This document shows, piece by piece, positions 1-64,000 of a stretch of 64,000 bases of DNA. Each line of letters begins with the position of its first letter. Position 1 is the first letter of the stretch. The DNA comes from Hymenobacter nivis (GTDB lineage: Bacteria > Bacteroidota > Bacteroidia > Cytophagales > Hymenobacteraceae): the NCBI RefSeq assembly GCF_003149515.1, contig NZ_CP029145.1, forward strand, positions 1,178,001-1,242,000. The letters are read 5' to 3'. A model generated the notes under the pieces. That model made no database searches. It was not told the origin of the DNA and was given only the letters and a program-made list of their open reading frames with translations. A program made the translations under genes and the position numbers.

Positions 1-90
1 CATCCACACGCTGCGGGTGGACTTTTCTACGCCAATAACCACCACGTAAACAAGGGACTAGCATCACAGAAAAATCACAGGTTCGGGCAA

Positions 91-98
91 TAGCTTTG
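91..98 (+). promoter_or_regulatory. Candidate Bacteroidota -7 element for the PepSY-like gene
   Basis: TAGCTTTG fits the Bacteroidota -7 consensus TAnnTTTG and lies 32 bases before the ATG at 131. No convincing TTG -33 element is visible upstream. The remaining bases 1-130 show no other recognisable feature. Confidence 0.4.
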
Positions 99-130
99 AG
101 TATAATTTCACCAACAACCCTATTTTACTG

Positions 131-565
131 ATGAAGCAAGTCCTGATGATGGCCGCCTTTGCCTTGGCACTGACCGCCCCTGCCCACGCCCAAATGCTCA
201 AGCCGGCCCAGGTGCCCGCCGCGGTGAAGGCCACCTTCAAAGCCAAGTTTCCCGCCGTGACCAGCAACACCTGGGAGAAGGAAGGCGACAAGTACGAAGC
301 CGGCTTCAAGCAAAACGGCGTCACCATGTCGGCCCTGATTACCCCGGCCGGCGAACTGGTGGAAACCGAGTCGGATATGTCGCCCGCCAAGCTGCCCGCC
401 GCCGTCCGCACCAAGCTGGCCAGCGACTACAAGGCCTACAAGATTAATGAGGCCGCCACCATCGTGCGGGCCGATGGCTCGACCGTGTACGAGGCGGAGG
501 TAGCACGGGGCGGCAAAGCCCACGACGTGCTGTTCAACGCCGACGGCTCGCTGGCCAAGAAATAA
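131..565 (+). CDS. Secreted PepSY-like (beta-lactamase-inhibitor-like fold) protein
   Basis: 144-residue protein with a clear Sec signal peptide (MKQVLMMAAFALALTAPAHA, cleavage near residue 20). The mature part resembles the small periplasmic PepSY-like family of Bacteroidota: an alternating helix/strand pattern in which a phrase of the type 'AAVKATFKAKFPAV...W..EGDKYEAGF' is followed by a second similar half ('AAVRTKLASDYKAYKI...YEAEV'). The two-fold repeat can be seen by eye. Such proteins are usually periplasmic with unknown ligand. It stands alone, followed by a hairpin terminator and a MITE. The ATG is chosen because it gives the signal peptide directly. The family call is by resemblance only. 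Confidence 0.75.
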   Translation: MKQVLMMAAFALALTAPAHAQMLKPAQVPAAVKATFKAKFPAVTSNTWEKEGDKYEAGFKQNGVTMSALITPAGELVETESDMSPAKLPAAVRTKLASDYKAYKINEAATIVRADGSTVYEAEVARGGKAHDVLFNADGSLAKK

Positions 566-595
566 CCCACGTGTAGGCCCGCCCCCGATGCCTCA

Positions 596-626
596 CCCCG
601 TCAGCCCCCCCCCCGGGCTGGCGGGG
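596..626 (+). terminator. GC-rich hairpin after the PepSY-like gene
   Basis: CCCCGTCAGCCC pairs with GGGCTGGCGGGG across a C-rich loop with one G-T pair. It lies 31 bases after the stop codon at 565. No T-run follows, so termination efficiency is uncertain. Confidence 0.45.
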
Positions 627-628
627 TG

Positions 629-894
629 TTGGCCGTGGTTAAAAGTTCGGTCCAAAAGTCGCATTTGCCAGATAGCTTTGCTAGTTTGAGTACCGAAAAG
701 CCGTTTTCAGGGCATTAGTGGTACTTTAATTACATAAACCTGTTTCGGATACCGCTTTTTTTCTCGTTGAGGGGGCAATAGGCTGTTGCTGCAACTGTAC
801 CCGAAAAGGGCCGTTTTCGTGCCCCTTTAGCCGTTTTTAAATCCAACACATGGGCCAAATGCGACTTTTGGACCAAACTTTTAACCAAGGCCAA
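629..894. repeat. MITE family A, copy 1 (266 bp, 39-bp terminal inverted repeats)
   Basis: Bases 629-667 and the reverse complement of 856-894 match over 39 bases with two mismatches. The core is GGTTAAAAGTT then GGTCCAAAAG. The interior has no transposase-sized gene. The size and ends match copy 3 at 6369-6635 (267 bp), so this is a dispersed non-autonomous element. The right end supplies the last codons and stop of the broken gene at 881-1417. Confidence 0.75.
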
Positions 895-1417
895 TGATAG
901 CGCCGGTGGCCCGAATAGCCGGCCGCGAGAGGTGGGCCTGCACCTCCTTCTCGCGGGCATCGGGCACTATTAGGTAGAGCGCCGTTTCGTGCTCGGGCAT
1001 GGAAAACGCCAGATCCGTCAGCCGCAGGATGCCGCTGTAGATGCTAGTGCTTTTTTCCACTTCAAAAGCCGCTACCACACGGCTAGTGCCGGGCGCGAAC
1101 CACACGATATCAATCAGGCGGATGGTGCTGGCCACATCGGCGGGCACGGGTAACTTGGGGTGCTGGTCGAGGCAGAGAAACGAGAGCTTCTGACCCTGAC
1201 AGTGGTGGTTACGGTCGTTGATAGCCGTAGTTACGTCGCAGCCCATCGCCACCTGGAAGACGTGATGCAACTCGGCGAGCATCGTATCGCCTCGCACCAA
1301 CACGCGCCGGCAAATTTGCGGGCTGATACCCAGCAGATGAACCTTGAGCTGGTAGACCGCCGCCAACCGGTCAGTACCGGATAAGATAGGAGCAGCTGGG
1401 TGGGGCATGGTGTTCAC
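881..1417 (-). pseudogene. Chimeric remnant: pRiA4b ORF-3-like N-terminus joined to a restriction-endonuclease-like segment
   Basis: The 178-codon frame has two unrelated halves. Residues about 20-60 (YQLKVHLLGISP...RRVLV.GD..LAELHHVFQVAMG) look like the start of plasmid pRiA4b ORF-3-like proteins, which normally continue for over 100 more residues. From about residue 75 the sequence (SFLCLDQHPKLPVP...IDIVWF..GTSRVVAAFEVEKSTSIYSGILRLTDLA) resembles PDDEXK-like restriction proteins, whose conserved 'AFEVE.STSIYSGILR' phrase is present. Both halves are truncated. The last four codons and the TAA come from the MITE ending at 894. The likely history is an internal deletion plus MITE insertion. 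Expression of a functional protein is unlikely. Confidence 0.6.
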
Positions 1418-1565
1418 CGACAGAAAGGGGCTCTCCAGTTAAGTCAGAAGGCGGTTACCCTCGATTGCCCCACACTTTTTGATGCTCTCCTTTATTTTAT
1501 GGTCAGCTTACCAATTCACGCCCACCGTAAACCAGCGGCTGGCCAAGCTGTCGATTAACTTTTAT

Positions 1566-1586
1566 GCCAAACTTTTAACCAAGGTC
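1566..1586. repeat. Solo MITE family A end in the 1418-1720 gap
   Basis: The bases GCCAAACTTTTAACCAAGG are the same terminal sequence as the right ends of the family A elements, but no partner inverted repeat was found nearby. The rest of the roughly 300-base gap between the broken gene and the histidine kinase shows no gene I can support. Confidence 0.45.
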
Positions 1587-1720
1587 CCCTTTTCAACCTA
1601 CCTTAGCCCAGCTGTCCGTTTACACCCGACCGCCTCCGTTATCCTTTGTTTAACGGGTGAGCTCATGCCACAACTATAAATAATTGGGCGCTGGCCTGCA
1701 CGGCCGGTGAACCGTGCACG

Positions 1721-4700
1721 ATGAAGGAAAGCGAAAAAAAATATCGGCGCTTGATTGAAGCAAGCCAAGATTTATTGGTTACGATTAATTTAGAAGGCAA
1801 CATCCTCGACACGAATGAGGCAGCGGTAACGCTGACGGGCGTGGAACGTGACACCTTGCTGGGGGCTGATTTCTTTGCTTTTTTTACCGAGCCGGAACTA
1901 GTGCGAGAGGCCTACCGAGAAGTAATAGCCAACGGGGCGGTCAGCAACGTGCCGTTTACGCTCCGGCACACCAATGGCATGCTGACCGAGGTTTTGTTTG
2001 ATGGCGCTGTGAACAAGGACGACCAGGGCACCGTGCTGGGCGCCGTGGTAGTGGCCCGGGAAGTGGCCGAGAAAAACTGGGCCACGGAGCTGGGCATTGC
2101 CAATAAAGAGCTGGCTTTTCAGCATAACGAAAAGGAAAAGCGGGCCGATGAGCTAAGCATTGCCAACGAGGAGCTGGCATACCAGAACGACGAGAAAGAG
2201 AAGCGGGCCCAGGAGTTGAGCGTGGCCAACACGGAACTGGCTTTTCAGAACGATGAAAAGGAAAAACGCGCCGCTGAGCTAAGCATCGCCAACGAGGAAC
2301 TCGCCTTCCAAAACAACGAAAAGGAAAAACGCGCCGCTGAGCTGAGCATCGCCAACAAAGAGTTGGCGTTTCAAAACGACGAGAAAGAAAAGCGCGCGGC
2401 CGAACTTGGTATTGCCAATAAAGAGCTGGCTTTTCAAAACGATGAGAAAGAAAAGCGGGCCCAGGAACTCATCATTGCGAATACTGAATTGGCATTTCAG
2501 AACGACGAGAAAGAGAAGCGGGCCCAGGAACTAGGCGTTGCCAACACTGAATTGGCGTTTCAGAACAACGAAAAGGAAAAACGAGCGGCCGAACTAAGCA
2601 TCGCTAACAAAGAGCTGGCGTTTCAGAACGACGAGAAGGAAAAGCGGGCGCAGGAACTAATCGTTGCGAATGCGGAGCTAGCCTTCCAGAACGACGAAAA
2701 GGAGAAGCGGGCGCAGGAATTGAGCATTGCCAACGTTGAGCTGGCGTTTCAGAACGACGAAAAGGAGAAGCGGGCCGCCGAATTGGTCATCGCCAACAAA
2801 GAACTGGCGTTCCAAAACGACGAGAAGGTAAAGCGGGCGGCCGAGCTGCGCGTGGCCAACTACGCCCGGGGGCTGATTGAGGCCAGCCGCGACCCGCTCG
2901 TTACCATCAGCCCGGAGGGGAAAATAACGGACATGAACCAGGCCACGGTGAACATCACCGGTATGGACCGCGCCCAGCTGATTGGGTCCGATTTCTTCGT
3001 ATACTTCACCGACCCGCAGATGGCGCGTGAGGTCTACCAGGAAGTGTTTGCCAAGGGCACAGTGGCCGATTCGCCCCTCACGCTGCGTCATAAAGACGGC
3101 AAGCTGACGGATGTGCTCTTCAACGGGTCGGTGTATACGAACGACGAGGGTAAGGTGCTGGGCGTGGTGATCGTGGCCCGCGACGTGACCGACCAAAAGC
3201 GCATTGCCACCGAGCTGATTGAGGCCAAATTTGCGGCCGAGCGCGCTACCGTGCGGGCCGAAGAAGCCCAGGCCAAAGCCGAAAGCGCTACCGGCATCGC
3301 CGAAAACGCGGTGAAGGCTAAGCAACAGTTTCTCAGCAACATGAGCCACGAAATTCGAACGCCCATGAACGCCATCATCGGTTTTACGAAGGTGGTGCTG
3401 AAGACCGAGCTGACCGATAAGCAGAAGGAATACCTGACGGCCATCAAGCTCAGCGGCGATACGCTCATTGTGCTCATCAACGACATTCTGGACCTGGCCA
3501 AGGTGGACGCGGGCAAGATGACCTTTGAGCAAATTCCGTTCAAGCTCTCGGCGTCAGTAGCGGCGATGGTGCACTTGTTTGAAACCAAGATTCAGGAAAA
3601 GAACCTGGCCCTGGTAATGGACTACGACGCCAAAATCCCGGAAATGGTGGTGGGCGACTCGGTGCGGCTGCACCAGATTATCCTCAACCTGGTGAGCAAC
3701 GCCGTCAAGTTTACGAGCGAAGGCACCATTACCGTAGGCGTGCGGATGCTGGTGCAGGACAAGGAGAAAGTCATCCTGGAGTTTGCCATCACCGACACCG
3801 GCATCGGCATTGAGGAAGAAAAGCTGAGCACCGTATTCGACGACTTTCAGCAGGCCACCAGCGGCACGAATCGCCTGTACGGCGGCACGGGGCTGGGCCT
3901 GGCCATTGTCAAAAACCTAGTGGAGCCCCAAGGCGGTACCATTAACGTAAAAAGCAAAGTGGGCGTGGGCTCAACCTTCAGCTTCATCCTGAGCTTTGGC
4001 AAAACCACCGAGAGAGCCAACGCCGAGTCGGGCCTGACTGTTGAGCTGGAAACCGGGTTTCAGGACATCAGAATCCTGGTAGTGGAAGACATCGCCCTCA
4101 ACCAACTTTTAATGAAGACGCTGTTGGAAGACTTCGGCTTTGAGATAGAAGTGGCTGGTAATGGCAAAATAGCCCTCGAAAAGCTGCGCACCACCCGCTA
4201 CGACATCGTGCTCATGGACCTGCAAATGCCGGTCATGAATGGCTTTGAGGCCACCGAATATATCCGCAACGAACTGCACCTAACCGTGCCCATTATTGCC
4301 CTCACGGCCGACGTGACGACGGTGGATGTGGAGAAATGCAAGGCCGTGGGTATGAACGACTACCTCTCAAAACCCATTGACGACGGGCTGCTCTACGGCA
4401 AAATCATCAAGTACTTGAGGCAGTCCGACTTCGCCCAACCCGAGGTGGCGCCGGCCGCCGGCGATCCGCAAGCCCCGTCCCAGACCTGCGTCAACTTCGA
4501 CTACCTGAAACGGATAACCAAGAGCGACGCCCGCATGGCCGAAATGATTGGCCTCTACCTGCAGGAAATCCCGCAGTTGGTACAAACCATGAAAAAGGCC
4601 ATTGCCGAAAAGGACTGGATTGCCCTGAAGCACGCCACGCATTCCATCATCCCCACCTTTGCCACGATGGGCATGAACCCGGAATTTGAGGATATTGCCA

Positions 4701-4885
4701 ACGCTATTCAGGCCCTGGCCGTGGGTCTGATTTCCGCGGGCGATGGTGCCAGCCGGGAAACCATGACCGGCTTGCTGTCCTTGTTTTCGAAGATAGAAAC
4801 TGCCTGCGCCCTGGCCGCCCAGGAGCTGGAGGAAAAGCTACGGTCACTCTCCCGCAGCCTTGCCCGGGCGCAGCACACCAAGTAG
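1721..4885 (+). CDS. Cytoplasmic hybrid histidine kinase: PAS - 12x21-residue repeat - PAS - HisKA - HATPase - receiver - HPt
   Basis: 1054 residues with no signal peptide or membrane segment, so a cytosolic sensor. PAS 1 is at about 8-115. Residues 128-379 are twelve near-identical 21-residue units of the form N.ELAFQNDEKEKRA.EL..A, predicted to form a long charged helix. PAS 2 is at about 384-495 and resembles PAS 1. HisKA carries the phospho-acceptor His543 (NMSHEIRTPMN). The ATPase domain shows the N box (HQIILNLVSNAVKFT), DTGIGI and GGTGLGLAI. The receiver has the phospho-acceptor Asp833 (VLMDLQMPVMNG) and Lys884. A C-terminal HPt domain has His974 (HATHSIIPT). A complete His-Asp-His relay is thus in one chain, but no output regulator is adjacent. 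Signal and partner are unknown. The repeat links two PAS domains and varies only at a few positions, suggesting expansion by recombination. Confidence 0.9.
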   Translation: MKESEKKYRRLIEASQDLLVTINLEGNILDTNEAAVTLTGVERDTLLGADFFAFFTEPELVREAYREVIANGAVSNVPFTLRHTNGMLTEVLFDGAVNKDDQGTVLGAVVVAREVAEKNWATELGIANKELAFQHNEKEKRADELSIANEELAYQNDEKEKRAQELSVANTELAFQNDEKEKRAAELSIANEELAFQNNEKEKRAAELSIANKELAFQNDEKEKRAAELGIANKELAFQNDEKEKRAQELIIANTELAFQNDEKEKRAQELGVANTELAFQNNEKEKRAAELSIANKELAFQNDEKEKRAQELIVANAELAFQNDEKEKRAQELSIANVELAFQNDEKEKRAAELVIANKELAFQNDEKVKRAAELRVANYARGLIEASRDPLVTISPEGKITDMNQATVNITGMDRAQLIGSDFFVYFTDPQMAREVYQEVFAKGTVADSPLTLRHKDGKLTDVLFNGSVYTNDEGKVLGVVIVARDVTDQKRIATELIEAKFAAERATVRAEEAQAKAESATGIAENAVKAKQQFLSNMSHEIRTPMNAIIGFTKVVLKTELTDKQKEYLTAIKLSGDTLIVLINDILDLAKVDAGKMTFEQIPFKLSASVAAMVHLFETKIQEKNLALVMDYDAKIPEMVVGDSVRLHQIILNLVSNAVKFTSEGTITVGVRMLVQDKEKVILEFAITDTGIGIEEEKLSTVFDDFQQATSGTNRLYGGTGLGLAIVKNLVEPQGGTINVKSKVGVGSTFSFILSFGKTTERANAESGLTVELETGFQDIRILVVEDIALNQLLMKTLLEDFGFEIEVAGNGKIALEKLRTTRYDIVLMDLQMPVMNGFEATEYIRNELHLTVPIIALTADVTTVDVEKCKAVGMNDYLSKPIDDGLLYGKIIKYLRQSDFAQPEVAPAAGDPQAPSQTCVNFDYLKRITKSDARMAEMIGLYLQEIPQLVQTMKKAIAEKDWIALKHATHSIIPTFATMGMNPEFEDIANAIQALAVGLISAGDGASRETMTGLLSLFSKIETACALAAQELEEKLRSLSRSLARAQHTK
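2102..2857 (+). repeat. Twelve tandem 63-bp coding repeats inside the hybrid kinase
   Basis: Twelve in-frame 63-base units encode the 21-residue repeat at residues 128-379. The protein is almost invariant, but codons differ between units (for example AACGACGAGAAAGAG and AACGATGAAAAGGAA), so the array is not freshly duplicated. Twenty-one is three heptads, as expected for a coiled-coil linker. Confidence 0.9.
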
Positions 4886-5716
4886 AAAGGCCCCTGGGCA
4901 AAGGACTGCGCAGCAGCTAGCGTCGTGCAAGTGCCCAGTGCCCGAAGCCTGCGGGGAACTGGCGCTGAAAGTGCAGCTGGAGGATAGGACCAAGCTTTTC
5001 TTTGGCGAGGGGGTTCGCCAACCAAGCCCACGATGAGCAGCGACCAATGCGGGCCTGGTCGATGGAAGTCATAGAAGCGGTGTGCATGCCGATGGCCACC
5101 GCTGGCTGCTGCGCGGCGGGCAGTTGTTGGCCTTCTTATAGCAGCGAGGGGACAAAATTACTGTAAGCAGTTTCGAATCAGGATCAGAAAGCCGCAACTT
5201 ATTGTTTGTGTGCGTATTGCAGCCTACTTATTCAATTCTTTTAACGAACAGGGTTCAAAAAGACAGCCCAAAAAGAAGCAGCCAACTGGCCTATTGAACC
5301 TAACTTTTGAAGCCTCACGTAAGTAGCATACTGTTAGATGTCAGACACATACGATATTGCGTTTAGCCTTAGAGTAAATTTAACCCCCTGCTACTATGAG
5401 AAGGCCTAAATGCGTGAAATGCAGGTTTTCTGCCGTGAGAACGCACTATCAGTCCCTATTTTCGTCTAAAAAATGGCGGTTGACAAGTTCGTCAATTAAC
5501 CTTTGGACCAAACTTTTGGCGGTGGTCCAAAGTGGGGTGATACTCTATTTTCAGTTATTAACGCGTTCTAATGGGAACCACTTGAATGGAATCAGAAAAG
5601 CGGAAAACAGTGTGTCAAGAAGCAGAATTAAATGCTGGAATCACCCCGCTTTGGACCACCGCCAAACTTTTAACCAAGGCCATTTCTCCCATAACTTCAG
5701 ATACCGCAGGCGAAGT
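4886..5716. other. Gene-poor stretch with a rearranged MITE family A element
   Basis: About 830 bases between the kinase and the flavodoxin hold no gene I can support; short open frames here lack family resemblance. The 5' part is GC-rich like the neighbouring genes and may be a decayed coding remnant, while 5150-5480 is visibly AT-richer. The 3' part contains the inverted-repeat element described separately. Confidence 0.5.
5494..5684. repeat. MITE family A, copy 2 (variant)
   Basis: Bases 5515-5541 and the reverse complement of 5640-5666 match over 27 bases with one mismatch (core GGCGGTGGTCCAAAG). The outer right end carries the family A terminus AAACTTTTAACCAAGGCCAT. The outer left end reads CTTTGGACCAAACTTTT, which is the family A motif in the opposite sense, so this copy is rearranged. 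Its interior differs from copies 1 and 3. Confidence 0.6.
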
Positions 5717-6319
5717 CTAGCTCAGCTTTTCGCGCACAGCAGCTACGAACTGCTCAGGCGTTTGCTTGTCGCTGAGCACGTAGAGGTGCCCGCCAAACGT
5801 GCCGCCCCGCTGCTGCACCAACGCCGCAAACTGCTCCACGTACCGCTGGCTAAACTTGCCACTGAGCGTGTTGAAGAGCACTACTTTTTTACCGGCTAGC
5901 TCGATGTTGTGCAAAAAAGCCCAGGCCTCCGGGGCAGAGGTGCCAAGCCAGACAGGCGCACCAATATAGATGGTATCGTAGGCTGATACGTCGAGCGTAG
6001 CCGGCGTGATAGTGGCTGTGCGCCGGTGAGAATTCAAGATGGCCCAGACATATCCCAAGGCACCCTGATAGCTAGGGTCAACCAGCTCTACCAACCGGGC
6101 CTTGTGCTGGCGGGCGATTTCGGTTGCCATTAGCCGGGTGAAGCCTGAGCGCGAGTAGTAGGCCACCAGCGTGCGGCCGTCGCCGTCAGTATGTGGGTTG
6201 GCCGGCAGGTGGTGTGCATTCGCCCGGGCGTGGTTAGGGCGGGTTATTACGGCGGCCAGCGCGAGCATCCCGACACCTGCAAGTGCGGCCCATGGCCAGT
6301 TCTGAGAGCGAAAATTCAT
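5717..6319 (-). CDS. Membrane-anchored flavodoxin-like protein
   Basis: 200 residues. An N-terminal hydrophobic segment (about 8-25, WPWAALAGVGMLALAAVI) serves as anchor or uncleaved signal. The flavodoxin fold begins near residue 49 with TLVAYYSRSGFTR, matching the FMN phosphate-binding loop (YYS.(S/T)G.T). Later strands YDTIYIGAPVWLGTSAPEAW and KKVVLFNTLSG fit the FMN-binding loops of the flavodoxin/WrbA-like family. It would be a one- or two-electron flavin carrier or reductase facing the periplasm if the segment acts as an anchor. No redox partner gene is adjacent. The gene lies between two MITE family A elements, so it may belong to accessory DNA. Confidence 0.8.
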   Translation of the reverse strand: MNFRSQNWPWAALAGVGMLALAAVITRPNHARANAHHLPANPHTDGDGRTLVAYYSRSGFTRLMATEIARQHKARLVELVDPSYQGALGYVWAILNSHRRTATITPATLDVSAYDTIYIGAPVWLGTSAPEAWAFLHNIELAGKKVVLFNTLSGKFSQRYVEQFAALVQQRGGTFGGHLYVLSDKQTPEQFVAAVREKLS

Positions 6320-6368
6320 AAAAATGCGCTGCGTTAGCCAGGATTATAAATGGTGTAGCTATGAAGCT

Positions 6369-6635
6369 ATGGCCTTGATTAAAAGTTTGGTCCAAAAGTT
6401 ACATCACCCTATCAAGTAGAGGCGGTAATGCGTGCGGGAAGCAATCAAACGGGCATTTTCAGGTACCCGCTACTCGTTGCCTCCGGGTAGCTACTAGCAC
6501 GACGAAATGAGGTATCCGGAACCCACAGCAGCAATCAAAATATCCGATAAGTGCTTCTGGTGACTTTCCGGTAGGCTCATTCGGCGGAGTGGGCCGGTCA
6601 TGTAACATCCGTACCGAACTTTTAACCAAGGCCAT
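6369..6635. repeat. MITE family A, copy 3 (267 bp)
   Basis: Bases 6369-6404 pair with 6600-6635. The outer ATGGCCTTG and TTAAAAGTT blocks and the inner GTTACAT block are conserved between arms, with several mismatches between. Nearly the same length as copy 1. It fills most of the 406-base gap between the flavodoxin and the YncE-like gene, and no gene lies within it. Confidence 0.65.
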
Positions 6636-6725
6636 TATAGGTCCCTATTCTATCCAGATTTACTCAACCACCACAATACAGTAGAACCTTGATTTAGACG
6701 ATCCGGAAGGAGCCCTGAACAAGGA

Positions 6726-7733
6726 CTACTTTCTTTGGACCGTCAATATCTTAAACGTTCCCGGGATCATTTCGGGGCGGAAGGTGTCCTTGGTAGCGGG
6801 TTTAAACACAGCGGAGGGCAGGTACACCTTGTGAGTGGTTTGGTCCACCGCGATCGTGCGGGTGCCGGGTTTGGTAACGACATTGCCGACGAGCATAAAC
6901 TTATTGGCCGACAGCTCTTGAATCACCGTCAAGGTGCCCTCGCCATTGGCCGAATACGCCGTTTTGAAGCGGTTGTCAAACCCGGCGCCGTCCGCCCCCT
7001 CCCCGGTCGGGAAACTGGCGAGGACCCGGCCGTTGGTCGCGTCCATCACGATCATCCGCTGGTTGCCGCACGTGGCAAACAGCCGCATCGTTGCCCGGTC
7101 CATGCTCAGCCCCGAGGCCCCCGTGCCGGGCGTATTGGGCCAGCGATGGGTGATTTTGAACGTCGCGGCATCGACCACGGTGACTTCCGCTTTCTCGGCG
7201 TTGTTGACATAGATATGGCCCTTGCCGTCACTGAGCGCGGTTTCGGGCCAGCCACTGAGTTGGATGGTGGCCACGACCGTATCGTGCGTGGGATCGATCA
7301 CCGTCATGTTTTTACTCCGGCCGTTGCACGTAATCACTTTTTTCGAAAAGTCATCGTAGAAAATGGCATCCGTGAAGTTGCCGGTGGGCACGCGCGCCAG
7401 GATTTTATTCGTGGCCAGGTCAAAGACCAGGACTTGATTCATCGTGCCGTTGCTGATATAGCCTTTGCCCAAAGACGGCACCAGGGCAATGCCATGGGCA
7501 TCCTTTTCGACGGGAATAATCCCGATAGAGGCGCCGGTATTCTTGTTGAGAATGTCGACTTGCGCGCCGTGGGCCACATACAATTTATCCGACGCGGGGT
7601 CGACCGTCAGGTAATCGTAGCCGCCCCCGCCTTTCACCGCGAAGGCCGCGCTGACCCAGTAGGTTGGGGTGGGTTGGGCGTGGGCGATGGTGGCCGGCCA
7701 GAGCAGCGCGGCCAAAAAATACGGCTTTCTCAT
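6726..7733 (-). CDS. Secreted YncE-like beta-propeller protein
   Basis: 335 residues with a signal peptide (MRKPYFLAALLWPATIAHAQ). The rest is built of repeated propeller blades of the YncE/YVTN type: DYLTVDPASDKLYVAHG, GIALVPSLGKGYISNG, VLVFDLATNKILARVPTG, VTVVDAATFKITHRWP, MIVMDATNGRVLASFPTG. Such proteins are periplasmic seven-bladed propellers of unclear ligand, often co-occurring with metal or redox functions. It stands alone on the minus strand, with its 5' side about 150 bases from an IS630 insertion, so its native promoter region may be disturbed. Confidence 0.85.
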   Translation of the reverse strand: MRKPYFLAALLWPATIAHAQPTPTYWVSAAFAVKGGGGYDYLTVDPASDKLYVAHGAQVDILNKNTGASIGIIPVEKDAHGIALVPSLGKGYISNGTMNQVLVFDLATNKILARVPTGNFTDAIFYDDFSKKVITCNGRSKNMTVIDPTHDTVVATIQLSGWPETALSDGKGHIYVNNAEKAEVTVVDAATFKITHRWPNTPGTGASGLSMDRATMRLFATCGNQRMIVMDATNGRVLASFPTGEGADGAGFDNRFKTAYSANGEGTLTVIQELSANKFMLVGNVVTKPGTRTIAVDQTTHKVYLPSAVFKPATKDTFRPEMIPGTFKILTVQRK

Positions 7734-7885
7734 GCGAGTGTTTTTGCTGTAGTGGTTGAATTTAACGGGTTAAGCAGTTGCCGGAACGGGTAACAAGCGC
7801 AACGACCGGAATGGGGGCATCTGTGACTTGCCCGCGGGCACCTTTGCCCGCCGGAAAGAAGGAAGGTAATGCCATTCGTTAACTA

Positions 7886-9066
7886 CTGGTTGAAAAACAT
7901 TAGCTAGTCGGGTATAATTTAGCTAGTTTGATGCGAGCGTCGGCCGTTTTGAACTGCCAGTTGCGGGGCTTAGGCCGCGCATTCTGGCGGTCTTGCCACT
8001 GTTCTACCACGTGGCGGACCTGCTCGCTGGTGGTGAACGGCTGGTCGAGGACCTGGCGACTAAGGACGGAGAATTCGATTTCGGCCATGTTCAGCCAGGA
8101 GCCGTGGGCCGGGGTGTAGGTGATGTCCATCCGTCGCAGATAGGCCTGGGCCACGGCAGGCGGAAAGTGGGCGTAGAAAAAGCTGCGCTTGTGCGTACGC
8201 AGGTTATCCATGACCCAGTGCACCTTCTTGGCCTCGCGGTAGGTCGAGTCCATCTGCCGGGCCACAAACTGCACCCAGGTGGCGGCTTTGTGGTCGGCCT
8301 CGACCGTCAGGCAGCGCCAGCCCCGTAAGGGCTCCGTGGCCACGAATAACTCCACCACGCCCCGGCGCACGTATTCCGAATCGCGGCAGCGCTGGCCGGT
8401 AGAGGTGATAAACGTTTCGTAATCCAGTAGTTGCTTGGGCGACTCGTCCAGGCAAACGACCGGATAGTCTGCGTCATAGGGTTGCTCGTAGAGGTCGAGT
8501 ACCTGCTCCATCTGACAGACAAAAGAAGCGCTCTGCTCCGCCGGAATCACCCACTGCTGCGGGCCGTTGAACGGCTTGAGTTCGTTTTTTTTAGCAGCCG
8601 CGCCACCATCGTGGTCGAGATATGTTCGACCACTTGGAGTTCGACCAGCTGGTCGGCCAGCAACTGGAGCTGCCAGCGGGGCTGCTCGTCGGGCGGGGTC
8701 TGGCAGAGCAGGGCCAGTAAATGGGCTTCCACCCGCCCATCTATCTTCTTGTCCGAACGCGTTTTACGCGGCTTCGGCTCAAACAGGGCCATCCCTTCTT
8801 CGCAGAACTGGCGGCGCACCCGTTCGACGGTTCGGGTACAGACACCCAGTACGGCGGCTAGGTCGGCCGCCGGCCGGCGGCCAGTCTGTTCGTCGCTATT
8901 CAACAGAATCTGAATTCGTTGCAGTTTGGGCGAATGGCTTTTGTATTTCTTTTGCCAGCCTTCCAGGGTCTGGCGTTCTTCTGGGGTCAAATGCAGCCGA
9001 TACCGTATCATATAGCAAGTGCTTTTGGAATAAACACCAACCGACTCAGTACTGTTTTTCAACCAC
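7886..9066 (-). mobile_element. IS630-family element, copy 1 (1181 bp)
   Basis: The terminal inverted repeats read TGGTTGAAAAACA at each end, and the element is bounded by TA on both sides (7884-7885 and 9067-9068), the duplication typical of IS630/Tc1-mariner elements. A second copy of identical length lies in inverse orientation at 31165-32345. I saw one coding difference between the proteins (FTTSEQ here, FTSSEQ there), so both moved recently. This copy truncates the MFS transporter gene on its right. Confidence 0.9.
7900..9011 (-). CDS. IS630-family transposase made by -1 frameshifting, copy 1
   Basis: Two overlapping frames form one transposase. The first (to 8547) has a helix-turn-helix N-terminus (LTPEERQTLEGWQKKYKSHS, VLGVCTRTVERVRRQF). 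The second (7900-8550) holds the DDE catalytic domain: VVCLDES, VMDNLRTHKR and the terminal Glu in SWLNMAEIEFSVL. The join is an A8 slippery run (8585-8592 on the complement), where a -1 shift gives a continuous KKNELKPFNGPQQWV. I start at the Met of MIRYRLHLTPEE (9011) because upstream residues overlap the element end. Confidence 0.85.
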
Positions 9067-10218
9067 TAGTATGGCCACGGATGAAGCCAGCCCCCGCACG
9101 CGGTTGGGGAAAATCTCCGAAATCAGCACCCAGGTAACGGGGGCCAGCGAGGTGGCGTAGGTGGCAATGGCCAGCAGTACGAAAATGGACAGCAGCCCCG
9201 CCGACGCGCCGGTTTGCAGCAGCGTGGCGATGATGACGTATAAAATACTAAGCCCAATGGATCCGAACAGCATCAGCGGCTTGCGGCCCAGCTTATCGAC
9301 CTGCCACATCGCCACTACCGTAAACACTAGGTTGACAATGCCAATGGCTACCGTCTCGAACAGTTGCCGGTCTAAATTAGCCCCCACGGTCTCGAAAATG
9401 GTCGACGTATAGTTGAACACCACGTTGATACCGCACAGCTGCTGAAATACCGCCAGCCCAATGCCCACGAAAACCGCCGCCCGGATACCTGGCGCCAGCA
9501 ATTCCGACAACGCCACTCTCGACTTGTTTGCGGATGAGCTATGCACGTCGGCTACCGTTTTCTCGGCAAAGGTGCGCCCGCCGATACGTTGCAAAATAGC
9601 CGTGCCCCGCTCCACCATGCCGTTCTGAATCAGCCAGCGCGGGCTCTCGGGCAGCCAGATAACCCCCACCAGAAACAGCACGGACGGCACCGCCCCCAGC
9701 CCAAACATCAGCCGCCAAGCATCGGGACCGTTGTCGGCCAAGCCGTAGTTGACCAGGTTGGTAATCAGGATGCCGATGACAATGGTGAGCTGGTTGACGG
9801 CCACGTTGCGCCCCCGGATTTCGGCCGGCGACACCTCGGCGATGTACATCGGGCTGAGCATAGAGGCCATGCCCACGCTGATACCCGCCACGAAGCGGGC
9901 CATCATAAATAGGGTCAGCGAGCCGGACATGGCCATGCCGATGGATGAAATAGCGAAGATTCCCGCCGCAACCATCAGGGCCGGCCGACGGCCGTAGCGG
10001 TCTGCGAGCCGGCCGGCTACCACGCAGCCCGCCATGCACCCCAGGGCTAGCGTGCCGGTCAGAAACCCCTCCCACCAAGCGGTTAACCCAAATACCTTGC
10101 GCAAAAGCGGCAGTGCCCCGGCAATTACGGCAAAGTCAAAGCCAAACAGGTAGCCGCCTAATGCCGAAATAAAGGAGATTCCAAGGGAATAGGTATTGCT
10201 GACGCGGTTGCTATCCAT
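9046..10218 (-). pseudogene. Sugar-porter MFS transporter, 3' end removed by IS630
   Basis: The sugar-porter signatures are clear: GYLFGFDFAVIAGALP in TM1, GRLADRYGRRPALM in loop 2-3, a PESPRWLI motif mid-protein, DKLGRKPLM in loop 8-9 and WVLISEIFPNRVRGLASS near TM11. Native sequence stops at VAIL, where the TA target of the IS begins; the last residues (VVEKQY) are read from the IS end. About the last 50-70 residues, including TM12, are missing. Joining the flanks across the IS does not restore an obvious TM12, so DNA next to the insertion also seems lost. Substrate (a hexose or pentose, with H+ symport) cannot be told. Probably non-functional. Confidence 0.85.
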
Positions 10219-10252
10219 GTAAGTTGCTTGATTATTTCAAGGAAGGTGGAAG

Positions 10253-10260
10253 CAAAAATA
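10253..10260 (-). promoter_or_regulatory. Candidate -7 element for the MFS gene
   Basis: On the minus strand the bases read TATTTTTG, a fit to TAnnTTTG, about 35 bases before the ATG at 10218. No clear TTG is found at the expected -33 distance. Confidence 0.4.
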
Positions 10261-10867
10261 TCAGTTTACGCCTGGTTGTTACCATAGTACTTCTGACGGA
10301 ATAGCTGGACGAAGTAACGAAGCGGGCCGCCGCCCTGCAAACTCGGTGCCAGCCCCGGTACAACTTCCGATGGGCCTGCAATAAGCCGGGTTAAACGTAG
10401 CCCGAAGCAGCAACTGCGCCACTAGTACCGCTGCATCCTCTTGCTGCCTTTTTTGCTGATTCAAACAGGAATTGCTAATGCGTTCTAGGCTTTAGAACGC
10501 CATGAGCGGGTATGACGAAGATTTGCGCAACGCCTATCTCACTTAGTTTCTTGTGCAGTCACAAATCTCTCCGTTTACTATTTTTACCGAAGCTTACTTT
10601 AGCAGCGGAAAGGGTGTAGCCTTTTCCACTCACCGCCCGGTTCATAGTGGCAATGGCCTGCTGTTTGAGATTTCCCAGCGGTTTCACTCACATGTCAATA
10701 ACTCCTCCCTACGGCATGCGCCTTGCCTACACGAAACCGGGGTCTTGGTTCAGGGCGATGATTTCCTGATTGGTTAGAATGTAAATGGTTTATTTACGCT
10801 ACCCTACTATTTTAGTTTGCTGAAAACAAGAAGGTTGCCTAATGAGCCGTCGAAATAGCAAGCGTAT
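10261..10867. other. Gap without supported genes
   Basis: About 600 bases between the MFS promoter region and the IS4 remnant. The only structure seen is a small hairpin, GCGTTCTA with TAGAACGC (10480-10500). A 74-codon frame on the plus strand from 10553 has no family resemblance and I do not call it. Confidence 0.4.
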
Positions 10868-11300
10868 CTAAAGTCCTGATTCGGCGGCGTTACGGTTTCC
10901 GGGCCGGAGGCATTCGCGGAGGGCAGGGCGGCCGCGGCGGCTAAAACCAGCCTTTTGGTAGCCGTGGTTCTGGCGGGTAATTGATGGCACTTTTCCGTGC
11001 AGCAGGGCCCCCGCGCGCACCCAAAAAGCGTGGGCCCGACCCGCGAGGCCAACGGGTTTTTTGAGTCTGTCACGGCCTTGCAGATGGGTGGCCCGCCAGG
11101 CAAATCCCCGCCTTTTCAGGTTCTGCAGACACGGTTCAACGGCCCAGCGTTTGCGGTAGAACTGCCCCCCAAAAGCTACGGTGGCCGTGCCAAGCAGAAG
11201 CAAGTACTCGCCTGCGGCCAGCGCCGTGACCTGGGCCCCACCCCAGGTACCGTCCACCGGGGAGAACCTAAAAAAGTACGGGGCAGTGATGGTTAACAGC
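10868..11300 (-). pseudogene. IS4-family transposase C-terminal remnant
   Basis: The minus strand encodes YRKRWAVEPCLQNLKRRGF followed by ATHLQGRDRLKK and later NHGYQKAGFSRRGRPALR. This matches the IS4-family YREK-like C-terminal region (Y(R)..RW.IE..F..LK..GF...THL....RL). No N-terminal catalytic part precedes it, and no inverted ends were found, so it is a decayed fragment. Bases 11301-11539 up to the regulator gene hold nothing recognisable. Confidence 0.7.
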
Positions 11301-11539
11301 TTCTCAGGTCAACTGGGGAAGCCATAATTGTTGGTGAAAGCAACGAGCCAGTCTACCGCCCCTCGCACTCCTGCCTTGGATACGGCCCAACTGTCCCACG
11401 CTTTTTGAGGCTCTCCAAGTACGGCTAAATCAGGTGCAGTAGCTTAGAAATCGCTCCAAGTCAATTAATTGCTGGCATCGGCTTCGAAATGCGAACAGAT
11501 GGAGTTGGCGGATCTCGTAAAACAAGGGCTACCCCTGGG

Positions 11540-14500
11540 TTACTCAACCCGTGGCCACGTTGATTCGACCACCTCGTCGTGGGGTGGGCGGTGCTGGCGG
11601 GCATATTCGGAAGGTGCTACCCCGTAGATTTTCTGGAAGGTCTTGCTGAAGTATTTGACGTTTTCAACTCCTACCTGAAAGGCTGCCTCCGACACCCGCA
11701 GTTGGGGCTGGGCTAGCAGTTGGGCGGCACGCTTCATGCGCACGTCGCGGATAAACTCTACTACTGTTTGGCCAGTAATGCTCTTGAGACGGCGGTAAAG
11801 CACCGATTGGCTCATACATAGCTCTCCGGCCAGCACCAGCACGCTGAAAGTGGGGTCGGTGAGGTGTTGCTCGACCGTGCGCATAGCCTGCTCCAGAAAA
11901 GTACGGTCGGCGTCGGGGATAACGGCTTCGGTGGGCTCCAGCAGCAGCTGGCGCTGGTAGTACTCGCGCAATTGGCGGCGGTTACGCAGCAGGGCAGCCA
12001 CCTTGGCTTGTAACAATTGCGGGTTAAAGGGCTTGCTTACGTAGTCGTCGGCCCCAAGGCCGAGGCCCTCTACTTCGTGCAGGGCGGCGGTACGAGCGGT
12101 GAGCAGCAGCACCGGGATGTGGCTGGTTTTGGGGTGCTGCTTGAGGCGGCGGCACAGCTCTAGGCCGTCGCTGCGAGGCATCATGACATCGCTCACAATT
12201 AGGCTGGGAAGCTGCGACAGAGCCATCTCCCAGCCTTCGAGGCCATCGGCGGCGGCCAGCACCTCAAAGCTAGGCGCGAAGAGTTGCTGCAAGTACTGGC
12301 GCACCTCATCGCTGTCTTCCACCACCAACAGGCGGGGTAGACTGGCCAGCGTCACGGGCTCGTTGGCGAGGGGTAGCGCGTCGGCGTCTTCTGAATCCAA
12401 GGCCGCTCCAGGCAGCGGCTCGGCAGGCGTAGCTAACTCGGTATCGGGAGGAAGGACATCGGCGGGGTGCAAATGGGCCTGGCCGAAGGGCAGCAGCAGC
12501 CGGAACGTACTGCCCGCCCCTACCTGGCTTTCGACCTGGATGCCGCCGCCGTGGCGCTCCGCAAATTGCTTCACTAGCGAGAGCCCGATGCCAGTGCCCG
12601 TCATGCGCAGCGTATCGGTGTGCGAAGCCTGGTAATAGGGGTCAAAAATGTGCGCAAGTTCGGCCGCCGCGATACCCGTGCCGGTGTCCACCACGCTTAT
12701 TTCCAAGTAATTGCCCAGCGGCAGGCCCCCGGCAAACACCGCCTTGCCGCCGGGCGTGCCCACTACCGTGGCCGCTACCTCGATGCGCCCGCCCTCGGGC
12801 GTGTACTTGAAGGCATTGGCCAGCAGGTTGGTGAGGATAATTTCAAGCTTGCTGCGGTCGAAGTACAGCCCGACATCTTCGGCGGGCAAGTCGAGCAGGT
12901 ACGTGAGGCGACGCTCGGCGGCCTTCTGTTCAAAGGCCGCGAATACTTCGGCTACCAAGCGCAGCACCGGGCCGTAACTGGCCCGCAGCGGCACGTTGCC
13001 GCTTTCCACCTTCCGAAAATCGAGCAGCTGGTTCACCAAATCAAAGAGCTTGCGCGTTTGCTTGTGCATGAGCAGCAACTTGTCGCGCAGGCCACTCACG
13101 GGATCGTGCGCCCCGATTAGCTCCTCCATTGGCCCTAGAATGAGGGTGAGCGGGGTACGCAGCTCGTGGCTCACGTTGGTGAAAAAGCCGAGCTTGAGAT
13201 TGGTCAGCTCCTTTTCTTTCTCGACCTGGAAATGCTCAAGGGCCAGCTTATTGCGCAGGTTTTGCTGAGCCATTTCTGCGCGGCGGTACAGGGCGATGGC
13301 CCCCAGCAGGGCGGCAGCGTAGAGCAGGTAGGCCCACCCGGTTTTGTACCACGGGGCCAGCACCTCGAACTGCACGGTGGCCGGGGTTTTGGCCCACACC
13401 CCCTCGCCGTTATCGGCTTTCACCTCCAGCGTGTAGCGGCCGGGCGGTAGGTTGGCGAAGCTAGCCGTGCGTTGGCCGGGGCCGGGGCGCACCCAGCCGG
13501 GGCGGTAGCCGAGCAGGCGGTAGGCGTAGTGCGTTTTCTGCGGGTTAGTGTAGTTGAGGGCCACGAACTCCACCGAAAAATCGTTTTCCGAAGGCTTAAT
13601 CGTGAGGGTCTGGGGCCAGGTGAGGGGCCGGGGCAGCAGTACGCGACCGTTCAACGATTGGCCCACGGCTACGGACTGGTTCATCACTCGCAGGCCCGTG
13701 AACTGCACCACGGGGGGGTAGGGATTGGCCTGAATAGCCGCCGGCTGGAAGTAGTTAATCCCGTTGATACCCCCGAAATACAGCGTGCCATCGGCCCCAC
13801 GTGCCGCCGCCCCAATCTTGAAAGCATTACTTTGAAGGCCGTCGGCTACATCGTAGCGCAGGTATTGGCGGGTAGCAGGCGTGAAGCGGTAGAGGCCGGT
13901 ACCACCTATCCAGAGGTTGCCTGCGTCGTCGGGCAGCAGGCTCTCCACGTCGGTTTCGGGCAGGGAGGAGGCGAAGGAGCACACCGCGTCGCGACCCTGC
14001 GCATCGGTGGTGAGCTGGTGCAACCCCCCGCCGATGGTACCAATCCAAAGCGCCCCGTTCTTACCCAGCAGCAAGGGCCACACGTAGTTGACGCGCAGGC
14101 TATTGGGTAAGCCGGGGGCGTACTGATACTGTGCCAGCAGGCGCAGCGAGTCGGCGGTGGGGCGCAGCTTGAGCAGGCCCGCATTGCGGGTGCTGGCCCA
14201 CAGCACGTCGCGTTGGGCATCGTAGAGCAAGTAGGTAAACTGGCTAGTGGGCAGGCCACTACGGGCTTGGCAGTAGCGGCCCAATAGGCGGCCATCGGGG
14301 CTGAAGCGCAGCAGACCGCCCGAAAACGTGGCTACCCAGAGCGTACCCCGTCCATCCTGAGCTAGGTGCTCGATGCTGGTAGTGCTCAGGTCGAAACCAT
14401 CGGGTAGGCGGCGGTAGGTGGTGAGGCGCTCGTGCCCACCCGTACGGCGCAGCGCCACCAGGCCGTTGTCGCGGGTACCAAACCAAAGGGTACCGTCGGC

Positions 14501-15856
14501 GGCCCGGAAGATGGTTGCCACGTCCACGCCCCGCACCGTATCCGACTGCTGGTTGAGGTAGTTGCGGTAGGTGTGGCCCGCTAGGTCGTAGGCTGATACG
14601 CCGTTGCGTGAGCCAAACCACAGCGTGTTCGCAGCTTCCTCCTTATAGACAGCATTGACGTAGTTATTGGCGTTGGACAAGGTAGGGCGGCCCGTGAGTT
14701 GGTGCCGGAGTTGCCCGAAGGCCCGCTGGCGCAGGTCCACCTTATTGAGCCCCCCAGCCGAGGCGCAGAGCCACACCAGCTGGTGCTGGTCCTCAAAAAT
14801 CTGGTGCACTCGCTCCGAATTAATGCGGTGGGGCTCTCCGTCGCGGGGCAGCAGTAGGGTCGGGCGAGTGGTTTGCAAAGGGGGCGCGGTGCCGGTGGCG
14901 GGCCCCGCCTCCCACACGTAAAGGCCGTAGAGGGTGCCCGCCCACAAGCGCCCGAACGAGTCGAGATGCAGGGCCTGGATGCGCGGGTAACGGCGGGGCA
15001 AGGCGTGGGCGGCCAGCGCGTGCCCGGCCCGGCGGTCGGCAGCCGGCACCCAAAACAGTTGCTGTTCGGTACCCGCCCACAGGTCGCCACGGCGGTCAAG
15101 GCACAGCGCACTCACGGGCAGCGCCAGCGAAGTAGCTTCTGCCGGCAGGCCGGGCTCGGCGGTGCGCACCACTACCAGGCCCGCGCCCAGCGTGCCTACC
15201 CAGGCGTTGCGCTCGGCATCAAGTACCAGGCTTGTGATACCGGCCAAGCTGGGGCGACCGGCGGCCGTGGGCGGCAGCTGGCGCAGGGCCAGCGGCTGGC
15301 CCTGCCCGTCGAGCGTCAGCACAAAAAGCCCGTCCTGCGCGGTGCCCACCCACAGGCTGCCCTGGGCGTCGGTGGCCAGGGTCGTCACGTCGCTCAGGGA
15401 CAGGCGGCGGGCCAGCGCCCGGTAGGCGGGCGGTAGCGCGGCTGTTGCCAGGGGCACAAAAGTATCGTGCGCAGCATCGTAGCGGCTAAGGCCCGCCCGC
15501 TCGGCCCCTACCCAGAGTTGGCCGCTGGGTGCCACCAGCAGCGCCTTGATGCGGTTGCCTGACTGCCCATCGCCGGGGTTGATGGGTAGGGCGTAGGACT
15601 TTAATTGATAGCCGTCATAGCGGTTGATGCCCCGGTTGGTGCCCACCCAGATGAAGCCGTCGTGGTCCTGCGCCATGCACATGGCATCGCTGTGCGAGAG
15701 GCCCTGGTCGACGGTGATGTGCTCGAAGCGCAGTTCGCCCGGCGGGGTGTCCTGGGCGTGCGCCCCTAGCCCAGCTAGCACGAGCATAAGTAGCCAGCAG
15801 GTGCGCAGTCCAGACCGATACACAACCATAAAAGACCGTATTGATGACGCAAGCAT
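11540..15856 (-). CDS. Hybrid two-component system regulator (HTCS) of the polysaccharide locus
   Basis: 1438 residues; a start at Met10 (15829) would place the signal peptide right at the N-terminus. Order: signal peptide; periplasmic propeller of Reg_prop blades (about 35-720, many copies of a pattern like 'LWVGT..GL'); Y_Y_Y domain (about 755-825); one membrane segment (WAYLLYAAALLGAIALY); HisKA with NVSHELRTPLTLILGP; HATPase with DTGTGI and GTGIGLSLVKQF; receiver with LLVVEDSDEVRQ, SDVMMPRSDG and the conserved Lys in YVSKPF; and a C-terminal AraC domain (about 1335-1430) ending with VENVKYFSKTFQKIYGVAPSEY. In this family the propeller binds an oligosaccharide from the target glycan and the AraC part activates the neighbouring genes. 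It is divergent from the GH35-SusC-SusD cluster, its expected target. Confidence 0.93.
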   Translation of the reverse strand: MLASSIRSFMVVYRSGLRTCWLLMLVLAGLGAHAQDTPPGELRFEHITVDQGLSHSDAMCMAQDHDGFIWVGTNRGINRYDGYQLKSYALPINPGDGQSGNRIKALLVAPSGQLWVGAERAGLSRYDAAHDTFVPLATAALPPAYRALARRLSLSDVTTLATDAQGSLWVGTAQDGLFVLTLDGQGQPLALRQLPPTAAGRPSLAGITSLVLDAERNAWVGTLGAGLVVVRTAEPGLPAEATSLALPVSALCLDRRGDLWAGTEQQLFWVPAADRRAGHALAAHALPRRYPRIQALHLDSFGRLWAGTLYGLYVWEAGPATGTAPPLQTTRPTLLLPRDGEPHRINSERVHQIFEDQHQLVWLCASAGGLNKVDLRQRAFGQLRHQLTGRPTLSNANNYVNAVYKEEAANTLWFGSRNGVSAYDLAGHTYRNYLNQQSDTVRGVDVATIFRAADGTLWFGTRDNGLVALRRTGGHERLTTYRRLPDGFDLSTTSIEHLAQDGRGTLWVATFSGGLLRFSPDGRLLGRYCQARSGLPTSQFTYLLYDAQRDVLWASTRNAGLLKLRPTADSLRLLAQYQYAPGLPNSLRVNYVWPLLLGKNGALWIGTIGGGLHQLTTDAQGRDAVCSFASSLPETDVESLLPDDAGNLWIGGTGLYRFTPATRQYLRYDVADGLQSNAFKIGAAARGADGTLYFGGINGINYFQPAAIQANPYPPVVQFTGLRVMNQSVAVGQSLNGRVLLPRPLTWPQTLTIKPSENDFSVEFVALNYTNPQKTHYAYRLLGYRPGWVRPGPGQRTASFANLPPGRYTLEVKADNGEGVWAKTPATVQFEVLAPWYKTGWAYLLYAAALLGAIALYRRAEMAQQNLRNKLALEHFQVEKEKELTNLKLGFFTNVSHELRTPLTLILGPMEELIGAHDPVSGLRDKLLLMHKQTRKLFDLVNQLLDFRKVESGNVPLRASYGPVLRLVAEVFAAFEQKAAERRLTYLLDLPAEDVGLYFDRSKLEIILTNLLANAFKYTPEGGRIEVAATVVGTPGGKAVFAGGLPLGNYLEISVVDTGTGIAAAELAHIFDPYYQASHTDTLRMTGTGIGLSLVKQFAERHGGGIQVESQVGAGSTFRLLLPFGQAHLHPADVLPPDTELATPAEPLPGAALDSEDADALPLANEPVTLASLPRLLVVEDSDEVRQYLQQLFAPSFEVLAAADGLEGWEMALSQLPSLIVSDVMMPRSDGLELCRRLKQHPKTSHIPVLLLTARTAALHEVEGLGLGADDYVSKPFNPQLLQAKVAALLRNRRQLREYYQRQLLLEPTEAVIPDADRTFLEQAMRTVEQHLTDPTFSVLVLAGELCMSQSVLYRRLKSITGQTVVEFIRDVRMKRAAQLLAQPQLRVSEAAFQVGVENVKYFSKTFQKIYGVAPSEYARQHRPPHDEVVESTWPRVE

Positions 15857-16013
15857 AAGATTGGGCCGGGAGGTTTGTCGCGCTGCCTTTCTCTTGCCTA
15901 AAGGTAGAACGACTCCCCGCCAAGAACATTTAAGGGGCGCTTTTTTACCCTTTCAAGGCTAATTAGAATCCTTTTTGCCGAAAAATGACCCCTTGCGGCG
16001 CTGGCCGGCCGGG

Positions 16014-16021
16014 TACATTTG
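16014..16021 (+). promoter_or_regulatory. Candidate promoter of the PUL operon (TACATTTG)
   Basis: TACATTTG matches the Bacteroidota -7 consensus exactly. A TTG at about 15993-15995 lies 18 bases upstream, the usual -33 spacing. It sits 71 bases before the GH35 start, in the 235-base divergent region shared with the regulator, where HTCS binding would be expected. Confidence 0.6.
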
Positions 16022-16091
16022 CTATCCACTTCCGAGCATAACTTCAAGCCGCCGCACTTCGGGGAGGTGAGCCTTTCCCACCCAAGTTATT

Positions 16092-17990
16092 ATGCGAAAC
16101 GTTTCCTTTTCCCAAAGCCTGCTTTCCCTGCTGCTGGCCGCCAGCCTGGCCGGGGCTGGGCCCGCACCGCGCCGGCCGGCCCCGAAGCCCGCGCCCGCTC
16201 ACACCTTCGCCTTGGGCCCCAACCACTTTTTGCTCGATGGCCAGCCTTTGCAACTGATATCGGGCGAGATGCACTACACCCGCATTCCGCGCGAGGCTTG
16301 GCGCGGTCGCCTCAAAATGGCCAAGGCGATGGGCCTGAACACCATCGGCACCTACGTGTTCTGGAACGTGCACGAGCCCCAGCCGGGCAAGTACGACTTC
16401 ACGGGCAACAACGACGTTGCGGCCTTCGTGAAAATGGCTCAGGAGGAAGACCTATGGGTAGTGCTGCGGCCCAGCCCTTACGTATGCGCCGAGTGGGAAT
16501 TTGGCGGCTACCCTTACTGGCTCCAGAACGTACCCGGCCTGAAGGTGCGCAGCCAGGAACCCCAGTACGTGGCGGCGTACAAGCGTTACATCGAGGCCGT
16601 GGGCAAGCAGCTCGCCCCGCTGCAAGTGGGCCACGGGGGTCCCATACTGATGGTGCAGATTGAAAACGAGTATGGTTCCTACGGATCTGACAAGCAGTAC
16701 TTAGCACTAAATAAGCAGCTGTTTGAAGCCGCTGGTTTCGACGGCGTGCTTTACACCTGCGACCCGGCCAAGGACGTGGCCGCCGGCCACCTGCCCGGCC
16801 TGCTGCCCGCCGTCAATGGCGTGGACAAGCCCCGAGAGGTACGCCGCTTGGTGCAGGCCAACCACGACGGCAAGGGGCCCTATTATATTGCCGAGTGGTA
16901 CCCGGCGTGGTTCGACTGGTGGGGCACGCCACACCACACAGTGCCTGCGGAGAAGTATGCCACTCCGCTCGACTCGGTGCTGCGGGCCGGGTTGTCGATT
17001 AATATGTACATGTTTCACGGCGGCACCACGCGCGGGTTTATGAACGGGGCCAATTTCAAGGGCGACACCTCGCACTACGAGCCCCAGGTGAGCAGCTACG
17101 ACTACGACGCCCCGCTCGACGAAGCCGGTAATGCTACGGCTAAGTTCCGCGCCTTCCGCCAGGTCATTGCCAAGTACCGGCCGGCTAACCAGCCCCTCCC
17201 CCCCGTGCCGGCGGCCAAGCCCAGCGTGGCGCTGCCGGCCATGCAGCTCACACGCACAGTTAGCCTGCTCGACCGCCTACCCACCCCCATCGCCAGCGTC
17301 AAGCCCCTCACCTTCGAGCAGTTAAAACAGGCGTACGGCTTCGTACTCTACCGTACTACCGTAGCTGGGGGCGGCGAAAAGCTGCTCAAAATCCACGACT
17401 TGCGCGACTACGCCGTGGTGATGGTAAATGGCCAGCGTGTGGGTACGCTTGACCGCCGCGAGCGCCAGGACAGTATGCGCGTGCCGCTGCCGGCTGGGCC
17501 GGTACAACTGGATATTCTGGTCGAAAACCTGGGCCGCGTCAATTTTGGAGAGTACATGCTTCAGAACAACAAAGGCATCACCAAAAGCGTGAGCCTGGGC
17601 GGGCGCGAGCTGAGCGGTTGGAAGATGTACGGCCTACCCTTCGACCAAGCCCCGGCCGTAGCCAAGGCGAGCAGCGCGGCCCCCACGGCCAGCACCGGGC
17701 CGGTGCTGCGGGCAGGCACCTTTAATATGGCCGTGCCCGCCGACACCTACCTCGACCTGCGCCAGTGGGGCAAGGGTGTGGTGTGGGTGAACGGCCACCA
17801 CCTGGGCCGCTATTGGGCCATCGGCCCCCAGCAAACCCTGTACTTACCGGCTGAGTGGCTTAAAAAAGGCCAGAACGACATTACGGTACTGGAGCTGCTC
17901 AAGCCCCAACAGGCTACCCTGGCTAGCCTCGACCATCCGATTCTCAACGAGCTGCGCCCAAGCGCGGCAGCCACAACCGTCGCGCCTTAA
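16092..17990 (+). CDS. GH35 beta-galactosidase, exported
   Basis: 632 residues with a signal peptide (NVSFSQSLLSLLLAASLAGAG). The GH35 TIM barrel starts with HYTRIPREAWRGRLKMAKAMGLNTIGTY, typical of the family. The predicted acid/base Glu lies in QIENEYGSYG and the nucleophile Glu in YYIAEWYPAWFDWWG. C-terminal beta-sandwich domains carry WVNGHHLGRYW, seen in GH35 enzymes. It would remove terminal beta-linked galactose from oligosaccharides in the periplasm. It is the first gene of the PUL. Specificity (beta-1,3 versus 1,4 or 1,6) cannot be told from sequence. Confidence 0.92.
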   Translation: MRNVSFSQSLLSLLLAASLAGAGPAPRRPAPKPAPAHTFALGPNHFLLDGQPLQLISGEMHYTRIPREAWRGRLKMAKAMGLNTIGTYVFWNVHEPQPGKYDFTGNNDVAAFVKMAQEEDLWVVLRPSPYVCAEWEFGGYPYWLQNVPGLKVRSQEPQYVAAYKRYIEAVGKQLAPLQVGHGGPILMVQIENEYGSYGSDKQYLALNKQLFEAAGFDGVLYTCDPAKDVAAGHLPGLLPAVNGVDKPREVRRLVQANHDGKGPYYIAEWYPAWFDWWGTPHHTVPAEKYATPLDSVLRAGLSINMYMFHGGTTRGFMNGANFKGDTSHYEPQVSSYDYDAPLDEAGNATAKFRAFRQVIAKYRPANQPLPPVPAAKPSVALPAMQLTRTVSLLDRLPTPIASVKPLTFEQLKQAYGFVLYRTTVAGGGEKLLKIHDLRDYAVVMVNGQRVGTLDRRERQDSMRVPLPAGPVQLDILVENLGRVNFGEYMLQNNKGITKSVSLGGRELSGWKMYGLPFDQAPAVAKASSAAPTASTGPVLRAGTFNMAVPADTYLDLRQWGKGVVWVNGHHLGRYWAIGPQQTLYLPAEWLKKGQNDITVLELLKPQQATLASLDHPILNELRPSAAATTVAP

Positions 17991-18215
17991 CCAGCCGCTG
18001 GAAGCGCCCATTCGGCAAACCCGTACCCTGGGCCCACCAGGCGAATTTTCACCCCATTTTCGGCGAAAAACACCCCCCTGACGGGGTAACTCAGTCGGTA
18101 CTTTTACCCCTCTGCTACACCCTCAGTGCTTGGGCCCCGGCCTCGCGTACAGCCCCCACACTACGTTCATTTTCCCACCCAGGGCCGGCCTCGGCTAACC
18201 CCCTACCCTTTGCCT

Positions 18216-21200
18216 ATGCAAGCCAAATCTCTACTCCTGTGCGGAGCCTTGCTGCCCCTGACCGTGGCCGCCGCCCCCGCCACGCCCCCGGCTGCGCCCC
18301 GCGCGGTGGGGCCCGCGCTCCGGCACCGCGCCGTGGCGGCTACCCCCATCACCGGCACGGTGCTCGATGAGAAAGGTGCGGGCCTACCTGGCGTTACCAT
18401 CGTGCTGAAGGGCACCACGACTGGCGCGACCACCGACGAAAACGGCCGCTTTTCACTGATTATTCCCGACGGGGTGAGTGGGGCGACGCTGGTCGTTTCG
18501 TCCATCGGCTACGACCGCAAGGAGGTGGCCGTGGGCAGCCAGGCTACTTTCAGCATCACCTTGTCGCCCAACTCGCAGAGTCTGGACGAAGCGGTAGTAA
18601 TAGGCTACGGCACCCAGGAAAAGCGCAACCTCACCAATGCCGTAACCACGGTGTCGGGCGCCGAATTATCGAAAATTACCGTGTCGGACGTGGGCAGCGC
18701 CCTGCAAGGCAAGGCGGCTGGCGTGACGGTGGTGGGCGCGGGCTCGGAGCCGGGCTCGGCGCCCCAAATCCTGATTCGGGGGATTTCGACCATCAACGGC
18801 AACAGCCCGCTCTACGTGGTGGATGGCCTACCGGTGGCGAATATTAACTACCTAAACCCCAAGGATATTGCTACCTTGACCGTGCTCAAGGATGCCTCGT
18901 CGGCGGCCATCTACGGCTCGCGGGCGGCCAACGGCGTTATCCTGATTACGACCAAGGCGGGGGTAAAGGGCGAGTCGCGCCTAACGTTCGATGCTACCTA
19001 CGGCGTGTCGAATCCCACCAATGTGCCGCACATGGCCTCGGCCAGCGAGTACGCCCGCATCATGAACCTGGCAGCCACCAACTCGGGCAACCCGGCGGTG
19101 TACGTCAACCCCGACCAGTACACCCAAACCACCGACTGGTGGAAAGAAATCGCGCAGCACGGCATCACGCAGAACTACTCGGTGGGTCTGTCAGGGGGCA
19201 GCGACAAAGTGGTATACTCCACGGGCTTGAGCTACTTTAAGGAGCGGGGCCTGGTGCGGAATTCGAACTTCGACCGCTTGTCTTTTCGGGTGAAGACGGA
19301 GTACCAGGCCGCCGAGCATTTGAAGGTGGGTGAGGACTTCAACATCTCGATGACCAGCCAGAACTACCTGAACAACGGCTCGCTGTTTCGGGACGCTTTT
19401 ATCGACGACCCCATCACTTCGCCGCGCGTGGCGGGCACCTCCGGTAACCCCTACGACTATTATGGGGCCTCGCCCACCGACGCAGTCAATCCACTGGCCT
19501 TTATCGAGCGCAACGACGACCGCCGCAAGCAGTACTTTGTGGTCGGTACCGTGTACGCCAACTACGAGTTCCTGCCCGGCCTGATTGGTGAAAGCCGCTT
19601 TGGCTCAAACAACAATGTGTATCAGCGCGATGCCTTCAACCCCTTTTACACAATCGATGCCAATGAGCGCAACCAAGTGAATTCGGTGGTGCGCGAGCAT
19701 AATCTTGAGATTAACTGGAACAACACCAACACCCTCAATTACACCCACTCCTTCGGCGACCACAATATTTCGGCGCTGGCGGCTTTCACCCTGGAGCGCT
19801 TCCAGACCAACACGGAGTACGCCTCGGGCCAGGCCATTCCGAGCAACGACCCCAGCCTGCGCTACCCCGACGCGGCTACCTCGGGCTTCGCCATCGGCGG
19901 CAACCGCTATACCAACACCATTGCCTCGCTCATCGGGCGCATCAACTACGACTACAAGGGTAAGTACCTGCTGGGGGCCAGCATCCGGCGCGACGGGGCC
20001 TCGGTATTCCCCGATGGTAACCGTTGGGGCACGTTCCCGGCCGTGTCGGTGGGCTGGCTGGTATCGGAGGAGAACTTCCTCAAGGATATGGCTGCCATCA
20101 ACTTTCTGAAGGTACGGGCCAGCGTGGGCCGGGTCGGTAACCAGAACATTGCAAACCTCACCAACAGCGCCTACACCGGCAACATTGCCAAGACCTACTA
20201 CGTGACCGGCCCTGACCGCGCCCTGCAGCTGGGCGCGGTGCAGAGCAATGTGCCTAACCCCAATGTGAAGTGGGAAACCGTGGAGGACTACAACCTGGGC
20301 CTGGACCTGGGCTTCCTGCAAAACCGCCTCACTGTGACGGCCGACTTCTTCCGGCGCAACACCTACGATATGCTCATGTTTCAGGCCATTCCGAGCAGTG
20401 CCGGCTACGGCTACAACAGTCCCGTCACCAACATCGGCAGCATGAACACCAAGGGCTTCGACTTTACGGTGGGCTACGCCCAGAATACGGGGGCCTTTAC
20501 CTACGGCCTGAGCGTGAACGCTACCCGCGCCATCAGCCGCATCGATAAGCTGGCCAACGGCCAGGCCATTTACTCGGGTAATACGCCCGTCTTTGGGCGG
20601 CCTTCCAAGACGGAGGAAGGCGGCTACGTGGGCGCGTTCTACGGCTACCAGAACACGGGCATTTTCCAGAACCAGGGCGAGATTGATGCCTATAAATCGG
20701 CCAGCGGCACGCTCATTCAGCCCAACGCTAAGCCCGGCGACTTCCGCTTTGCCGACCTCAACGGCGACGGCGTGATTGATGAAAAGGACCAGCAGTACAT
20801 CGGCAACCCTACCCCCAAGCTAACCTTCGGCGTGAACCTGAACCTGGGCTATAAGGGCTTCGACCTGCAAGCCTCGCTCATCGGTAGCCTAGGCAACGAC
20901 CTGGTGAATGCCAACAAGGGCTGGTGGTACTCGGGTAGCTACAACTACAACAAGATTGCCGGCCTCGAAAACCTGGCTTGGCACGGCGAAGGCACCTCCA
21001 ACTCGGTGCCCCGCATCGTGGCCAACGATAACAACCAGAACCTGACGCGCTTCAGCAATTTCTATGTGGAGAATGGCTCCTACGCCCGCCTGCGCAACCT
21101 CCAGCTGGGCTACACCTTTCCGAAGGCCATCACCAGCGTGCTGCACACCGCCGGCCTGCGCCTCTACGTGAGCACCCAAAACCTGCTGACCTTCACCAAG

Positions 21201-21335
21201 TACAGCGGAGTAGACCCCGAAGTCGGCAATGGCCGCTCGTACACCGACGGCGCCGGGGCCCTCAACCGGGGCGTAGACCTGGGCAACTACCCCACCGCCC
21301 GCACCTACCTGGTGGGCACCAACATCACATTCTAA
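18216..21335 (+). CDS. SusC/RagA-type TonB-dependent outer-membrane transporter
   Basis: 1039 residues from the ATG at 18216, chosen because MQAKSLLLCGALLPLTVAAAP gives a signal peptide; a longer frame reaches 18126. An N-terminal carboxypeptidase-regulatory-like domain (ITGTVLDEKGAGLPGVTIVLKGT, about 45-120) is followed by the plug (ALQGKAAGVTVVGAGSEPGS..ILIRG, YVVDGLPV, then SSAAIYGSRAANGVILITTK), the SusC signature. The rest is a 22-strand barrel ending YLVGTNITF. The partner SusD follows after 22 bases. It imports oligosaccharides across the outer membrane, powered by TonB. Confidence 0.95.
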   Translation: MQAKSLLLCGALLPLTVAAAPATPPAAPRAVGPALRHRAVAATPITGTVLDEKGAGLPGVTIVLKGTTTGATTDENGRFSLIIPDGVSGATLVVSSIGYDRKEVAVGSQATFSITLSPNSQSLDEAVVIGYGTQEKRNLTNAVTTVSGAELSKITVSDVGSALQGKAAGVTVVGAGSEPGSAPQILIRGISTINGNSPLYVVDGLPVANINYLNPKDIATLTVLKDASSAAIYGSRAANGVILITTKAGVKGESRLTFDATYGVSNPTNVPHMASASEYARIMNLAATNSGNPAVYVNPDQYTQTTDWWKEIAQHGITQNYSVGLSGGSDKVVYSTGLSYFKERGLVRNSNFDRLSFRVKTEYQAAEHLKVGEDFNISMTSQNYLNNGSLFRDAFIDDPITSPRVAGTSGNPYDYYGASPTDAVNPLAFIERNDDRRKQYFVVGTVYANYEFLPGLIGESRFGSNNNVYQRDAFNPFYTIDANERNQVNSVVREHNLEINWNNTNTLNYTHSFGDHNISALAAFTLERFQTNTEYASGQAIPSNDPSLRYPDAATSGFAIGGNRYTNTIASLIGRINYDYKGKYLLGASIRRDGASVFPDGNRWGTFPAVSVGWLVSEENFLKDMAAINFLKVRASVGRVGNQNIANLTNSAYTGNIAKTYYVTGPDRALQLGAVQSNVPNPNVKWETVEDYNLGLDLGFLQNRLTVTADFFRRNTYDMLMFQAIPSSAGYGYNSPVTNIGSMNTKGFDFTVGYAQNTGAFTYGLSVNATRAISRIDKLANGQAIYSGNTPVFGRPSKTEEGGYVGAFYGYQNTGIFQNQGEIDAYKSASGTLIQPNAKPGDFRFADLNGDGVIDEKDQQYIGNPTPKLTFGVNLNLGYKGFDLQASLIGSLGNDLVNANKGWWYSGSYNYNKIAGLENLAWHGEGTSNSVPRIVANDNNQNLTRFSNFYVENGSYARLRNLQLGYTFPKAITSVLHTAGLRLYVSTQNLLTFTKYSGVDPEVGNGRSYTDGAGALNRGVDLGNYPTARTYLVGTNITF

Positions 21336-21357
21336 CCGCATCCCACCCGCCACTGTC

Positions 21358-22902
21358 ATGAAAAATACCCGCATTACGCTCGCCCTGGTACTGAGCTTGG
21401 GCCTGGGCCTGCAAGGTTGCAAGACGTTTCTGGACCAGCCCCCACAAGGTCAACAAAACGTAAACAACTACTACTCAAACGCGGCCGAGTGCAAGGCGGC
21501 CGTGATGGGCTGCTATGCCCTCTCGGACCAGGACGACTGGTGGAAAATTGACCGCAGCCGCATGTTTGGCGACGCTGGCTCGGACGATGCCTGGAAGGGC
21601 AACGCCATTGCCGGCGACCAGCGCGAGTTTGGCGACTTCGCCCGCTTCTTCTGGCTGCCTAATAACGAGTGGTTTGATAACCGTTACACCTTTATCTACC
21701 AAGCCATTGGCAACTGCAACGCCGCCCTGGTAGGCATTGCGAAAGCTCCCATCGACCCGGCCTTGCAGCAGCAGCTCATCGGGGAGTTGAAATTTATTCG
21801 GGCTTACAACTATTTCGAGCTGGTGAAGGGCTACGGCGGTATACCGCTGGTGCTCACGCCCGTTACGCCGGCCGAGTCGATTAGTATTCCGCGGGCCTCG
21901 GCGGCCGACGTGTACGCCCAGGTTATCAAGGATATGCAGGAAGCCGCCGCCGCACTACCCGAGAAAAGCGCCCGCGCCAGCACCGACCTGGGCCGGGCCA
22001 CCAAGGGCGCGGCCAACGGCTACCTGGCCAAGGCCTATCTCTACACCGAGCAGTGGGCCCTGGCCCAGCAAGCGGCCGAAACGGTCATCAACTCCAACCT
22101 GTACAACCTGAGTGGGGCCTTCAGCAACATCTGGAACGTAAACAACCCCAACGGGCCGGAGTCGCTATTTGAGTTAAACTACAGCCCTGAACAGGCCTTT
22201 AACGTGGGCACCTATCTCACGGTGGTAATGCGCAGCCGCGCTGATGGCGGCTGGGGCTTCAACACGCCCAGCAGCAACCTGGAGCAGGCCTTTATTCAGG
22301 AAAACGACCCACGCCGGCGGTGGACCATCATCAAGCAGGGCGACAACGTGGGGCCAAAAACAGCCAGCTTTGATTACTCGAGCTACGATACAAAGCTCTC
22401 GGAAAACGAGTCGGGTCGCACCAGCCGCAAGATGTTCCTACCCCTGGCCGACCGCCCCGCCAACGAGGGCAACCACTCGCCCCTCAACCGCATCGAGCTG
22501 CGCTACGCCGACCTGCTGCTCATGCACGCCGAGGCCTCCCAACACCTGGGCCAGGAAGCCAAAGCCTTAACTTCCTTGAACCTGGTGCGCGAGCGTGCCA
22601 ACCGCTTGCAGCCCGGCACTGTACTGCCGCGTACCTCCGCGGGTGTGGTCCTGCTCAACCACATCTGGCTGGAGCGCCGCCTGGAGCTGGCTATGGAGGG
22701 CCACCGCTACTACGACCTCGTGCGCCAGCACCGCCTGGTGGCCGTGATGCAGGCTTTCAACGCCTCGCAGCTCACCAGCACCGACCCCTACGACAAGGGT
22801 AAGGTGAAGGACCAGATTTCGGACAAGAACAACTTCTTTCCGATTCCGACCAACCAAATTCAGCTTTCGGGTGGGGCGGTGGTGCAGAACCCCGGGTATT
22901 GA
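21358..22902 (+). CDS. SusD/RagB-type glycan-binding lipoprotein
   Basis: 514 residues. Lipoprotein signal with lipobox LGLGLQGC (Cys21). SusD landmarks: FLDQPP near the mature N-terminus, TPR-like helices (LIGELKFIRAYNYFELVKGYGGIPLV), and the C-terminal ELRYADLLLMHAEA and ELAMEGHRYYDLVR motifs. It caps the SusC barrel at the cell surface and binds the glycan. It is transcribed with SusC. Confidence 0.95.
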   Translation: MKNTRITLALVLSLGLGLQGCKTFLDQPPQGQQNVNNYYSNAAECKAAVMGCYALSDQDDWWKIDRSRMFGDAGSDDAWKGNAIAGDQREFGDFARFFWLPNNEWFDNRYTFIYQAIGNCNAALVGIAKAPIDPALQQQLIGELKFIRAYNYFELVKGYGGIPLVLTPVTPAESISIPRASAADVYAQVIKDMQEAAAALPEKSARASTDLGRATKGAANGYLAKAYLYTEQWALAQQAAETVINSNLYNLSGAFSNIWNVNNPNGPESLFELNYSPEQAFNVGTYLTVVMRSRADGGWGFNTPSSNLEQAFIQENDPRRRWTIIKQGDNVGPKTASFDYSSYDTKLSENESGRTSRKMFLPLADRPANEGNHSPLNRIELRYADLLLMHAEASQHLGQEAKALTSLNLVRERANRLQPGTVLPRTSAGVVLLNHIWLERRLELAMEGHRYYDLVRQHRLVAVMQAFNASQLTSTDPYDKGKVKDQISDKNNFFPIPTNQIQLSGGAVVQNPGY

Positions 22903-22930
22903 TAGCCCTGGCGCAAGACCCTACCCCCGG

Positions 22931-22952
22931 CCCCTCCCCTTCGGGAGAGGGG
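22931..22952. repeat. REP-like hairpin between SusD and GH5 genes
   Basis: CCCCTCCC pairs with GGGAGAGGGG around a short loop (one bulge). It is followed by two further short inverted motifs (GCTAGCCACTAGC... and CCCCCTCTTCCAAAGGGGGG) before 23060. The hairpin could terminate, attenuate or stabilise the upstream susCD message and so set the enzyme/transporter ratio. Confidence 0.5.
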
Positions 22953-23103
22953 AGCCATTCGCTAGCCACTAGCTCCATGCTAAACAGCCAATGGCTAGCA
23001 GCCGGTGGCTAACAGCTTCACGAAGAATCCCCCTCTTCCAAAGGGGGGGGGCGGGCGCGTTGCGGCAGGCTACCATTGACCTCCTTTCCTTTTTCCACCC
23101 ACC

Positions 23104-24603
23104 ATGCAAAACTCCTCCAATGCGCTGCCGCTCCTCGGCGGCACCCTGCTGCTGCTGGCCGCTAGCCTGGCCAGTTGCACCAAAAAAGACTTCCCCGTCG
23201 TGCCTCGGGCTACCGTGGCGCCATTCACCTACCCAGCCGCGCCCAACGCCGCGGGAGCGGCTGGCATTGCCGGCCTCAACTGGGCCGACCCACGCGACAA
23301 TTTTACCGACGATGCCCTGGTACTCTCGGGCCTGGCGGCGGGCGACAACTACGCCACGGTGCAAACCAAGGCCGACGCTATTATCAGCGGTTTCCAGGCC
23401 CGGACCAGTGCTAATACCGTTCGGCTGCCCATTAACCCGCCCACCGCGACGGGCCCTGCTTGGGCGGCCTACCAGGGGGCCATCGATAAGGCACTGAGCA
23501 AGGGCATGAAGGTGGTTATTGGCTGCTGGGAAAGCAACTCGTCGCGCAATGGGCTGGTGGATGATACGACCCTGTTCTTCACCATGTGGCAGACAGTGGT
23601 TACCAAATACGGCGGCAACGCCAACGTGTACTTTGAGGTATTCAACGAGCCCCATGGCTACAGCCAGGCCGATTTGGCCAGCCTCTACACCGACTGGCTG
23701 AGTCGCTACCCCAACGTGCCACAGGGCCGGGTGCTGCTCGATGGCACCGGCTACGCTCAGAACATTACGGGCATCGGGGCCGATAGCCGCTTTAGCAGCT
23801 GCCTGCTGTCTATTCACTTGTACGATTTTTTCTACAGCAACCCCACCACTACGGCAGCCAGTTGGGAAAGCGCCTTCGCCGCCAACCTGGGCAGTTACGC
23901 CAGCCGGGCGGTGCTTACGGAATGGGGTGCCTTCATGACGACGGGTGTGAACTACAGCAGCGCCATCGCCGACGACGTAAAGAAGTCGTACGTACTGGGT
24001 ATCAGTAATTACTGCCGCCAGCAGGGCATTGCCAGCGTGTACTGGCCCGGCCTGCGCACCAACGACCAGTACAGCCTCTTGCAGTTTGACGGCACCACTA
24101 CCACCGTCAGCAACGCCTCGGGCCTGAGCCGCGTGCAGTTTGCTTGGGGCGTAGGCGCGGGCGGCACCGACGCCTTTTATACCTCGGCCAACTACCGCCT
24201 TATCAACCGCAACAGCAGCTTAGTGGTGGATGTCAACCAGGCTTCCACGGCCAACGGGGCGGGCATCATTCAATACGCCCAGAATGGCGGGAATAACCAG
24301 CAGTGGCAGCTCGCCGCTGCCAGCGGCTACTATACCATCAAGAACCGCAACAGCGGCCTCTTACTCGATGTAAATCAGGCTTCTACGGCTAATGCTGCTC
24401 CCATCATCCAGTACCAGGGCAACGGTGCTACCAACCAGCAGTGGCTGCTTGCGGCGGGCACCGATGGCTACTACAAAATCACGAACCGCAACAGCGGCCA
24501 GGTGCTCGATGTGAACGGTGCGTCGACGGCCACGGCGGCCGGCATTATCCAGTACCCCAGTAACGGTGGGGCTAACCAACAATGGCTGCTCTGGCAGCAA
24601 TAG
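23104..24603 (+). CDS. GH5-type endoglycosidase lipoprotein with C-terminal ricin-like (CBM13-like) domain
   Basis: 499 residues. Lipoprotein signal LLLLAASLASC. The catalytic part (about 40-350) has the GH5 motifs YFEVFNEPHGYS (acid/base Glu) and RAVLTEWGAF (nucleophile Glu). Residues about 365-499 form a beta-trefoil of three near-identical repeats of the type YRLINRNSS..VDVNQAST.. GAGIIQY..NGGNNQQWQL, carrying the QxW motif of ricin-type lectins. The enzyme should cut a polysaccharide backbone at the cell surface while the trefoil binds galactose-like sugars. GH5 covers many substrates, so backbone identity is open. Confidence 0.85.
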   Translation: MQNSSNALPLLGGTLLLLAASLASCTKKDFPVVPRATVAPFTYPAAPNAAGAAGIAGLNWADPRDNFTDDALVLSGLAAGDNYATVQTKADAIISGFQARTSANTVRLPINPPTATGPAWAAYQGAIDKALSKGMKVVIGCWESNSSRNGLVDDTTLFFTMWQTVVTKYGGNANVYFEVFNEPHGYSQADLASLYTDWLSRYPNVPQGRVLLDGTGYAQNITGIGADSRFSSCLLSIHLYDFFYSNPTTTAASWESAFAANLGSYASRAVLTEWGAFMTTGVNYSSAIADDVKKSYVLGISNYCRQQGIASVYWPGLRTNDQYSLLQFDGTTTTVSNASGLSRVQFAWGVGAGGTDAFYTSANYRLINRNSSLVVDVNQASTANGAGIIQYAQNGGNNQQWQLAAASGYYTIKNRNSGLLLDVNQASTANAAPIIQYQGNGATNQQWLLAAGTDGYYKITNRNSGQVLDVNGASTATAAGIIQYPSNGGANQQWLLWQQ

Positions 24604-24644
24604 CCGAGGTAGCCAGCTGATTTTCAGACTTTTTATTTTTACCT

Positions 24645-26201
24645 ATGTCTTTTTGGACGAAATGGCCGGGCCTGGGGCTATGTGCCACGCTGCTAGCCAC
24701 CGCTAGCCCCGCCCGCGGCCAGGCCCCGCCCGCCGTAGTGACAACGGTGCGCATCGACCCTACCCGCCCCCACCAGACCATTGCCAACTTCGCCGCCTCC
24801 GACGCCTGGGCCTGCCAATTTGTGGGCCAGTGGCCAGCGGCCAAGAAGGAAGCCATCGCCGACTTGCTGTTCAGCCAGAAAAGCGGGCCGGGCGGCCAGC
24901 CCAAGGGTATCGGGCTGTCGATGTGGCGCTTCAACATCGGAGCAGGCAGCGCCGAGCAGGGTGCGGCCAGCGGCATCCAGGACGAGTGGCGGCGTACCGA
25001 ATCGTTTCTGCTGCCCGCTGGCAGCTACGATTTCACCCGGCTAGCCGGGCAGCAATGGTTCCTGAAAGCCGCCCAGCGGCGGGGCGTGCGGCAGTTCCTG
25101 GGCTTCTTGAACAGCCCGCCCGTGTCGCTCACCGTTAACGGCAAGACTCACGCCGACAAGGACCAGACTAACCTGGCCCCGGCCAACTACGCCGCCCTAG
25201 GCAGCTACTGCGCCACAGTGGTGGCGGGCGTGAAGCAGGCTACCGGCATTACCTTCGATTACCTCAGCCCCATCAACGAGCCGCAATGGGACTGGAGCGG
25301 CGGCCAGGAGGGCAGCCCCTTCCGCAACGCGGAAATGGCGGGGGTAGCCCGTGCCACGAGCGCCGCCCTGGCCGCCCGGCACCTGCCGACCCGGGTGCTG
25401 TTATCGGAAGCCGGTAAGCTCACCTACCTCTACGAAACCGCCGATAAGCCCGAGCGCGGCGACCAGCTAGGGGCGTTTTTCGGCAACAAAACGGCCCCTA
25501 CTTACTTAGGTGCGACGCCCCAGCTAGCGCCCATCATCGCCGGGCACAGCTATTTCACTACTTCGCCCGCCACGGCGGCGGTAGCGGTCCGCCGGCAGCT
25601 GGCGGCGCGGGTAGCGGCCGTGCCGGGACTCAGCTTCTGGCAGTCAGAATATTGCATTTTGGGCGGCAACGAGGGTGAAATTAACGGTAGCTCCCGCGAT
25701 TTGGGTATCGCACCGGCACTGTACCTGGCCCGCATCCTCCACTACGACCTCGCCGTGGCCGATGCCGCCGCCTGGCAGTGGTGGCTAGCCATCTCGCCCA
25801 ATGACTACAAGGACGGCTTGGTCTACATCGACCAAAACAAGACCGACGGCCGGTACTACCCCAGCAAAATGCTATGGGCTCTGGGCAACTACAGCCGCTT
25901 CCTGCGCCCCGGTGCCGTGCGCCTCACCGCCCAGCTCACCGACTCGGCCCGCACCGACCAGCCCCTGGTATCGGCCTTCAGAAGCGCGAACGGCAAGCAA
26001 TTGATTACCATCGTAGTAAACGACCACGATGCACCGGCCACCGTGCAGTTGGTGCTCAGCGGCCAGCGGCGGCTGGGGGCCGGTCAGGCTTATGTCACCT
26101 CGGCCACCGCCGACTTGCAGCCTGGCTCCGCCATGCCAGCCGGCCAGACGTTGCGGGCGGCCCCGCGCTCCATTACCACGCTTGTGAGCGAGCTGCGCTG
26201 A
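24645..26201 (+). CDS. GH30-family glycoside hydrolase, likely endo-beta-1,6-galactanase
   Basis: 518 residues with a signal peptide ending in ARGQA. Motifs of the GH30/endo-1,6-galactanase type: TIANFAASDAWACQFVG, GLSMWRFNIGAGS, acid/base Glu in DYLSPINEPQWDW, nucleophile Glu in LSFWQSEYCILGG, and a C-terminal beta-sandwich. The Trp-rich NEPQWDW phrase and the pattern EGSPFRNAE are what I recall from the galactanase branch, so beta-1,6-galactan is the most likely substrate, but subfamily cannot be assigned by eye. It follows the GH5 gene by 41 bases, and its stop codon lies inside a perfect hairpin. Confidence 0.82.
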   Translation: MSFWTKWPGLGLCATLLATASPARGQAPPAVVTTVRIDPTRPHQTIANFAASDAWACQFVGQWPAAKKEAIADLLFSQKSGPGGQPKGIGLSMWRFNIGAGSAEQGAASGIQDEWRRTESFLLPAGSYDFTRLAGQQWFLKAAQRRGVRQFLGFLNSPPVSLTVNGKTHADKDQTNLAPANYAALGSYCATVVAGVKQATGITFDYLSPINEPQWDWSGGQEGSPFRNAEMAGVARATSAALAARHLPTRVLLSEAGKLTYLYETADKPERGDQLGAFFGNKTAPTYLGATPQLAPIIAGHSYFTTSPATAAVAVRRQLAARVAAVPGLSFWQSEYCILGGNEGEINGSSRDLGIAPALYLARILHYDLAVADAAAWQWWLAISPNDYKDGLVYIDQNKTDGRYYPSKMLWALGNYSRFLRPGAVRLTAQLTDSARTDQPLVSAFRSANGKQLITIVVNDHDAPATVQLVLSGQRRLGAGQAYVTSATADLQPGSAMPAGQTLRAAPRSITTLVSELR

Positions 26202-26245
26202 CGCAGCACCCCACGGGGGTCCTGCGAGGCGCTGCGTCAGCGCAG
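26193..26245. promoter_or_regulatory. Perfect 15-bp inverted repeat across the GH30 stop codon
   Basis: CTGCGCTGACGCAGC (26193-26207) and its exact reverse complement (26231-26245) flank a 23-base loop. The stop codon TGA (26199-26201) is inside the first arm. No T-run follows, so it may be an attenuator or mRNA-stability element between GH30 and GH2 rather than a full terminator. Confidence 0.6.
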
Positions 26246-26277
26246 TATCACTTACGCTACTTACCCCGTTAATTAGT

Positions 26278-28701
26278 ATGCTGCTGAACAACAATTTAAC
26301 CAGCCGAATTTCCCTGGTAGCCGCCAGCTGCCTTCTCCTATCCACCCTCCCAGCCCGGGCCCAGCGCCAGCAGCTACTCTTCAACGCCGACTGGAAATTT
26401 CACCTTGGCGACGCGCCCGGCAGCGAGCAGCCCAGCGCCGCCGATAAGGGCTGGCGCGCGCTTAGCCTGCCCCACGACTGGAGCATCGAGGGGCCCTACA
26501 GCCAGCAGTGGGCCAGCGCCACGGCCTACCTACCGGGCGGCGTAGGCTGGTACCGCAAGACATTTGCCGTGCCCGCGGGCTTCCGCTCGAAGCAGGTATT
26601 CATCTACTTCGACGGGGTGTATAAAAACAGCGAAGTGTGGCTCAACGGGCATTTTTTAGGCAAGCGGCCCAGCGGGTTTGCCTCCTTTCAGTACGAATTG
26701 ACGCCTTACCTACACACCACCGGCCCCAATGTACTAGCGGTGAAAGCCAACCACAGTGAGGTGGCCGATTCGCGCTGGTACACCGGCTCGGGCATCTACC
26801 GCAACGTATACCTGCTGGCGACCGCGCCGGTACATATTCAGCCGTGGGGGGTGGGCTTTACCACCCCCCAGGTGAGCGCCAGCGCCGCCACGGGCCGGGT
26901 ATCGGTAGCCTTTGCCAATGCCTCAACCAAGGCTATTACCGTATTGGTTACCAGCACGCTGATCGATAGCACGGGCCAGGCCGTAGCCTCGGCGCAGCAG
27001 ACTGTACCTACCCGGCCGGGGGCCAACGGCACGGCTAGCCTGACTTTCCAAATTAAGCAGCCAGCGCTGTGGTCGGCCGCGCACCCGCACCTATACCGGC
27101 TGCGCACCACCCTCGCCGTAGCCGGCCGGCCCATCGATGAAGTAACCGAGGAAGTAGGTGTACGTAGCCTTCGCTTCGAGGCTGACCAGGGCTTTTTCCT
27201 AAACGGCGAAAATCTCAAGCTCAAAGGCGTGTGCATTCACGACGACGCAGGCGCACTCGGCGTGGCCGTGCCGCCCGAGGTGTGGGAGCGCCGCCTGCGC
27301 AAGCTCAAGACGATGGGCTGCAACTCTTTGCGCATGAGCCACAACCCCCACGCCGATTACCTATACCGCCTCTGCGACCGCCTGGGCTTTTTAGTGATGG
27401 ATGAGGCCTTCGACGAGTGGGAGCGCGGCAAAAACAAGTGGGTAGCCGGCTGGAACGTAGGTACGCCCAGCCAGGTCGGCGCGCACGAGTACTTCAAGGA
27501 GTGGGCCGACCGCGACCTGCGCGACATGATACTACGCAACCGCAACCGCCCGAGCATCATCCTGTGGAGCATCGGCAACGAAATCGATTACCCCAACGAC
27601 CCCTACACCCACGAGGTTCTCAACACCGGCCACAACCCTCAGATTTACGGCAAAGGCTACCTACCCACCCACCCACCGGCCAGCGAGATGGGTCCGCTGG
27701 CCCGCCACCTGGTGGCCGTAGCCAAGCAGGCCGACCGCTCGCGGCCCATCACGGCGGCGCTGGCGGGCGTGGTCATGTCAAATTTCACCGACTACCCTAG
27801 CGCGCTCGACGTGGTGGGGTACAATTACCAAGAATTTCGCTACCCCGAAGACCACAAGCAATACCCTAACCGCGTCATGTACGGCAGTGAAAACGGCATG
27901 GGCCGCGCCGCCTGGACCGCCGTTGATAGTAACGCCTACGTGTCGGCCCAGTACCTGTGGACTGGTATCGACTACCTCGGCGAGGCCGGCCGCTGGCCCG
28001 AGCGCGCCAACGGCGCGGGTCTGCTCGACATGGCTGGCTTCGAGAAGCCAGAGTATTACTACCGCCAGAGCCTGTGGACCAGCGCCCCCATGCTTGCGCT
28101 GGCTACCACCGGAGTGCCCGCCGCCGGCCAGCCAGCTTGGTCGCACCGCGCCACTGCCTCCAGTTGGAACTGGGACGCTGGCCACCCCGTGCACGTGGTG
28201 GCCTTCACCACCAACGACACCACTGAGCTATTTCTCAACGGCCAGTCGCTGGGCCGCAAAACGGGCCGCCAGCCCGCCTGGGACGTACCCTACCAGCCCG
28301 GCGAACTGCGCGCCACCGGCTACCGCCACGGCCACCCCGTGAGCGAGGCTGCGCTACGCACCGCCGGTCCGGCTGTCGCTCTGCGCCTTAGCACCGACTA
28401 CGAAACTTTGGCTGTTAGTGCCCACGGCCTATCCCAGCTGGAGGTAACCCTTGTGGACGAGGCTGGAACCCCCGTAACCACTGCCACCGACGCAATTACT
28501 GTGGCCCTCACCGGCCCCGCCCGCCTACTGGGCGTCGAGAACGGTAACCGGGATAGCCACGAGGTCCTGACCGCGCCCCAGCACCGCGCCTACCAGGGCC
28601 ACTTGCTGGTGTACGTGCAGGCCACGGGGGTAGGGCCTATTCGGGTGGCGCTCACTGCCCCCGGCCTGCGCGGAACGAACGCGGAGCTACAAGCCAAATA
28701 A
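26278..28701 (+). CDS. GH2-family beta-galactosidase-like enzyme
   Basis: 807 residues with a signal peptide ending in PARAQ. Order: sugar-binding domain (about 30-190, LPHDWSIEGPYS, WYRKTFAVP, VWLNGHFLGKRPSG), Ig-like domain, TIM barrel with acid/base Glu in ILWSIGNEIDYPND and nucleophile Glu in RVMYGSENGMG, then DUF4982-like and Ig-like C-terminal domains (VHVVAFTTNDTTELFLNGQSLG). This arrangement is common in PUL beta-galactosidases acting in the periplasm. It is the last gene of the cluster, 76 bases after GH30. Confidence 0.9.
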   Translation: MLLNNNLTSRISLVAASCLLLSTLPARAQRQQLLFNADWKFHLGDAPGSEQPSAADKGWRALSLPHDWSIEGPYSQQWASATAYLPGGVGWYRKTFAVPAGFRSKQVFIYFDGVYKNSEVWLNGHFLGKRPSGFASFQYELTPYLHTTGPNVLAVKANHSEVADSRWYTGSGIYRNVYLLATAPVHIQPWGVGFTTPQVSASAATGRVSVAFANASTKAITVLVTSTLIDSTGQAVASAQQTVPTRPGANGTASLTFQIKQPALWSAAHPHLYRLRTTLAVAGRPIDEVTEEVGVRSLRFEADQGFFLNGENLKLKGVCIHDDAGALGVAVPPEVWERRLRKLKTMGCNSLRMSHNPHADYLYRLCDRLGFLVMDEAFDEWERGKNKWVAGWNVGTPSQVGAHEYFKEWADRDLRDMILRNRNRPSIILWSIGNEIDYPNDPYTHEVLNTGHNPQIYGKGYLPTHPPASEMGPLARHLVAVAKQADRSRPITAALAGVVMSNFTDYPSALDVVGYNYQEFRYPEDHKQYPNRVMYGSENGMGRAAWTAVDSNAYVSAQYLWTGIDYLGEAGRWPERANGAGLLDMAGFEKPEYYYRQSLWTSAPMLALATTGVPAAGQPAWSHRATASSWNWDAGHPVHVVAFTTNDTTELFLNGQSLGRKTGRQPAWDVPYQPGELRATGYRHGHPVSEAALRTAGPAVALRLSTDYETLAVSAHGLSQLEVTLVDEAGTPVTTATDAITVALTGPARLLGVENGNRDSHEVLTAPQHRAYQGHLLVYVQATGVGPIRVALTAPGLRGTNAELQAK

Positions 28702-28819
28702 GCAAGGCGAGCATTTCTTGTTTTCTCTTTTCCATCAGTAGCGTTTTTATAAACTGATTAATAAGGATTTATCGTCTTTCTTAAAATTAGCTGGTCCTAC
28801 ATATGAAGTCCCCTTCAAA

Positions 28820-28982
28820 ATGAGTCAGTCAAAAATAAAAGTCGGGTAGTTTGGCAAAGATCCCTGGGAGTTAAGAAGTTAAGGTCCTCATGGGGCCGCA
28901 GGTGGTCGTAATTGTACTGCCAACATTGGTACTATTCGCGCACCTGGCGCAGGCTCGTAAAAAGGATGGCATTGAGCAGTTT
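28820..28982 (-). pseudogene. IS3-family transposase C-terminal remnant
   Basis: The minus strand reads LLNAILFTSLRQVRE, one stop, then YQCWQYNYDHLRPHEDLNFLTPRD. This is the IS3-family ending (LF.SL.EVR......YN..RPHE.L..L.P). The catalytic part is absent and an in-frame stop is present. A 276-bp MITE begins directly at its 5' edge, so the MITE probably inserted into the IS3 copy. Confidence 0.75.
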
Positions 28983-29258
28983 AGGGTGTTGTTAAACAAA
29001 TAGGGGAAAACCTCCAAGTCCGTGGCCAACTGGTGCGGTTGCTCGTGATAAGGTGCAAAAGCGACGTAAGAGCATCGAAAACCCGATAGTCTTACACGCT
29101 CCTTAACGCAATCGAAAGAAGGTAGCGAAAACGAACGTTAAGACTATTATTACGCCCTTTCACTAGGTAATGTTCTATCAGCCAGCACGCTAACCATGAA
29201 AATTAGGTGGTTGTGCGGCTGAGTCGGAGGTTTTACCCTATTTGTTTAACAACACCCT
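28983..29258. repeat. MITE family B (276 bp, 33-bp terminal inverted repeats)
   Basis: Bases 28983-29015 and the reverse complement of 29226-29258 match over 33 bases with one mismatch (outer AGGGTGTTGTTAAACAAAT, inner AAAACCTCC). The interior is AT-richer and has no gene. A related single end occurs at 50345-50440. Confidence 0.8.
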
Positions 29259-29306
29259 CCAAACGGTTCCGTCCTTGGGTCGTAGTGAGCCGGGCCTTCG
29301 ACTGTT

Positions 29307-30701
29307 TTAGCGCCCGTTTTGGGTCAAGCAGTAGGTGGCAATGCCTAACAGCAACCAAGCGTGTGTTGATGATTCCTTCGCCTTGTCAATGGCCAGGATC
29401 GTTTGCAAAAGCACATTCGCTCCGTTGGCCAGGGCCTCCGGTTTGGTGAATTCTTTGTACGAATGGCTGATGCCCCCCACACTGGGAACGAAAATCATAG
29501 CCACCGGAGCAATCCAGGCAATTTCTTGGGAATCATGGCCCGCACCACTTTGCATTAATTTCGTGCTAAGACCCAAGGCTTTGGCGGAGGCCTGGACGGC
29601 TTGCTGCAGTGCCTTGTTCGTGAGGGCCGGTTGTGATTCGTTTGCTTGCCGAGCAAACCGGATGGTGGTTTTGCTTTCCAGGGCGATGGCTGCGGCCCGT
29701 TTTTCTATCTCCCGAAAGAGCGTTTCAATTTTACCGGCGGATAAATCCCGAATCTCCAACCCCAGGACCACTTTGCCGGGAATGACATTGTACGCCCCGG
29801 GGGTTAGGTCCATTTTGCCAATGGTGCCCACCTGGTTTCCTGGTACCGAGCCGATAACCTCATTGACCGCGATGATTAGTCTGGCGGACGCCAGCAAGGC
29901 GTCTTGCCGCAGGTTCATGGGGGTGGTGCCCGCGTGGTTGGCAAAACCTTCCACGGTAACTTCCCAGTGCACAATGCCCACAATGCCTTCCACCACGCCG
30001 ACCTGCACATTTTCCCGCGCCAAAATGCCCCCTTGTTCGATGTGTAATTCCAACCAAGCGCGCAGGTCCCCTTTTTTTCGGACGCACGACGAAATGTTGT
30101 CCGGATTGCCTCCGATCGCCTTGATTCCTTCCGCCATGGTCAACCCGCTTTGGCTTTTTTGGTGCAACCCCGCGGCGGTCAACCGGCCCGCCATGGCCAT
30201 GCTGCCAATGGTGCCGCCTTCTTCGTTGGCAAAAATGATGACTTCCAGCGGGTGCTCGGTGAGCGTTTTGTGTTCGTTCAGCACCTCAATGACTTCCAAG
30301 GCACCGATGGAACCCAACGGGCCGTCGTAGTTGCCCCCGTCGGGAACCATGTCCAGGTGCGAACCGAAGGCAATGGGTTTGAGCGAGGGGTTTTTTCCTT
30401 TTCGTTTGCCGATGATGTTGCCCGCGGCGTCAATCGCTGGGTCAAGCCCCGCCTTTTTCATCAGCGCCATGAACCACGCCCGGCCTTCCAGGTCGCCTTG
30501 GGTAAACGCAACCCGGTAGCCGTGGCCCTGGTCGTTCCGGCCGAATTTGGACAGTTCAACAAGGCGGGTGAGGAGGCGCTGTTGGTTTACGGTAAGCGTG
30601 TTGCCTGAACCAACAGGTTTACTGTAGGAAGCCAGTAGACCCAATGCACTGACGCCCATTGCCGTTAAAGACGTATTTTTAAGGAAGGTTCTTCTTTTCA
30701 T
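29307..30701 (-). CDS. M20-family Zn amidohydrolase (allantoate amidohydrolase / N-carbamoyl amino-acid hydrolase type)
   Basis: 464 residues. An N-terminal MKRRTFLKNTSLTAMGVSALGLLAS looks like a Tat or Sec export signal. Metal ligands of the family are visible: His and Asp in FGSHLDMVPDGGNYDGPLG, Glu pair in IFANEEGG, His in WLELHIEQGGIL, and a late GAGHDSQEIAWIAPVAMIFVPS. The dimerisation domain includes FANHAGTTPMNLRQDAL. It would hydrolyse an N-carbamoyl or ureido amide outside the cytoplasm, which is unusual for the family. The last 25 or so residues (SSTHAWLLLGIATYCLTQNGR) look unlike the family end, so the native stop may have been lost near the adjacent MITE. Confidence 0.85.
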   Translation of the reverse strand: MKRRTFLKNTSLTAMGVSALGLLASYSKPVGSGNTLTVNQQRLLTRLVELSKFGRNDQGHGYRVAFTQGDLEGRAWFMALMKKAGLDPAIDAAGNIIGKRKGKNPSLKPIAFGSHLDMVPDGGNYDGPLGSIGALEVIEVLNEHKTLTEHPLEVIIFANEEGGTIGSMAMAGRLTAAGLHQKSQSGLTMAEGIKAIGGNPDNISSCVRKKGDLRAWLELHIEQGGILARENVQVGVVEGIVGIVHWEVTVEGFANHAGTTPMNLRQDALLASARLIIAVNEVIGSVPGNQVGTIGKMDLTPGAYNVIPGKVVLGLEIRDLSAGKIETLFREIEKRAAAIALESKTTIRFARQANESQPALTNKALQQAVQASAKALGLSTKLMQSGAGHDSQEIAWIAPVAMIFVPSVGGISHSYKEFTKPEALANGANVLLQTILAIDKAKESSTHAWLLLGIATYCLTQNGR

Positions 30702-31164
30702 TGTTTTGGGTTAACGCCGGATTGACGCAAGTCTTACTTTAGCATGGTCTTCCTTTAGCATGGGTTGTCCCCACGGCTTGCGGACACGGAACAGGAAGTG
30801 CGGCAGGTGGACTGTTTTGCCACGGCCGGCTCGGCACCGCAGCCGGTTGAAAAAGCGTGAAGCGGCGGTTAATCACAAAACGCCCAAGTGAAATGCGACG
30901 GCCTATTGCCACCGCAACCCAGCACCATGGGTCAAGGCCGCCTCTTTTCCGGCACCGGGGTGCAGCAAGGGTGCAGCATAGCCCTTTCCCCGGGGTGTTC
31001 TCGGGCCAAATGCTTGGGGATTGGTCGCAGCGAGTTTGATGCGGATACGGATACGACACAAAGCAATGCGCTAACTTAAGTCATGCCCTCCATTCCTTAA
31101 AGTCAACTCGTTTGCGGTCCCACCCTTTCGCTGAACCTGCTATGGCTTTCGACTCATTACGCTA
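30702..31164. other. Gap without supported genes
   Basis: About 460 bases between the amidohydrolase and IS630 copy 2. Short open frames on both strands lack family resemblance. The motif TTTAGCATGG occurs twice at 30738-30761, just upstream of the amidohydrolase. Nothing else is recognised. Confidence 0.4.
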
Positions 31165-32345
31165 GTGGTTGAAAAACAGTACTGAGTCGGTTGGTGTTTA
31201 TTCCAAAAGCACTTGCTATATGATACGGTATCGGCTGCATTTGACCCCAGAAGAACGCCAGACCCTGGAAGGCTGGCAAAAGAAATACAAAAGCCATTCG
31301 CCCAAACTGCAACGAATTCAGATTCTGTTGAATAGCGACGAACAGACTGGCCGCCGGCCGGCGGCCGACCTAGCCGCCGTGCTGGGTGTCTGTACCCGAA
31401 CCGTCGAACGGGTGCGCCGCCAGTTCTGCGAAGAAGGGATGGCCCTGTTTGAGCCGAAGCCGCGTAAAACGCGTTCGGACAAGAAGATAGATGGGCGGGT
31501 GGAAGCCCATTTACTGGCCCTGCTCTGCCAGACCCCGCCCGACGAGCAGCCCCGCTGGCAGCTCCAGTTGCTGGCCGACCAGCTGGTCGAACTCCAAGTG
31601 GTCGAACATATCTCGACCACGATGGTGGCGCGGCTGCTAAAAAAAACGAACTCAAGCCGTTCAACGGCCCGCAGCAGTGGGTGATTCCGGCGGAGCAGAG
31701 CGCTTCTTTTGTCTGTCAGATGGAGCAGGTACTCGACCTCTACGAGCAACCCTATGACGCAGACTATCCGGTCGTTTGCCTGGACGAGTCGCCCAAGCAA
31801 CTACTGGATTACGAAACGTTTATCACCTCTACCGGCCAGCGCTGCCGCGATTCGGAATACGTGCGCCGGGGCGTGGTGGAGTTATTCGTGGCCACGGAGC
31901 CCTTACGGGGCTGGCGCTGCCTGACGGTCGAGGCCGACCACAAAGCCGCCACCTGGGTGCAGTTTGTGGCCCGGCAGATGGACTCGACCTACCGCGAGGC
32001 CAAGAAGGTGCACTGGGTCATGGATAACCTGCGTACGCACAAGCGCAGCTTTTTCTACGCCCACTTTCCGCCTGCCGTGGCCCAGGCCTATCTGCGACGG
32101 ATGGACATCACCTACACCCCGGCCCACGGCTCCTGGCTGAACATGGCCGAAATCGAATTCTCCGTCCTTAGTCGCCAGGTCCTCGACCAGCCGTTCACCT
32201 CCAGCGAGCAGGTCCGCCACGTGGTAGAACAGTGGCAAGACCGCCAGAATGCGCGGCCTAAGCCCCGCAACTGGCAGTTCAAAACGGCCGACGCTCGCAT
32301 CAAACTAGCTAAATTATACCCGACTAGCTAATGTTTTTCAACCAG
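31165..32345 (+). mobile_element. IS630-family element, copy 2 (1181 bp, inverted relative to copy 1)
   Basis: The ends GTGGTTGAAAAACA and TTTTTCAACCAG are bounded by TA at 31163-31164 and 32346-32347. Same length and nearly the same sequence as 7886-9066, in opposite orientation, enclosing 22 kb that includes the PUL. Confidence 0.9.
31220..32331 (+). CDS. IS630-family transposase made by -1 frameshifting, copy 2
   Basis: Same arrangement as copy 1: an N-terminal helix-turn-helix frame, then an A8 run at 31639-31646 where a -1 shift joins it to the DDE frame (VVCLDES, VMDNLRTHKR, NMAEIEFSVL). Without the shift the first frame ends at 31684. Both frames are intact, so the element may be active. 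One residue differs from copy 1 (Ser for Thr in FTSSEQ). Confidence 0.85.
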
Positions 32346-32667
32346 TAGTAGCCAAAGGCGACTAAAGGGGCGTTGGGAGCAGCCAGCTACTGGATACCGG
32401 TTCTACCAGGGCGGTCCGGTACTTGGTGGCTGGCCGCTTTGCGTTCGGGGGTTCGAGCAGCGCGTTCTAATTCGCTGGGGTTAGCTTGTCGAGGCGCGCG
32501 CGCATCTGCGGCGCGCTGCCGCCCGGGTTCGTGCCTCCGGCTTGGGCTGGGGGAAGTGCGCCGCCGCTGTGCGGATTTGCTGGGCCGGCAGCGGCGGAAG
32601 CCATTTTTATCTGATAATCAGTCTGTTTACTACAAACAGCAAGTCTCCCATTACTTGGATAAAAGGT
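32346..32667. other. Gap without supported genes
   Basis: About 320 GC-rich bases between IS630 copy 2 and the VOC gene. On the minus strand, short pieces (for example MRARLDKLTP) could be decayed coding sequence in shifting frames, but no family is recognisable. Confidence 0.35.
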
Positions 32668-33009
32668 TCAGACGGGTGAGTCTTCGCAGGGCATTTCAAG
32701 AAGTGTGAGCTCATTATTAGCCGGGTCAATCAGGGAGAGGTGACCGGGGCCGGCCGCCACTATCCGACCCTGGTTTTCGCCCGGTACCCGCGGGCGGTAC
32801 TCGAACCGCTGCCGGGCGGCAGCAGCAGATTCAACCGGGAGAATGTGCGCCCCGGGCCGGGCCTTTTCAGAAAATACCAGCGTCTCGGTGCCGGACAACC
32901 GAAGCGTCGGTAGGTCAGCTTGCATGGCGTCCGGCGGCAGGTTGAGGATGTCAATGTACCAGCGCAGAGAGGCCAGTAGGTCGGGGGCGAAAATGAACCG
33001 AATGGCCAT
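32668..33009 (-). CDS. VOC-superfamily (glyoxalase-fold) protein
   Basis: 113 residues from the ATG at 33009 (MAIRFIFAPDLLASLRWYID). The pattern of an N-terminal strand, the helix ASLRWYIDILNL, the strand TLRLSGTETLVFSE and the C-terminal phrase GPGHLSLIDPANNELTLLE is that of a single VOC module. The usual metal-binding His/Glu set is incomplete by eye (a Glu is present in NNELTLLE), so it may be a binding protein, not an enzyme. It is the last gene of a minus-strand run with 33062-35812. Confidence 0.7.
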   Translation of the reverse strand: MAIRFIFAPDLLASLRWYIDILNLPPDAMQADLPTLRLSGTETLVFSEKARPGAHILPVESAAAARQRFEYRPRVPGENQGRIVAAGPGHLSLIDPANNELTLLEMPCEDSPV

Positions 33010-33061
33010 GAGCGAAAAGAAGAAATGGTAACAACCAGGAAAAGCCAGCCCGGCCGGCCTC

Positions 33062-33583
33062 CTATCCTGCCTGCGCCTCGTGCTGCCGCCGCAGGGGCAC
33101 GTCCAGCAGCATGGGCACCCCCTGAATGAGGGCCAGCACCACGTACTGGTAGCCCTCCAGCATCTCGTGGTTGACCAGCAGCAGACCCGCCCCGACCAGG
33201 TTGAGCAAGGCGGCCCCAGCGTACAGCCGCTTGCGGGAACTGCCTTCCACCACAGCGGCTGTGTAGGCAAAGCCGACTGCGCCGAACAGGAACCACAGCG
33301 TGTGAAAGCTGAAGGGCATCAGCGCCTTGGATTCGGCGGCGTGGACCCCAAAGTTTTCGGCCGTGGCCAGCACCGTGGCCCCGGCCCACACCCAGACCAG
33401 AGCGTTGGCCCGGCGGCCCAATAGCAGCGACAAAGCCACCGGCACGAGCATGGCCCCGGTCCAAGTCCAGAGGATGGCGGCGTGGCCCTCCTCCAGGGTG
33501 CGGCCGAAGTATTCGGTGAGCAGGTAGGCCCCTGTGACGGTGAGCCCCCACCACAGCAGCAGGGATTGACGAGTAAGCTTCAT
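33062..33583 (-). CDS. Integral membrane protein of unknown function
   Basis: 173 residues with about six hydrophobic helices (SLLLWWGLTVTGAYLL, AAILWTWTGAMLVPVALSLL, LVWVWAGATVLATA, TLWFLFGAVGFAYTAAVV, LYAGAALLNLVGAGLLLV, YVVLALIQGVPMLLDVPL). No motif or family recognised. It lies between the VOC gene and the outer-membrane protein gene, 60 bases from the latter, so probably co-transcribed with the metal-related run. Confidence 0.65.
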   Translation of the reverse strand: MKLTRQSLLLWWGLTVTGAYLLTEYFGRTLEEGHAAILWTWTGAMLVPVALSLLLGRRANALVWVWAGATVLATAENFGVHAAESKALMPFSFHTLWFLFGAVGFAYTAAVVEGSSRKRLYAGAALLNLVGAGLLLVNHEMLEGYQYVVLALIQGVPMLLDVPLRRQHEAQAG

Positions 33584-33643
33584 GCAAAGACAGTTAGGAT
33601 AAAAACGGTTTACTGGCCGGCCCCGCGGGCCGGCCAGGCAGTG

Positions 33644-34432
33644 TTAAAACGCGTGCTGGAAGCCCAGCGTGGCCGTAAACCTGTCGGCGTCGGTGCCCAG
33701 GCCAGCAGCTGCACCGAGACTAAGAACCATCCGCGGATTCATCTGGCGGCGGATGCCGGCTTCGAGGGATGAGCCCATTTCGCCACGGAAGCGGCGCTGC
33801 TCGCGCACGAAATCCACGACCAGCGACGACTGCGGCGCGATGCGCGTGGAGTAGCCCACCAGTAGGGCGAAACGGTCGGGGCGCTCCTCCTTCAGCTGGC
33901 CGCTTTCGGCCTGCACGCCGGGCTGACTGTTGTGGAAGTACGCCACGTTGAGGTGCAGGCGGTTGAGGCTGTGAAACAGGCTTTTGGTGAGGATAAAGCG
34001 GCCGTTGTAGTCGGTGCCTTCGCTGCGCAGACCAGTGGGTAGCGTGAGGGCCCCGGCCAGGGCCACGGCGGGCAGGTACTTGCCCTCGGTGTTGAAGTTG
34101 TAGAGGCCCGACACCTGCACGTTGCCGCTGCCCGAGCGGTCGCCGTTGCCCGAGTAGATGGGGACGGCCACGGCCAGCTGCGTGTTACGGAAAGGGCCAA
34201 ATTCAAGGGTAGGCGTGTACTGCACCAGGTTGTCGCCCTGTCGGCTGCGCTGGTAGCGCACGGGCAGCTGGAACTCGCGGTTGCCGTAGGCCGTGGGGTA
34301 GGCGTCTTCGAGACGGGTGGGCAGGCCGGCATCAAGGTTAATCTGGTCGGACTGGGCGTGGGCCCGCGGGGCCAGGCCCAACAGGCAGAGCGTTGCCAAC
34401 AGCAGGCCGCGCAGGGTAATTGACGTATTCAT
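33644..34432 (-). CDS. Outer-membrane beta-barrel protein (MetA/phenol-degradation-like 'transporter' family)
   Basis: 262 residues with a signal peptide (LLLATLCLLGLAPRAHAQ). The mature part has alternating amphipathic strands typical of a barrel and ends in aromatic F (TATLGFQHAF), the outer-membrane signal. Phrases such as FGPFRNTQLAVAVPIYSG and VALAGALTLPTG recall the MetA-pathway-of-phenol-degradation-like barrel family often found in metal-efflux loci of Bacteroidota. Substrate unknown. It is directly downstream of the Met/His-rich lipoprotein gene. Confidence 0.7.
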   Translation of the reverse strand: MNTSITLRGLLLATLCLLGLAPRAHAQSDQINLDAGLPTRLEDAYPTAYGNREFQLPVRYQRSRQGDNLVQYTPTLEFGPFRNTQLAVAVPIYSGNGDRSGSGNVQVSGLYNFNTEGKYLPAVALAGALTLPTGLRSEGTDYNGRFILTKSLFHSLNRLHLNVAYFHNSQPGVQAESGQLKEERPDRFALLVGYSTRIAPQSSLVVDFVREQRRFRGEMGSSLEAGIRRQMNPRMVLSLGAAAGLGTDADRFTATLGFQHAF

Positions 34433-34474
34433 AAGAAGATGAATCGGGAGATGAAATGAAAAACGGCTCCGGTA

Positions 34475-35812
34475 CTAGCGGGCCAGCGGGGCCAGCGTGG
34501 GCTCCTGGCTCATGTCGAGCGGCGGCGCATCGGGCATCGAGCCGTGCTTTTCCTGCCAGCCCTTGAGCATCACGTCGCGCATCATTTCGGGCGTTTGGCC
34601 GGGTTCCAGCGCGCCGGGCATCATTTTCATGTCCGGCATCAGCAGCAGCATGGCTTCCTGGAGCGAGCCACCCAGCTCGCCGGGTTCGAGGCCCGGCCGC
34701 ATCTTCATCTGGAACTGCGCCATCATCTTCTCGTGCATCTCCGGGGCCAGGTTGGGCATCATCAGGGGCATCATCTCCGTCATCATCTCCATCATGATGC
34801 GCGACATTTCTCCCTCCGGGCTTTTCATCCAGTCGTAGTACACACGCGGGTCCAGGTCGGGGTGAGGAATGGGAAACTTGCGCACGTACTGCTCGTCGCC
34901 CGGCTGGTAGCCCATGGCCTTGATGACGCGGTACAGCTCGTCGCGCTTCTGCGCCTCGGTCCACTTATCGTAGCTCAAAATGTCGTAGGCAATGCCGTGG
35001 AGCATGTGCAGGTTGTCGAAGATGTTGGCCGATTCGGGCGACATGCGCGAGTAGCGCGGCATCACCTCCCGGCTCAGCACCATGCGCTGGGGCCGGTCCT
35101 TGAAGACCTGGTCGAACATCACCCGGTTCATCTCCTTGATGGCCGCCTCCTGTCCGCCGGGGGCGTTGCCGGCAATCATCTGGCACTCGTAGGCCGCCGG
35201 GTGCCACCAGTGGGCCACGTAGGCTTCGTTGTTCGACTTGGGGTAGTAATTGCGGTAGTACGTGAAGTAGGGCTTCATCATCACCGCCGCCCGCCGCATG
35301 GTGATGTCGAGCGGGGCCACCGAGCGGGCCACGTCCGGGTTTTTGGCCAGGTAGTACTTTACGGCCCGGTCGGTGTATGCTTTCTTTTTGTCCCACGGCA
35401 CCCGCGTGCTGGCCATAATGTCGTAGGTCTGCTCATGGTGCATGTGCGTCCAGTCGATGACCCGGTAGAGCTTCCAGGCCACGCGGGCTACGTAGGGGCC
35501 GTAGAGCTCCATGGTGGGGCCGACCGCCGACCGCTTGTTCTTGACAAAGTCAAAAACCTGCTGGTCAAATTCCGTATCCATCCGTGCCCGGTCGCTGGGC
35601 GGGGTGAGCAGCGTCACATCGTGCTCTTTGCCGTGGTGAAAATGGAAGCCCGCCGAGTAGGCTTCCGACTCGCCGTGGCGGCGGAAGAACGCGGCGTTGT
35701 AGGGGCCCCGCAGGTAGCTGACTTCCTTGCGGGGTTCAGTCGTGGTGTGGCTGGCCGAGCACGCGGCCAGTAGCAGCAGCAGTCCCGCCCCGGCAGTAAG
35801 TTTTAGTAGCAT
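34475..35812 (-). CDS. Met/His-rich lipoprotein of unknown function, likely metal-binding
   Basis: 445 residues. Lipobox LLLLLAAC (Cys18). No family recognised. The middle has many His and Tyr clusters (HFHHGKEHD, DWTHMHHEQTYD, VAHWWHPAAYECQM). The C-terminal third is very Met-rich: MSRIMMEMMTEMMPLMMP then PEMHEKMMAQFQMKMRPG and LMPDMKMMPG. Met and His clusters of this kind bind Cu(I)/Cu(II) or Ag(I) in periplasmic proteins. With the HMA chaperone and multicopper oxidase nearby, a role in copper binding or delivery at a membrane surface is a fair inference, not shown. First gene of the minus-strand run 35812-32668. Confidence 0.7.
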   Translation of the reverse strand: MLLKLTAGAGLLLLLAACSASHTTTEPRKEVSYLRGPYNAAFFRRHGESEAYSAGFHFHHGKEHDVTLLTPPSDRARMDTEFDQQVFDFVKNKRSAVGPTMELYGPYVARVAWKLYRVIDWTHMHHEQTYDIMASTRVPWDKKKAYTDRAVKYYLAKNPDVARSVAPLDITMRRAAVMMKPYFTYYRNYYPKSNNEAYVAHWWHPAAYECQMIAGNAPGGQEAAIKEMNRVMFDQVFKDRPQRMVLSREVMPRYSRMSPESANIFDNLHMLHGIAYDILSYDKWTEAQKRDELYRVIKAMGYQPGDEQYVRKFPIPHPDLDPRVYYDWMKSPEGEMSRIMMEMMTEMMPLMMPNLAPEMHEKMMAQFQMKMRPGLEPGELGGSLQEAMLLLMPDMKMMPGALEPGQTPEMMRDVMLKGWQEKHGSMPDAPPLDMSQEPTLAPLAR

Positions 35813-35962
35813 GATGATGAAAGGATTAATCCTGGGCCTGTGAAGGCGATTGGTTGGAACGAGTCAGGCTTACGGCCGTGACGTGAGGTAGGTTAGTCAC
35901 GGTTTCCGCGGGTTGTTGCATAATTCCGGGTACCCTTCAGCTTACCTGTTGCCAGCTATAAA

Positions 35963-35998
35963 ACAAAAAACGCCCGGTATTACCGGGCGTTTTTTGTT
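35963..35998. terminator. Bidirectional hairpin terminator
   Basis: AACAAAAAACGCCCGGTA pairs perfectly with TACCGGGCGTTTTTTGTT: a GC stem flanked by A-run and T-run, good for both strands. It follows the HMA gene (stop at 36014, minus strand) and insulates it from the lipoprotein gene. Confidence 0.9.
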
Positions 35999-36013
35999 GC
36001 TGAAACGACGGGC

Positions 36014-36223
36014 TTAGGCCGCCTGAATCTTGAAACCGGCTTTTTCAACGGCCTGCACGACTTGCTCCGCCGTGAGCCTATCGGAGCTGACGGTGAGAAG
36101 CTTATCGGGATTAGCGGTATCTACCTGCCAGTTGCCGGCTCCGGCCTGCTGGTTGAGGGCGGGCGTAACAGACTTGATACAGCCGCCGCAGTTGATGTTG
36201 GTTTTGAATTGAAGCGTTTTCAT
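36014..36223 (-). CDS. HMA-domain heavy-metal chaperone (CopZ-like)
   Basis: 69 residues from the ATG at 36223 (MKTLQFKTNINCGGCIKSVT). The metal site is CGGC, here NINCGGCIKSV, in place of the common MxCxxC (Met replaced by Ile/Asn). The beta-alpha-beta-beta-alpha-beta ferredoxin-like fold is evident and it ends KAGFKIQAA, typical of the family. No signal peptide, so cytosolic, carrying Cu(I) or a similar soft metal. It is divergent from the multicopper oxidase. Confidence 0.9.
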   Translation of the reverse strand: MKTLQFKTNINCGGCIKSVTPALNQQAGAGNWQVDTANPDKLLTVSSDRLTAEQVVQAVEKAGFKIQAA

Positions 36224-36610
36224 GACGAATGGAGTTAGCGGGACCAACGACGGTCCGGGTAAATAGAACGTACCAAGCGGCAGCCAGGTGCTACCAAAGG
36301 AGTACAGAATTGCGCGCACAGCGCGCACCGGTAGCCTACGACTGGCCGTGCACCGCCCCCGGCCCGTTGCGGCGGCTGGTATTCCCGGCCGCATGGGCGA
36401 TAGCGCAAAACCTGTTGCGCGCTGCCAAATGGCGACTGTCCAGGTACAAGAGTTGCCATGGGGCTCGGATGCCCCTGATTGAGCGGGCGTGTTTAGGATT
36501 TTGAAAAGACGAAAAAGAACCTTGTGCTGAGTATTTAAGTAAACGCTAAGTAAATGCAATGCTGGCCCACCTACTGCCCGGCGGGCAGCGGCCGCATCCA
36601 CAACCCCGAC
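36224..36610. other. Divergent control region between HMA and multicopper oxidase genes
   Basis: About 390 bases. It should carry promoters for both genes, but I see no exact TAnnTTTG element and no convincing operator palindrome. An open frame here on the minus strand is only an upstream extension of the HMA frame. Confidence 0.35.
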
Positions 36611-38989
36611 ATGAGAATTAACCCCTTACTCTTTTTTCTACTGCTGCTGCTGCTCACGGTCCGGCCGGCCCGGGCCCAGACGGATACGACCGTGTATCGC
36701 CTGACTCTGCGGCAGGAGCCGGTAGTGAAGGCCGGTAAAACCGTGCCGGGCATGACCGTCAACGGCGGGATTCCCGGGCCTACTATTCGGTTCAAAGAGG
36801 GCGACTACGCCATCATTTACGTCAAGAATGAAATGAACGTGCCGACGTCGGTGCACTGGCACGGGATACTGGCACCCAATTTTTACGACGGCGTGCCCTA
36901 CCTCAATACGCCGCCCATCGGGCCGGGGCAGGTGCAGAAATATGCGTTTCCGATTAAGCAGTCCGGCACCTACTGGTACCACTCGCACACCCTGCTGCAG
37001 GAGCAGAGCGGCGTGTACGGCTCCATCGTCATTGCGCCCCGGCAGGAGCGCCTCACCTACGACAAGGAGCTGGTGCTCCTGCTCTCGGACTGGACGAACC
37101 AGAAGCCGGCCAACGTCCTGCGCTTCCTCAAGCGGGGCACCGAGTGGTACAATATCCGCAAGGGGACGGCCACGCCGCTCAACCGCGTGATTGCCCGCGG
37201 GGCCTTCGGGGCGCAGCTCAACTTCTGGAAGCAGCGCATGGAGAGCTTCGGCATGGCCGACATCTACTACGACGCCTTCCTGGTAAACGGCCAGCCGGTG
37301 CAACAGTATCCGGACTTCAAGCCGGGTGAGAAGGTACGCCTGCGCATCATTAACGGGGCGACGTCGACGCAGTTCTGGCTGACGTTCGGGGGCGAAGACC
37401 CGCTGCTGGTGGCGGCCGACGGGCAGGAAGTGGTGCCGGTGCCGCACAACAAAACCTTCATTGCCGTGGCCGAAACCTACGATTACCTGGTCACGATTCC
37501 GCCCACCGGCAAGCTCGAGTTTCGGGCGATGGCGCAGGACGGCTCGGGCACCACTTCGGCTTACCTGGGCACGGGCCCGGTGGTGGCCGCCCCGGTGCTG
37601 CCCCGGCCCGACAAAATCGCGCTCATGCAGCAGATGGCTAAAATGGACATGCGCATGGGCGCGCCCGCGCTCAGGTTTCGCCCTAACCACGTCGACCCTG
37701 AGCAGATAAAAGCCAACTGGGGAATGCAGATGGGTAAGTCGGGTAAAGATGGAAAAATGGGCGATATGCAGATGGGCGGCGATAAGCCAATGGCCGGCAC
37801 GGCGATGGATGGCATGAAGAAGATGGATGGCATGAAAATGCCCGCCGACACGGCCCACGCCGGGCCCGATAAGCCGATGAGCGGTATGAAAATGGGCGCC
37901 GATAAGCCAATGGCCGGAATGAAGATGGGCGGCATGGATATGTTCGCCGAGTACAACTACGATTACTTGCGGGCTACGCAGAAAACGGCCTACGCCGACA
38001 GCCTGCCCGTGCGTAATGTCCTGCTCAACCTCACCGGCAACATGCAGCGCTACATCTGGAGCATGAACGGCGTACCCCTGTCGGAGGCGGATGAAATTCC
38101 CATCCGGGTCAACCAGATTACCCGCATTACCTACAACAACCTGACGATGATGCACCACCCCATGCACCTGCACGGGCACTTTTTTCGGGTCATCAACGCC
38201 AACGGCGAATACTCGCCCCTGAAGCACACGGTGGACGTGCCGCCCATGAAGCAGGTCGTTATCGAGGTGCTGGGCAACGAGTCGGGCGACTGGTTTCTGC
38301 ACTGCCACGTCCTCTACCACCTGGTGAGCGGGATGGGCCGCATCGTGAGCTACGACACGCCCCGCGACCCGCGTCTGAAAAACTACCCGGTGAGTAAGTT
38401 GGTGCACGAAACCAACCGGTACTACACCTGGGGCCGCCTCGGCGTGGCCTCGCACATGAGCTCGCTGAACCTGGTGTCGTCCAACATCCGCAATCAGTTC
38501 AACCTGAGCGTAGAGAACGGCTGGAACCGCAACATGGAATCGGAGGTCACCTACGAGCGCTACCTCTACGACTACTTCCGCGTGTTTGGGGGCGTGAACG
38601 TGGAGAACTTCCGGCAGCGGCTGCCCGCCCCGCTCACCGAGCCGGGGGCCGGGGGCCGGATGGTCACCAAAACCGATGCCAAGGCCGTGGTCGGGGTCCG
38701 CTTCCTGACGCCCTACCTGTTCAGCCTCGATGCCCGCATCGATAATCAGTTGCGGCCCCGCCTGAGCCTGGGCCGGAGCATTATGGTGATGCCGCGGCTC
38801 CTCGTGTCCGGCTATTATGAATACCAGGCCGACTTTGGGTGGGTGAATACGCTGGACAACAACCGCCGCTTTGCCAAAGAAATCGTGTGGCGTACCGGGG
38901 CCGAATACCTGCTCTCGCGCAACTTCTCATTGATGGGCAGCTACGACAACCGCTTTGGCGGCGGCGGCGGTCTGAACCTACTTTTTTAA
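36611..38989 (+). CDS. CopA-type multicopper oxidase with Met-rich insert and a C-terminal CopB-like barrel
   Basis: 792 residues from the ATG at 36611 (signal peptide MRINPLLFFLLLLLLTVRPA). Cupredoxin copper motifs are complete: VHWHG (about 81-85), WYHSH (122-126), HHPMHLHGHF (about 515-524) and HCHVLYHLVSGM (about 561-572). Before the last domain lies a Met-rich stretch (about 375-450) with repeats like DKPMAGMKMGG. After the oxidase ends (about 595) come about 195 more residues of amphipathic strands (NQFNLSVENGWNRNMESEVTYERYLYDYF, LFSLDARIDNQLRPRLSLG, LLVSGYYEYQADFGW) ending in GLNLLF with a terminal Phe. This resembles the outer-membrane copper protein CopB, so CopA and CopB functions seem fused. 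Expected role: periplasmic Cu(I) oxidation and copper tolerance. Confidence 0.85.
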   Translation: MRINPLLFFLLLLLLTVRPARAQTDTTVYRLTLRQEPVVKAGKTVPGMTVNGGIPGPTIRFKEGDYAIIYVKNEMNVPTSVHWHGILAPNFYDGVPYLNTPPIGPGQVQKYAFPIKQSGTYWYHSHTLLQEQSGVYGSIVIAPRQERLTYDKELVLLLSDWTNQKPANVLRFLKRGTEWYNIRKGTATPLNRVIARGAFGAQLNFWKQRMESFGMADIYYDAFLVNGQPVQQYPDFKPGEKVRLRIINGATSTQFWLTFGGEDPLLVAADGQEVVPVPHNKTFIAVAETYDYLVTIPPTGKLEFRAMAQDGSGTTSAYLGTGPVVAAPVLPRPDKIALMQQMAKMDMRMGAPALRFRPNHVDPEQIKANWGMQMGKSGKDGKMGDMQMGGDKPMAGTAMDGMKKMDGMKMPADTAHAGPDKPMSGMKMGADKPMAGMKMGGMDMFAEYNYDYLRATQKTAYADSLPVRNVLLNLTGNMQRYIWSMNGVPLSEADEIPIRVNQITRITYNNLTMMHHPMHLHGHFFRVINANGEYSPLKHTVDVPPMKQVVIEVLGNESGDWFLHCHVLYHLVSGMGRIVSYDTPRDPRLKNYPVSKLVHETNRYYTWGRLGVASHMSSLNLVSSNIRNQFNLSVENGWNRNMESEVTYERYLYDYFRVFGGVNVENFRQRLPAPLTEPGAGGRMVTKTDAKAVVGVRFLTPYLFSLDARIDNQLRPRLSLGRSIMVMPRLLVSGYYEYQADFGWVNTLDNNRRFAKEIVWRTGAEYLLSRNFSLMGSYDNRFGGGGGLNLLF

Positions 38990-38995
38990 TCCCTT

Positions 38996-39136
38996 AGGAC
39001 TTGCGCAGTTGAAATTTCAACCATAATTCCAGCGTCTGAGAGCTGTTATTCTTGATTCTATTTTGCTTGTAGGAAAAGCCGAAAGTGACTTTAGGCGCTC
39101 TGGAGCCGCTTTGGAAATTTCAACTGCGTAAGTCCT
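38996..39136. repeat. MITE family C (141 bp) between multicopper oxidase and nuo-like operon
   Basis: AGGACTTGCGCAGTTGAAAT at 38996 onward and its near-exact reverse complement ending at 39136 form inverted ends of about 23 bases with one mismatch. There is no coding capacity. It fills most of the 202-base gap before nuoA, so it may affect read-through from the oxidase gene or supply a promoter. Confidence 0.75.
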
Positions 39137-39191
39137 GTGTTTGAGGGTATTGTAGTCCCATAATTATCCCCCACGAAATCACTCCGTCCCC

Positions 39192-39554
39192 ATGGTAAAC
39201 GACTCCCGCTACCTGTTGCTGCTGGGAATGCTGGCTTGCACCGGAGTCTTTGCCGGGCTGCTCTACCTGGTTAAATTCTCGCTGGGCCAGTCGGTAGCCG
39301 AGCCGGGTAAGGACGTGCCCGCCGAAAGCGGCCGGCTGGCCGTGGAGCCCGCCTGGGTGCGGTACCACGTTCACTACTACGGCTTTGCCCTGCTCTTTCT
39401 GTGCTTCGATATGGAAATGGCCTTCATGTATCCGTGGGCGGTCGTGTACAAGGAGTTGGGCATCACGGCCCTGCTGGACATGGGCGTTTTCCTGCTGATT
39501 TTATTCCTCGGCTTGGTGTATACCTGGAACCAGGGCGGACTGAAACGGCAATAG
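39192..39554 (+). CDS. nuoA: NuoA-like subunit of a complex I-like operon
   Basis: 120 residues, three membrane helices. The NuoA hallmark FDMEMAFMYPWAVVYKELG (about 72-90) is clear, with the conserved Asp73 and Glu75. In the loop before TM2 the usual ECG of NuoA/ND3 reads ESG (45-47), so the conserved Cys is Ser. In complex I this subunit helps seal the quinone cavity next to NuoH and NuoD. The gene is 1 base from the next. Homology is secure; working as a standard complex I part is doubtful given the rest of the operon. Confidence 0.9.
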   Translation: MVNDSRYLLLLGMLACTGVFAGLLYLVKFSLGQSVAEPGKDVPAESGRLAVEPAWVRYHVHYYGFALLFLCFDMEMAFMYPWAVVYKELGITALLDMGVFLLILFLGLVYTWNQGGLKRQ

Positions 39555-39555
39555 C

Positions 39556-41643
39556 ATGGTAGATAAGCTTCTATCTGGTGCCCGGCTGGGCCTGTTGAGT
39601 CCGCTGAAGAAGTGGCTGCTGGGCGCTGGCGCGTCGGTGCTACGGGTGCTGGTAGTGCCAGGGCCGGACGTGGCGCGTGCCCTGGGCCTGGACCTGGGCG
39701 CGGCCAGCCTGGAAACGGCCGCCACCCCCAACGCCGCCGACGTGCTGCTGGTACTGGGGCCGCTCCCCACCCAACTGGCCGAGCAAGCCGCCGTACTCTT
39801 CGCCCAGATGCCCCGGCCCCGCCTGTTGGTATTCGCTGGCCTGGAGGTCGCCCCGCCGCTACCCGCCCCCGACGTGGTGATTCCACTTAATCAGGCCGGG
39901 CTGCAGCAGCTCGGCCCGGCCGTCCGCCAGCAGTTAGCGGCGCACGGCTGGCGCCCCGACGCCCGGCCCTACGAGCCGGCGTTCATCCGGCAGGCCGAAG
40001 AGCAGAAGCCCCCGCCGGACGCCCACGCCCATCATCACAGCCCCCCTTCGCCGGCCGCGGAATCGAAGCCAACCGAACCGGCCCCGCCCGAACACGGGGC
40101 GCACGCGCACCATACCATGCACGGCCAGCCCCCCATGCCGGCCCCGGTGGTCGCGCAGGAGCCCCCGGCAGCGGGAGCCGGGCAGCACGCGCACCATGCT
40201 TCCGACCAGCCCAGCCCCACGCCCGCCCCACCGGCCGCCGACCAGTCTGACCCGACCGGGCACCACCACATGGCCGGCATGGATGTGAGCGGTGAGGGAA
40301 AAAGTAAAAAAGCAGAAGAGACGATGGCGGGCGATATGAATATGGCTGACCATCAGCCAAAGATGGATATGGGTGCGCACGACATGGGTGCGCCCGATAT
40401 GGACATGGCCGACATGAGCGGTAAGATGGCTACGAAGCAGGGCGACATGGACATGCCCGGTGGCGATATGGCCGGCATGGATATGCCCGGTGGAGATATG
40501 GCCGGCATGGATATGCCCGGTGGAGATATGGCCGGCATGGATATGCCCGGTGGAGATATGGCCGGCATGGATATGCCCGGTGGAGATATGGCCGGGATGG
40601 ATATGGGCTTTATGTCGATGGTAGCCATGACCAAGGACCTGCCCCGCAGCGCCGACGGGCTGCCGATGGAGGCGACGGAAGTTGCGTTCGGCCCCTTCTT
40701 TCCCGGCCTGCCCGGTGGCTTGCAGCTACACCTGCACCTGGACGGCGACACGGTGACGAAGGCCCAGCTGGTGCCCGGCTTGGCTGCTCCTGACTACCCG
40801 TTGTTACCCATGCCGGCGGCGCAGTTCGCCGAGTGGCTGGCGGGCCACGACCGGCTGGCCCCGGCGGCTTACCTCGTACTGGCGCACTGCGCCCTGCGCC
40901 AGGCCCTGGGGCAGCCGGCTCCGGCAGCGGCGCAACGCTGGCAGGTCAGCCAACTGGAACAGACCCGCCTCGCCAGTCACCTCAACTGGCTGGTGGGCTT
41001 CGGCCTGACGATTGGCAACCACTGGCTACAACAGTCTGCGGAGCGGCTGCACGGACGCATCGTGCGGGGAACGGCCGCGCCGGATGAGCTACCCGACTTT
41101 GTGCGGCGGGTTAAGCAGCTGCCGCTGCTGCGGCAGAGCCTGACGCCGGTCGGGACGCTGCCCGAACTGCTCCTGCACCACTGTCGGGGGCCGGTAGCCC
41201 GGGCCGCCGGCTTGGCCCACGATGCCCGCCTGACCGACCCCGCCTACCAGCCGCTGGGCTTTGCGTCGCTGGTAATCAACGAGAACAATGCCTGGGGCCG
41301 GCTGCTCGTCCGCCTCGACGAGCTGACGCAGAGCCAGCAGCTGCTCCGCGCGGTTCAAGCCGACCAGGCCGGCTCGGCCGCCGCCCCGCTACTAACCGAC
41401 CTGGCCGGTACCGGGCAAGGTAGCGCCACCGTGGAAACGCCCCGCGGCACGGCCACCCTGACCATTCAGGTGCAGGAGGGCAAAGTGGTCAGCGCGGTGC
41501 TGCACCGGCCCTCCGTGCCGCACGCGGCCCTGGTCCGGGCCGGGGTGCGGGAACTGGAGCTGGGCGACGCGTTAAAGACCATTGCCTCCCTGGACATCTC
41601 GCCCTGGGAGCTGACCCACGACCCGGCCGCCGATGGAAAATAA
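39556..41643 (+). CDS. Fusion of degenerate NuoB-like and NuoD-like domains through a His/Met-rich linker
   Basis: 695 residues. Residues 1-135 follow NuoB in outline (ADVLLVLGPLPTQLAEQAAVLF, QMPRPRLLVFAGLEVAPPLP), but there is no cysteine, so the four N2 [4Fe-4S] ligands are missing. Residues about 155-240 are His-rich (DAHAHHH, HGAHAHHTMHG, GQHAHHAS, TGHHHMAG). Residues 257-356 are Met/Asp-rich, with five tandem MPGGDMAGMD units at 300-349. From about 375 to 690 the sequence follows NuoD (GPFFPGLPGGLQLHLHLDGD, TRLASHLNWL, RGPVARAAGLAHDARL, AWGRLLVRLDELTQS, TPRGTATLTIQV). The NuoD loop that carries the quinone-binding His reads GLPGG, and the quinone Tyr after DRL is absent. No NuoC part is seen. 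The protein could still bridge to the membrane arm but cannot do the usual electron transfer. The linker suggests metal binding. Confidence 0.8.
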   Translation: MVDKLLSGARLGLLSPLKKWLLGAGASVLRVLVVPGPDVARALGLDLGAASLETAATPNAADVLLVLGPLPTQLAEQAAVLFAQMPRPRLLVFAGLEVAPPLPAPDVVIPLNQAGLQQLGPAVRQQLAAHGWRPDARPYEPAFIRQAEEQKPPPDAHAHHHSPPSPAAESKPTEPAPPEHGAHAHHTMHGQPPMPAPVVAQEPPAAGAGQHAHHASDQPSPTPAPPAADQSDPTGHHHMAGMDVSGEGKSKKAEETMAGDMNMADHQPKMDMGAHDMGAPDMDMADMSGKMATKQGDMDMPGGDMAGMDMPGGDMAGMDMPGGDMAGMDMPGGDMAGMDMPGGDMAGMDMGFMSMVAMTKDLPRSADGLPMEATEVAFGPFFPGLPGGLQLHLHLDGDTVTKAQLVPGLAAPDYPLLPMPAAQFAEWLAGHDRLAPAAYLVLAHCALRQALGQPAPAAAQRWQVSQLEQTRLASHLNWLVGFGLTIGNHWLQQSAERLHGRIVRGTAAPDELPDFVRRVKQLPLLRQSLTPVGTLPELLLHHCRGPVARAAGLAHDARLTDPAYQPLGFASLVINENNAWGRLLVRLDELTQSQQLLRAVQADQAGSAAAPLLTDLAGTGQGSATVETPRGTATLTIQVQEGKVVSAVLHRPSVPHAALVRAGVRELELGDALKTIASLDISPWELTHDPAADGK
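40453..40602 (+). repeat. Five tandem 30-bp repeats encoding MPGGDMAGMD
   Basis: Five units of ATGCCCGGTGG(A/C)GATATGG... in frame; units 2-4 appear identical and the others differ by one or two bases. The near identity at DNA level points to recent expansion by slippage and probable length variation between strains. Confidence 0.9.
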
Positions 41644-42544
41644 CAACACCCTTCCAACTACGTTGCTGGTCGGGCTGCTCTTCGCGGGCGGCGTGTACGC
41701 GCTGGCCGTGCTCGAATACTGGTCGGTGGCCGGGCGACTGGCCTGGGCCCGGCCGGTGCGACTGGCGCTGAAGCTGCTGGCGCGCGAGGAAATCAAGCCC
41801 CGCCAGCGGGATGCCGTATTCTACGAAACTGCGCCCGTGCTGCTGCTGGCCGCTGGCACGCTGGCGGCCGCGGTGCTGCCCTGGTCGGCCAGCACGCCGC
41901 TGCTGAGCCTGGCCACCGGGGCCCTGTTCGTCAACGCCGCGTTTGCCTACGCGATGGTGGCGCTGGTGCTGGGCGGCTGGTCGAGCAACGGCGCGTACGC
42001 CATGATAGGGGGCTGGCGCTTCCTGGGCCAGCTACTGGCCTACTCCATGCCGATGGTGATGGCCCTGACGGCCACCGTGATGCGGGCCGAGTCGATGGTG
42101 CCGGTGCAGATTGTGCTTTCCCAGCGCGGCTTATGGAACATCGTCTACCAGCCGGTTGGCTTCGGCCTGTTCTACCTGGCGGCGCTGGCGCTGGCCTTCC
42201 TACCCCCCTTCGACTTGCCCGTGGCGGCCGGCGAGCTGGCCGGCGGGGCCTGGGCCGACTTCACGGGGGCCCGGCGGCTGGTGCTCCGGCTCGGGCGCCT
42301 GAGCCTGGTGATGAGCTTGGCCGTTACCATCACCGTCTTTTACCTGGGCGGCTGGCAGGGCCCCGGGCTGCCGGGCGTGGTCTGGACGCTTCTGAAAACG
42401 CTGCTGGTCGCGGCCTCCTTTTTCGGGGTCGGCCACTACGTTTCCCGGGTTCGGTACGACCTGCTGCTGGAGTGGAGCTGGAAGTACGCCACGCCGGCCG
42501 CGCTTTTGAATATTCTGTGGGTTGGAATTCTACTACTGCTATGA
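41633..42544 (+). CDS. nuoH: NuoH-like subunit with eroded E-channel residues
   Basis: 303 residues, about eight membrane helices, starting 11 bases inside the previous gene. NuoH landmarks: AYAMIGGWRFLGQLLAYSMP, LPPFDLPVAAGELAGGAW..FTG, YLGGWQGPGLP and the C-terminal RYDLLLEWSWKYATPAALLN. Against my memory of E. coli NuoH, the conserved Glu after 'SY' is Ser138, and in the 'FD.PEAE.EL' motif two of three Glu are lost (Val197, Ala199) while Asp194 and Glu201 remain. The following IEYSG Glu is Asp209. In complex I these acids relay the coupling signal from the quinone site. Their loss fits a complex that no longer reduces quinone. Confidence 0.88.
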   Translation: MENNNTLPTTLLVGLLFAGGVYALAVLEYWSVAGRLAWARPVRLALKLLAREEIKPRQRDAVFYETAPVLLLAAGTLAAAVLPWSASTPLLSLATGALFVNAAFAYAMVALVLGGWSSNGAYAMIGGWRFLGQLLAYSMPMVMALTATVMRAESMVPVQIVLSQRGLWNIVYQPVGFGLFYLAALALAFLPPFDLPVAAGELAGGAWADFTGARRLVLRLGRLSLVMSLAVTITVFYLGGWQGPGLPGVVWTLLKTLLVAASFFGVGHYVSRVRYDLLLEWSWKYATPAALLNILWVGILLLL

Positions 42545-43056
42545 ACGCGCTGCAACTATTTTTTCTGGCCGGGTTTGGGCTGGCTGCCGTCTGGTTTGGC
42601 TGGCGGGTGTTCCGCACCCACTCGATGGTGCGCTCGGCCATGTCGCTGCTGGCCTGCATGGTGGCGCTGGGAGCCATGTTTCTGGTGTTGCAGGCCGAGT
42701 TTCTGGGCGTGCTGCAAATCATGATGATGGCGGCCGAGATGAGCATCATGGCCTTCTTCATGATGATGTTTATGATGGACCCCGGCGGGCTGGGCAACAT
42801 GAACATGACGCACCAGCAGAAGCCCGCCACGGCCCTTAGCGCGGCGGTGGCGGCCCTGCTGCTGGCCCTGCTGCTAAGCACCAACTGGCCCGCGCCGCTC
42901 GCGCAGGTGCCCACCGCCACCCAGCAGAACCACGATTTGGGCATCGAGCTGATGACCCGCTCCATGATGATTTTTGAAACCGCCGGCACCACCATTCTGG
43001 TGGCCATGATTGCCGCCGCGGCGACCGCCCTCGTTTATCCCCCGCAACCCGACTGA
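42541..43056 (+). CDS. nuoJ: NuoJ-like subunit, Met-rich
   Basis: 171 residues from the ATG at 42541 (ATGA overlap with nuoH). The NuoJ pattern THSMVRSAMSLLACMVALGAMF then QAEFLGVLQIMMMAAEMSIM is recognisable, where standard NuoJ has AEFLAVVQVLVYVGAIMVL. Here the helix is strongly Met-enriched (AFFMMMFMMDPGGLGNMNM). The C-terminal helices (FETAGTTILVAMIAAAATALV) match the NuoJ end. In complex I, NuoJ TM3 carries the pi-bulge in the coupling pathway; here that helix has a Glu (AAEMSIM) where small residues are usual. Confidence 0.85.
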   Translation: MNALQLFFLAGFGLAAVWFGWRVFRTHSMVRSAMSLLACMVALGAMFLVLQAEFLGVLQIMMMAAEMSIMAFFMMMFMMDPGGLGNMNMTHQQKPATALSAAVAALLLALLLSTNWPAPLAQVPTATQQNHDLGIELMTRSMMIFETAGTTILVAMIAAAATALVYPPQPD

Positions 43057-43058
43057 TT

Positions 43059-43373
43059 ATGGCCCTCCCGATTTGCCTGAGTATCGCCGCCGTATTATTT
43101 GCCTTGGGTCTGTATGGTGTTATCAGCCAGACGAATCTGGTCATGATTATGATGGGCGTGGAGCTGATGCTGGCCGCGGCCATGCTCAACCTGGTGGCGT
43201 TCTGGCGCCTGCTCCACCCCCACACCTACACCCTGCAAATGTTCGTGCTGGTGGTGATGACCGTGATGGCGCTGGAAGCGGCGGTGGGCTTTGCCCTGGC
43301 GACCCAGCGCTTCCGCAGCCGCGGCTCGGTAGAGGTAGAAGAGGCCGCTGACTTAAAGGAGGAAGGCGTATGA
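43059..43373 (+). CDS. nuoK: NuoK-like subunit with both conserved glutamates
   Basis: 104 residues, three membrane helices. Both functional Glu of NuoK are kept: Glu35 in MMGVELMLAAAMLNL and Glu73 in MTVMALEAAVGFALA. Start two bases after nuoJ; its TGA overlaps the ATG of nuoL. The conserved acids mean the ion path through this subunit could still work. Confidence 0.92.
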   Translation: MALPICLSIAAVLFALGLYGVISQTNLVMIMMGVELMLAAAMLNLVAFWRLLHPHTYTLQMFVLVVMTVMALEAAVGFALATQRFRSRGSVEVEEAADLKEEGV

Positions 43374-45253
43374 TAGCGCTGATTCTCCTCGCGCCCCTGC
43401 TGGCGGGCCTGCTGATGGTAGTGGTGCGCCGGTTTCCGGCGGCGCTGGGGCTGGGCGGCGGGCTGGCTTCGCTGGCCGGGGCGGGTGGCTTGCTCTACCA
43501 GGTGCGGCAGCACACGGCGGCCGGGCTCACGCTGCCGGGTCTGCCGGGAATGCCGTTTCGACTGGAAGCCACGCCTTTTACGGCGGTGCTGGCCCTGGTG
43601 GTGGCCGTCGTGGCGCTGCTGATTCTAACCTACGCCTGCGGCTACATGGCCCGCGAGCGGGGCCAGGTGTGGTTCTGGAGCAGCATGATGCTCTTCATTG
43701 CCGCAATGCAGCTACTGGTACTGGCCGCCGACTGGCTCCTGTTCATCACCGGCTGGGAGCTGATGGGACTGGCGTCCTACCTGCTGATTGCGACCTGGCA
43801 CTGGGAAGAAAAAGCCCGACAGGGCGCCTTCAAGGCCTTTCTGCTCACCCGCGGCACCGACCTGGGCCTCTACCTGGGCGTGGTGCTCATTATTCTGCAA
43901 ACCGGCACCAACCTCATGGAGCCGCAGCCGGGCCGGCTGCTCTCGCTGGTGGGGGCGCTGGCGCTGCTGCTGGCCGTGATGGGCAAGTCGGCGCAGGTGC
44001 CGTTCCAGAGCTGGCTGTCGGGGGCCATGGCGGGCCCAACGCCCGTGTCGGCGCTGCTGCATTCGGCCACGATGGTGGCTGCCGGGGTAGTACTCCTGCT
44101 CCGGGCCTACCCGCTGCTGCCCCCGGCCAGCCTGCCGTTCGTGGGGGCCGTGGGGGGGCTGACCATTGTGCTGACCGGCCTGACGGCCCTGGTCAGCAAC
44201 GACATCAAGCAGCTGCTGGCCGCCTCCACGTCGAGCCAGCTGGGGTTTATGCTGCTGGCCCTGGCCGCTGGCTCGCCGGCGGCGGCCGTGGCGCACCTGC
44301 TGGCGCACGCCTTCATGAAAAGCAGCCTGTTTCTGAGCGCGGGCATCTTTCAGCACCAAAACGACGACACGGCCTTCGTCCGCATCAGCGGCAGCGGCCG
44401 GTGGGCACCCTGGGCGTTCGGCGGCTGGGCGCTGGCCGGCCTGGCGCTGGCTGGGGTACCGCCGCTGGTCGGCTATTGGTCGAAGGACGCGGTGCTGACG
44501 GCCGGCTACCAGTCCGGCCATCCGGGGCCGTACTTCGGCGTGGCGGTGCTGGGGGCGGCGCTCACAGCCCTCTACATGGGCCGGTCCATCCGGCTGCTCT
44601 GGACCGGCCCCGAGCGCCCGCCGACCGCCGCCGTCACCGGCATCTGGTCTATGCGGGCGGGGCTGGCGCTGCTGGTGGGCGGCGTGGTAGTGGGCGGGGG
44701 GCTGCTGGCCCCGGCGCTCCGCTTCGTGGGGCTGACGCTGCCGGAAAATGCGACGGCCCAATTCAGCGGGCTGGCGGCGGCGGTGGGGGGCCTGGGAGTC
44801 GGCTTCTTCCTGTTCCGCGCCGCTGATTTCCGGCAGCCCGTGCTTCGGTTCGCGCGGCAGAACTACCCCCTGGCCGGCGGCTTCGAGGCCGTGGTGGGGC
44901 AGCCGGTGCTGGCCCTGGCGGCCGGGTGCCGGGACTTCGACCTGCGCCTGCACCAGCTCGTGCTGGGGGTAGGCCAGGCCGCGCTGGGCCTGGCCAGCGC
45001 CGGTACCGCCGCCGATGCCGGCCTGAGCGGTGCCGCCCAGGCGGCGGGCCGCCGCACCCTGGCACTGGCGGACGGCATTCGCCAGTTGGCGGAAACCGGC
45101 ATCTCGGGGGCCGTTGACGAGGTAGGCACCGCGGTGAAAAAAGCCGGGCAGCTTAGCCGGCGAACCCAGTCCGGGCTGATTCACCAGGAGCTGCTGTGGA
45201 CGGTAGCGGGACTGCTGGTCCTGGGGGCCGTCTTGTTTTTTACGCTTCTCTAA
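43370..45253 (+). CDS. nuoL: NuoL-like antiporter-type subunit
   Basis: 627 residues. The key residues of an antiporter-like subunit are all present: Glu130 (FITGWELMGLASYLL), Lys206 (VMGKSAQVPFQSWL), His231 (ALLHSATMVAAG), Lys280 (SNDIKQLLAASTSSQLG), His309 and His313 (AHLLAHAFMKSSLF) and Lys372 (GYWSKDAVL). A roughly 130-residue C-terminal extension (RQLAETGISGAVDEVGTAVKK, then a final helix) fits the lateral helix HL. Translocation of H+ or Na+ is therefore plausible. Confidence 0.92.
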   Translation: MIALILLAPLLAGLLMVVVRRFPAALGLGGGLASLAGAGGLLYQVRQHTAAGLTLPGLPGMPFRLEATPFTAVLALVVAVVALLILTYACGYMARERGQVWFWSSMMLFIAAMQLLVLAADWLLFITGWELMGLASYLLIATWHWEEKARQGAFKAFLLTRGTDLGLYLGVVLIILQTGTNLMEPQPGRLLSLVGALALLLAVMGKSAQVPFQSWLSGAMAGPTPVSALLHSATMVAAGVVLLLRAYPLLPPASLPFVGAVGGLTIVLTGLTALVSNDIKQLLAASTSSQLGFMLLALAAGSPAAAVAHLLAHAFMKSSLFLSAGIFQHQNDDTAFVRISGSGRWAPWAFGGWALAGLALAGVPPLVGYWSKDAVLTAGYQSGHPGPYFGVAVLGAALTALYMGRSIRLLWTGPERPPTAAVTGIWSMRAGLALLVGGVVVGGGLLAPALRFVGLTLPENATAQFSGLAAAVGGLGVGFFLFRAADFRQPVLRFARQNYPLAGGFEAVVGQPVLALAAGCRDFDLRLHQLVLGVGQAALGLASAGTAADAGLSGAAQAAGRRTLALADGIRQLAETGISGAVDEVGTAVKKAGQLSRRTQSGLIHQELLWTVAGLLVLGAVLFFTLL

Positions 45254-45262
45254 CTTGCACTT

Positions 45263-46735
45263 ATGCCGCATATTCCGTTACTCTCCGTCAGTATTTTCCT
45301 GCCCCTGCTGGGGGCGCTGGTGCTGCTGGTGCTCCGCACCCAGGGCCGGGTACTGGCTTTTGCGCTGGGTATCGGCACGACGGCCCTCACGGTGGTCGCC
45401 ACCGCCCTCATCTGGATGCGCGGCGTGCCCGGCGGCTTCGCGCAGGTGGAGGAGCTACGCTGGATTCCGTCGCTGGGGGCCGCCTACCGGGTGGGCGTGG
45501 ACGGCATCAGCTTGCCGCTGGTGCTGCTCACGGCATTGCTATTCCTGGTGGCCATGATTTACTCGGCGAAAGTCACCGACCAGCCCGGCAGCTTCGTGGC
45601 CCTGCTGCTGCTGCTGGAAACGGCTTGTCTGGGGTCATTCCTGGCGCTGGACCTGCTGCTGTTCTACGTCTTTTTCGAGTTGACGCTGGTGGGCATGTAC
45701 TTCATCATTGCCGGCTGGGGCCACGAGGGCAGTAAAAAAGCTGCGCTCACCTTCTTCATCTACACTTTGGTGGGCAGCCTATTCCTGCTGCTGGCTTTTT
45801 TGGCCCTTTATCTAAATGCCGCCCCGCACACCTTCGATATGCGCGTCCTGCTGGCCCACCCGCCCCTGACCGGCACCGCGGCGGCGCTCACCTTCTGGGG
45901 CCTTTTTCTGGCCTTCGCCATCAAAACGCCCCTGTTTCCCTTTCATACCTGGCTGCCGGCGGCCCACACCGAAGCCCCGACGGCGGGCAGCGTCATTCTG
46001 GCCGGGGTGATGCTGAAGCTGGGCGGCTACGGCTTCATCCGCTTCAGCCTGCAGATGACCCCCGACGCGTTCCGGCAGTTTGCCCCCTACGTGATGGGAC
46101 TGGCCCTATTTTCGGCCCTTTACGGGGCGCTGGCCGCGCTGGGCCAAACCGATATCAAGCGGCTGGTGGCCTACACCAGCGTCAACCACATGGGCTACAT
46201 GGTGTTCGGGGTCGGGGCGGCGGCGCTCACCACCACGGGCAGCGCCTTCGGCCTCGACGGGGCCGTGCTGCAGATGGTCAGCCACGGCATCGTCACCAGC
46301 TGCCTGTTCCTGCTGGTCGGGGCCCTGCAGGACCGGACCAAAACCCGCGAAATGGACCAGCTCGGCGGGCTGGCGCAGGCCTACCCGCTGCTGAGCGGCC
46401 TGTTTATGCTGGCGGCCTTTGCCTCGCTGGGCCTGCCGGCGCTGGCCCACTTCCCCGCCGAGTTCCAGATTTTCCTGGGGGGCTACGAGGTAGCGCCAGT
46501 CATGACGGCGCTGCTGCTGCTGGGGCTGCTGATTACCACGGCCCTTTACCTGCGCGCTATCCAGCGGGTGTTTCTGGGCGAGGCCCCCACCATGGCCCTA
46601 CCCCCGGCCGACTTGTCCGGCCGCGAGCTGTGGGCCATTGTTCCGCTGATAATCCTGATTGTGGGGCTGGGCCTCTACCCCGAAGCGTTGCTGCGGGTCA
46701 TTCACGCCACGCAACAGGTTTTGGGCCATGAGTAG
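45263..46735 (+). CDS. nuoM: NuoM-like antiporter-type subunit
   Basis: 490 residues, about 14 helices. Conserved residues present: Glu139 (LFYVFFELTLVGMY), Lys221 (LAFAIKTPLFPFHTWLP), Lys252 (AGVMLKLGGYGFIR), the QTDIKRLVAYTSVNHMGYM stretch and the TM12 Glu in HFPAEFQIFLGGY. Its last eight bases overlap the nuoN start. Likely a working ion channel unit. Confidence 0.92.
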   Translation: MPHIPLLSVSIFLPLLGALVLLVLRTQGRVLAFALGIGTTALTVVATALIWMRGVPGGFAQVEELRWIPSLGAAYRVGVDGISLPLVLLTALLFLVAMIYSAKVTDQPGSFVALLLLLETACLGSFLALDLLLFYVFFELTLVGMYFIIAGWGHEGSKKAALTFFIYTLVGSLFLLLAFLALYLNAAPHTFDMRVLLAHPPLTGTAAALTFWGLFLAFAIKTPLFPFHTWLPAAHTEAPTAGSVILAGVMLKLGGYGFIRFSLQMTPDAFRQFAPYVMGLALFSALYGALAALGQTDIKRLVAYTSVNHMGYMVFGVGAAALTTTGSAFGLDGAVLQMVSHGIVTSCLFLLVGALQDRTKTREMDQLGGLAQAYPLLSGLFMLAAFASLGLPALAHFPAEFQIFLGGYEVAPVMTALLLLGLLITTALYLRAIQRVFLGEAPTMALPPADLSGRELWAIVPLIILIVGLGLYPEALLRVIHATQQVLGHE

Positions 46736-48104
46736 CGGCGGGAGCATGGCGCAGGACCTGCGGCTGGTGCTGCCGCAGCTTATCGTGCTGCTGACGGCCA
46801 TGCTGGCCCTGGTCGCCGAGATGCTGCGCTGGCGCCGGGCGGGCCTGACTACCGTGGCCGTGGGCCTGGGCGCGGCCACGGTGGTCAGCGCCGGCCGGCT
46901 GGCGGTCCACGCCACGGCGTTTTCGGGCACGTTCCGGGTCGACCTGCTCAATCACTGGAGCGTGCTGATTCTGTGTCCGACGGCGGTGCTGTGCTGCCTG
47001 CTGGCCCGGCAGGAGCTGCGCGGCACCCCGCGGGAGGGCACCGTTTACAGCCTGCTCTGCTTCGGCACGCTGGGGGCGCTGGTGCTGGCCGGCAGCGGCG
47101 ACATGATGCTGCTCGTGCTGGGGCTGCTCATGACCAGCCTCAGCGGCTTTGCCCTGGCGGCCTACGCCAAAACCGAGGCCGGCACCGAGGGCGCGCTGAA
47201 GTACTTTATCTACGGCACCGTCACGACGGCCATCCTGATTTTTGGGCTGAGCTACTGGGTGGGCATCACGGGCAGCACCCTGCTCAGTGCGCTGGGCCAG
47301 CCCAACCTGCCCGCGCCGCTGCTGGCGTTCGGCTTCGTGGCCCTGCTCACCGGCCTGGGGTACGCGGCGTCACTATTTCCCTTCCACTTCTGGACGCCCG
47401 ACACGCTGGAGGGTGCCCCGGTATCGGTGGCCGCCTACCTGTCGGTAGTGCCCAAGATAGGCGCCTTTTTCGGGCTGGCGCAGGTGTGCCGGTCGCTGCC
47501 CAGCACCGCAGTCGACTGGCCGCTGGTGCTGGCCCTGCTGGCCGTCGCGTCGATGACCTTTGGCAACGTGCTGGCCCTGCGGCAAACCAACGTGGTGCGC
47601 CTGCTGGCCTACTCCACGGTGACGCAGGCCGGGTATTTTCTGCTGCCCCTGGTGGGAGTGCGCGGGGCGATGGCGTTGCCGGCCCTGGTGGTGTTTGCCG
47701 CCGCCTACGCCGCCATGAACACGGGCGCGTTTGCCATCGTCCTGCACACCGGCCGCACGCTCGCCGACTTCAAGCGCCTCGGCACCACGCGCATCTTCAC
47801 GGGCTTGGCCATGACGGTTTTCCTGTTCTCGCTGGTTGGCATTCCGCCCCTGGCCGGCTTCACGGGCAAGCTGCTGCTGTTTGAGTCGGCCATGGCGGCC
47901 GGCTATACCTGGCTGGCCGTGGTCGCCGTGCTCAACAGTGCCCTTGCGCTGGCCGTGTACAGCCGGGTTATCGTGGCCATGTACTTTGCCGCGCCCGGCG
48001 GCCCGGCCGCGCCGCCCGCGCCCGCCTGGGAAATCCGCACGGTCGTCGGGGCCTGCCTGCTGGCTACGCTGGGGCTAACGCTGGCGGCGCAGTTCTTCTT
48101 TTGA
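46728..48104 (+). CDS. nuoN: NuoN-like subunit lacking two conserved charged residues
   Basis: 458 residues from the ATG at 46728, which overlaps the nuoM stop. NuoN motifs: LKYFIYGTVTTAI, SLFPFHFWTPDTLEGAPVSVAAYLSVVPKIG, ALRQTNVVRLLAYSTVTQAGYFLLP, GIPPLAGFTGKLLLFESAM. Two usual charges are missing: the TM5 Glu (family GLELLSL; here GLLMTSL, residues 132-138) and the TM7 Lys (family GLGFKLSLVPFH; here GLGYAASLFPFH, Ala213). Lys243 (VVPKIG) is kept. Last gene of the operon. Loss of the Glu-Lys pair suggests this channel unit does not pump in the usual way. Confidence 0.9.
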   Translation: MSSGGSMAQDLRLVLPQLIVLLTAMLALVAEMLRWRRAGLTTVAVGLGAATVVSAGRLAVHATAFSGTFRVDLLNHWSVLILCPTAVLCCLLARQELRGTPREGTVYSLLCFGTLGALVLAGSGDMMLLVLGLLMTSLSGFALAAYAKTEAGTEGALKYFIYGTVTTAILIFGLSYWVGITGSTLLSALGQPNLPAPLLAFGFVALLTGLGYAASLFPFHFWTPDTLEGAPVSVAAYLSVVPKIGAFFGLAQVCRSLPSTAVDWPLVLALLAVASMTFGNVLALRQTNVVRLLAYSTVTQAGYFLLPLVGVRGAMALPALVVFAAAYAAMNTGAFAIVLHTGRTLADFKRLGTTRIFTGLAMTVFLFSLVGIPPLAGFTGKLLLFESAMAAGYTWLAVVAVLNSALALAVYSRVIVAMYFAAPGGPAAPPAPAWEIRTVVGACLLATLGLTLAAQFFF

Positions 48105-48299
48105 GCCATATTGCCTATTTCCTTCTCCTCAGAAACTAGCTACACCTAGCCACGTCCCGGGAGACACACAGATGGGCCCACTCACTAATGGCCAGCGGTA
48201 AGTAGGTGTAAGCCGCGGACGCTCCTCCAGCCCCGCAAGCGTTGGCGGCCCACGTCGTATGCCCCCGACGGAGTTAGGCCCGCCGCGGGTAATGCTTAC

Positions 48300-48581
48300 C
48301 GCATCCTGTTGCACCAGCCCCAAGCGCTGCGCGTGCAACGCCGTCGCGGCTAGTGCAACGACAACGCCCGGGCCAGAAGCCGCTGGTCCTGCTTTAAAAC
48401 CGAAGCGTTGGAACACCGCGCGTGGCCCACCTTTACCGACCTGGCCGGTGCCCAAGCCAGCGCCGCCACTTATTTTGACTACTACCATCACGAGCGCCTG
48501 CACGCCAGCCTCGCTCATCAGCTCCCCTGGCTTGCTCATCAACAACTTCTTTCTCCAACAATCCTGAACTATCCCACCTAA
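48300..48581 (+). pseudogene. IS3-family transposase C-terminal remnant
   Basis: The plus strand reads LHQPQALRVQRRRG, a stop, then DNARARSRWSCFKTEALEHRAWPTF and YFDYYHHERLHASL, close to the IS3 ending (DNA.AES.W...KTE......F.....A...YF.YYN..R.H.SL). One in-frame stop and no upstream catalytic half. The remaining bases 48105-48300 and 48582-48710 hold nothing I can support. Confidence 0.75.
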
Positions 48582-48710
48582 CCGGACCATCCCAGACTAC
48601 TCAACCTATTCTTCTTCAAGGTGTTGTCTGGATTTTTAAAGGTGCTATAAATACCCGGTTTTCTCTATTTTACAGTAGTCCAGTTTACTGGAAAAAGGTC
48701 ATTCGTCAGC

Positions 48711-50219
48711 TTACGCTCCGAGCGAAAAGTCAAACACCACCCGTGACCCATCCGGGGCAATGGCCAGCATTTGAATCATGCCGCTTTGGGCCGAGAGCAA
48801 GGCACGATCAATATCCTGGGGGTTGTGAATGGATTTGCCATTGATGAAGGCAATGATGGTTCCGCTGGGAATGCCAATATGGTCGAAGAAACCACCCGGC
48901 CGGACCTCCGTTACCAGTACCCCGGCCTGTAGGTTCAACTGTTGTTTCAGCGAACTGGGTAAGGGGGAGAAGCTAGCTCCGAGCTTATTATAAATTTTAT
49001 CCAGGTCGGCATTGCTTTTGGCCGTCGCCGTGGCTTCCTCTCCTTTCAGCGTAGCCGAGGTGGAGCGGACCTGGTTGTCACGTAAGTAGGCCAGCTTGAC
49101 CACATCATTGGGGCGGTGCCGGGCAATTCTTTCGGAGAACTCCGCGGACGAATTCAACGGCATGCCGTCAATGCTTTGGATAATATCACCTTCCTGTAGG
49201 CCGGCCGCGGCCGCGGCGCTGTTGCTGAGTACCCCGGTGATGCGAACGCCTTTGACAATGCCCGGCTGAAGCCCTTGTTGTTGTAAGTATTGCGCCTCGG
49301 CGTTGGGGGATGGAAAGGACACGCCCAGCAGCCCGCGTTTTACCGAGCCATATTCCCGTAAATCCCCCAGAATCTTCTTGGCCAGATTCACGGGAATAGC
49401 AAATGAATAGCCGGCGTAGCTGCCAGTCTGTGAGGCAATGGCCGAGTTAATCCCAATCAGCTTGCCATTCGTATCAACCAGGGCGCCCCCGCTGTTGCCG
49501 GGGTTAATGGCCGCATCGGTCTGGATGAAGGACTCCACCCCCAGATTGCCCGTAGGCTCCGCGTTGCCGTTGCGGCTGGGCCGGTTGATAATCCCAATGC
49601 TGCGCGCTTTGGCACTGATAATGCCGGCCGTGACGGTGGTATTCAGCGAAAAGGGATACCCCACCGCCACCGCCCATTCCCCCACCTGCACACTATCGGA
49701 GTTGCCGAGTTGGATACTGGGCAGATGGTCGGCCTTGATTTTGATTAGCGCCAGGTCGGTATTTGGGTCACGGCCAATTAGTTCTGCGGAAAACTGCCGA
49801 TTGTCGGGCAAGACCACTTCAATTTTAGAGGCATTTTCCACCACGTGGTTGTTCGTGGCGATGTAGCCGTCGCTGCTGATAAGTACTCCGGAGCCAGAAC
49901 CCATGGCTATGCGGCCTCCGGAGGGGGAGCCATACGGCGGACCAAACGAATCATCACCATCCGCGGGAGCACCGTAGGTGGTTTTAATGTGCACGACCGC
50001 CGGCGTTGCCGCTTTGGCGGCCTTTACAAAGTTGCCAATACTGGACGGAGCCGTGCTGCTCGGGGTGTCGTCGGCTGACGTGTCGTTTGCTGAAAATGCT
50101 GTTCCAGTGCGTCCAGTAGTATTTGCCCCGTCCGGGCTTTTCTTGCTGTTGCAACTAACACCGCCCAGCTGAAGGAGGCAAAAGCCACTGGAAAGCAAAA
50201 GGATGGTCGATTTTCTCAT
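48711..50219 (-). CDS. HtrA/DegP-type serine protease with two PDZ domains, lipoprotein
   Basis: 502 residues from the ATG at 50219 (MRKSTILLLSSGFCLLQLGGVSC, lipobox LGGVSC). Catalytic triad: His in GYIATNNHVVENA, Asp in GRDPNTDLALIKI, Ser in INPGNSGGALVDTNG. Two PDZ domains follow (QPGIVKGVRITGVLSNSAAAAAGLQEGDIIQSIDG and LQAGVLVTEVRPGGFFDHIGIPSGTIIAFINGK). It acts in the periplasm on misfolded envelope proteins. Monocistronic, and its upstream side faces an IS630 and a MITE end. Confidence 0.92.
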   Translation of the reverse strand: MRKSTILLLSSGFCLLQLGGVSCNSKKSPDGANTTGRTGTAFSANDTSADDTPSSTAPSSIGNFVKAAKAATPAVVHIKTTYGAPADGDDSFGPPYGSPSGGRIAMGSGSGVLISSDGYIATNNHVVENASKIEVVLPDNRQFSAELIGRDPNTDLALIKIKADHLPSIQLGNSDSVQVGEWAVAVGYPFSLNTTVTAGIISAKARSIGIINRPSRNGNAEPTGNLGVESFIQTDAAINPGNSGGALVDTNGKLIGINSAIASQTGSYAGYSFAIPVNLAKKILGDLREYGSVKRGLLGVSFPSPNAEAQYLQQQGLQPGIVKGVRITGVLSNSAAAAAGLQEGDIIQSIDGMPLNSSAEFSERIARHRPNDVVKLAYLRDNQVRSTSATLKGEEATATAKSNADLDKIYNKLGASFSPLPSSLKQQLNLQAGVLVTEVRPGGFFDHIGIPSGTIIAFINGKSIHNPQDIDRALLSAQSGMIQMLAIAPDGSRVVFDFSLGA

Positions 50220-50344
50220 GGGAATGCTGCTAGGTGAAGGGCCAGGAAACCGCTGCCTCGCATGCCCGAGCAGGCGGTGGTTTTCTTGCTGTAGGGCGGA
50301 GAAAATCATCTAAACGCAACTTAGCACTCCAGAGATATCTAAGT

Positions 50345-50440
50345 AGGGTATCGTTAAATAAATGGGGCAAAACCTCCGAGTTGAGGCCTGCTTAGCCCAG
50401 TTGTTGGTGATCAGGTGCAAACGTGGCGTAAGGGCATCAA
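50345..50440. repeat. Single end of MITE family B
   Basis: AGGGTATCGTTAAATAAATGG and the following bases to about 50440 match the left end of the 28983-29258 element (outer motif, then AAAACCTCC, then a GGTGCAAA..GCGTAAG.GCATC block). The second inverted end is missing, so this is a truncated copy. The bases up to 50690 are AT-rich and without genes. Confidence 0.55.
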
Positions 50441-50690
50441 TAAAGTTGTTATTACTTAAAGTAGATGTTTGTGTAACATTGCTTAAAACAAGCTAAATCA
50501 GCACACAAGGAGAAGGCATCTGCCAGTTTTTCCTTCTTTCTCATCCGATTTTCTATCCTCCATATGAAAAAAGCTTTTAGCTAGGCGATGCTATTCTCTA
50601 CGGCTACCCGAATAACTGCTAAATACTGATTAGTGGCTTTTTTAAAAGCAGTAAGCAGGTGATTTTTTCGTGCTTTAAATGGAATAAGTA

Positions 50691-51779
50691 GTCGCTGGTA
50701 AATAATCATCATTTTTTGCTTGTCGCGTTACCTTTGCTCGATGCTACACATATCGACTCTTCCCGACGAAGAAAAGCAAACGCTGGAAGCAGGCCATAAA
50801 AACGGCAACAAGGCCTATTTCCGCAACCGCTGCCAGTGCATTTTGCTCAGTGCCAGCGGTTTTGAGGCAAAAGAATTGGCGTTGATTTACACCACGCGAA
50901 CCCGCACCGTTTACGACTGGCTCCACCGCTACAAGCGGGACGGTTTTCTAGGGTTAAAAATCAAAGCGGATCGCGGGTTAAAAGCCCCGCTACAAGACCT
51001 GACGCTTGAGCAAGTCGCTGACATCAGAGAACAACTAAAAGAAAACCCGCAAAGTCTGCGGGAGGTTGCCGCGCTATTGAGCACGAAATTTGGTTTTACG
51101 ATGAGTAAATCAGCGCGCAAACAATATGTTAAAAAAAACTAAACTACACCTGGCACCGCTTACGGAACTGGCTCAACCCCAAGCAAGACGAGGTCGAATA
51201 TGCCCGTCTTGCCGCTGAACTGGAGGAGCGCTTGCAATGGGAAGACCAGCACTGTTTACAGGTCTATTTTGGGGACGAGAGTGGTTTTTGCCTCACGCCC
51301 TGCGTGCCCTACGGCTGGCAGCCCTGCGGGCAGTACCCGGCGACGGTGCCGCAGAAAAGCCAACGGCGAAACGTTTTTGGCCTTTTTTCGCGCAACAATG
51401 CGTTTGAAGGGCATGAAGCTTTCGGCCCCATGACGGAGGAACTACTGGTAGCCTGTCAGGGTGGCGATTTCGCCCCGAAAATAACGCAGAAAACGGTTGT
51501 GGTACTCGACAATGCGCGGTTTCATCACGCGGCGGTTGTGACGGCTAAAAGCGAAGAATGGCAAGCGCAAGCCCGCTACATCTGGTTTTTGCCCGCCTGC
51601 AGTCCACACTTGAATGCCATCGAAACGCTGTGGCGAAAAATCAAGTACGAATGGCTCAAACCGCCTCATTTCGCGAGTTGGCAAGTGCTCCATGAAGCGC
51701 TGGATGAAATATTGAATAATATAGGTACAAAATATACTCTGCAATTCACATGATTTTATGTCGATTATTTATGGCAGCC
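50691..51779 (+). mobile_element. IS630-family element 3 (about 1089 bp)
   Basis: Imperfect ends GTCGCTGGTAAATAATC and, inverted, GGCTGCCATAAATAATC are bounded by TA at 50689-50690 and 51780-51781. It contains a full two-frame transposase unrelated at close range to the other two copies. Boundaries are my inference from the short inverted repeat. Confidence 0.65.
50741..51753 (+). CDS. IS630-family transposase with A8 frameshift site
   Basis: First frame (50741-51142): helix-turn-helix domain (EEKQTLEAGHKNGNKAYFRNRCQCILLSASG, TRTRTVYDWLHRYKRDGF). An A8 run at 51131-51138 allows a -1 shift into the second frame, which continues LNYTWHRLRNWLNPKQDEVEYA and holds the DDE set: Asp in VYFGDESGF, Asp in VVVLDNARFHHA, Glu in NAIETLWRKIKYEW. 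Both parts look intact. Confidence 0.85.
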
Positions 51780-51851
51780 TACTTAGCAGTGCCTCCTTGG
51801 GTCGCTATATCATTTTAGGGGGCAAAAAATAGGGTTAAACAGCTCCTAGAG

Positions 51852-51957
51852 CAGTTTCCGGGTCAGGGTACAGCCTGGTTGCGGCCGGCCCGCCGGCTTT
51901 TTCAGCCGGCCGGCTGATTAGCCGGCGGATCAGGCCGGACACGGACCTGAAAACTGC
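51852..51957. repeat. Inverted-repeat element or terminator at the bcp 3' end
   Basis: GCAGTTTCCGGGTCAGG pairs imperfectly with the reverse complement ending at 51957 (about 13 of 17 bases), enclosing nested GC-rich palindromes (AGCCGGCCGGCT). It abuts the stop codon of the bcp gene and may act as its terminator. Confidence 0.4.
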
Positions 51958-51958
51958 G

Positions 51959-52414
51959 CTAGGCTGGCAGTTTGGCCAGCACGTCTTTGGTGCGGCGCAC
52001 GTGGTCGGTGGCTCCGCTCATGGAATTGAAGATGTACTGGATAATGCCTTCTTTGTCAATCACAAACGTGACGCGGCCGGGCAGCAGGCCCAGCAGGGCC
52101 CGGGGCACTTCGTAGAGCTTGCGCACGGCTCCGCCGGCGTCGGCTAGCAGCGGAAACGGCAAGCGGTGCTTTTGGGTAAACTTCTGGTGCGAGGCCTCGC
52201 TGTCGGAGCTGATGCCCACCACGTCGGCCCCCAGGTCCTGGAAGACCTCGTACTGGTCGCGGAACGAGCAGGCCTCGGCCGTACAGCCCGGCGTGTCGTC
52301 CTTCGGGTAGAAATAGAGTACCAAGTGCCGCCCGCGGCGGTCGGCCAAGTGAAACGGGGTGCCGTCGGTGGTGTTGAGCGTGAAATCGGGAGCGGTCTGG
52401 CCTACTTGCAACAT
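51959..52414 (-). CDS. bcp: Bcp-type peroxiredoxin (thiol peroxidase)
   Basis: 151 residues. The peroxidatic Cys is in FYPKDDTPGCTAEACSFRD, the Bcp/PrxQ motif with the resolving Cys five residues on. Thioredoxin fold with FTLNTTDGTPFHLADRRGRHLVLYFYP. Reduces hydroperoxides in the cytosol using thioredoxin. It starts 23 bases after the H-NOX gene, so the two form an operon. Confidence 0.95.
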   Translation of the reverse strand: MLQVGQTAPDFTLNTTDGTPFHLADRRGRHLVLYFYPKDDTPGCTAEACSFRDQYEVFQDLGADVVGISSDSEASHQKFTQKHRLPFPLLADAGGAVRKLYEVPRALLGLLPGRVTFVIDKEGIIQYIFNSMSGATDHVRRTKDVLAKLPA

Positions 52415-52437
52415 GGTTTTGAGGGTATTATGAAGAA

Positions 52438-52977
52438 TTAGTTACGCCGCACATGGATGCTGACCTGCTGGCCGTCGGCGCTGGTGATGGGCGTCACGGC
52501 AATGCGGTCGGCTTCGTCGTAGTACGCGGCCAGGCCGCGCACAATGCCCACTGCCAGGCCCCCCATACGCCGGGCCGACACGTAATCAATCTGCACCTCG
52601 TTGGCGTTCAGGCGCTTGACGGCCAGCACGGGCGGCGCGTTTTCGGCGTGCTCGCGCCGCACCTGGCGGTGCATGGTGTGCTCCGTGTGCTCCAGCATGT
52701 CGAGCGTGCGCCAGGCGGGGTCTACCAGTTTCTGGTACATGTACATGATGTCGGGCACGAGGTACTCGCCGAACCGCTCGTGCAGTTCGCCGGCCGATAC
52801 GCCGGCAGCGGCGGCGGCCTGGGCCACCAGCGCGTACAGGGTTTCGTCGGGGTACACGGCTTTGTGGTCGAAGGTGGCACCGCCGAGGCCAGCCAACTCC
52901 AAAAGGTTGACCCAGGTGCTGTGGTCGTACTGGGTCTGGATATAGCGTTTTAGAAGAATCAGGATGGTCCCGTGCAT
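52438..52977 (-). CDS. Stand-alone H-NOX (heme NO-binding) sensor
   Basis: 179 residues from the ATG at 52977 (MHGTILILLKRYIQTQYD). The H-NOX pattern is present: an N-terminal helical region (TWVNLLELAGL, DETLYALVAQAAAAAGVSAGELHERFGEYLV), a candidate proximal heme His (His100 or His103 in LEHTEHTMHRQV, followed by APP), and the Y-x-S-x-R heme propionate motif YVSAR (Tyr132, Ser134, Arg136). It senses NO or redox state. No kinase or cyclase is adjacent; its only operon partner is bcp. Confidence 0.9.
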   Translation of the reverse strand: MHGTILILLKRYIQTQYDHSTWVNLLELAGLGGATFDHKAVYPDETLYALVAQAAAAAGVSAGELHERFGEYLVPDIMYMYQKLVDPAWRTLDMLEHTEHTMHRQVRREHAENAPPVLAVKRLNANEVQIDYVSARRMGGLAVGIVRGLAAYYDEADRIAVTPITSADGQQVSIHVRRN

Positions 52978-53071
52978 GGCGGCTAAGGGGGTAAGGAACT
53001 GCGAAGCGGCGGCGGCCGCCCGTTCTGCGCAGTCAAACAAACCCGGCGCTGGTTCGTTCAGGGGGCCCAGC

Positions 53072-53107
53072 AAAACGGCCCCCGCGGTGCATCGCGGGGG
53101 CCGTTTT
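53072..53107. terminator. Strong hairpin between anti-sigma and H-NOX genes
   Basis: AAAACGGCCCCCGCG pairs perfectly with CGCGGGGGCCGTTTT around a 6-base loop. Placed just after the anti-sigma gene (minus strand, stop 53128) and before the H-NOX gene, it separates the two units. Confidence 0.9.
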
Positions 53108-53127
53108 CAGAACAATGTTCGGGGGCC

Positions 53128-54078
53128 CTATATGGTGCCCATGGCCCGGATGGGCATGGTGGGCGTGGCGCTGCCGCCCAGGGGCTCCAGCGTCACAGCG
53201 AAGGCCTGGGCGCTGGCAATATCCTTCATGCGCTCGAGGCGGTCACCAGTGGCGGCGGCGGGCGTCAGCACGCCAGCGTCCACGGGCTTGCCGTTGTTGA
53301 GGGCCCACAGCTGGTACTGGCGGCCGGCGGGCGCGGCAGGCAGGTTTTGTACGTCGACGTACACGCGGCTGGTTTTGGCATTGAACAGCACCCGGGCGCG
53401 GTCTTTGGGCGCGTCGGGGGTGCCAACCAGGGCCACGAAGTGAAACCCGGCGTCGCGCAGCACGGTATTCTGCTCGCGCACTTCCCCAAGCTTCTTTTCC
53501 ACCACCAAGGTGTTGGCGGCCAAGCGGTTCTGGGTTTCCTGCAAGGCCACCAGGGCGGTGTCGGCCCCTTGCCACTGCTGGTACAGGTAGCCGTTACCAA
53601 TCAGGCTCAGCAGCAGGGCCACCGAGGCGGCAATGGCCAAGCCCCGGCGGAACGCTGCGGGCGCTGCGGCACTGGTTATCGGACGCACGCCCGGCTCGGC
53701 GGCGGGCTGCGGGCGGGCCAGGGCGTCCACGTCGGCCCGGAGGCTGGCGGCGGGCGCTGGGGCCCCAGCGGCTACAGGAGCAGCAACGGCAACGGGCGCT
53801 TCAACGGGCGCTTCAGCGGGTACTTCAGCGGGTACTTCAGCGGGGGTAATTTGGGCCAGCACTTTGTTCAGCACCCGGCTGCGCATGGCGGCGGGTAACT
53901 CGCGGGATTGGGCTTCGGCGTAGTATTCGAGGGCGCGCTGGCCAGCGGCCAACTCTTGGGCCACGAGGGGGTGGCGGGTGGCTTCGGCTTCAACGGTGGC
54001 GCGCTCGGCGGGCGTAAGCAGGCCGAGGATGTACTGCTCTAGAATGCCGGATTCTGTATAGGCTTGAGGATCTTCCAC
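53128..54078 (-). CDS. RskA-type anti-sigma factor
   Basis: 316 residues. N-terminal cytosolic anti-sigma part (about 1-90: YTESGILEQYILGLLTPAERATVEAEATRHPLVAQEL), a low-complexity Pro/Ala/Glu linker (AEVPAEVPAEAPVEAPV), one membrane helix (GLAIAASVALLLSLIGNGYLY), then a coiled stretch and the periplasmic RskA domain (RVLFNAKTSRVYVDVQNLPAAPAGRQYQLWALNNGKPVDAGVL). It holds the ECF sigma factor encoded 7 bases upstream and probably releases it after regulated proteolysis. Confidence 0.9.
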   Translation of the reverse strand: MEDPQAYTESGILEQYILGLLTPAERATVEAEATRHPLVAQELAAGQRALEYYAEAQSRELPAAMRSRVLNKVLAQITPAEVPAEVPAEAPVEAPVAVAAPVAAGAPAPAASLRADVDALARPQPAAEPGVRPITSAAAPAAFRRGLAIAASVALLLSLIGNGYLYQQWQGADTALVALQETQNRLAANTLVVEKKLGEVREQNTVLRDAGFHFVALVGTPDAPKDRARVLFNAKTSRVYVDVQNLPAAPAGRQYQLWALNNGKPVDAGVLTPAAATGDRLERMKDIASAQAFAVTLEPLGGSATPTMPIRAMGTI

Positions 54079-54085
54079 GATAGGG

Positions 54086-54646
54086 TTAGCGTATCAGTTT
54101 ACCAAGGAGTTTAATGGCCGTGCGGGCCCGGGTTTTGACGGTACCCAGGGGCAGCTTCAATTCCTCGGCCACTTCGCTTTGGGTGTACCCTCCGAAGTAA
54201 AGCAAGTCGATAATTTGCCGCTGTTCTGGCACCAGGGTTTGCACAACTTCTCGCAGCCCAATGTGCTCGGGCCGAAAACTGTCGGCGGCGGGCATTCGCT
54301 GGGCAGCGAGGCTATCGTCGAGGCCCTGGGTGCGAGTACCTACGCGGTACTGGCGCGAGCGGATTTTGTCGATGGCCAAATTTCGGCAGATGTTCAGCAC
54401 CCAGGTGAACAGGCGGCCTTTTTCGGCGTCGTAGGCCGGAAAAGCGTTCCAGATTTTGACCAGCGCCTCCTGTAGTACGTCTTCGGCCGTGTCGTCGTCT
54501 TTCACGATGCGGGAGATGACGCCGAACAAGGCCGACGCGTAGCAGTCATAGAACTGCGTTAGGGCCGATTCGTCGCGGGCTTTGAGCCGGCGCACGAGGT
54601 CTTCCTCTGAGGCAGTGGGCAGGGAAATAGGTAGATTATCGGACAC
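54086..54646 (-). CDS. ECF sigma-70 factor (SigK-like)
   Basis: 186 residues from a GTG at 54646 (VSDNLPISLPTASEEDLVRRLKARDESALTQFYDCYA). A longer frame to 54820 reads through non-conserved sequence. Sigma region 2 is DDDTAEDVLQEALVKIWNAFPAYDAEKGRLFTWVLNICRNLAIDKIRS; region 4 is VPEQRQIIDLLYFGGYTQSEVAEELKLPLGTVKTRARTAIKLL. Partner of the downstream anti-sigma factor. Regulon unknown; the H-NOX/bcp operon is a candidate. Confidence 0.92.
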   Translation of the reverse strand: MSDNLPISLPTASEEDLVRRLKARDESALTQFYDCYASALFGVISRIVKDDDTAEDVLQEALVKIWNAFPAYDAEKGRLFTWVLNICRNLAIDKIRSRQYRVGTRTQGLDDSLAAQRMPAADSFRPEHIGLREVVQTLVPEQRQIIDLLYFGGYTQSEVAEELKLPLGTVKTRARTAIKLLGKLIR

Positions 54647-54813
54647 GGAAAAATGAGAAATGGCCTTGCGGAGCGGCGAGCCGCAAATGGGTGTGCGAAA
54701 ATAAGCCCGGGGCCCCGGACTAGCGGCCGGGCCGCCCGTAACCCCAGGGGCCCCAAAAGGGGTATAACGGATACTGGCCCCGCCCGTTGCCGGGGCCCGC
54801 GTTTCTCGCACCC

Positions 54814-56211
54814 ATGCCAATCGAATCGTATAACCCCTACACCGGCCGTGTGCTTAAGCGGTTCCGCCCGTTTTCGTGGGCCAAAACCGCGCGCATCCTC
54901 GGCCAGGCCCACGCCGCGGCCGCCACCTGGCCCGCCACCACATTTGCCCACCGCGCCGAGGTACTGCGCCGCGCCGGGGCCCTGCTGCGGGAGCGCGCGC
55001 CCGAGCTGGCCCGCCTCATGGCCCTGGAAATGGGCAAGCCCGTGGCCGACGGCCGCGCCGAGGCCCTGAAGTGCGCCACCTGCTGCGACTACTACGCCGA
55101 CCACGCCGAAGAATTTCTGGCCGACGAGCCGGTGGCCACCAACGCCGGGCGCAGCTTCATCAGCCACCAGCCGCTGGGTGTGGTGCTGGCCGTCATGCCC
55201 TGGAATTTCCCCTTCTGGCAGGTGGTGCGCTTCGCCGCGCCGGCCCTGATGGCCGGCAACGTGGGCCTGCTCAAGCACGCCTCCAACGTGCCGCAGTGCG
55301 CGCTGGCGCTGGAAAAAATCTTCCACGACGCGGGCCTGCCGCCGGCCTGCTTCCGCGCGCTGCTCATCGGGTCGGACCTAATTGAGCCGCTGCTTGCCGA
55401 CGACCGGGTGCGGGCCGTGACGCTGACGGGCTCGGAGCCGGCCGGGGCCGCCGTGGCCGCCGCCGCGGGCCGCTACATCAAGAAAACCGTACTGGAGCTA
55501 GGCGGCTCCGACCCGTTCATCGTGCTGGCCGATGCCGACCTGGCCCTGGCGGCCAAGACGGCCGCCCAGGCCCGGATGCTCAACGCTGGCCAGAGTTGCA
55601 TCGCCGCCAAGCGCTTCATCGTGGAAAAGCCCATCCTGAAGGAGTTCGTGGCCCAGCTCATCACCCACTTGCTGGCCCTGCGCACCGGCGACCCGCTGGC
55701 CGAAGACACCCAGTACGGCCCCATGGCCCGCCCCGACCTAGCCGACGAGCTGGCCCAGCAAGTAGCCGACTCGGTGGCCCAGGGGGCCCGCCTGGCCCTG
55801 GCCGGCGGCCAGGAGCGACCGGGTACCGCCCTGTTTCGGCCGGTGGTGCTCACCCACGTGCGGCCCGGCCAGCGCGCCTACCACGAGGAGTTTTTCGGGC
55901 CCGTGGCTCTCGTGCTCGAAGCCAAGGATGCCGCCGATGCCGTGCGCCTGGCCAACGATTCGCGCTTCGGCCTGGGGGCCTCGGTCTGGACGAAGGACCT
56001 GGCCAAGGGCGAGGCCCTGGCCCGGCAAATCGAGGCCGGCGCCGTGTTCGTCAACAGCCTGGTGAAATCCATGCCCGAGCTGCCCTTCGGCGGCATCAAA
56101 AAATCGGGCTACGGCCGCGAGCTTTCCCGCCTGGGCATCCGCGAGTTCGTCAACCAGAAATCGGTGTGGATTGGCAAAGCCGCCGCGCCGGCCGATGCGA
56201 AAACGGAGTAA
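54814..56211 (+). CDS. NAD(P)-dependent succinate-semialdehyde dehydrogenase-like enzyme
   Basis: 465 residues from the ATG at 54814 (MPIESYNPYTGRVLKRF). ALDH motifs: MPWNFPFWQV, catalytic Glu in LELGGSDPFIVL, catalytic Cys in NAGQSCIAAKRFIVE, EEFFGPVALV, and C-terminal LPFGGIKKSGYGREL. The close match to the SSADH/GabD-like short form suggests oxidation of succinate semialdehyde to succinate. Divergent from the sigma factor gene. Confidence 0.92.
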   Translation: MPIESYNPYTGRVLKRFRPFSWAKTARILGQAHAAAATWPATTFAHRAEVLRRAGALLRERAPELARLMALEMGKPVADGRAEALKCATCCDYYADHAEEFLADEPVATNAGRSFISHQPLGVVLAVMPWNFPFWQVVRFAAPALMAGNVGLLKHASNVPQCALALEKIFHDAGLPPACFRALLIGSDLIEPLLADDRVRAVTLTGSEPAGAAVAAAAGRYIKKTVLELGGSDPFIVLADADLALAAKTAAQARMLNAGQSCIAAKRFIVEKPILKEFVAQLITHLLALRTGDPLAEDTQYGPMARPDLADELAQQVADSVAQGARLALAGGQERPGTALFRPVVLTHVRPGQRAYHEEFFGPVALVLEAKDAADAVRLANDSRFGLGASVWTKDLAKGEALARQIEAGAVFVNSLVKSMPELPFGGIKKSGYGRELSRLGIREFVNQKSVWIGKAAAPADAKTE

Positions 56212-56332
56212 TTGAGTGTAGTGCGAACTTTAGCTGCGCTGACCTTCGGTTATAGTTCGCATCGCTCTCTTCGTCCTACCGATTAATCGTTGAAAAGCTG
56301 TTTGACTTGGTATTCTGGCTCCTAAAACGGGT

Positions 56333-56358
56333 GTAGAGACGCATCCTTGCGTCTCTAC
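56333..56358. terminator. Perfect hairpin between convergent genes
   Basis: GTAGAGACGCA and TGCGTCTCTAC with a TCCT loop, an 11-bp perfect stem between the ALDH gene and the convergent YdcF gene. It resembles a dispersed repeat and could end transcription from both sides. Confidence 0.6.
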
Positions 56359-56424
56359 AGCGTCTGCCGGTAATTATTCAGCGACCGTTCAAGCGCGCGG
56401 ACTTGCAGGGTTTACGCTACCGTC

Positions 56425-57192
56425 TCAGCACCAGCCGCGGGCCTTGTACACGGCCCAGCCGGCCATTTCGTGCAGCAGCAGGCTCCACTGCTCCAGGGCT
56501 TCGGGGGTGGGCAGCAGCCAGTAATCGGGGGTGAAGGCGCGGCTACTGGCCTGGAAGCCGGCCGGGAAGGCAACGACGGCCAGCCCCGCCTTGGCAAAGC
56601 AGCCCGCGGCCCGGCGCATATGAAACGCCGACGTGACGAGCACCAGCGTGTCGACGCCCGGGTGGTGGGCCAGTAGCTGCTTGGTGAACTGGGCGTTTTC
56701 GTGGGTGTTGCGGCTGCGTTGTTCCAGCCAGATATCGGCGGGCGGCACAGCGGCCAGGCGCAGCAGCGTGGCCAGGTGGCGTGCCTCGCTGCCGGCCTGG
56801 GGCCCCACCGCCCCCGAGCCACCCGACACGATGATGCGCCGCACCCGCCCGGCGCGGTACAGCCACAGGGCGTTGGTGAGGCGGTCGGCCCCGGCGTGCA
56901 GGTACACACGGTCGGCGGGCTGGCGGCCGTCATCGGTGATGCCGCCGAGCAGCACGGCCGCGTCGGCGCGGGGCGGCAGGGCGGCCAGCGGCACGGCGGG
57001 ACGCTCCCAGGCGCGCAGGGCCTCGTTGGCCAGGCCCGGGTTGGTGCCCACCAGGGCCAGCAGGGCGGCGGCGCGCAGCCACTGCCGCTGCCGGTGGGGC
57101 TGCCGCGCCACCAGGGCCCCCAGCAGCAGGGCCACCAGCCACACGGTGGGCAGCAGGGCGGCGTCCAGGATTTTAGAAAGCAGAAAGAACAT
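56425..57192 (-). CDS. YdcF/DUF218-family membrane protein
   Basis: 255 residues from the ATG at 57192 (MFFLLSKILDAALLPTVWLVALLLGALVA, two hydrophobic segments). The DUF218 core is DAAVLLGGITDDG, YRAGRVRRIIVSGGSGAVG, WLEQRSRNTHENAQFT and VDTLVLVTSAFHMRRAAGCF. The conserved acidic and Ser/His residues of the ElyC/SanA/YdcF group are present. Members affect envelope polymer synthesis, but the reaction is not settled. Confidence 0.88.
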   Translation of the reverse strand: MFFLLSKILDAALLPTVWLVALLLGALVARQPHRQRQWLRAAALLALVGTNPGLANEALRAWERPAVPLAALPPRADAAVLLGGITDDGRQPADRVYLHAGADRLTNALWLYRAGRVRRIIVSGGSGAVGPQAGSEARHLATLLRLAAVPPADIWLEQRSRNTHENAQFTKQLLAHHPGVDTLVLVTSAFHMRRAAGCFAKAGLAVVAFPAGFQASSRAFTPDYWLLPTPEALEQWSLLLHEMAGWAVYKARGWC

Positions 57193-57232
57193 GGCGCAAC
57201 GGGAAAAAGCCGGACCCCGGAGCCCAGCGCGC

Positions 57233-57266
57233 AAACGCCCGACCGCTGGGCAGCGGCCGGGCGTTT
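57233..57266. terminator. Hairpin between the thioredoxin-like and YdcF genes
   Basis: AAACGCCCGACCGCTG pairs with CAGCGGCCGGGCGTTT with one mismatch. On the minus strand it follows the thioredoxin-like gene and ends in a short T-run. Confidence 0.75.
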
Positions 57267-57301
57267 CGCAGGAAAAACAAAACCAGAACGAAGCCCCCGC
57301 C

Positions 57302-57658
57302 CTACGCCTTGATAGGCGCGAAAGCACGTAGGCGGTCGAGCTGGGCGCGCACATCCGCCACCTCAGTCAGGGCGGCGCACTCGAGCAGGCGGCCCTGGCA
57401 GTAGCTCACGAAAAAGGGGGTTGCCTTGTCCCGCATCAGCTTTTTGGCCACCGGATTTTCGTCCGAGTTGAGCTTCAGAAACAGAATGGACTGGTATTCT
57501 TCTTCGTCGACGAACTTGGCGAACGGCGGGGCCAAAGCGCTGCACACGGCGCAGTTTTCCGACGTGAACTTGGCAAATACCTTGAGGTTCTCGTGGATCA
57601 GGTAGCGCAGCTGCTCGTCGTTGGCGTGATGCACATGCTGGCGGTGGGCTTCGGTCAT
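57302..57658 (-). CDS. Thioredoxin-family protein
   Basis: 118 residues from the ATG at 57658 (MTEAHRQHVHHANDEQLRYLI). The thioredoxin fold shows FAKFTSENCAVCSALAPPFAKF (redox pair CAVC), ILFLKLNSDENPVAKKLM and TPFFVSYCQG, where the cis-Pro is in ATPFF. No signal peptide, so cytosolic. Its CAVC centre differs from the usual CGPC, so redox potential and partners may differ. Confidence 0.85.
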   Translation of the reverse strand: MTEAHRQHVHHANDEQLRYLIHENLKVFAKFTSENCAVCSALAPPFAKFVDEEEYQSILFLKLNSDENPVAKKLMRDKATPFFVSYCQGRLLECAALTEVADVRAQLDRLRAFAPIKA

Positions 57659-57718
57659 TGGGGAGAAATGGCGGGGCAAACAAACGGTGGCGCGCAACAC
57701 GCGCGCGGTTCCCATACC

Positions 57719-59473
57719 CTATTTGCGCAGCATAAGTTCGCGGATGTAGCGCACCGGGGCGCTGCCATAGCTCAAAAACTGCTCGTGGAAATTCTTGAGG
57801 TCAAACGCCTTGCCGCGTTGCTGTTTCAGCTCGGCGCGCAGGGCATAAATTTCGGTGTAGCCCGCGAAGTAGCTGCTCAGCTGCACCTGGCTGAGGGTGG
57901 CGCGCAGCCACTTGCCCTCGGCCTCGGCCTGCTCCTGGAAGCCCTCGCGCTCGAGCAGCGCCACGGCGTCTTTCTCGGCTATGTTGTCTACCTGCACGGC
58001 GTGGTCGAGGATGGTGTTGAGCGTCACGCGCAGGTTCCACTTGTCCCAGAGGAGCCACATTTCGTCGGTGTTCTGGCCATAGCCCTGCTCCAGCATCATG
58101 CGCTCGGCGTACACGGCCCAGCCCTCGATCATGGCCCCGTTGCCAAAAATACTCTTCACCAGCGAGGGCGAGCGGTTGGCGTACACAAGCTGCGTGTAGT
58201 GCCCCGGAATGGCCTCGTGGATGTTGAGGATTTGCAGCGTGTAGTTGTTGTACTCGCGCAGATAGCTCTCGGCCTGGGCCGCCGTCCAGGTGCTCGGAAT
58301 GGGCTCCACGTTGTAATAGGTATCGGCGCCCTTGTCGTAGGGCCCCGGGGCCGACACGCTGGCCCCCGCCCCACTGCCGCGCATATACAGCGGCGTTTCG
58401 CGCACCACCAGCGGCTTGCTGGGGTCCTGGGTCAGCAGCTTGTGGTCGTTCACGAAGGCCACCAGCGTCGGAATCTGCTGCTTCACGGCGGCCACGAAGC
58501 CGTTGCGCGGGGCGTGCTTCAACGTGAGCTGGTCGATGACGGCGCGGATGAGCTGGAGCGTGTCGGTGGGCACGGACTTGCCGGGCAAGTACTTGGGATA
58601 CAGGCGAGCAGCGCGGCGGCCCATGTCGTGCAGCAGCTCGGTTTTGTGGGCCAGCGCCTGCCGGTACACCTCGTCGGCCGAGTAGCGCGACTGAATGTTG
58701 TAGGCAAACTTGCGGTCGAACAGGACCTTGCCGATGCGGAACGAGCGGAAATTACGGGCCCCCAGCACGTCGGTTTTCAGGAAGGCCAGGTAGCTCTGGA
58801 TGGACAGGCGCGCCGTGGCCAGGCGGTCGGCAAATACCTTTTTCTCCCGCGCGCTCAGGCCCGAGCCGCGCACCGAGTCGGTGAGGGCAGTGCCCAGCAC
58901 GGCCAGGCCGCCCTCGTTCTGCTTGATGGCCAGGCGGGTGTGCTCTTGGGTGGGGCGGCGCAGGTTGTTCTCGGCGGCGGCGTAGTAGGCCGGGGCCTGG
59001 GCCAGCTGGTCGGAGATGTTGCGCAGGCGGCGGTCGAGCCGGAAGTGGCGGCCGTTGAGCAAGTCGCCGATGCCGGCGCCCAGGTTGTAGGCGGCCGGGT
59101 TCCACTGCCAGCTGCGCAGCGTGTCGGCTTCCCAGCGGCTGGCGTGCAGGTAGTTGGCCAGCAGGTGATGGTCAATCTGGTTGCCGGGGGCCAGGCTATC
59201 GAGCGGGAAAGTGGCCAGCGCCTTCAGGTTTTTTTCGCCGAACGCCGCCGCCTGGTGCCGCTGCAGCGAGTCGGGAATTACCAGCAGCGAGTCGTACTTG
59301 TGGTAGCCCACGCTGGAGGCAAAGCCGGGGTCTTCGCGCCATAAATCATCAATGAACCGGGTTTTAAAGGTTTCGAAGCGCGCATCGGCCGAGGCCCGGG
59401 CGGCGGGCTTATCAGCCGGGTGGCAGGCGGGCAGGGCCCCCAGCAGGGGCAGCAGCAGGTAGCGGAGTTTCAT
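57719..59473 (-). CDS. DUF885-family lipoprotein, probable metallopeptidase
   Basis: 584 residues from the ATG at 59473 (MKLRYLLLPLLGALPAC, lipobox). DUF885 landmarks: DPGFASSVGYHKYDSLL near the N-terminus, HEAIPGHYTQLVYANRS (HExxxGH metal site) and MIEGWAVYAERMMLEQGYG with a further Glu ligand. The family acts as periplasmic metallopeptidases or similar hydrolases. Monocistronic, divergent from the restriction-modification gene 112 bases away. Confidence 0.88.
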   Translation of the reverse strand: MKLRYLLLPLLGALPACHPADKPAARASADARFETFKTRFIDDLWREDPGFASSVGYHKYDSLLVIPDSLQRHQAAAFGEKNLKALATFPLDSLAPGNQIDHHLLANYLHASRWEADTLRSWQWNPAAYNLGAGIGDLLNGRHFRLDRRLRNISDQLAQAPAYYAAAENNLRRPTQEHTRLAIKQNEGGLAVLGTALTDSVRGSGLSAREKKVFADRLATARLSIQSYLAFLKTDVLGARNFRSFRIGKVLFDRKFAYNIQSRYSADEVYRQALAHKTELLHDMGRRAARLYPKYLPGKSVPTDTLQLIRAVIDQLTLKHAPRNGFVAAVKQQIPTLVAFVNDHKLLTQDPSKPLVVRETPLYMRGSGAGASVSAPGPYDKGADTYYNVEPIPSTWTAAQAESYLREYNNYTLQILNIHEAIPGHYTQLVYANRSPSLVKSIFGNGAMIEGWAVYAERMMLEQGYGQNTDEMWLLWDKWNLRVTLNTILDHAVQVDNIAEKDAVALLEREGFQEQAEAEGKWLRATLSQVQLSSYFAGYTEIYALRAELKQQRGKAFDLKNFHEQFLSYGSAPVRYIRELMLRK

Positions 59474-59585
59474 GGGCGGAGTGATAATGAGCAGTAGGAA
59501 CCCCAAAGGAACGGCCAGGGCGGGATAGTTGCGGGGCGGGGCCCCGGCCGAGCGAAGGAAAGCGCCAGCCCCTACTTTCGTCTTC

Positions 59586-62500
59586 ATGTTAACGCCCCGC
59601 CCCGAAACGCCTACCCAAGCCCTCGACCTTGCCTTTCGCCGCCAAAAACCTACCCGCGCCCAGCTCGACGACTTTGCGGTAGCGCGGCAGCACCTGCTGG
59701 CGGCCATCAACCCGGCCGAAAGCGAGGAGCACCTCAAAAAGCTACTCATTGATTTTCTGGCCCACCCCGGCGTGCTGGGCCCCGGCTACTACCTCAACGT
59801 CAGCAAGCGGCGCGACCTGGTGGTGCGGACGGGCCCCAAGGAGGCGGCTCCCGTCGGGGTCGTCGTGGAGGTGAAGCGCGCCGCCAACCCCGGCGAAATG
59901 GTGACGCCCCAAGACCTCAACCGCAAGGCGTTTCACGAGCTGCTGCTCTACTACCTCGAAGACCGCCGCGACGGCCACGCCGACGACCTGCGCCGCCTCG
60001 TCATCACCAACGGCTACGAGTGGTTCGTATTTGATGCGCTGGATTTTGACCGCCTTTTCTGGCGCGATACGGCCTTCAAAAATGATTTCCTGGCCTGGGC
60101 GGGCGGCAAGAAAGCGGGCAAAACCACCAAGTATTTCTACGAGGAAATGGCGCAGCCCTTCCTGGGGGCCCTCGCCGCCGAGCTGCCCTTTACCTATCTC
60201 GACCTGCGCACCGAGCCCGCCACCGAGCGCGACCTCATCACGCGGACCAAGCTCTTTCAGGCCCCGCACCTGCTCAAGGCGGCCTTTGCCCAGGATGCCA
60301 ACACCCTGAACCGGGCCTTCTACGAGGAGCTGCTCTACCTCATCGGCCTGGAGGAAGTGAAGGACAAGGGCCGCAAGCTCATTAAGCGCGTGGCCCCGAC
60401 CGAGCGCGAGCACGTGGGCTCGCTGCTGCGCAACACCATTGAGGTGCTGCGCAGCGACGACTTGCTCACCAACCTGACCCCTGCGGAGCGGAGCACCTAC
60501 GGCGACGCGCCCGACGGCCAGCTCTTTGGCGTGGCCCTGGAGCTGTGCCTCACCTGGATCAACCGCCTCCTGTTTCTTAAGCTGCTGGAAGGCCAGCTGC
60601 GCCGCTACCACGCCGGCAACCCAGCCGCGCTCACCGACCAGTACCGCTTCCTCACGCCCGAGCTGCTGCCCGATTTTGGGGCCCTGAACGACTTGTTTTT
60701 TCAGGTACTGAACACGCCCGCCACCCAGCGTACCGAGGCCGTGCGCGCCGCCTACGCCCACTTGCCCTACCTCAACTCTTCCCTCTACGAGCCCAGCGAG
60801 CTGGAGCGCCAAACCACCCGCATCCGGGGCCTCAACCACCACCTCACGCTGCCGCTCTACCGCAAGTCGGTGCTGCCCGCCCAGGGGCCCCCGCCCCACA
60901 CGCTGGCCTACCTGCTGCGCTTTCTCGATGCCTACGATTTTGCCTCCGAGGGCGACGAGCAGGTGCAGGAAACCCAGAAGCCGCTGATTTCGGCGGCCGT
61001 GCTGGGCCTCATCTTCGAAAAGCTCAACGGCTACCAGGACGGCTCGTTCTACACCCCCGGCTTCATCACCATGTACATGGCCCGCCACACCCTGCGCCGG
61101 GCCGTGGTGCAGCACTTCAACCGCCGCTCCGGCTTCGGGGCCCCCGATGTGCCGGCCCTGGCCGAACGCCTCGACCGCAACAACCGCCTCGCGGACAGCG
61201 CCTTCTTCAACACCCTCACCGTGCTCGACCCCGCCGTGGGCAGCGGCCACTTCCTGGTGAGCGCCCTCAACGAGCTGCTGGCCATCAAGGCCGAGCTGGG
61301 CCTGCTGCTCGACGAAGCCGGCAAGCGCCTGCGCTACCGCCTCACCGTGGCCCGCGACGAGCTGGTGGTGGTGCACGAAGACGACGACCCCCACGACCCC
61401 CACGCCCTCTTCCAGTACCGCGCCCGCCTCGACGCCGCCACCGGCCGGCGCACCGTGGCCCCGGCCCACACCAGCTTGCAGCGCGCCCTGTTTCAGGAAA
61501 AGCGCCACCTCATCGAGCACGCCCTGTTTGGCGTCGACCTCAACCCCAACTCGGTGCGCATTTGCCGGCTGCGCCTCTGGATTGAGCTGCTCAAGCACGC
61601 CTACTACCTCCCCGATACCGGCTTCGACCAGCTCGAAACCCTGCCCAACCTCGACCTCAACATCAAGGCCGGCAACTCGCTGCTCTCGCGCTTCGACCTC
61701 GGGGCCGACCTCTCCGACGTGTTCCGGCAGGGCAAATTCACCCTCAAGACCTACCGCGACGCCGTTCATGCCTACTTCAACACCCGCGACCGCGCCGCCA
61801 AGCAGGAGTTGCAGCAGTTCCTGGCCGAAATAAAAGAGCAGTTCACCGCGACCATCTACCGGGGCGACCCCTTGCGCCGCGAAATCTCTGGCCACAAGTC
61901 CGACCTGCTGCGCATTGAGCTAGATTCCAAACCCGACATGTTTGGCAAGGCCAAGCTCACCGAAGAAGATGCCTGGGAGCGCACGACCGTCGTGGCCATG
62001 AAGCTGCGCAAAGCCGAAGCCACGCTGGCCGACCGCGAAAAAGGCGCCTTCTACCGCCACGCCTTTGAGTGGCGCTTCGAGTTTCCCGAAGTGCTGGATG
62101 AGAAAGGCCGCTTCCGGGGCTTTGATGTGGTGATTGGCAACCCGCCTTATGGGGTGAAATTAGAAGAATCGATGCTCAATCATGTGGCGACTGCTTTTCC
62201 AATAAATACTCCCGAAACTGCTAATCTGTTCGTTCAACGCGCTAAATCTCTATTACGCCCCGAAGGCCATTTGTCGTTTATCGTTCCGAAGTCGCTAACT
62301 TACGCCTCAAATTATAGAGGTTTACGAAACGATATTTTTGATGAAATTCAGACTGTTGTTGATTGCGGCAAAGTTTGGCCCGAAGTTAAATTGGAAGTCT
62401 GCATTTTTTCGCTTGTCAAGGGGGTGTCACGTTCAGACTATGTTTCTTTAACTCGCACGCAAGAGGCGATGCATGAAATTGGCTTAATTCGAAAAGAATG

Positions 62501-63191
62501 GGCTTCAACTTTCGGCTTTTTTCTTAATGGAGTTACGCCTAAAGAGATTGAACTTGCCTTGAGAATAAAGAAATCTAACGCTGTACTTGGCGAGTTCATA
62601 ACTAACACACGCGGTGCCGCCTTTCAATCACACTTAAATAAAGATGGGGATTTAGCCGTATTTGGTGGAGCTGAAATATCAGCATCTGGATTAAGAGAAC
62701 CTAAAGGCTACTTGGCCGGCGACTTTCTTGTTCCCGAGATTGGGCGTGGGAAACTACAAGCCGTGCTGGTACAAAACATTGTTGCACATATTGAGAAACC
62801 TACTCCGCACATTAAAATTATTTGCACCCCGGTTGTAACGACCGGCCTCCTTATTACCGATACAATTAATCAACTCGTGCCGGAAGAGCCAACTCATCAG
62901 CTGCTGCTTTGGGCAGTTCTCAATTCATCTGTGGTTGGTTGGTACGTTTACCGATTCATCTTCGGCAATGCTGTTCGGACCATGCATTTCGACAATGTTG
63001 TTACAGACCGCATTCCATATCCCAGCGCTATCACAGTCGAAAACGCAAGCGAGATTATTCGTAGAGTACGAATAAATTTCACTAATGCAACACCTTCTTC
63101 CTTTGTTGAGGTAGATAGACTAGTAAGTTTGCTCTACGGTCTCTCGGAAGCAGAACATCAGAGCATAATTCTCAAAAATCAAACGATTTAA
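59586..63191 (+). CDS. Single-chain type IIG-like restriction-modification enzyme with imported specificity half
   Basis: 1201 residues from the ATG at 59586 (a longer frame starts at 59529). A nuclease-like site lies near the N-terminus: Asp77 in KRRDLVV and Glu95-Val-Lys97 in VVVEVKRA. Helical region about 200-480. Methylase motif I is LDPAVGSGHFLVSAL (about 547) and motif IV is VIGNPPYGVKL (about 851), as in adenine-N6 methylases. Residues after about 856 form the target recognition part and end ...EVDRLVSLLYGLSEAEH, the usual type IIG tail. The DNA changes sharply just after NPPYG (about 62155): before it about 60% GC or more, after it about 45% with AT-rich third positions. The specificity half is thus of foreign origin. 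The enzyme would cut DNA lacking its own methyl mark. Confidence 0.85.
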   Translation: MLTPRPETPTQALDLAFRRQKPTRAQLDDFAVARQHLLAAINPAESEEHLKKLLIDFLAHPGVLGPGYYLNVSKRRDLVVRTGPKEAAPVGVVVEVKRAANPGEMVTPQDLNRKAFHELLLYYLEDRRDGHADDLRRLVITNGYEWFVFDALDFDRLFWRDTAFKNDFLAWAGGKKAGKTTKYFYEEMAQPFLGALAAELPFTYLDLRTEPATERDLITRTKLFQAPHLLKAAFAQDANTLNRAFYEELLYLIGLEEVKDKGRKLIKRVAPTEREHVGSLLRNTIEVLRSDDLLTNLTPAERSTYGDAPDGQLFGVALELCLTWINRLLFLKLLEGQLRRYHAGNPAALTDQYRFLTPELLPDFGALNDLFFQVLNTPATQRTEAVRAAYAHLPYLNSSLYEPSELERQTTRIRGLNHHLTLPLYRKSVLPAQGPPPHTLAYLLRFLDAYDFASEGDEQVQETQKPLISAAVLGLIFEKLNGYQDGSFYTPGFITMYMARHTLRRAVVQHFNRRSGFGAPDVPALAERLDRNNRLADSAFFNTLTVLDPAVGSGHFLVSALNELLAIKAELGLLLDEAGKRLRYRLTVARDELVVVHEDDDPHDPHALFQYRARLDAATGRRTVAPAHTSLQRALFQEKRHLIEHALFGVDLNPNSVRICRLRLWIELLKHAYYLPDTGFDQLETLPNLDLNIKAGNSLLSRFDLGADLSDVFRQGKFTLKTYRDAVHAYFNTRDRAAKQELQQFLAEIKEQFTATIYRGDPLRREISGHKSDLLRIELDSKPDMFGKAKLTEEDAWERTTVVAMKLRKAEATLADREKGAFYRHAFEWRFEFPEVLDEKGRFRGFDVVIGNPPYGVKLEESMLNHVATAFPINTPETANLFVQRAKSLLRPEGHLSFIVPKSLTYASNYRGLRNDIFDEIQTVVDCGKVWPEVKLEVCIFSLVKGVSRSDYVSLTRTQEAMHEIGLIRKEWASTFGFFLNGVTPKEIELALRIKKSNAVLGEFITNTRGAAFQSHLNKDGDLAVFGGAEISASGLREPKGYLAGDFLVPEIGRGKLQAVLVQNIVAHIEKPTPHIKIICTPVVTTGLLITDTINQLVPEEPTHQLLLWAVLNSSVVGWYVYRFIFGNAVRTMHFDNVVTDRIPYPSAITVENASEIIRRVRINFTNATPSSFVEVDRLVSLLYGLSEAEHQSIILKNQTI

Positions 63192-63195
63192 TACC

Positions 63196-63627
63196 ATGAA
63201 CAACCTGTATGAAGTTGCGGGCTATATTGCAAACCCAAGTCGTAATCTGCTAATCGAAGCAGAAGTTTCTGAAGATAAGTTTGATGCTTTTAATGACGAA
63301 TATGAAAAAATGACCGGCGTTCGTTTGCTTACCAATTCACCTTTTGTACATCTTATTCCGGGAGGAATTACAGGAAAATGGGGGGTGGAATTACGCATTT
63401 ACTATGTTGATAACGGTAACCCGCCAGCAGAATTAAGCGCTATTGCCCAAGCTAATACCCGACCCAGTAAGCAACAATATTCCCACCGTTGCGACAGGGG
63501 TAAGGAATTAATTAAGCCCTTGTTCAAAATGGGATTTGTGCTTGGAGATATACAGAATCTAACTCGTATAAGAGCTAGGATTGCTGCTTCTCGACTGGCA
63601 GATTTCAGCAATGGTTTCAACAGATAG
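63196..63627 (+). CDS. Hypothetical protein carried with the imported cassette
   Basis: 143 residues, 4 bases after the restriction-modification gene and equally AT-rich. No family recognised. It looks like a small soluble alpha/beta protein (MNNLYEVAGYIANPSRNLLI, VHLIPGGITGKWGVELRIYY, RGKELIKPLFKMGFVLGDI). Its position and base composition suggest it came in with the specificity half and may modulate, or be carried along with, that enzyme. Function unknown. Confidence 0.65.
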   Translation: MNNLYEVAGYIANPSRNLLIEAEVSEDKFDAFNDEYEKMTGVRLLTNSPFVHLIPGGITGKWGVELRIYYVDNGNPPAELSAIAQANTRPSKQQYSHRCDRGKELIKPLFKMGFVLGDIQNLTRIRARIAASRLADFSNGFNR

Positions 63628-63630
63628 TAA

Positions 63631-63753
63631 GTTGAGCAGGTGCTGGCCGCCAAAGCCGCCGGGGGCCCCACCGCCGCCCTCGAAGCCACTATTGACGCCC
63701 TGGTAGCCGCCCGCTACGGCCTCACCCCCGCCGAGGTGGCCCAGCTGGGGTAG
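63631..63753 (+). pseudogene. Orphan C-terminal stub of the original restriction-modification enzyme
   Basis: A 40-residue GC-rich frame without start codon reads VEQVLAAKAAGG then AALEATIDALVAARYGLTPAEVAQLG and a stop. This is the characteristic end of type IIG enzymes and parallels the imported tail (EVDRLVSLLYGLSEAEH). It starts four bases after the cassette gene stop, so the replaced gene's 3' end was left behind. Confidence 0.85.
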
Positions 63754-63761
63754 GGAATGAT

Positions 63762-63829
63762 GAAGTAGGAATGAGGAATTAAAAATCTGATTGATAACCC
63801 TTTCATCTCTAACCCCTCATCCCTACTTC
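63762..63829. terminator. Imperfect hairpin after the stub
   Basis: GAAGTAGGAATGAGGAATT pairs with AACCCCTCATCCCTACTTC (a few mismatches or G-T pairs) around a 30-base loop. It probably terminated the original restriction-modification gene. Confidence 0.5.
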
Positions 63830-63896
63830 TCTACTTGCGGCCCTGCCCGCCGCCGCGCAACTTCCGTATAGCCGGGCTGCACTAGCCCCTATCGTA

Positions 63897-64000
63897 ATGC
63901 CCGGTACCACTCAGCTCAACTTAAATATTCCCGATACGACCAAGCCCCGCGTGGTGGTGGTCGGCGGCGGCTTCGCGGCCGTCAATTTTGTCAAAAGCCT
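63897..64000 (+). CDS. NDH-2-like NAD(P)/FAD oxidoreductase, N-terminus only
   Basis: The frame runs off the window. From the ATG at 63897 it reads MPGTTQLNLNIPD then RVVVVGGGFAAVNFVKSL, the GxGxxG-type FAD-binding loop (here GGGFAAVN) of type II NADH dehydrogenases (usually GGGFAG.. in this group). If so it is a non-pumping NADH:quinone oxidoreductase. Confidence 0.7.
   Translation, partial: MPGTTQLNLNIPDTTKPRVVVVGGGFAAVNFVKS

Follow-up and report, generated by a model that had tools for sequence, protein, structure and literature searches.

The question raised by this locus is what a membrane machine built like respiratory complex I could be driving, or be driven by, in a gene set that holds no electron-carrying subunits. 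Within the window (the whole stretch of 64,000 nucleotides of Hymenobacter nivis DNA that was analysed), eight genes on the same strand occupy positions 39192-48104 in the order nuoA-[B/D fusion]-H-J-K-L-M-N. These genes and their nearest metal-related neighbours are:

36014-36601, - strand: small HMA-domain protein (PF00403, E 5.2e-5; 24.0 bits, just below the cut-off of 24.8)
36554-38989, + strand: multicopper oxidase with a Met-rich stretch (Pfam Cu-oxidase domains), 202 bases upstream of nuoA
39192-39554, + strand: nuoA, 120 aa (Pfam PF00507, E 1.9e-27)
39556-41643, + strand: NuoB-NuoD fusion, 695 aa
41633-42544, + strand: nuoH, 303 aa (Pfam PF00146, E 4.4e-52)
42541-43056, + strand: nuoJ, 171 aa (Pfam PF00499, E 1.7e-20)
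43059-43373, + strand: nuoK, 104 aa (Pfam PF00420, E 5.1e-19)
43370-45253, + strand: nuoL, 627 aa (Pfam PF00361, E 1.9e-55)
45263-46735, + strand: nuoM, 490 aa (Pfam PF00361, E 7.2e-70)
46746-48104, + strand: nuoN, 452 aa, ATG start (Pfam PF00361, E 3.6e-47)

The sequence-only reading of an eight-gene operon without nuoC, E, F, G or I was borne out: none of these five is among the eight genes, and all seven membrane subunits (A, H, J, K, L, M and N) score above the Pfam cut-off. The gaps of 1-9 bases or overlaps that it described apply to the first six junctions and fail at the last, nuoM/nuoN (distances from nuoA to nuoN: +1, -11, -4, +2, -4, +9 and +10 bases). An alternative start for nuoN is a TTG at 46659. 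A scan of the region between the multicopper oxidase and nuoA found no promoter or terminator, and the oxidase is one of the two genes with Cu-oxidase_2 matches in the 5.03 Mb genome. Elsewhere in this genome a canonical Nuo system is present with all 14 subunits, each with a Pfam match (A-J at ~4.237-4.246 Mb, M-N at ~4.288 Mb, K-L at ~4.317 Mb). Because this separate set is complete, supply of the missing subunits in trans was rejected, and the refutation that the sequence-only reading had named, completion of the operon in trans, falls away.

The fused protein consists of a NuoB-like domain (residues ~28-150), a linker (151-352), a motif (353-371, MSM..MT....S.DGL.M) and a NuoD domain (~374-688), where the NuoD fold was compared over residues 343-688 and the NuoB assignment comes from sequence profiles only. 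The linker is rich in histidine and methionine (17 His, 31 Met and 0 Cys in 202 residues), and the whole protein contains two cysteines. In an alignment with the NuoB of E. coli and that of the own genome, none of the 50 family proteins counted (of 51 rows) keeps any of the four N2 cluster cysteines: C63 and C64 are deleted in 50/50, C158 is deleted in 49 and Leu in one, and C129 is replaced or gapped in 50/50. The quinone motif of NuoD, GPxHPxxHG, is not intact either, with the second His kept in 0/50 and the first in 3/50 proteins, and reads GPFFPGLPGG in the window. The lack of iron-sulphur cysteines and quinone-site residues noted by the sequence-only reading is confirmed. A nickel-bearing hydrogenase relative was ruled out because CxxC pairs are absent from the D part of the 50 family proteins; a defence system was also considered and dropped, with no PADLOC match to the fusion. 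Across the family the linker is either His/Met-rich or equipped with heavy-metal-binding (HMBD) domains: among the matches listed, 57 of 120 fusion homologs have CPMHP-like HMBD cores, and the linkers of the 59 measurable HMBD-less homologs among them average 21% His+Met. A sister family has the fusion without the metal linker, and on two alphaproteobacterial plasmids the annotated fusions are cut down to 302 and 289 aa and match no Pfam family.

Searching with the fusion recovered ten further loci in Bacteroidota, Actinomycetota and Pseudomonadota, and 10/10 also carry the other seven genes in identical order; chance is thereby excluded as the source of this order. The cassette occurs on 12 of 72,556 plasmids, in 4/395 Bacteroidota and in 1/100 genomes of its own family (both counts include the Hymenobacter nivis genome), and in 7/92 of another family; it is a real, mobile family, present in at least three phyla. 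Its current annotations are NADH-quinone oxidoreductase subunits and 'heavy metal-binding domain-containing protein'. Shirsath et al. 2025 (PMC12361115) report, in the part of the article available to us, plasmid-encoded Nuo subunits from 57 species. Most of these sets are partial, and some may be the cassette described here; the terms copper and heavy metal do not occur in the main text of the article, and the available part mentions no B/D metal-linker fusion. A search of an Alteromonas copper paper (PMC8478169) for NADH, quinone, Nuo and complex I returned nothing, and no description of the cassette was found in the literature consulted, which included the accessible parts of PMC12361115, PMC11522691, PMC9977279, PMC7558416 and PMC8478169 and covered few subscription papers.

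The proton-channel residues of NuoL and NuoM are retained almost without exception (E. coli numbering; L047, whose genes are broken into pieces, was for that reason left out of all residue counts). NuoL keeps E144, D178, K229, H254, K305, K342 and K399 in 17/17 rows and D400 in 16/17, with Glu in one, and NuoM keeps E144, K234, H241, K265, H322, H348 and E407 in 17/17; NuoM W203, which is not a pump residue and varies, stands outside these counts. The three sister rows all have Asp in place of NuoM E144 and Glu in place of NuoL D400. NuoN has lost the TM5 glutamate, so proton coupling may be reduced, and its K217 is Ala in the window, with K247 and K395 kept. Of the E-channel, NuoA of the window retains D73 and E75 and NuoK both channel glutamates. 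NuoH is altered: E157 is kept in 0/17 (S in the window, S or A in 17/17), E241 in 0/17 (R in 17/17), E216 in 0/17 (Asp in 5) and E218 in 2/17, while D213 is kept in 16/17 and E220 and E228 are acidic in 17/17.

The most distinctive change is found in NuoJ, whose TM3 in the window carries M62, M63, M67, M70, M74, M78 and M79 together with E66, followed by the loop residues M87, M89 and H91. M62, M63, M67, M70, M74 and E66 are present in 20/20 family rows and in 0/31 canonical NuoJ proteins, although many family rows are near-identical plasmids, so that the counts overstate independence. The canonical proteins carry invariant V, Y, I, L and (at 66) A at these sites and V, T or I at 74. Per TM3, the family has 8-10 methionines against 1-3 in canonical NuoJ; position 76 is Met in the canonical set as well (31/31), and position 78 in 5/31. 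When ladder carriers were used as seeds of a profile search, the best 120 of 2394 matches, the ones examined, all had six ladder methionines. At the sequence level, aligned methionines run along a membrane helix, as in a methionine ladder. M63, M67, M70, M74 and M78 share one helix face, with 57 of 20,349 five-position sets equally tight for this choice of positions, which was made after the fact; the clustering is 0.88 for the five and 0.45 with 62 and 79 included. The predicted structure of NuoJ (pLDDT 65) is too poor to place the ladder. Methionine gains are not spread evenly over the complex: family-invariant methionines absent from the own-genome and E. coli subunits, the two canonical references used for each, occupy 15/395 positions in A, J and K against 3/1872 in H, L, M and N (Fisher p 1.6e-9). 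Methionines specific to the family are M74 and M76 in NuoA, flanking E75, and M29 and M70 in NuoK.

The genetic surroundings point to copper. At 10/12 plasmid loci and 8/9 genome-assembly loci, genes for resistance to copper or heavy metals are found no more than ~14 kb away, against 1/9 comparison loci (four canonical nuo and five group-4-like plasmid loci), or 3/9 on the loosest count, which includes the chromate gene of plasmid locus L042 and the unspecified cation P-type ATPase of L045. Copper annotations are absent from all five plasmid comparison loci, and one canonical nuo locus (G059) has a copper-type P-ATPase ~16.5 kb away. A Halomonas plasmid locus (H56) was moved out of the controls, leaving these five, as it proved to hold a sister cassette with genes for CopC, CopD, CopB and a multicopper oxidase next to it. 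In three sister loci, cueR lies at most three genes from nuoA or adjoins nuoN. No copper genes were seen near L012, L017 and G497, nor in the stretches read farther along the two plasmids of L012 and L017. When four additional loci were located through NuoJ, the rule of copper neighbours held for G493, G491 and G502 and not for G497, where the only match is a distant RND protein of about 24% identity; the ATPases of G502 and L031 share 99.8% identity, and the cases are therefore not independent.

Loss of the electron-carrying parts together with a conserved row of methionines suggests copper efflux powered by the proton gradient as a likely function. We give roughly even odds (about 0.5), judging from the sequences, that this eight-subunit complex I relative without Fe-S ligands or an intact quinone motif pumps Cu(I), and possibly Ag(I), out of the cell at the expense of the proton gradient. 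The picture of a complex I-type machine that would move copper instead of electrons, its E-channel turned into a methionine conduit, and that travels between phyla on plasmids, is put forward tentatively. The earlier proposal of an ion-translocating machine driven by something other than quinone reduction is supported by the lost Fe-S and quinone residues and the kept NuoL/NuoM proton-channel residues, and its suggestion of metal binding gains strength from the HMBD linkers of relatives, the copper neighbourhoods and the NuoJ ladder. In the proposed mechanism, the His/Met-rich or HMBD linker of the cytosolic B/D fusion would collect Cu(I), which would go by way of the conserved MSM motif to the loop between TM3 and TM4 of NuoJ (M87, M89, H91); the NuoD-fold domain would serve as loading cap and gate. 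The ion would then climb the TM3 ladder (M79/78 to M74, M70, M67 and M63/62), flanked by NuoA M74/M76 and NuoK M70, at the E-channel position of complex I. The energy would come from proton entry through NuoL and NuoM via the charged central axis, NuoN being partly degraded, so that a copper ion would take the part that quinone chemistry has in the usual coupling of complex I. Along this proposed path the middle section alone is conserved everywhere. That the metal would be exported is an assumption taken from the surrounding resistance genes.

We infer that the complex probably transports the metal and does not use it as a gate alone. A copper-gated cation/proton antiporter or proton valve, in which the complex opens or closes on metal binding by the linker and the NuoJ methionines while H+, Na+ or K+ is moved to adjust pH or membrane potential under copper stress, is unlikely. 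In its favour, the pump residues of NuoL and NuoM are kept, both subunits match models of Na+/H+ antiporters as well, two sister cassettes adjoin genes with ion-channel annotations, and the sister family sits in copper islands despite having no linker. A gate, however, requires one metal site, not seven family-invariant methionines over ~18 residues of a single NuoJ membrane helix, and the loop ligands and the methionines in NuoA and NuoK also exceed that need. We regard it as distinctly improbable that the cassette exports or imports another metal (Ag, Zn, Hg) or takes Cu(I) up. HMBD is a general heavy-metal domain, the sequence gives no direction, and a CDF transporter lies near one cassette (L010) and ars genes near two others (L038, L050); yet the metal neighbours are mainly copper-resistance genes, with cueR annotated beside the three sister cassettes, and a methionine ladder is a fitting path for Cu(I) or Ag(I) but not for Zn(II).

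The frequent multicopper oxidases, cupredoxins and c-type cytochromes near the cassette, and the metal-rich linker in its soluble arm, would also agree with a pump in which proton pumping is driven by Cu(I)/Cu(II) or by an electron carried on copper, and no longer by Fe-S and quinone chemistry. All-thioether ladders favour Cu(I) and have transport-like rather than redox-cycling chemistry. With no cofactor domain found by Pfam in the eight proteins and a ladder that fits transport better than redox cycling (compare the available part of PMC7558416), such a redox pump is very unlikely. The full canonical set in the genome invites the thought of a copper-proof spare membrane arm, which would join the canonical peripheral arm or replace complex I when copper destroys Fe-S clusters. 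Copper is known to damage Fe-S proteins, but the cassette's own B/D cap would fill the docking site, NuoH has neither E157 nor E241, the D domain has no quinone motif, and NuoJ is rebuilt at canonical invariant positions, which leaves this idea hardly any probability. The sporadic distribution given above might finally suggest a functionless degenerate paralogue or hitch-hiker, an explanation that we consider barely credible given that three phyla share the gene order and the key residues, the frames in the window are open and the copper-island setting recurs.

How quinone reduction drives pumping via NuoH, A, J and K to N, M and L is a long-standing open question. The cassette family, in which the membrane arm is kept, the driver replaced and the changes concentrated at the coupling helices, amounts to a natural experiment on it. 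If passage of a metal at the old E-channel position is coupled to the protons of NuoL and NuoM, coupling needs no redox chemistry, and nature would have provided a test of whether the membrane arm can be coupled by conformation or charge in the absence of such chemistry. As far as we know, no other member of the complex I superfamily has a transition-metal ion as its substrate, so that a proton-driven copper exporter of this kind would be the first; it would also be a new, plasmid-spread class of copper-resistance system.

Compared with known systems, the cassette shares with respiratory complex I (NDH-1, 14 subunits, and its 11-subunit relative) all seven membrane subunits, a NuoB-like domain, the NuoD fold, the NuoL/M pump residues and the NuoK and NuoA channel carboxylates. 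It differs in fusing B and D around a metal-rich linker, in an operon without C, E, F, G and I, in lacking the N2 cysteines, an intact quinone motif and the NuoH glutamates, and in a NuoJ TM3 rebuilt with methionine. Ehr complexes are cofactor-free kin of the energy-converting [NiFe] hydrogenases. From both groups the cassette is set apart by NuoA, J, K and N of the complex I type and by a fused small subunit without Fe-S ligands; group 4 [NiFe] hydrogenases have two CxxC nickel-ligand pairs, whereas the window fusion has C445 and C543 only. Mrp antiporters perform redox-free ion exchange with NuoL/M-type subunits, which is the logic proposed here, but the cassette does not have the MrpA-G set: MrpE/F/G are missing, and NuoH and a NuoB/D cap are present. 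CusA and the P1B-type copper ATPases are unrelated to the cassette, in whose eight proteins Pfam finds neither an RND nor a P-ATPase domain, and P-type copper pumps are driven by ATP, unlike the proposed exporter. The principle that the cassette would share is that of the RND system CusA/CusCBA, in which, according to the available part of PMC7558416, a proton-driven antiporter exports Cu(I) along a methionine ladder.

The operon stands as the sequence-only reading had described it, with eight genes on one strand (window 39192-48104; nuoA-[B/D fusion]-H-J-K-L-M-N) at intergenic distances of +1, -11, -4, +2, -4, +9 and +10 bases. Pfam matches were obtained for NuoA, H, J, K, L, M and N, and a Complex1_49kDa stretch was recognized within the 695-aa fusion. 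Among the NCBIfam rows shown, only NuoM (subfamily) and NuoK (one equivalog) scored above the cut-off, and the cassette subunits are therefore divergent relatives. The host replicon is a single contig of 5,027,597 bases (window at 1,178,001-1,242,000) and carries one copy of the fusion. The search for a separate nuo set, which the same reading had proposed, recovered all 14 canonical subunits elsewhere in the genome, each with a Pfam match (NuoI being assigned from 4Fe-4S domains and position): the ten subunits A-J lie together, K and L form a second group, and M and N a third. These three places (L018, L019 and L020; 4.237-4.319 Mb) do not constitute one operon. Identities between the window subunits and their canonical counterparts were 21-39%. 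The genome also encodes a separate NuoL-like protein (Proton_antipo_M; ~2,170,500-2,172,100, L021:5527-7056) adjoining a 749-aa frame (L021:3247-5496), which we presume may be a DabB/DabA-type pair.

The protein search yielded 211 fusion homologs, and the 120 listed include names from Hymenobacter, Pontibacter, Catalinimonas, Roseihalotalea, Thiogranum, Rubrobacteraceae, Chloroflexota and others. A CPMHP-like HMBD core was present in 57 of these 120 and the motif MSM..MT....S.DGL.M in 108; the one homolog tested by Pfam (P0105) contained three HMBD stretches, and Hymenobacter psoromatis has two fusion copies in one genome. The gene order of the full cassette was the same in 10/10 loci checked first, and the full cassette was annotated on 12/12 plasmids retrieved with the D part of homolog P0034 as query (with the fusion region in two pieces in L039 and nuoH in two in L016). 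We consider it near certain that the family is real. Its distribution is sporadic: the cassette occurred in 4 of 395 Bacteroidota, H. nivis included (three candidates scored per genome), in H. nivis as the one carrier among 100 members of its own family, and in 7 of 92 members of the family of genome G286. The window NuoM is 54.8-63.0% identical to the cassette NuoM of Paracoccus and Rubrobacter plasmids, compared to 38.8% for the canonical NuoM encoded in the same genome, a pattern that fits horizontal spread. Alphaproteobacterial cassettes often have a DUF6629 gene upstream (L012, L035, L036, L037, L038, L039), and three contain an extra piece annotated as proton-conducting transporter subunit (L012:10337-10852, L037:1152-1955, L039:6165-7388).

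Copper or heavy-metal genes were found within 12-14 kb of 10 of the 12 linker-type plasmid cassettes (those of L012 and L017 had none) and of 8 of 9 genome-assembly cassettes (draft contigs included; the total takes in 3 of 4 loci added later), counts that mix annotation and tblastn and in which many loci are related. Representative neighbours were:

Window: multicopper oxidase 202 bases upstream; HMA protein
L010: HMA, CDF, cupredoxin
L030: two multicopper oxidases, CopB
L031 and L032: HMA P-ATPase, cupredoxin

One of the two Cu-oxidase_2 genes in the 5.03 Mb H. nivis genome adjoins the cassette. Among the comparison loci, copper genes occurred at none of five group-4-like plasmid loci (a chromate gene in one, an unspecified cation ATPase in one), and a copper-type ATPase at one of four canonical nuo loci, ~16.5 kb away. 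On the minus strand at window 33644-35812, the multicopper oxidase is adjoined by a 445-aa lipoprotein-like protein (Met-rich near its C-terminus, no Pfam match) and, beside that, one of 262 aa whose match to PF13557 is marginal. Between the multicopper oxidase and nuoA, a 139-base element (window 38997-39135), whose terminal inverted repeats are 22 bases long and differ at a single position, looks like a MITE; a 161-base stretch around it had no other match in the H. nivis genome at E 0.001. Two transposase loci of the DDE_3 type, both of them split in two, flank the copper region and cassette (window 31169-32331 and 50720-51753).

Membrane-arm residues were compared by aligning 17 rows of the linker type (the window plus 16 loci) and three rows (two for NuoA) of a sister family, which has the same gene order and a fusion without the metal linker, with the canonical subunits of the H. 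nivis genome and those of E. coli (E. coli numbering for H, L and M). The tested pump residues of NuoL and NuoM were kept apart from substitutions at two sites: position D400 of NuoL is Glu throughout the sister rows and in a single row of the linker type, and position E144 of NuoM is Asp in the sister family. Both NuoK glutamates were kept (Asp once in 17), as were NuoA D79 and E81 (17/17; Glu at 79 in 2/2 sister rows). The TM5 glutamate of NuoN is missing from every row, and K217 from five. In NuoH, E157 and E241 are absent throughout, with acidic residues retained at E220 and E228. The TM3 region of NuoJ is transformed (VLQIMMMAAEMSIMAFFMMMFMMD versus ALEIIVYAGAIMVLFVFVVMMLNL in E. coli): M62, M63, M67, M70, M74, M79 and E66 were present in 20/20 family members and 0/31 canonical NuoJ (30 Bacteroidota and E. 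coli), M78 in 20/20 versus 5/31 and M61 in 17/20 versus 0/31, while M76 is common to both sets. NuoK M70 and M29 were likewise found in 20/20 versus 0/29. Family-invariant methionines absent from both canonical references numbered 2 in A, 0 in H, 11 in J, 2 in K, 0 in L, 1 in M and 2 in N. A profile search, with a NuoJ profile built from ladder carriers, recovered six ladder methionines in all of the best 120 of 2394 matches.

The sister family includes nuoA-[438 aa fusion]-H-J-K-L-M-N on a plasmid of Halomonas sp. KO116. Its fusion gave 719 protein matches, many of the best 120 bearing names from Halomonadaceae, and matched 8 plasmid records, 2 over most of its length. Copper islands surround four of the five sister loci fetched, with cueR close by in three of those four; at L047 the adjoining genes are unnamed, and at the Martelella locus only nuoA and a short piece are left, followed by an ISL3 transposase. 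The Roseivivax and Acuticoccus fusions (L048, L049; 302 and 289 aa as annotated, the second frame being open further upstream) have lost much of the NuoD part and gave no Pfam match. Because these shortened fusions coexist with an intact NuoJ ladder, erosion seems to reach the soluble arm first, and the two loci seem to form a natural erosion series. Ion-channel annotations adjoin two sister cassettes (L049:10747-11151, L050:10174-10590), and a frame (L031:2798-3832) beside the L031 cassette has an Ion_trans_2 match just below the cut-off; such neighbours perhaps serve charge compensation.

NDUFA9 lies on the matrix side of complex I. According to passages in PMC11522691 and PMC9977279, ND6/NuoJ TMH3 changes conformation at the ladder position. 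The TMH3-4 loop of ND6 sits below NDUFA9 and next to the ND3 TMH1-2 loop. We take the side of the TMH3-4 loop to be the matrix (cytosolic) side, and the NuoJ ladder would therefore start at the cytosolic end and run across most of the membrane, with M87, M89 and H91 in the loop that follows. Parts of PMC7558416 describe stepwise movement of Cu(I) along a methionine ladder in CusA and present RND proteins as proton-driven antiporters. Because the CusA ladder and RND antiport serve as analogy, we infer the metal and the direction, with Cu(I) export that would be powered by H+ entry via NuoL and NuoM, and give the cassette about an even chance of being such a H+-driven Cu(I) exporter. Its composition places the cassette in the complex I superfamily as a variant, and by its proposed substrate it would be new there.
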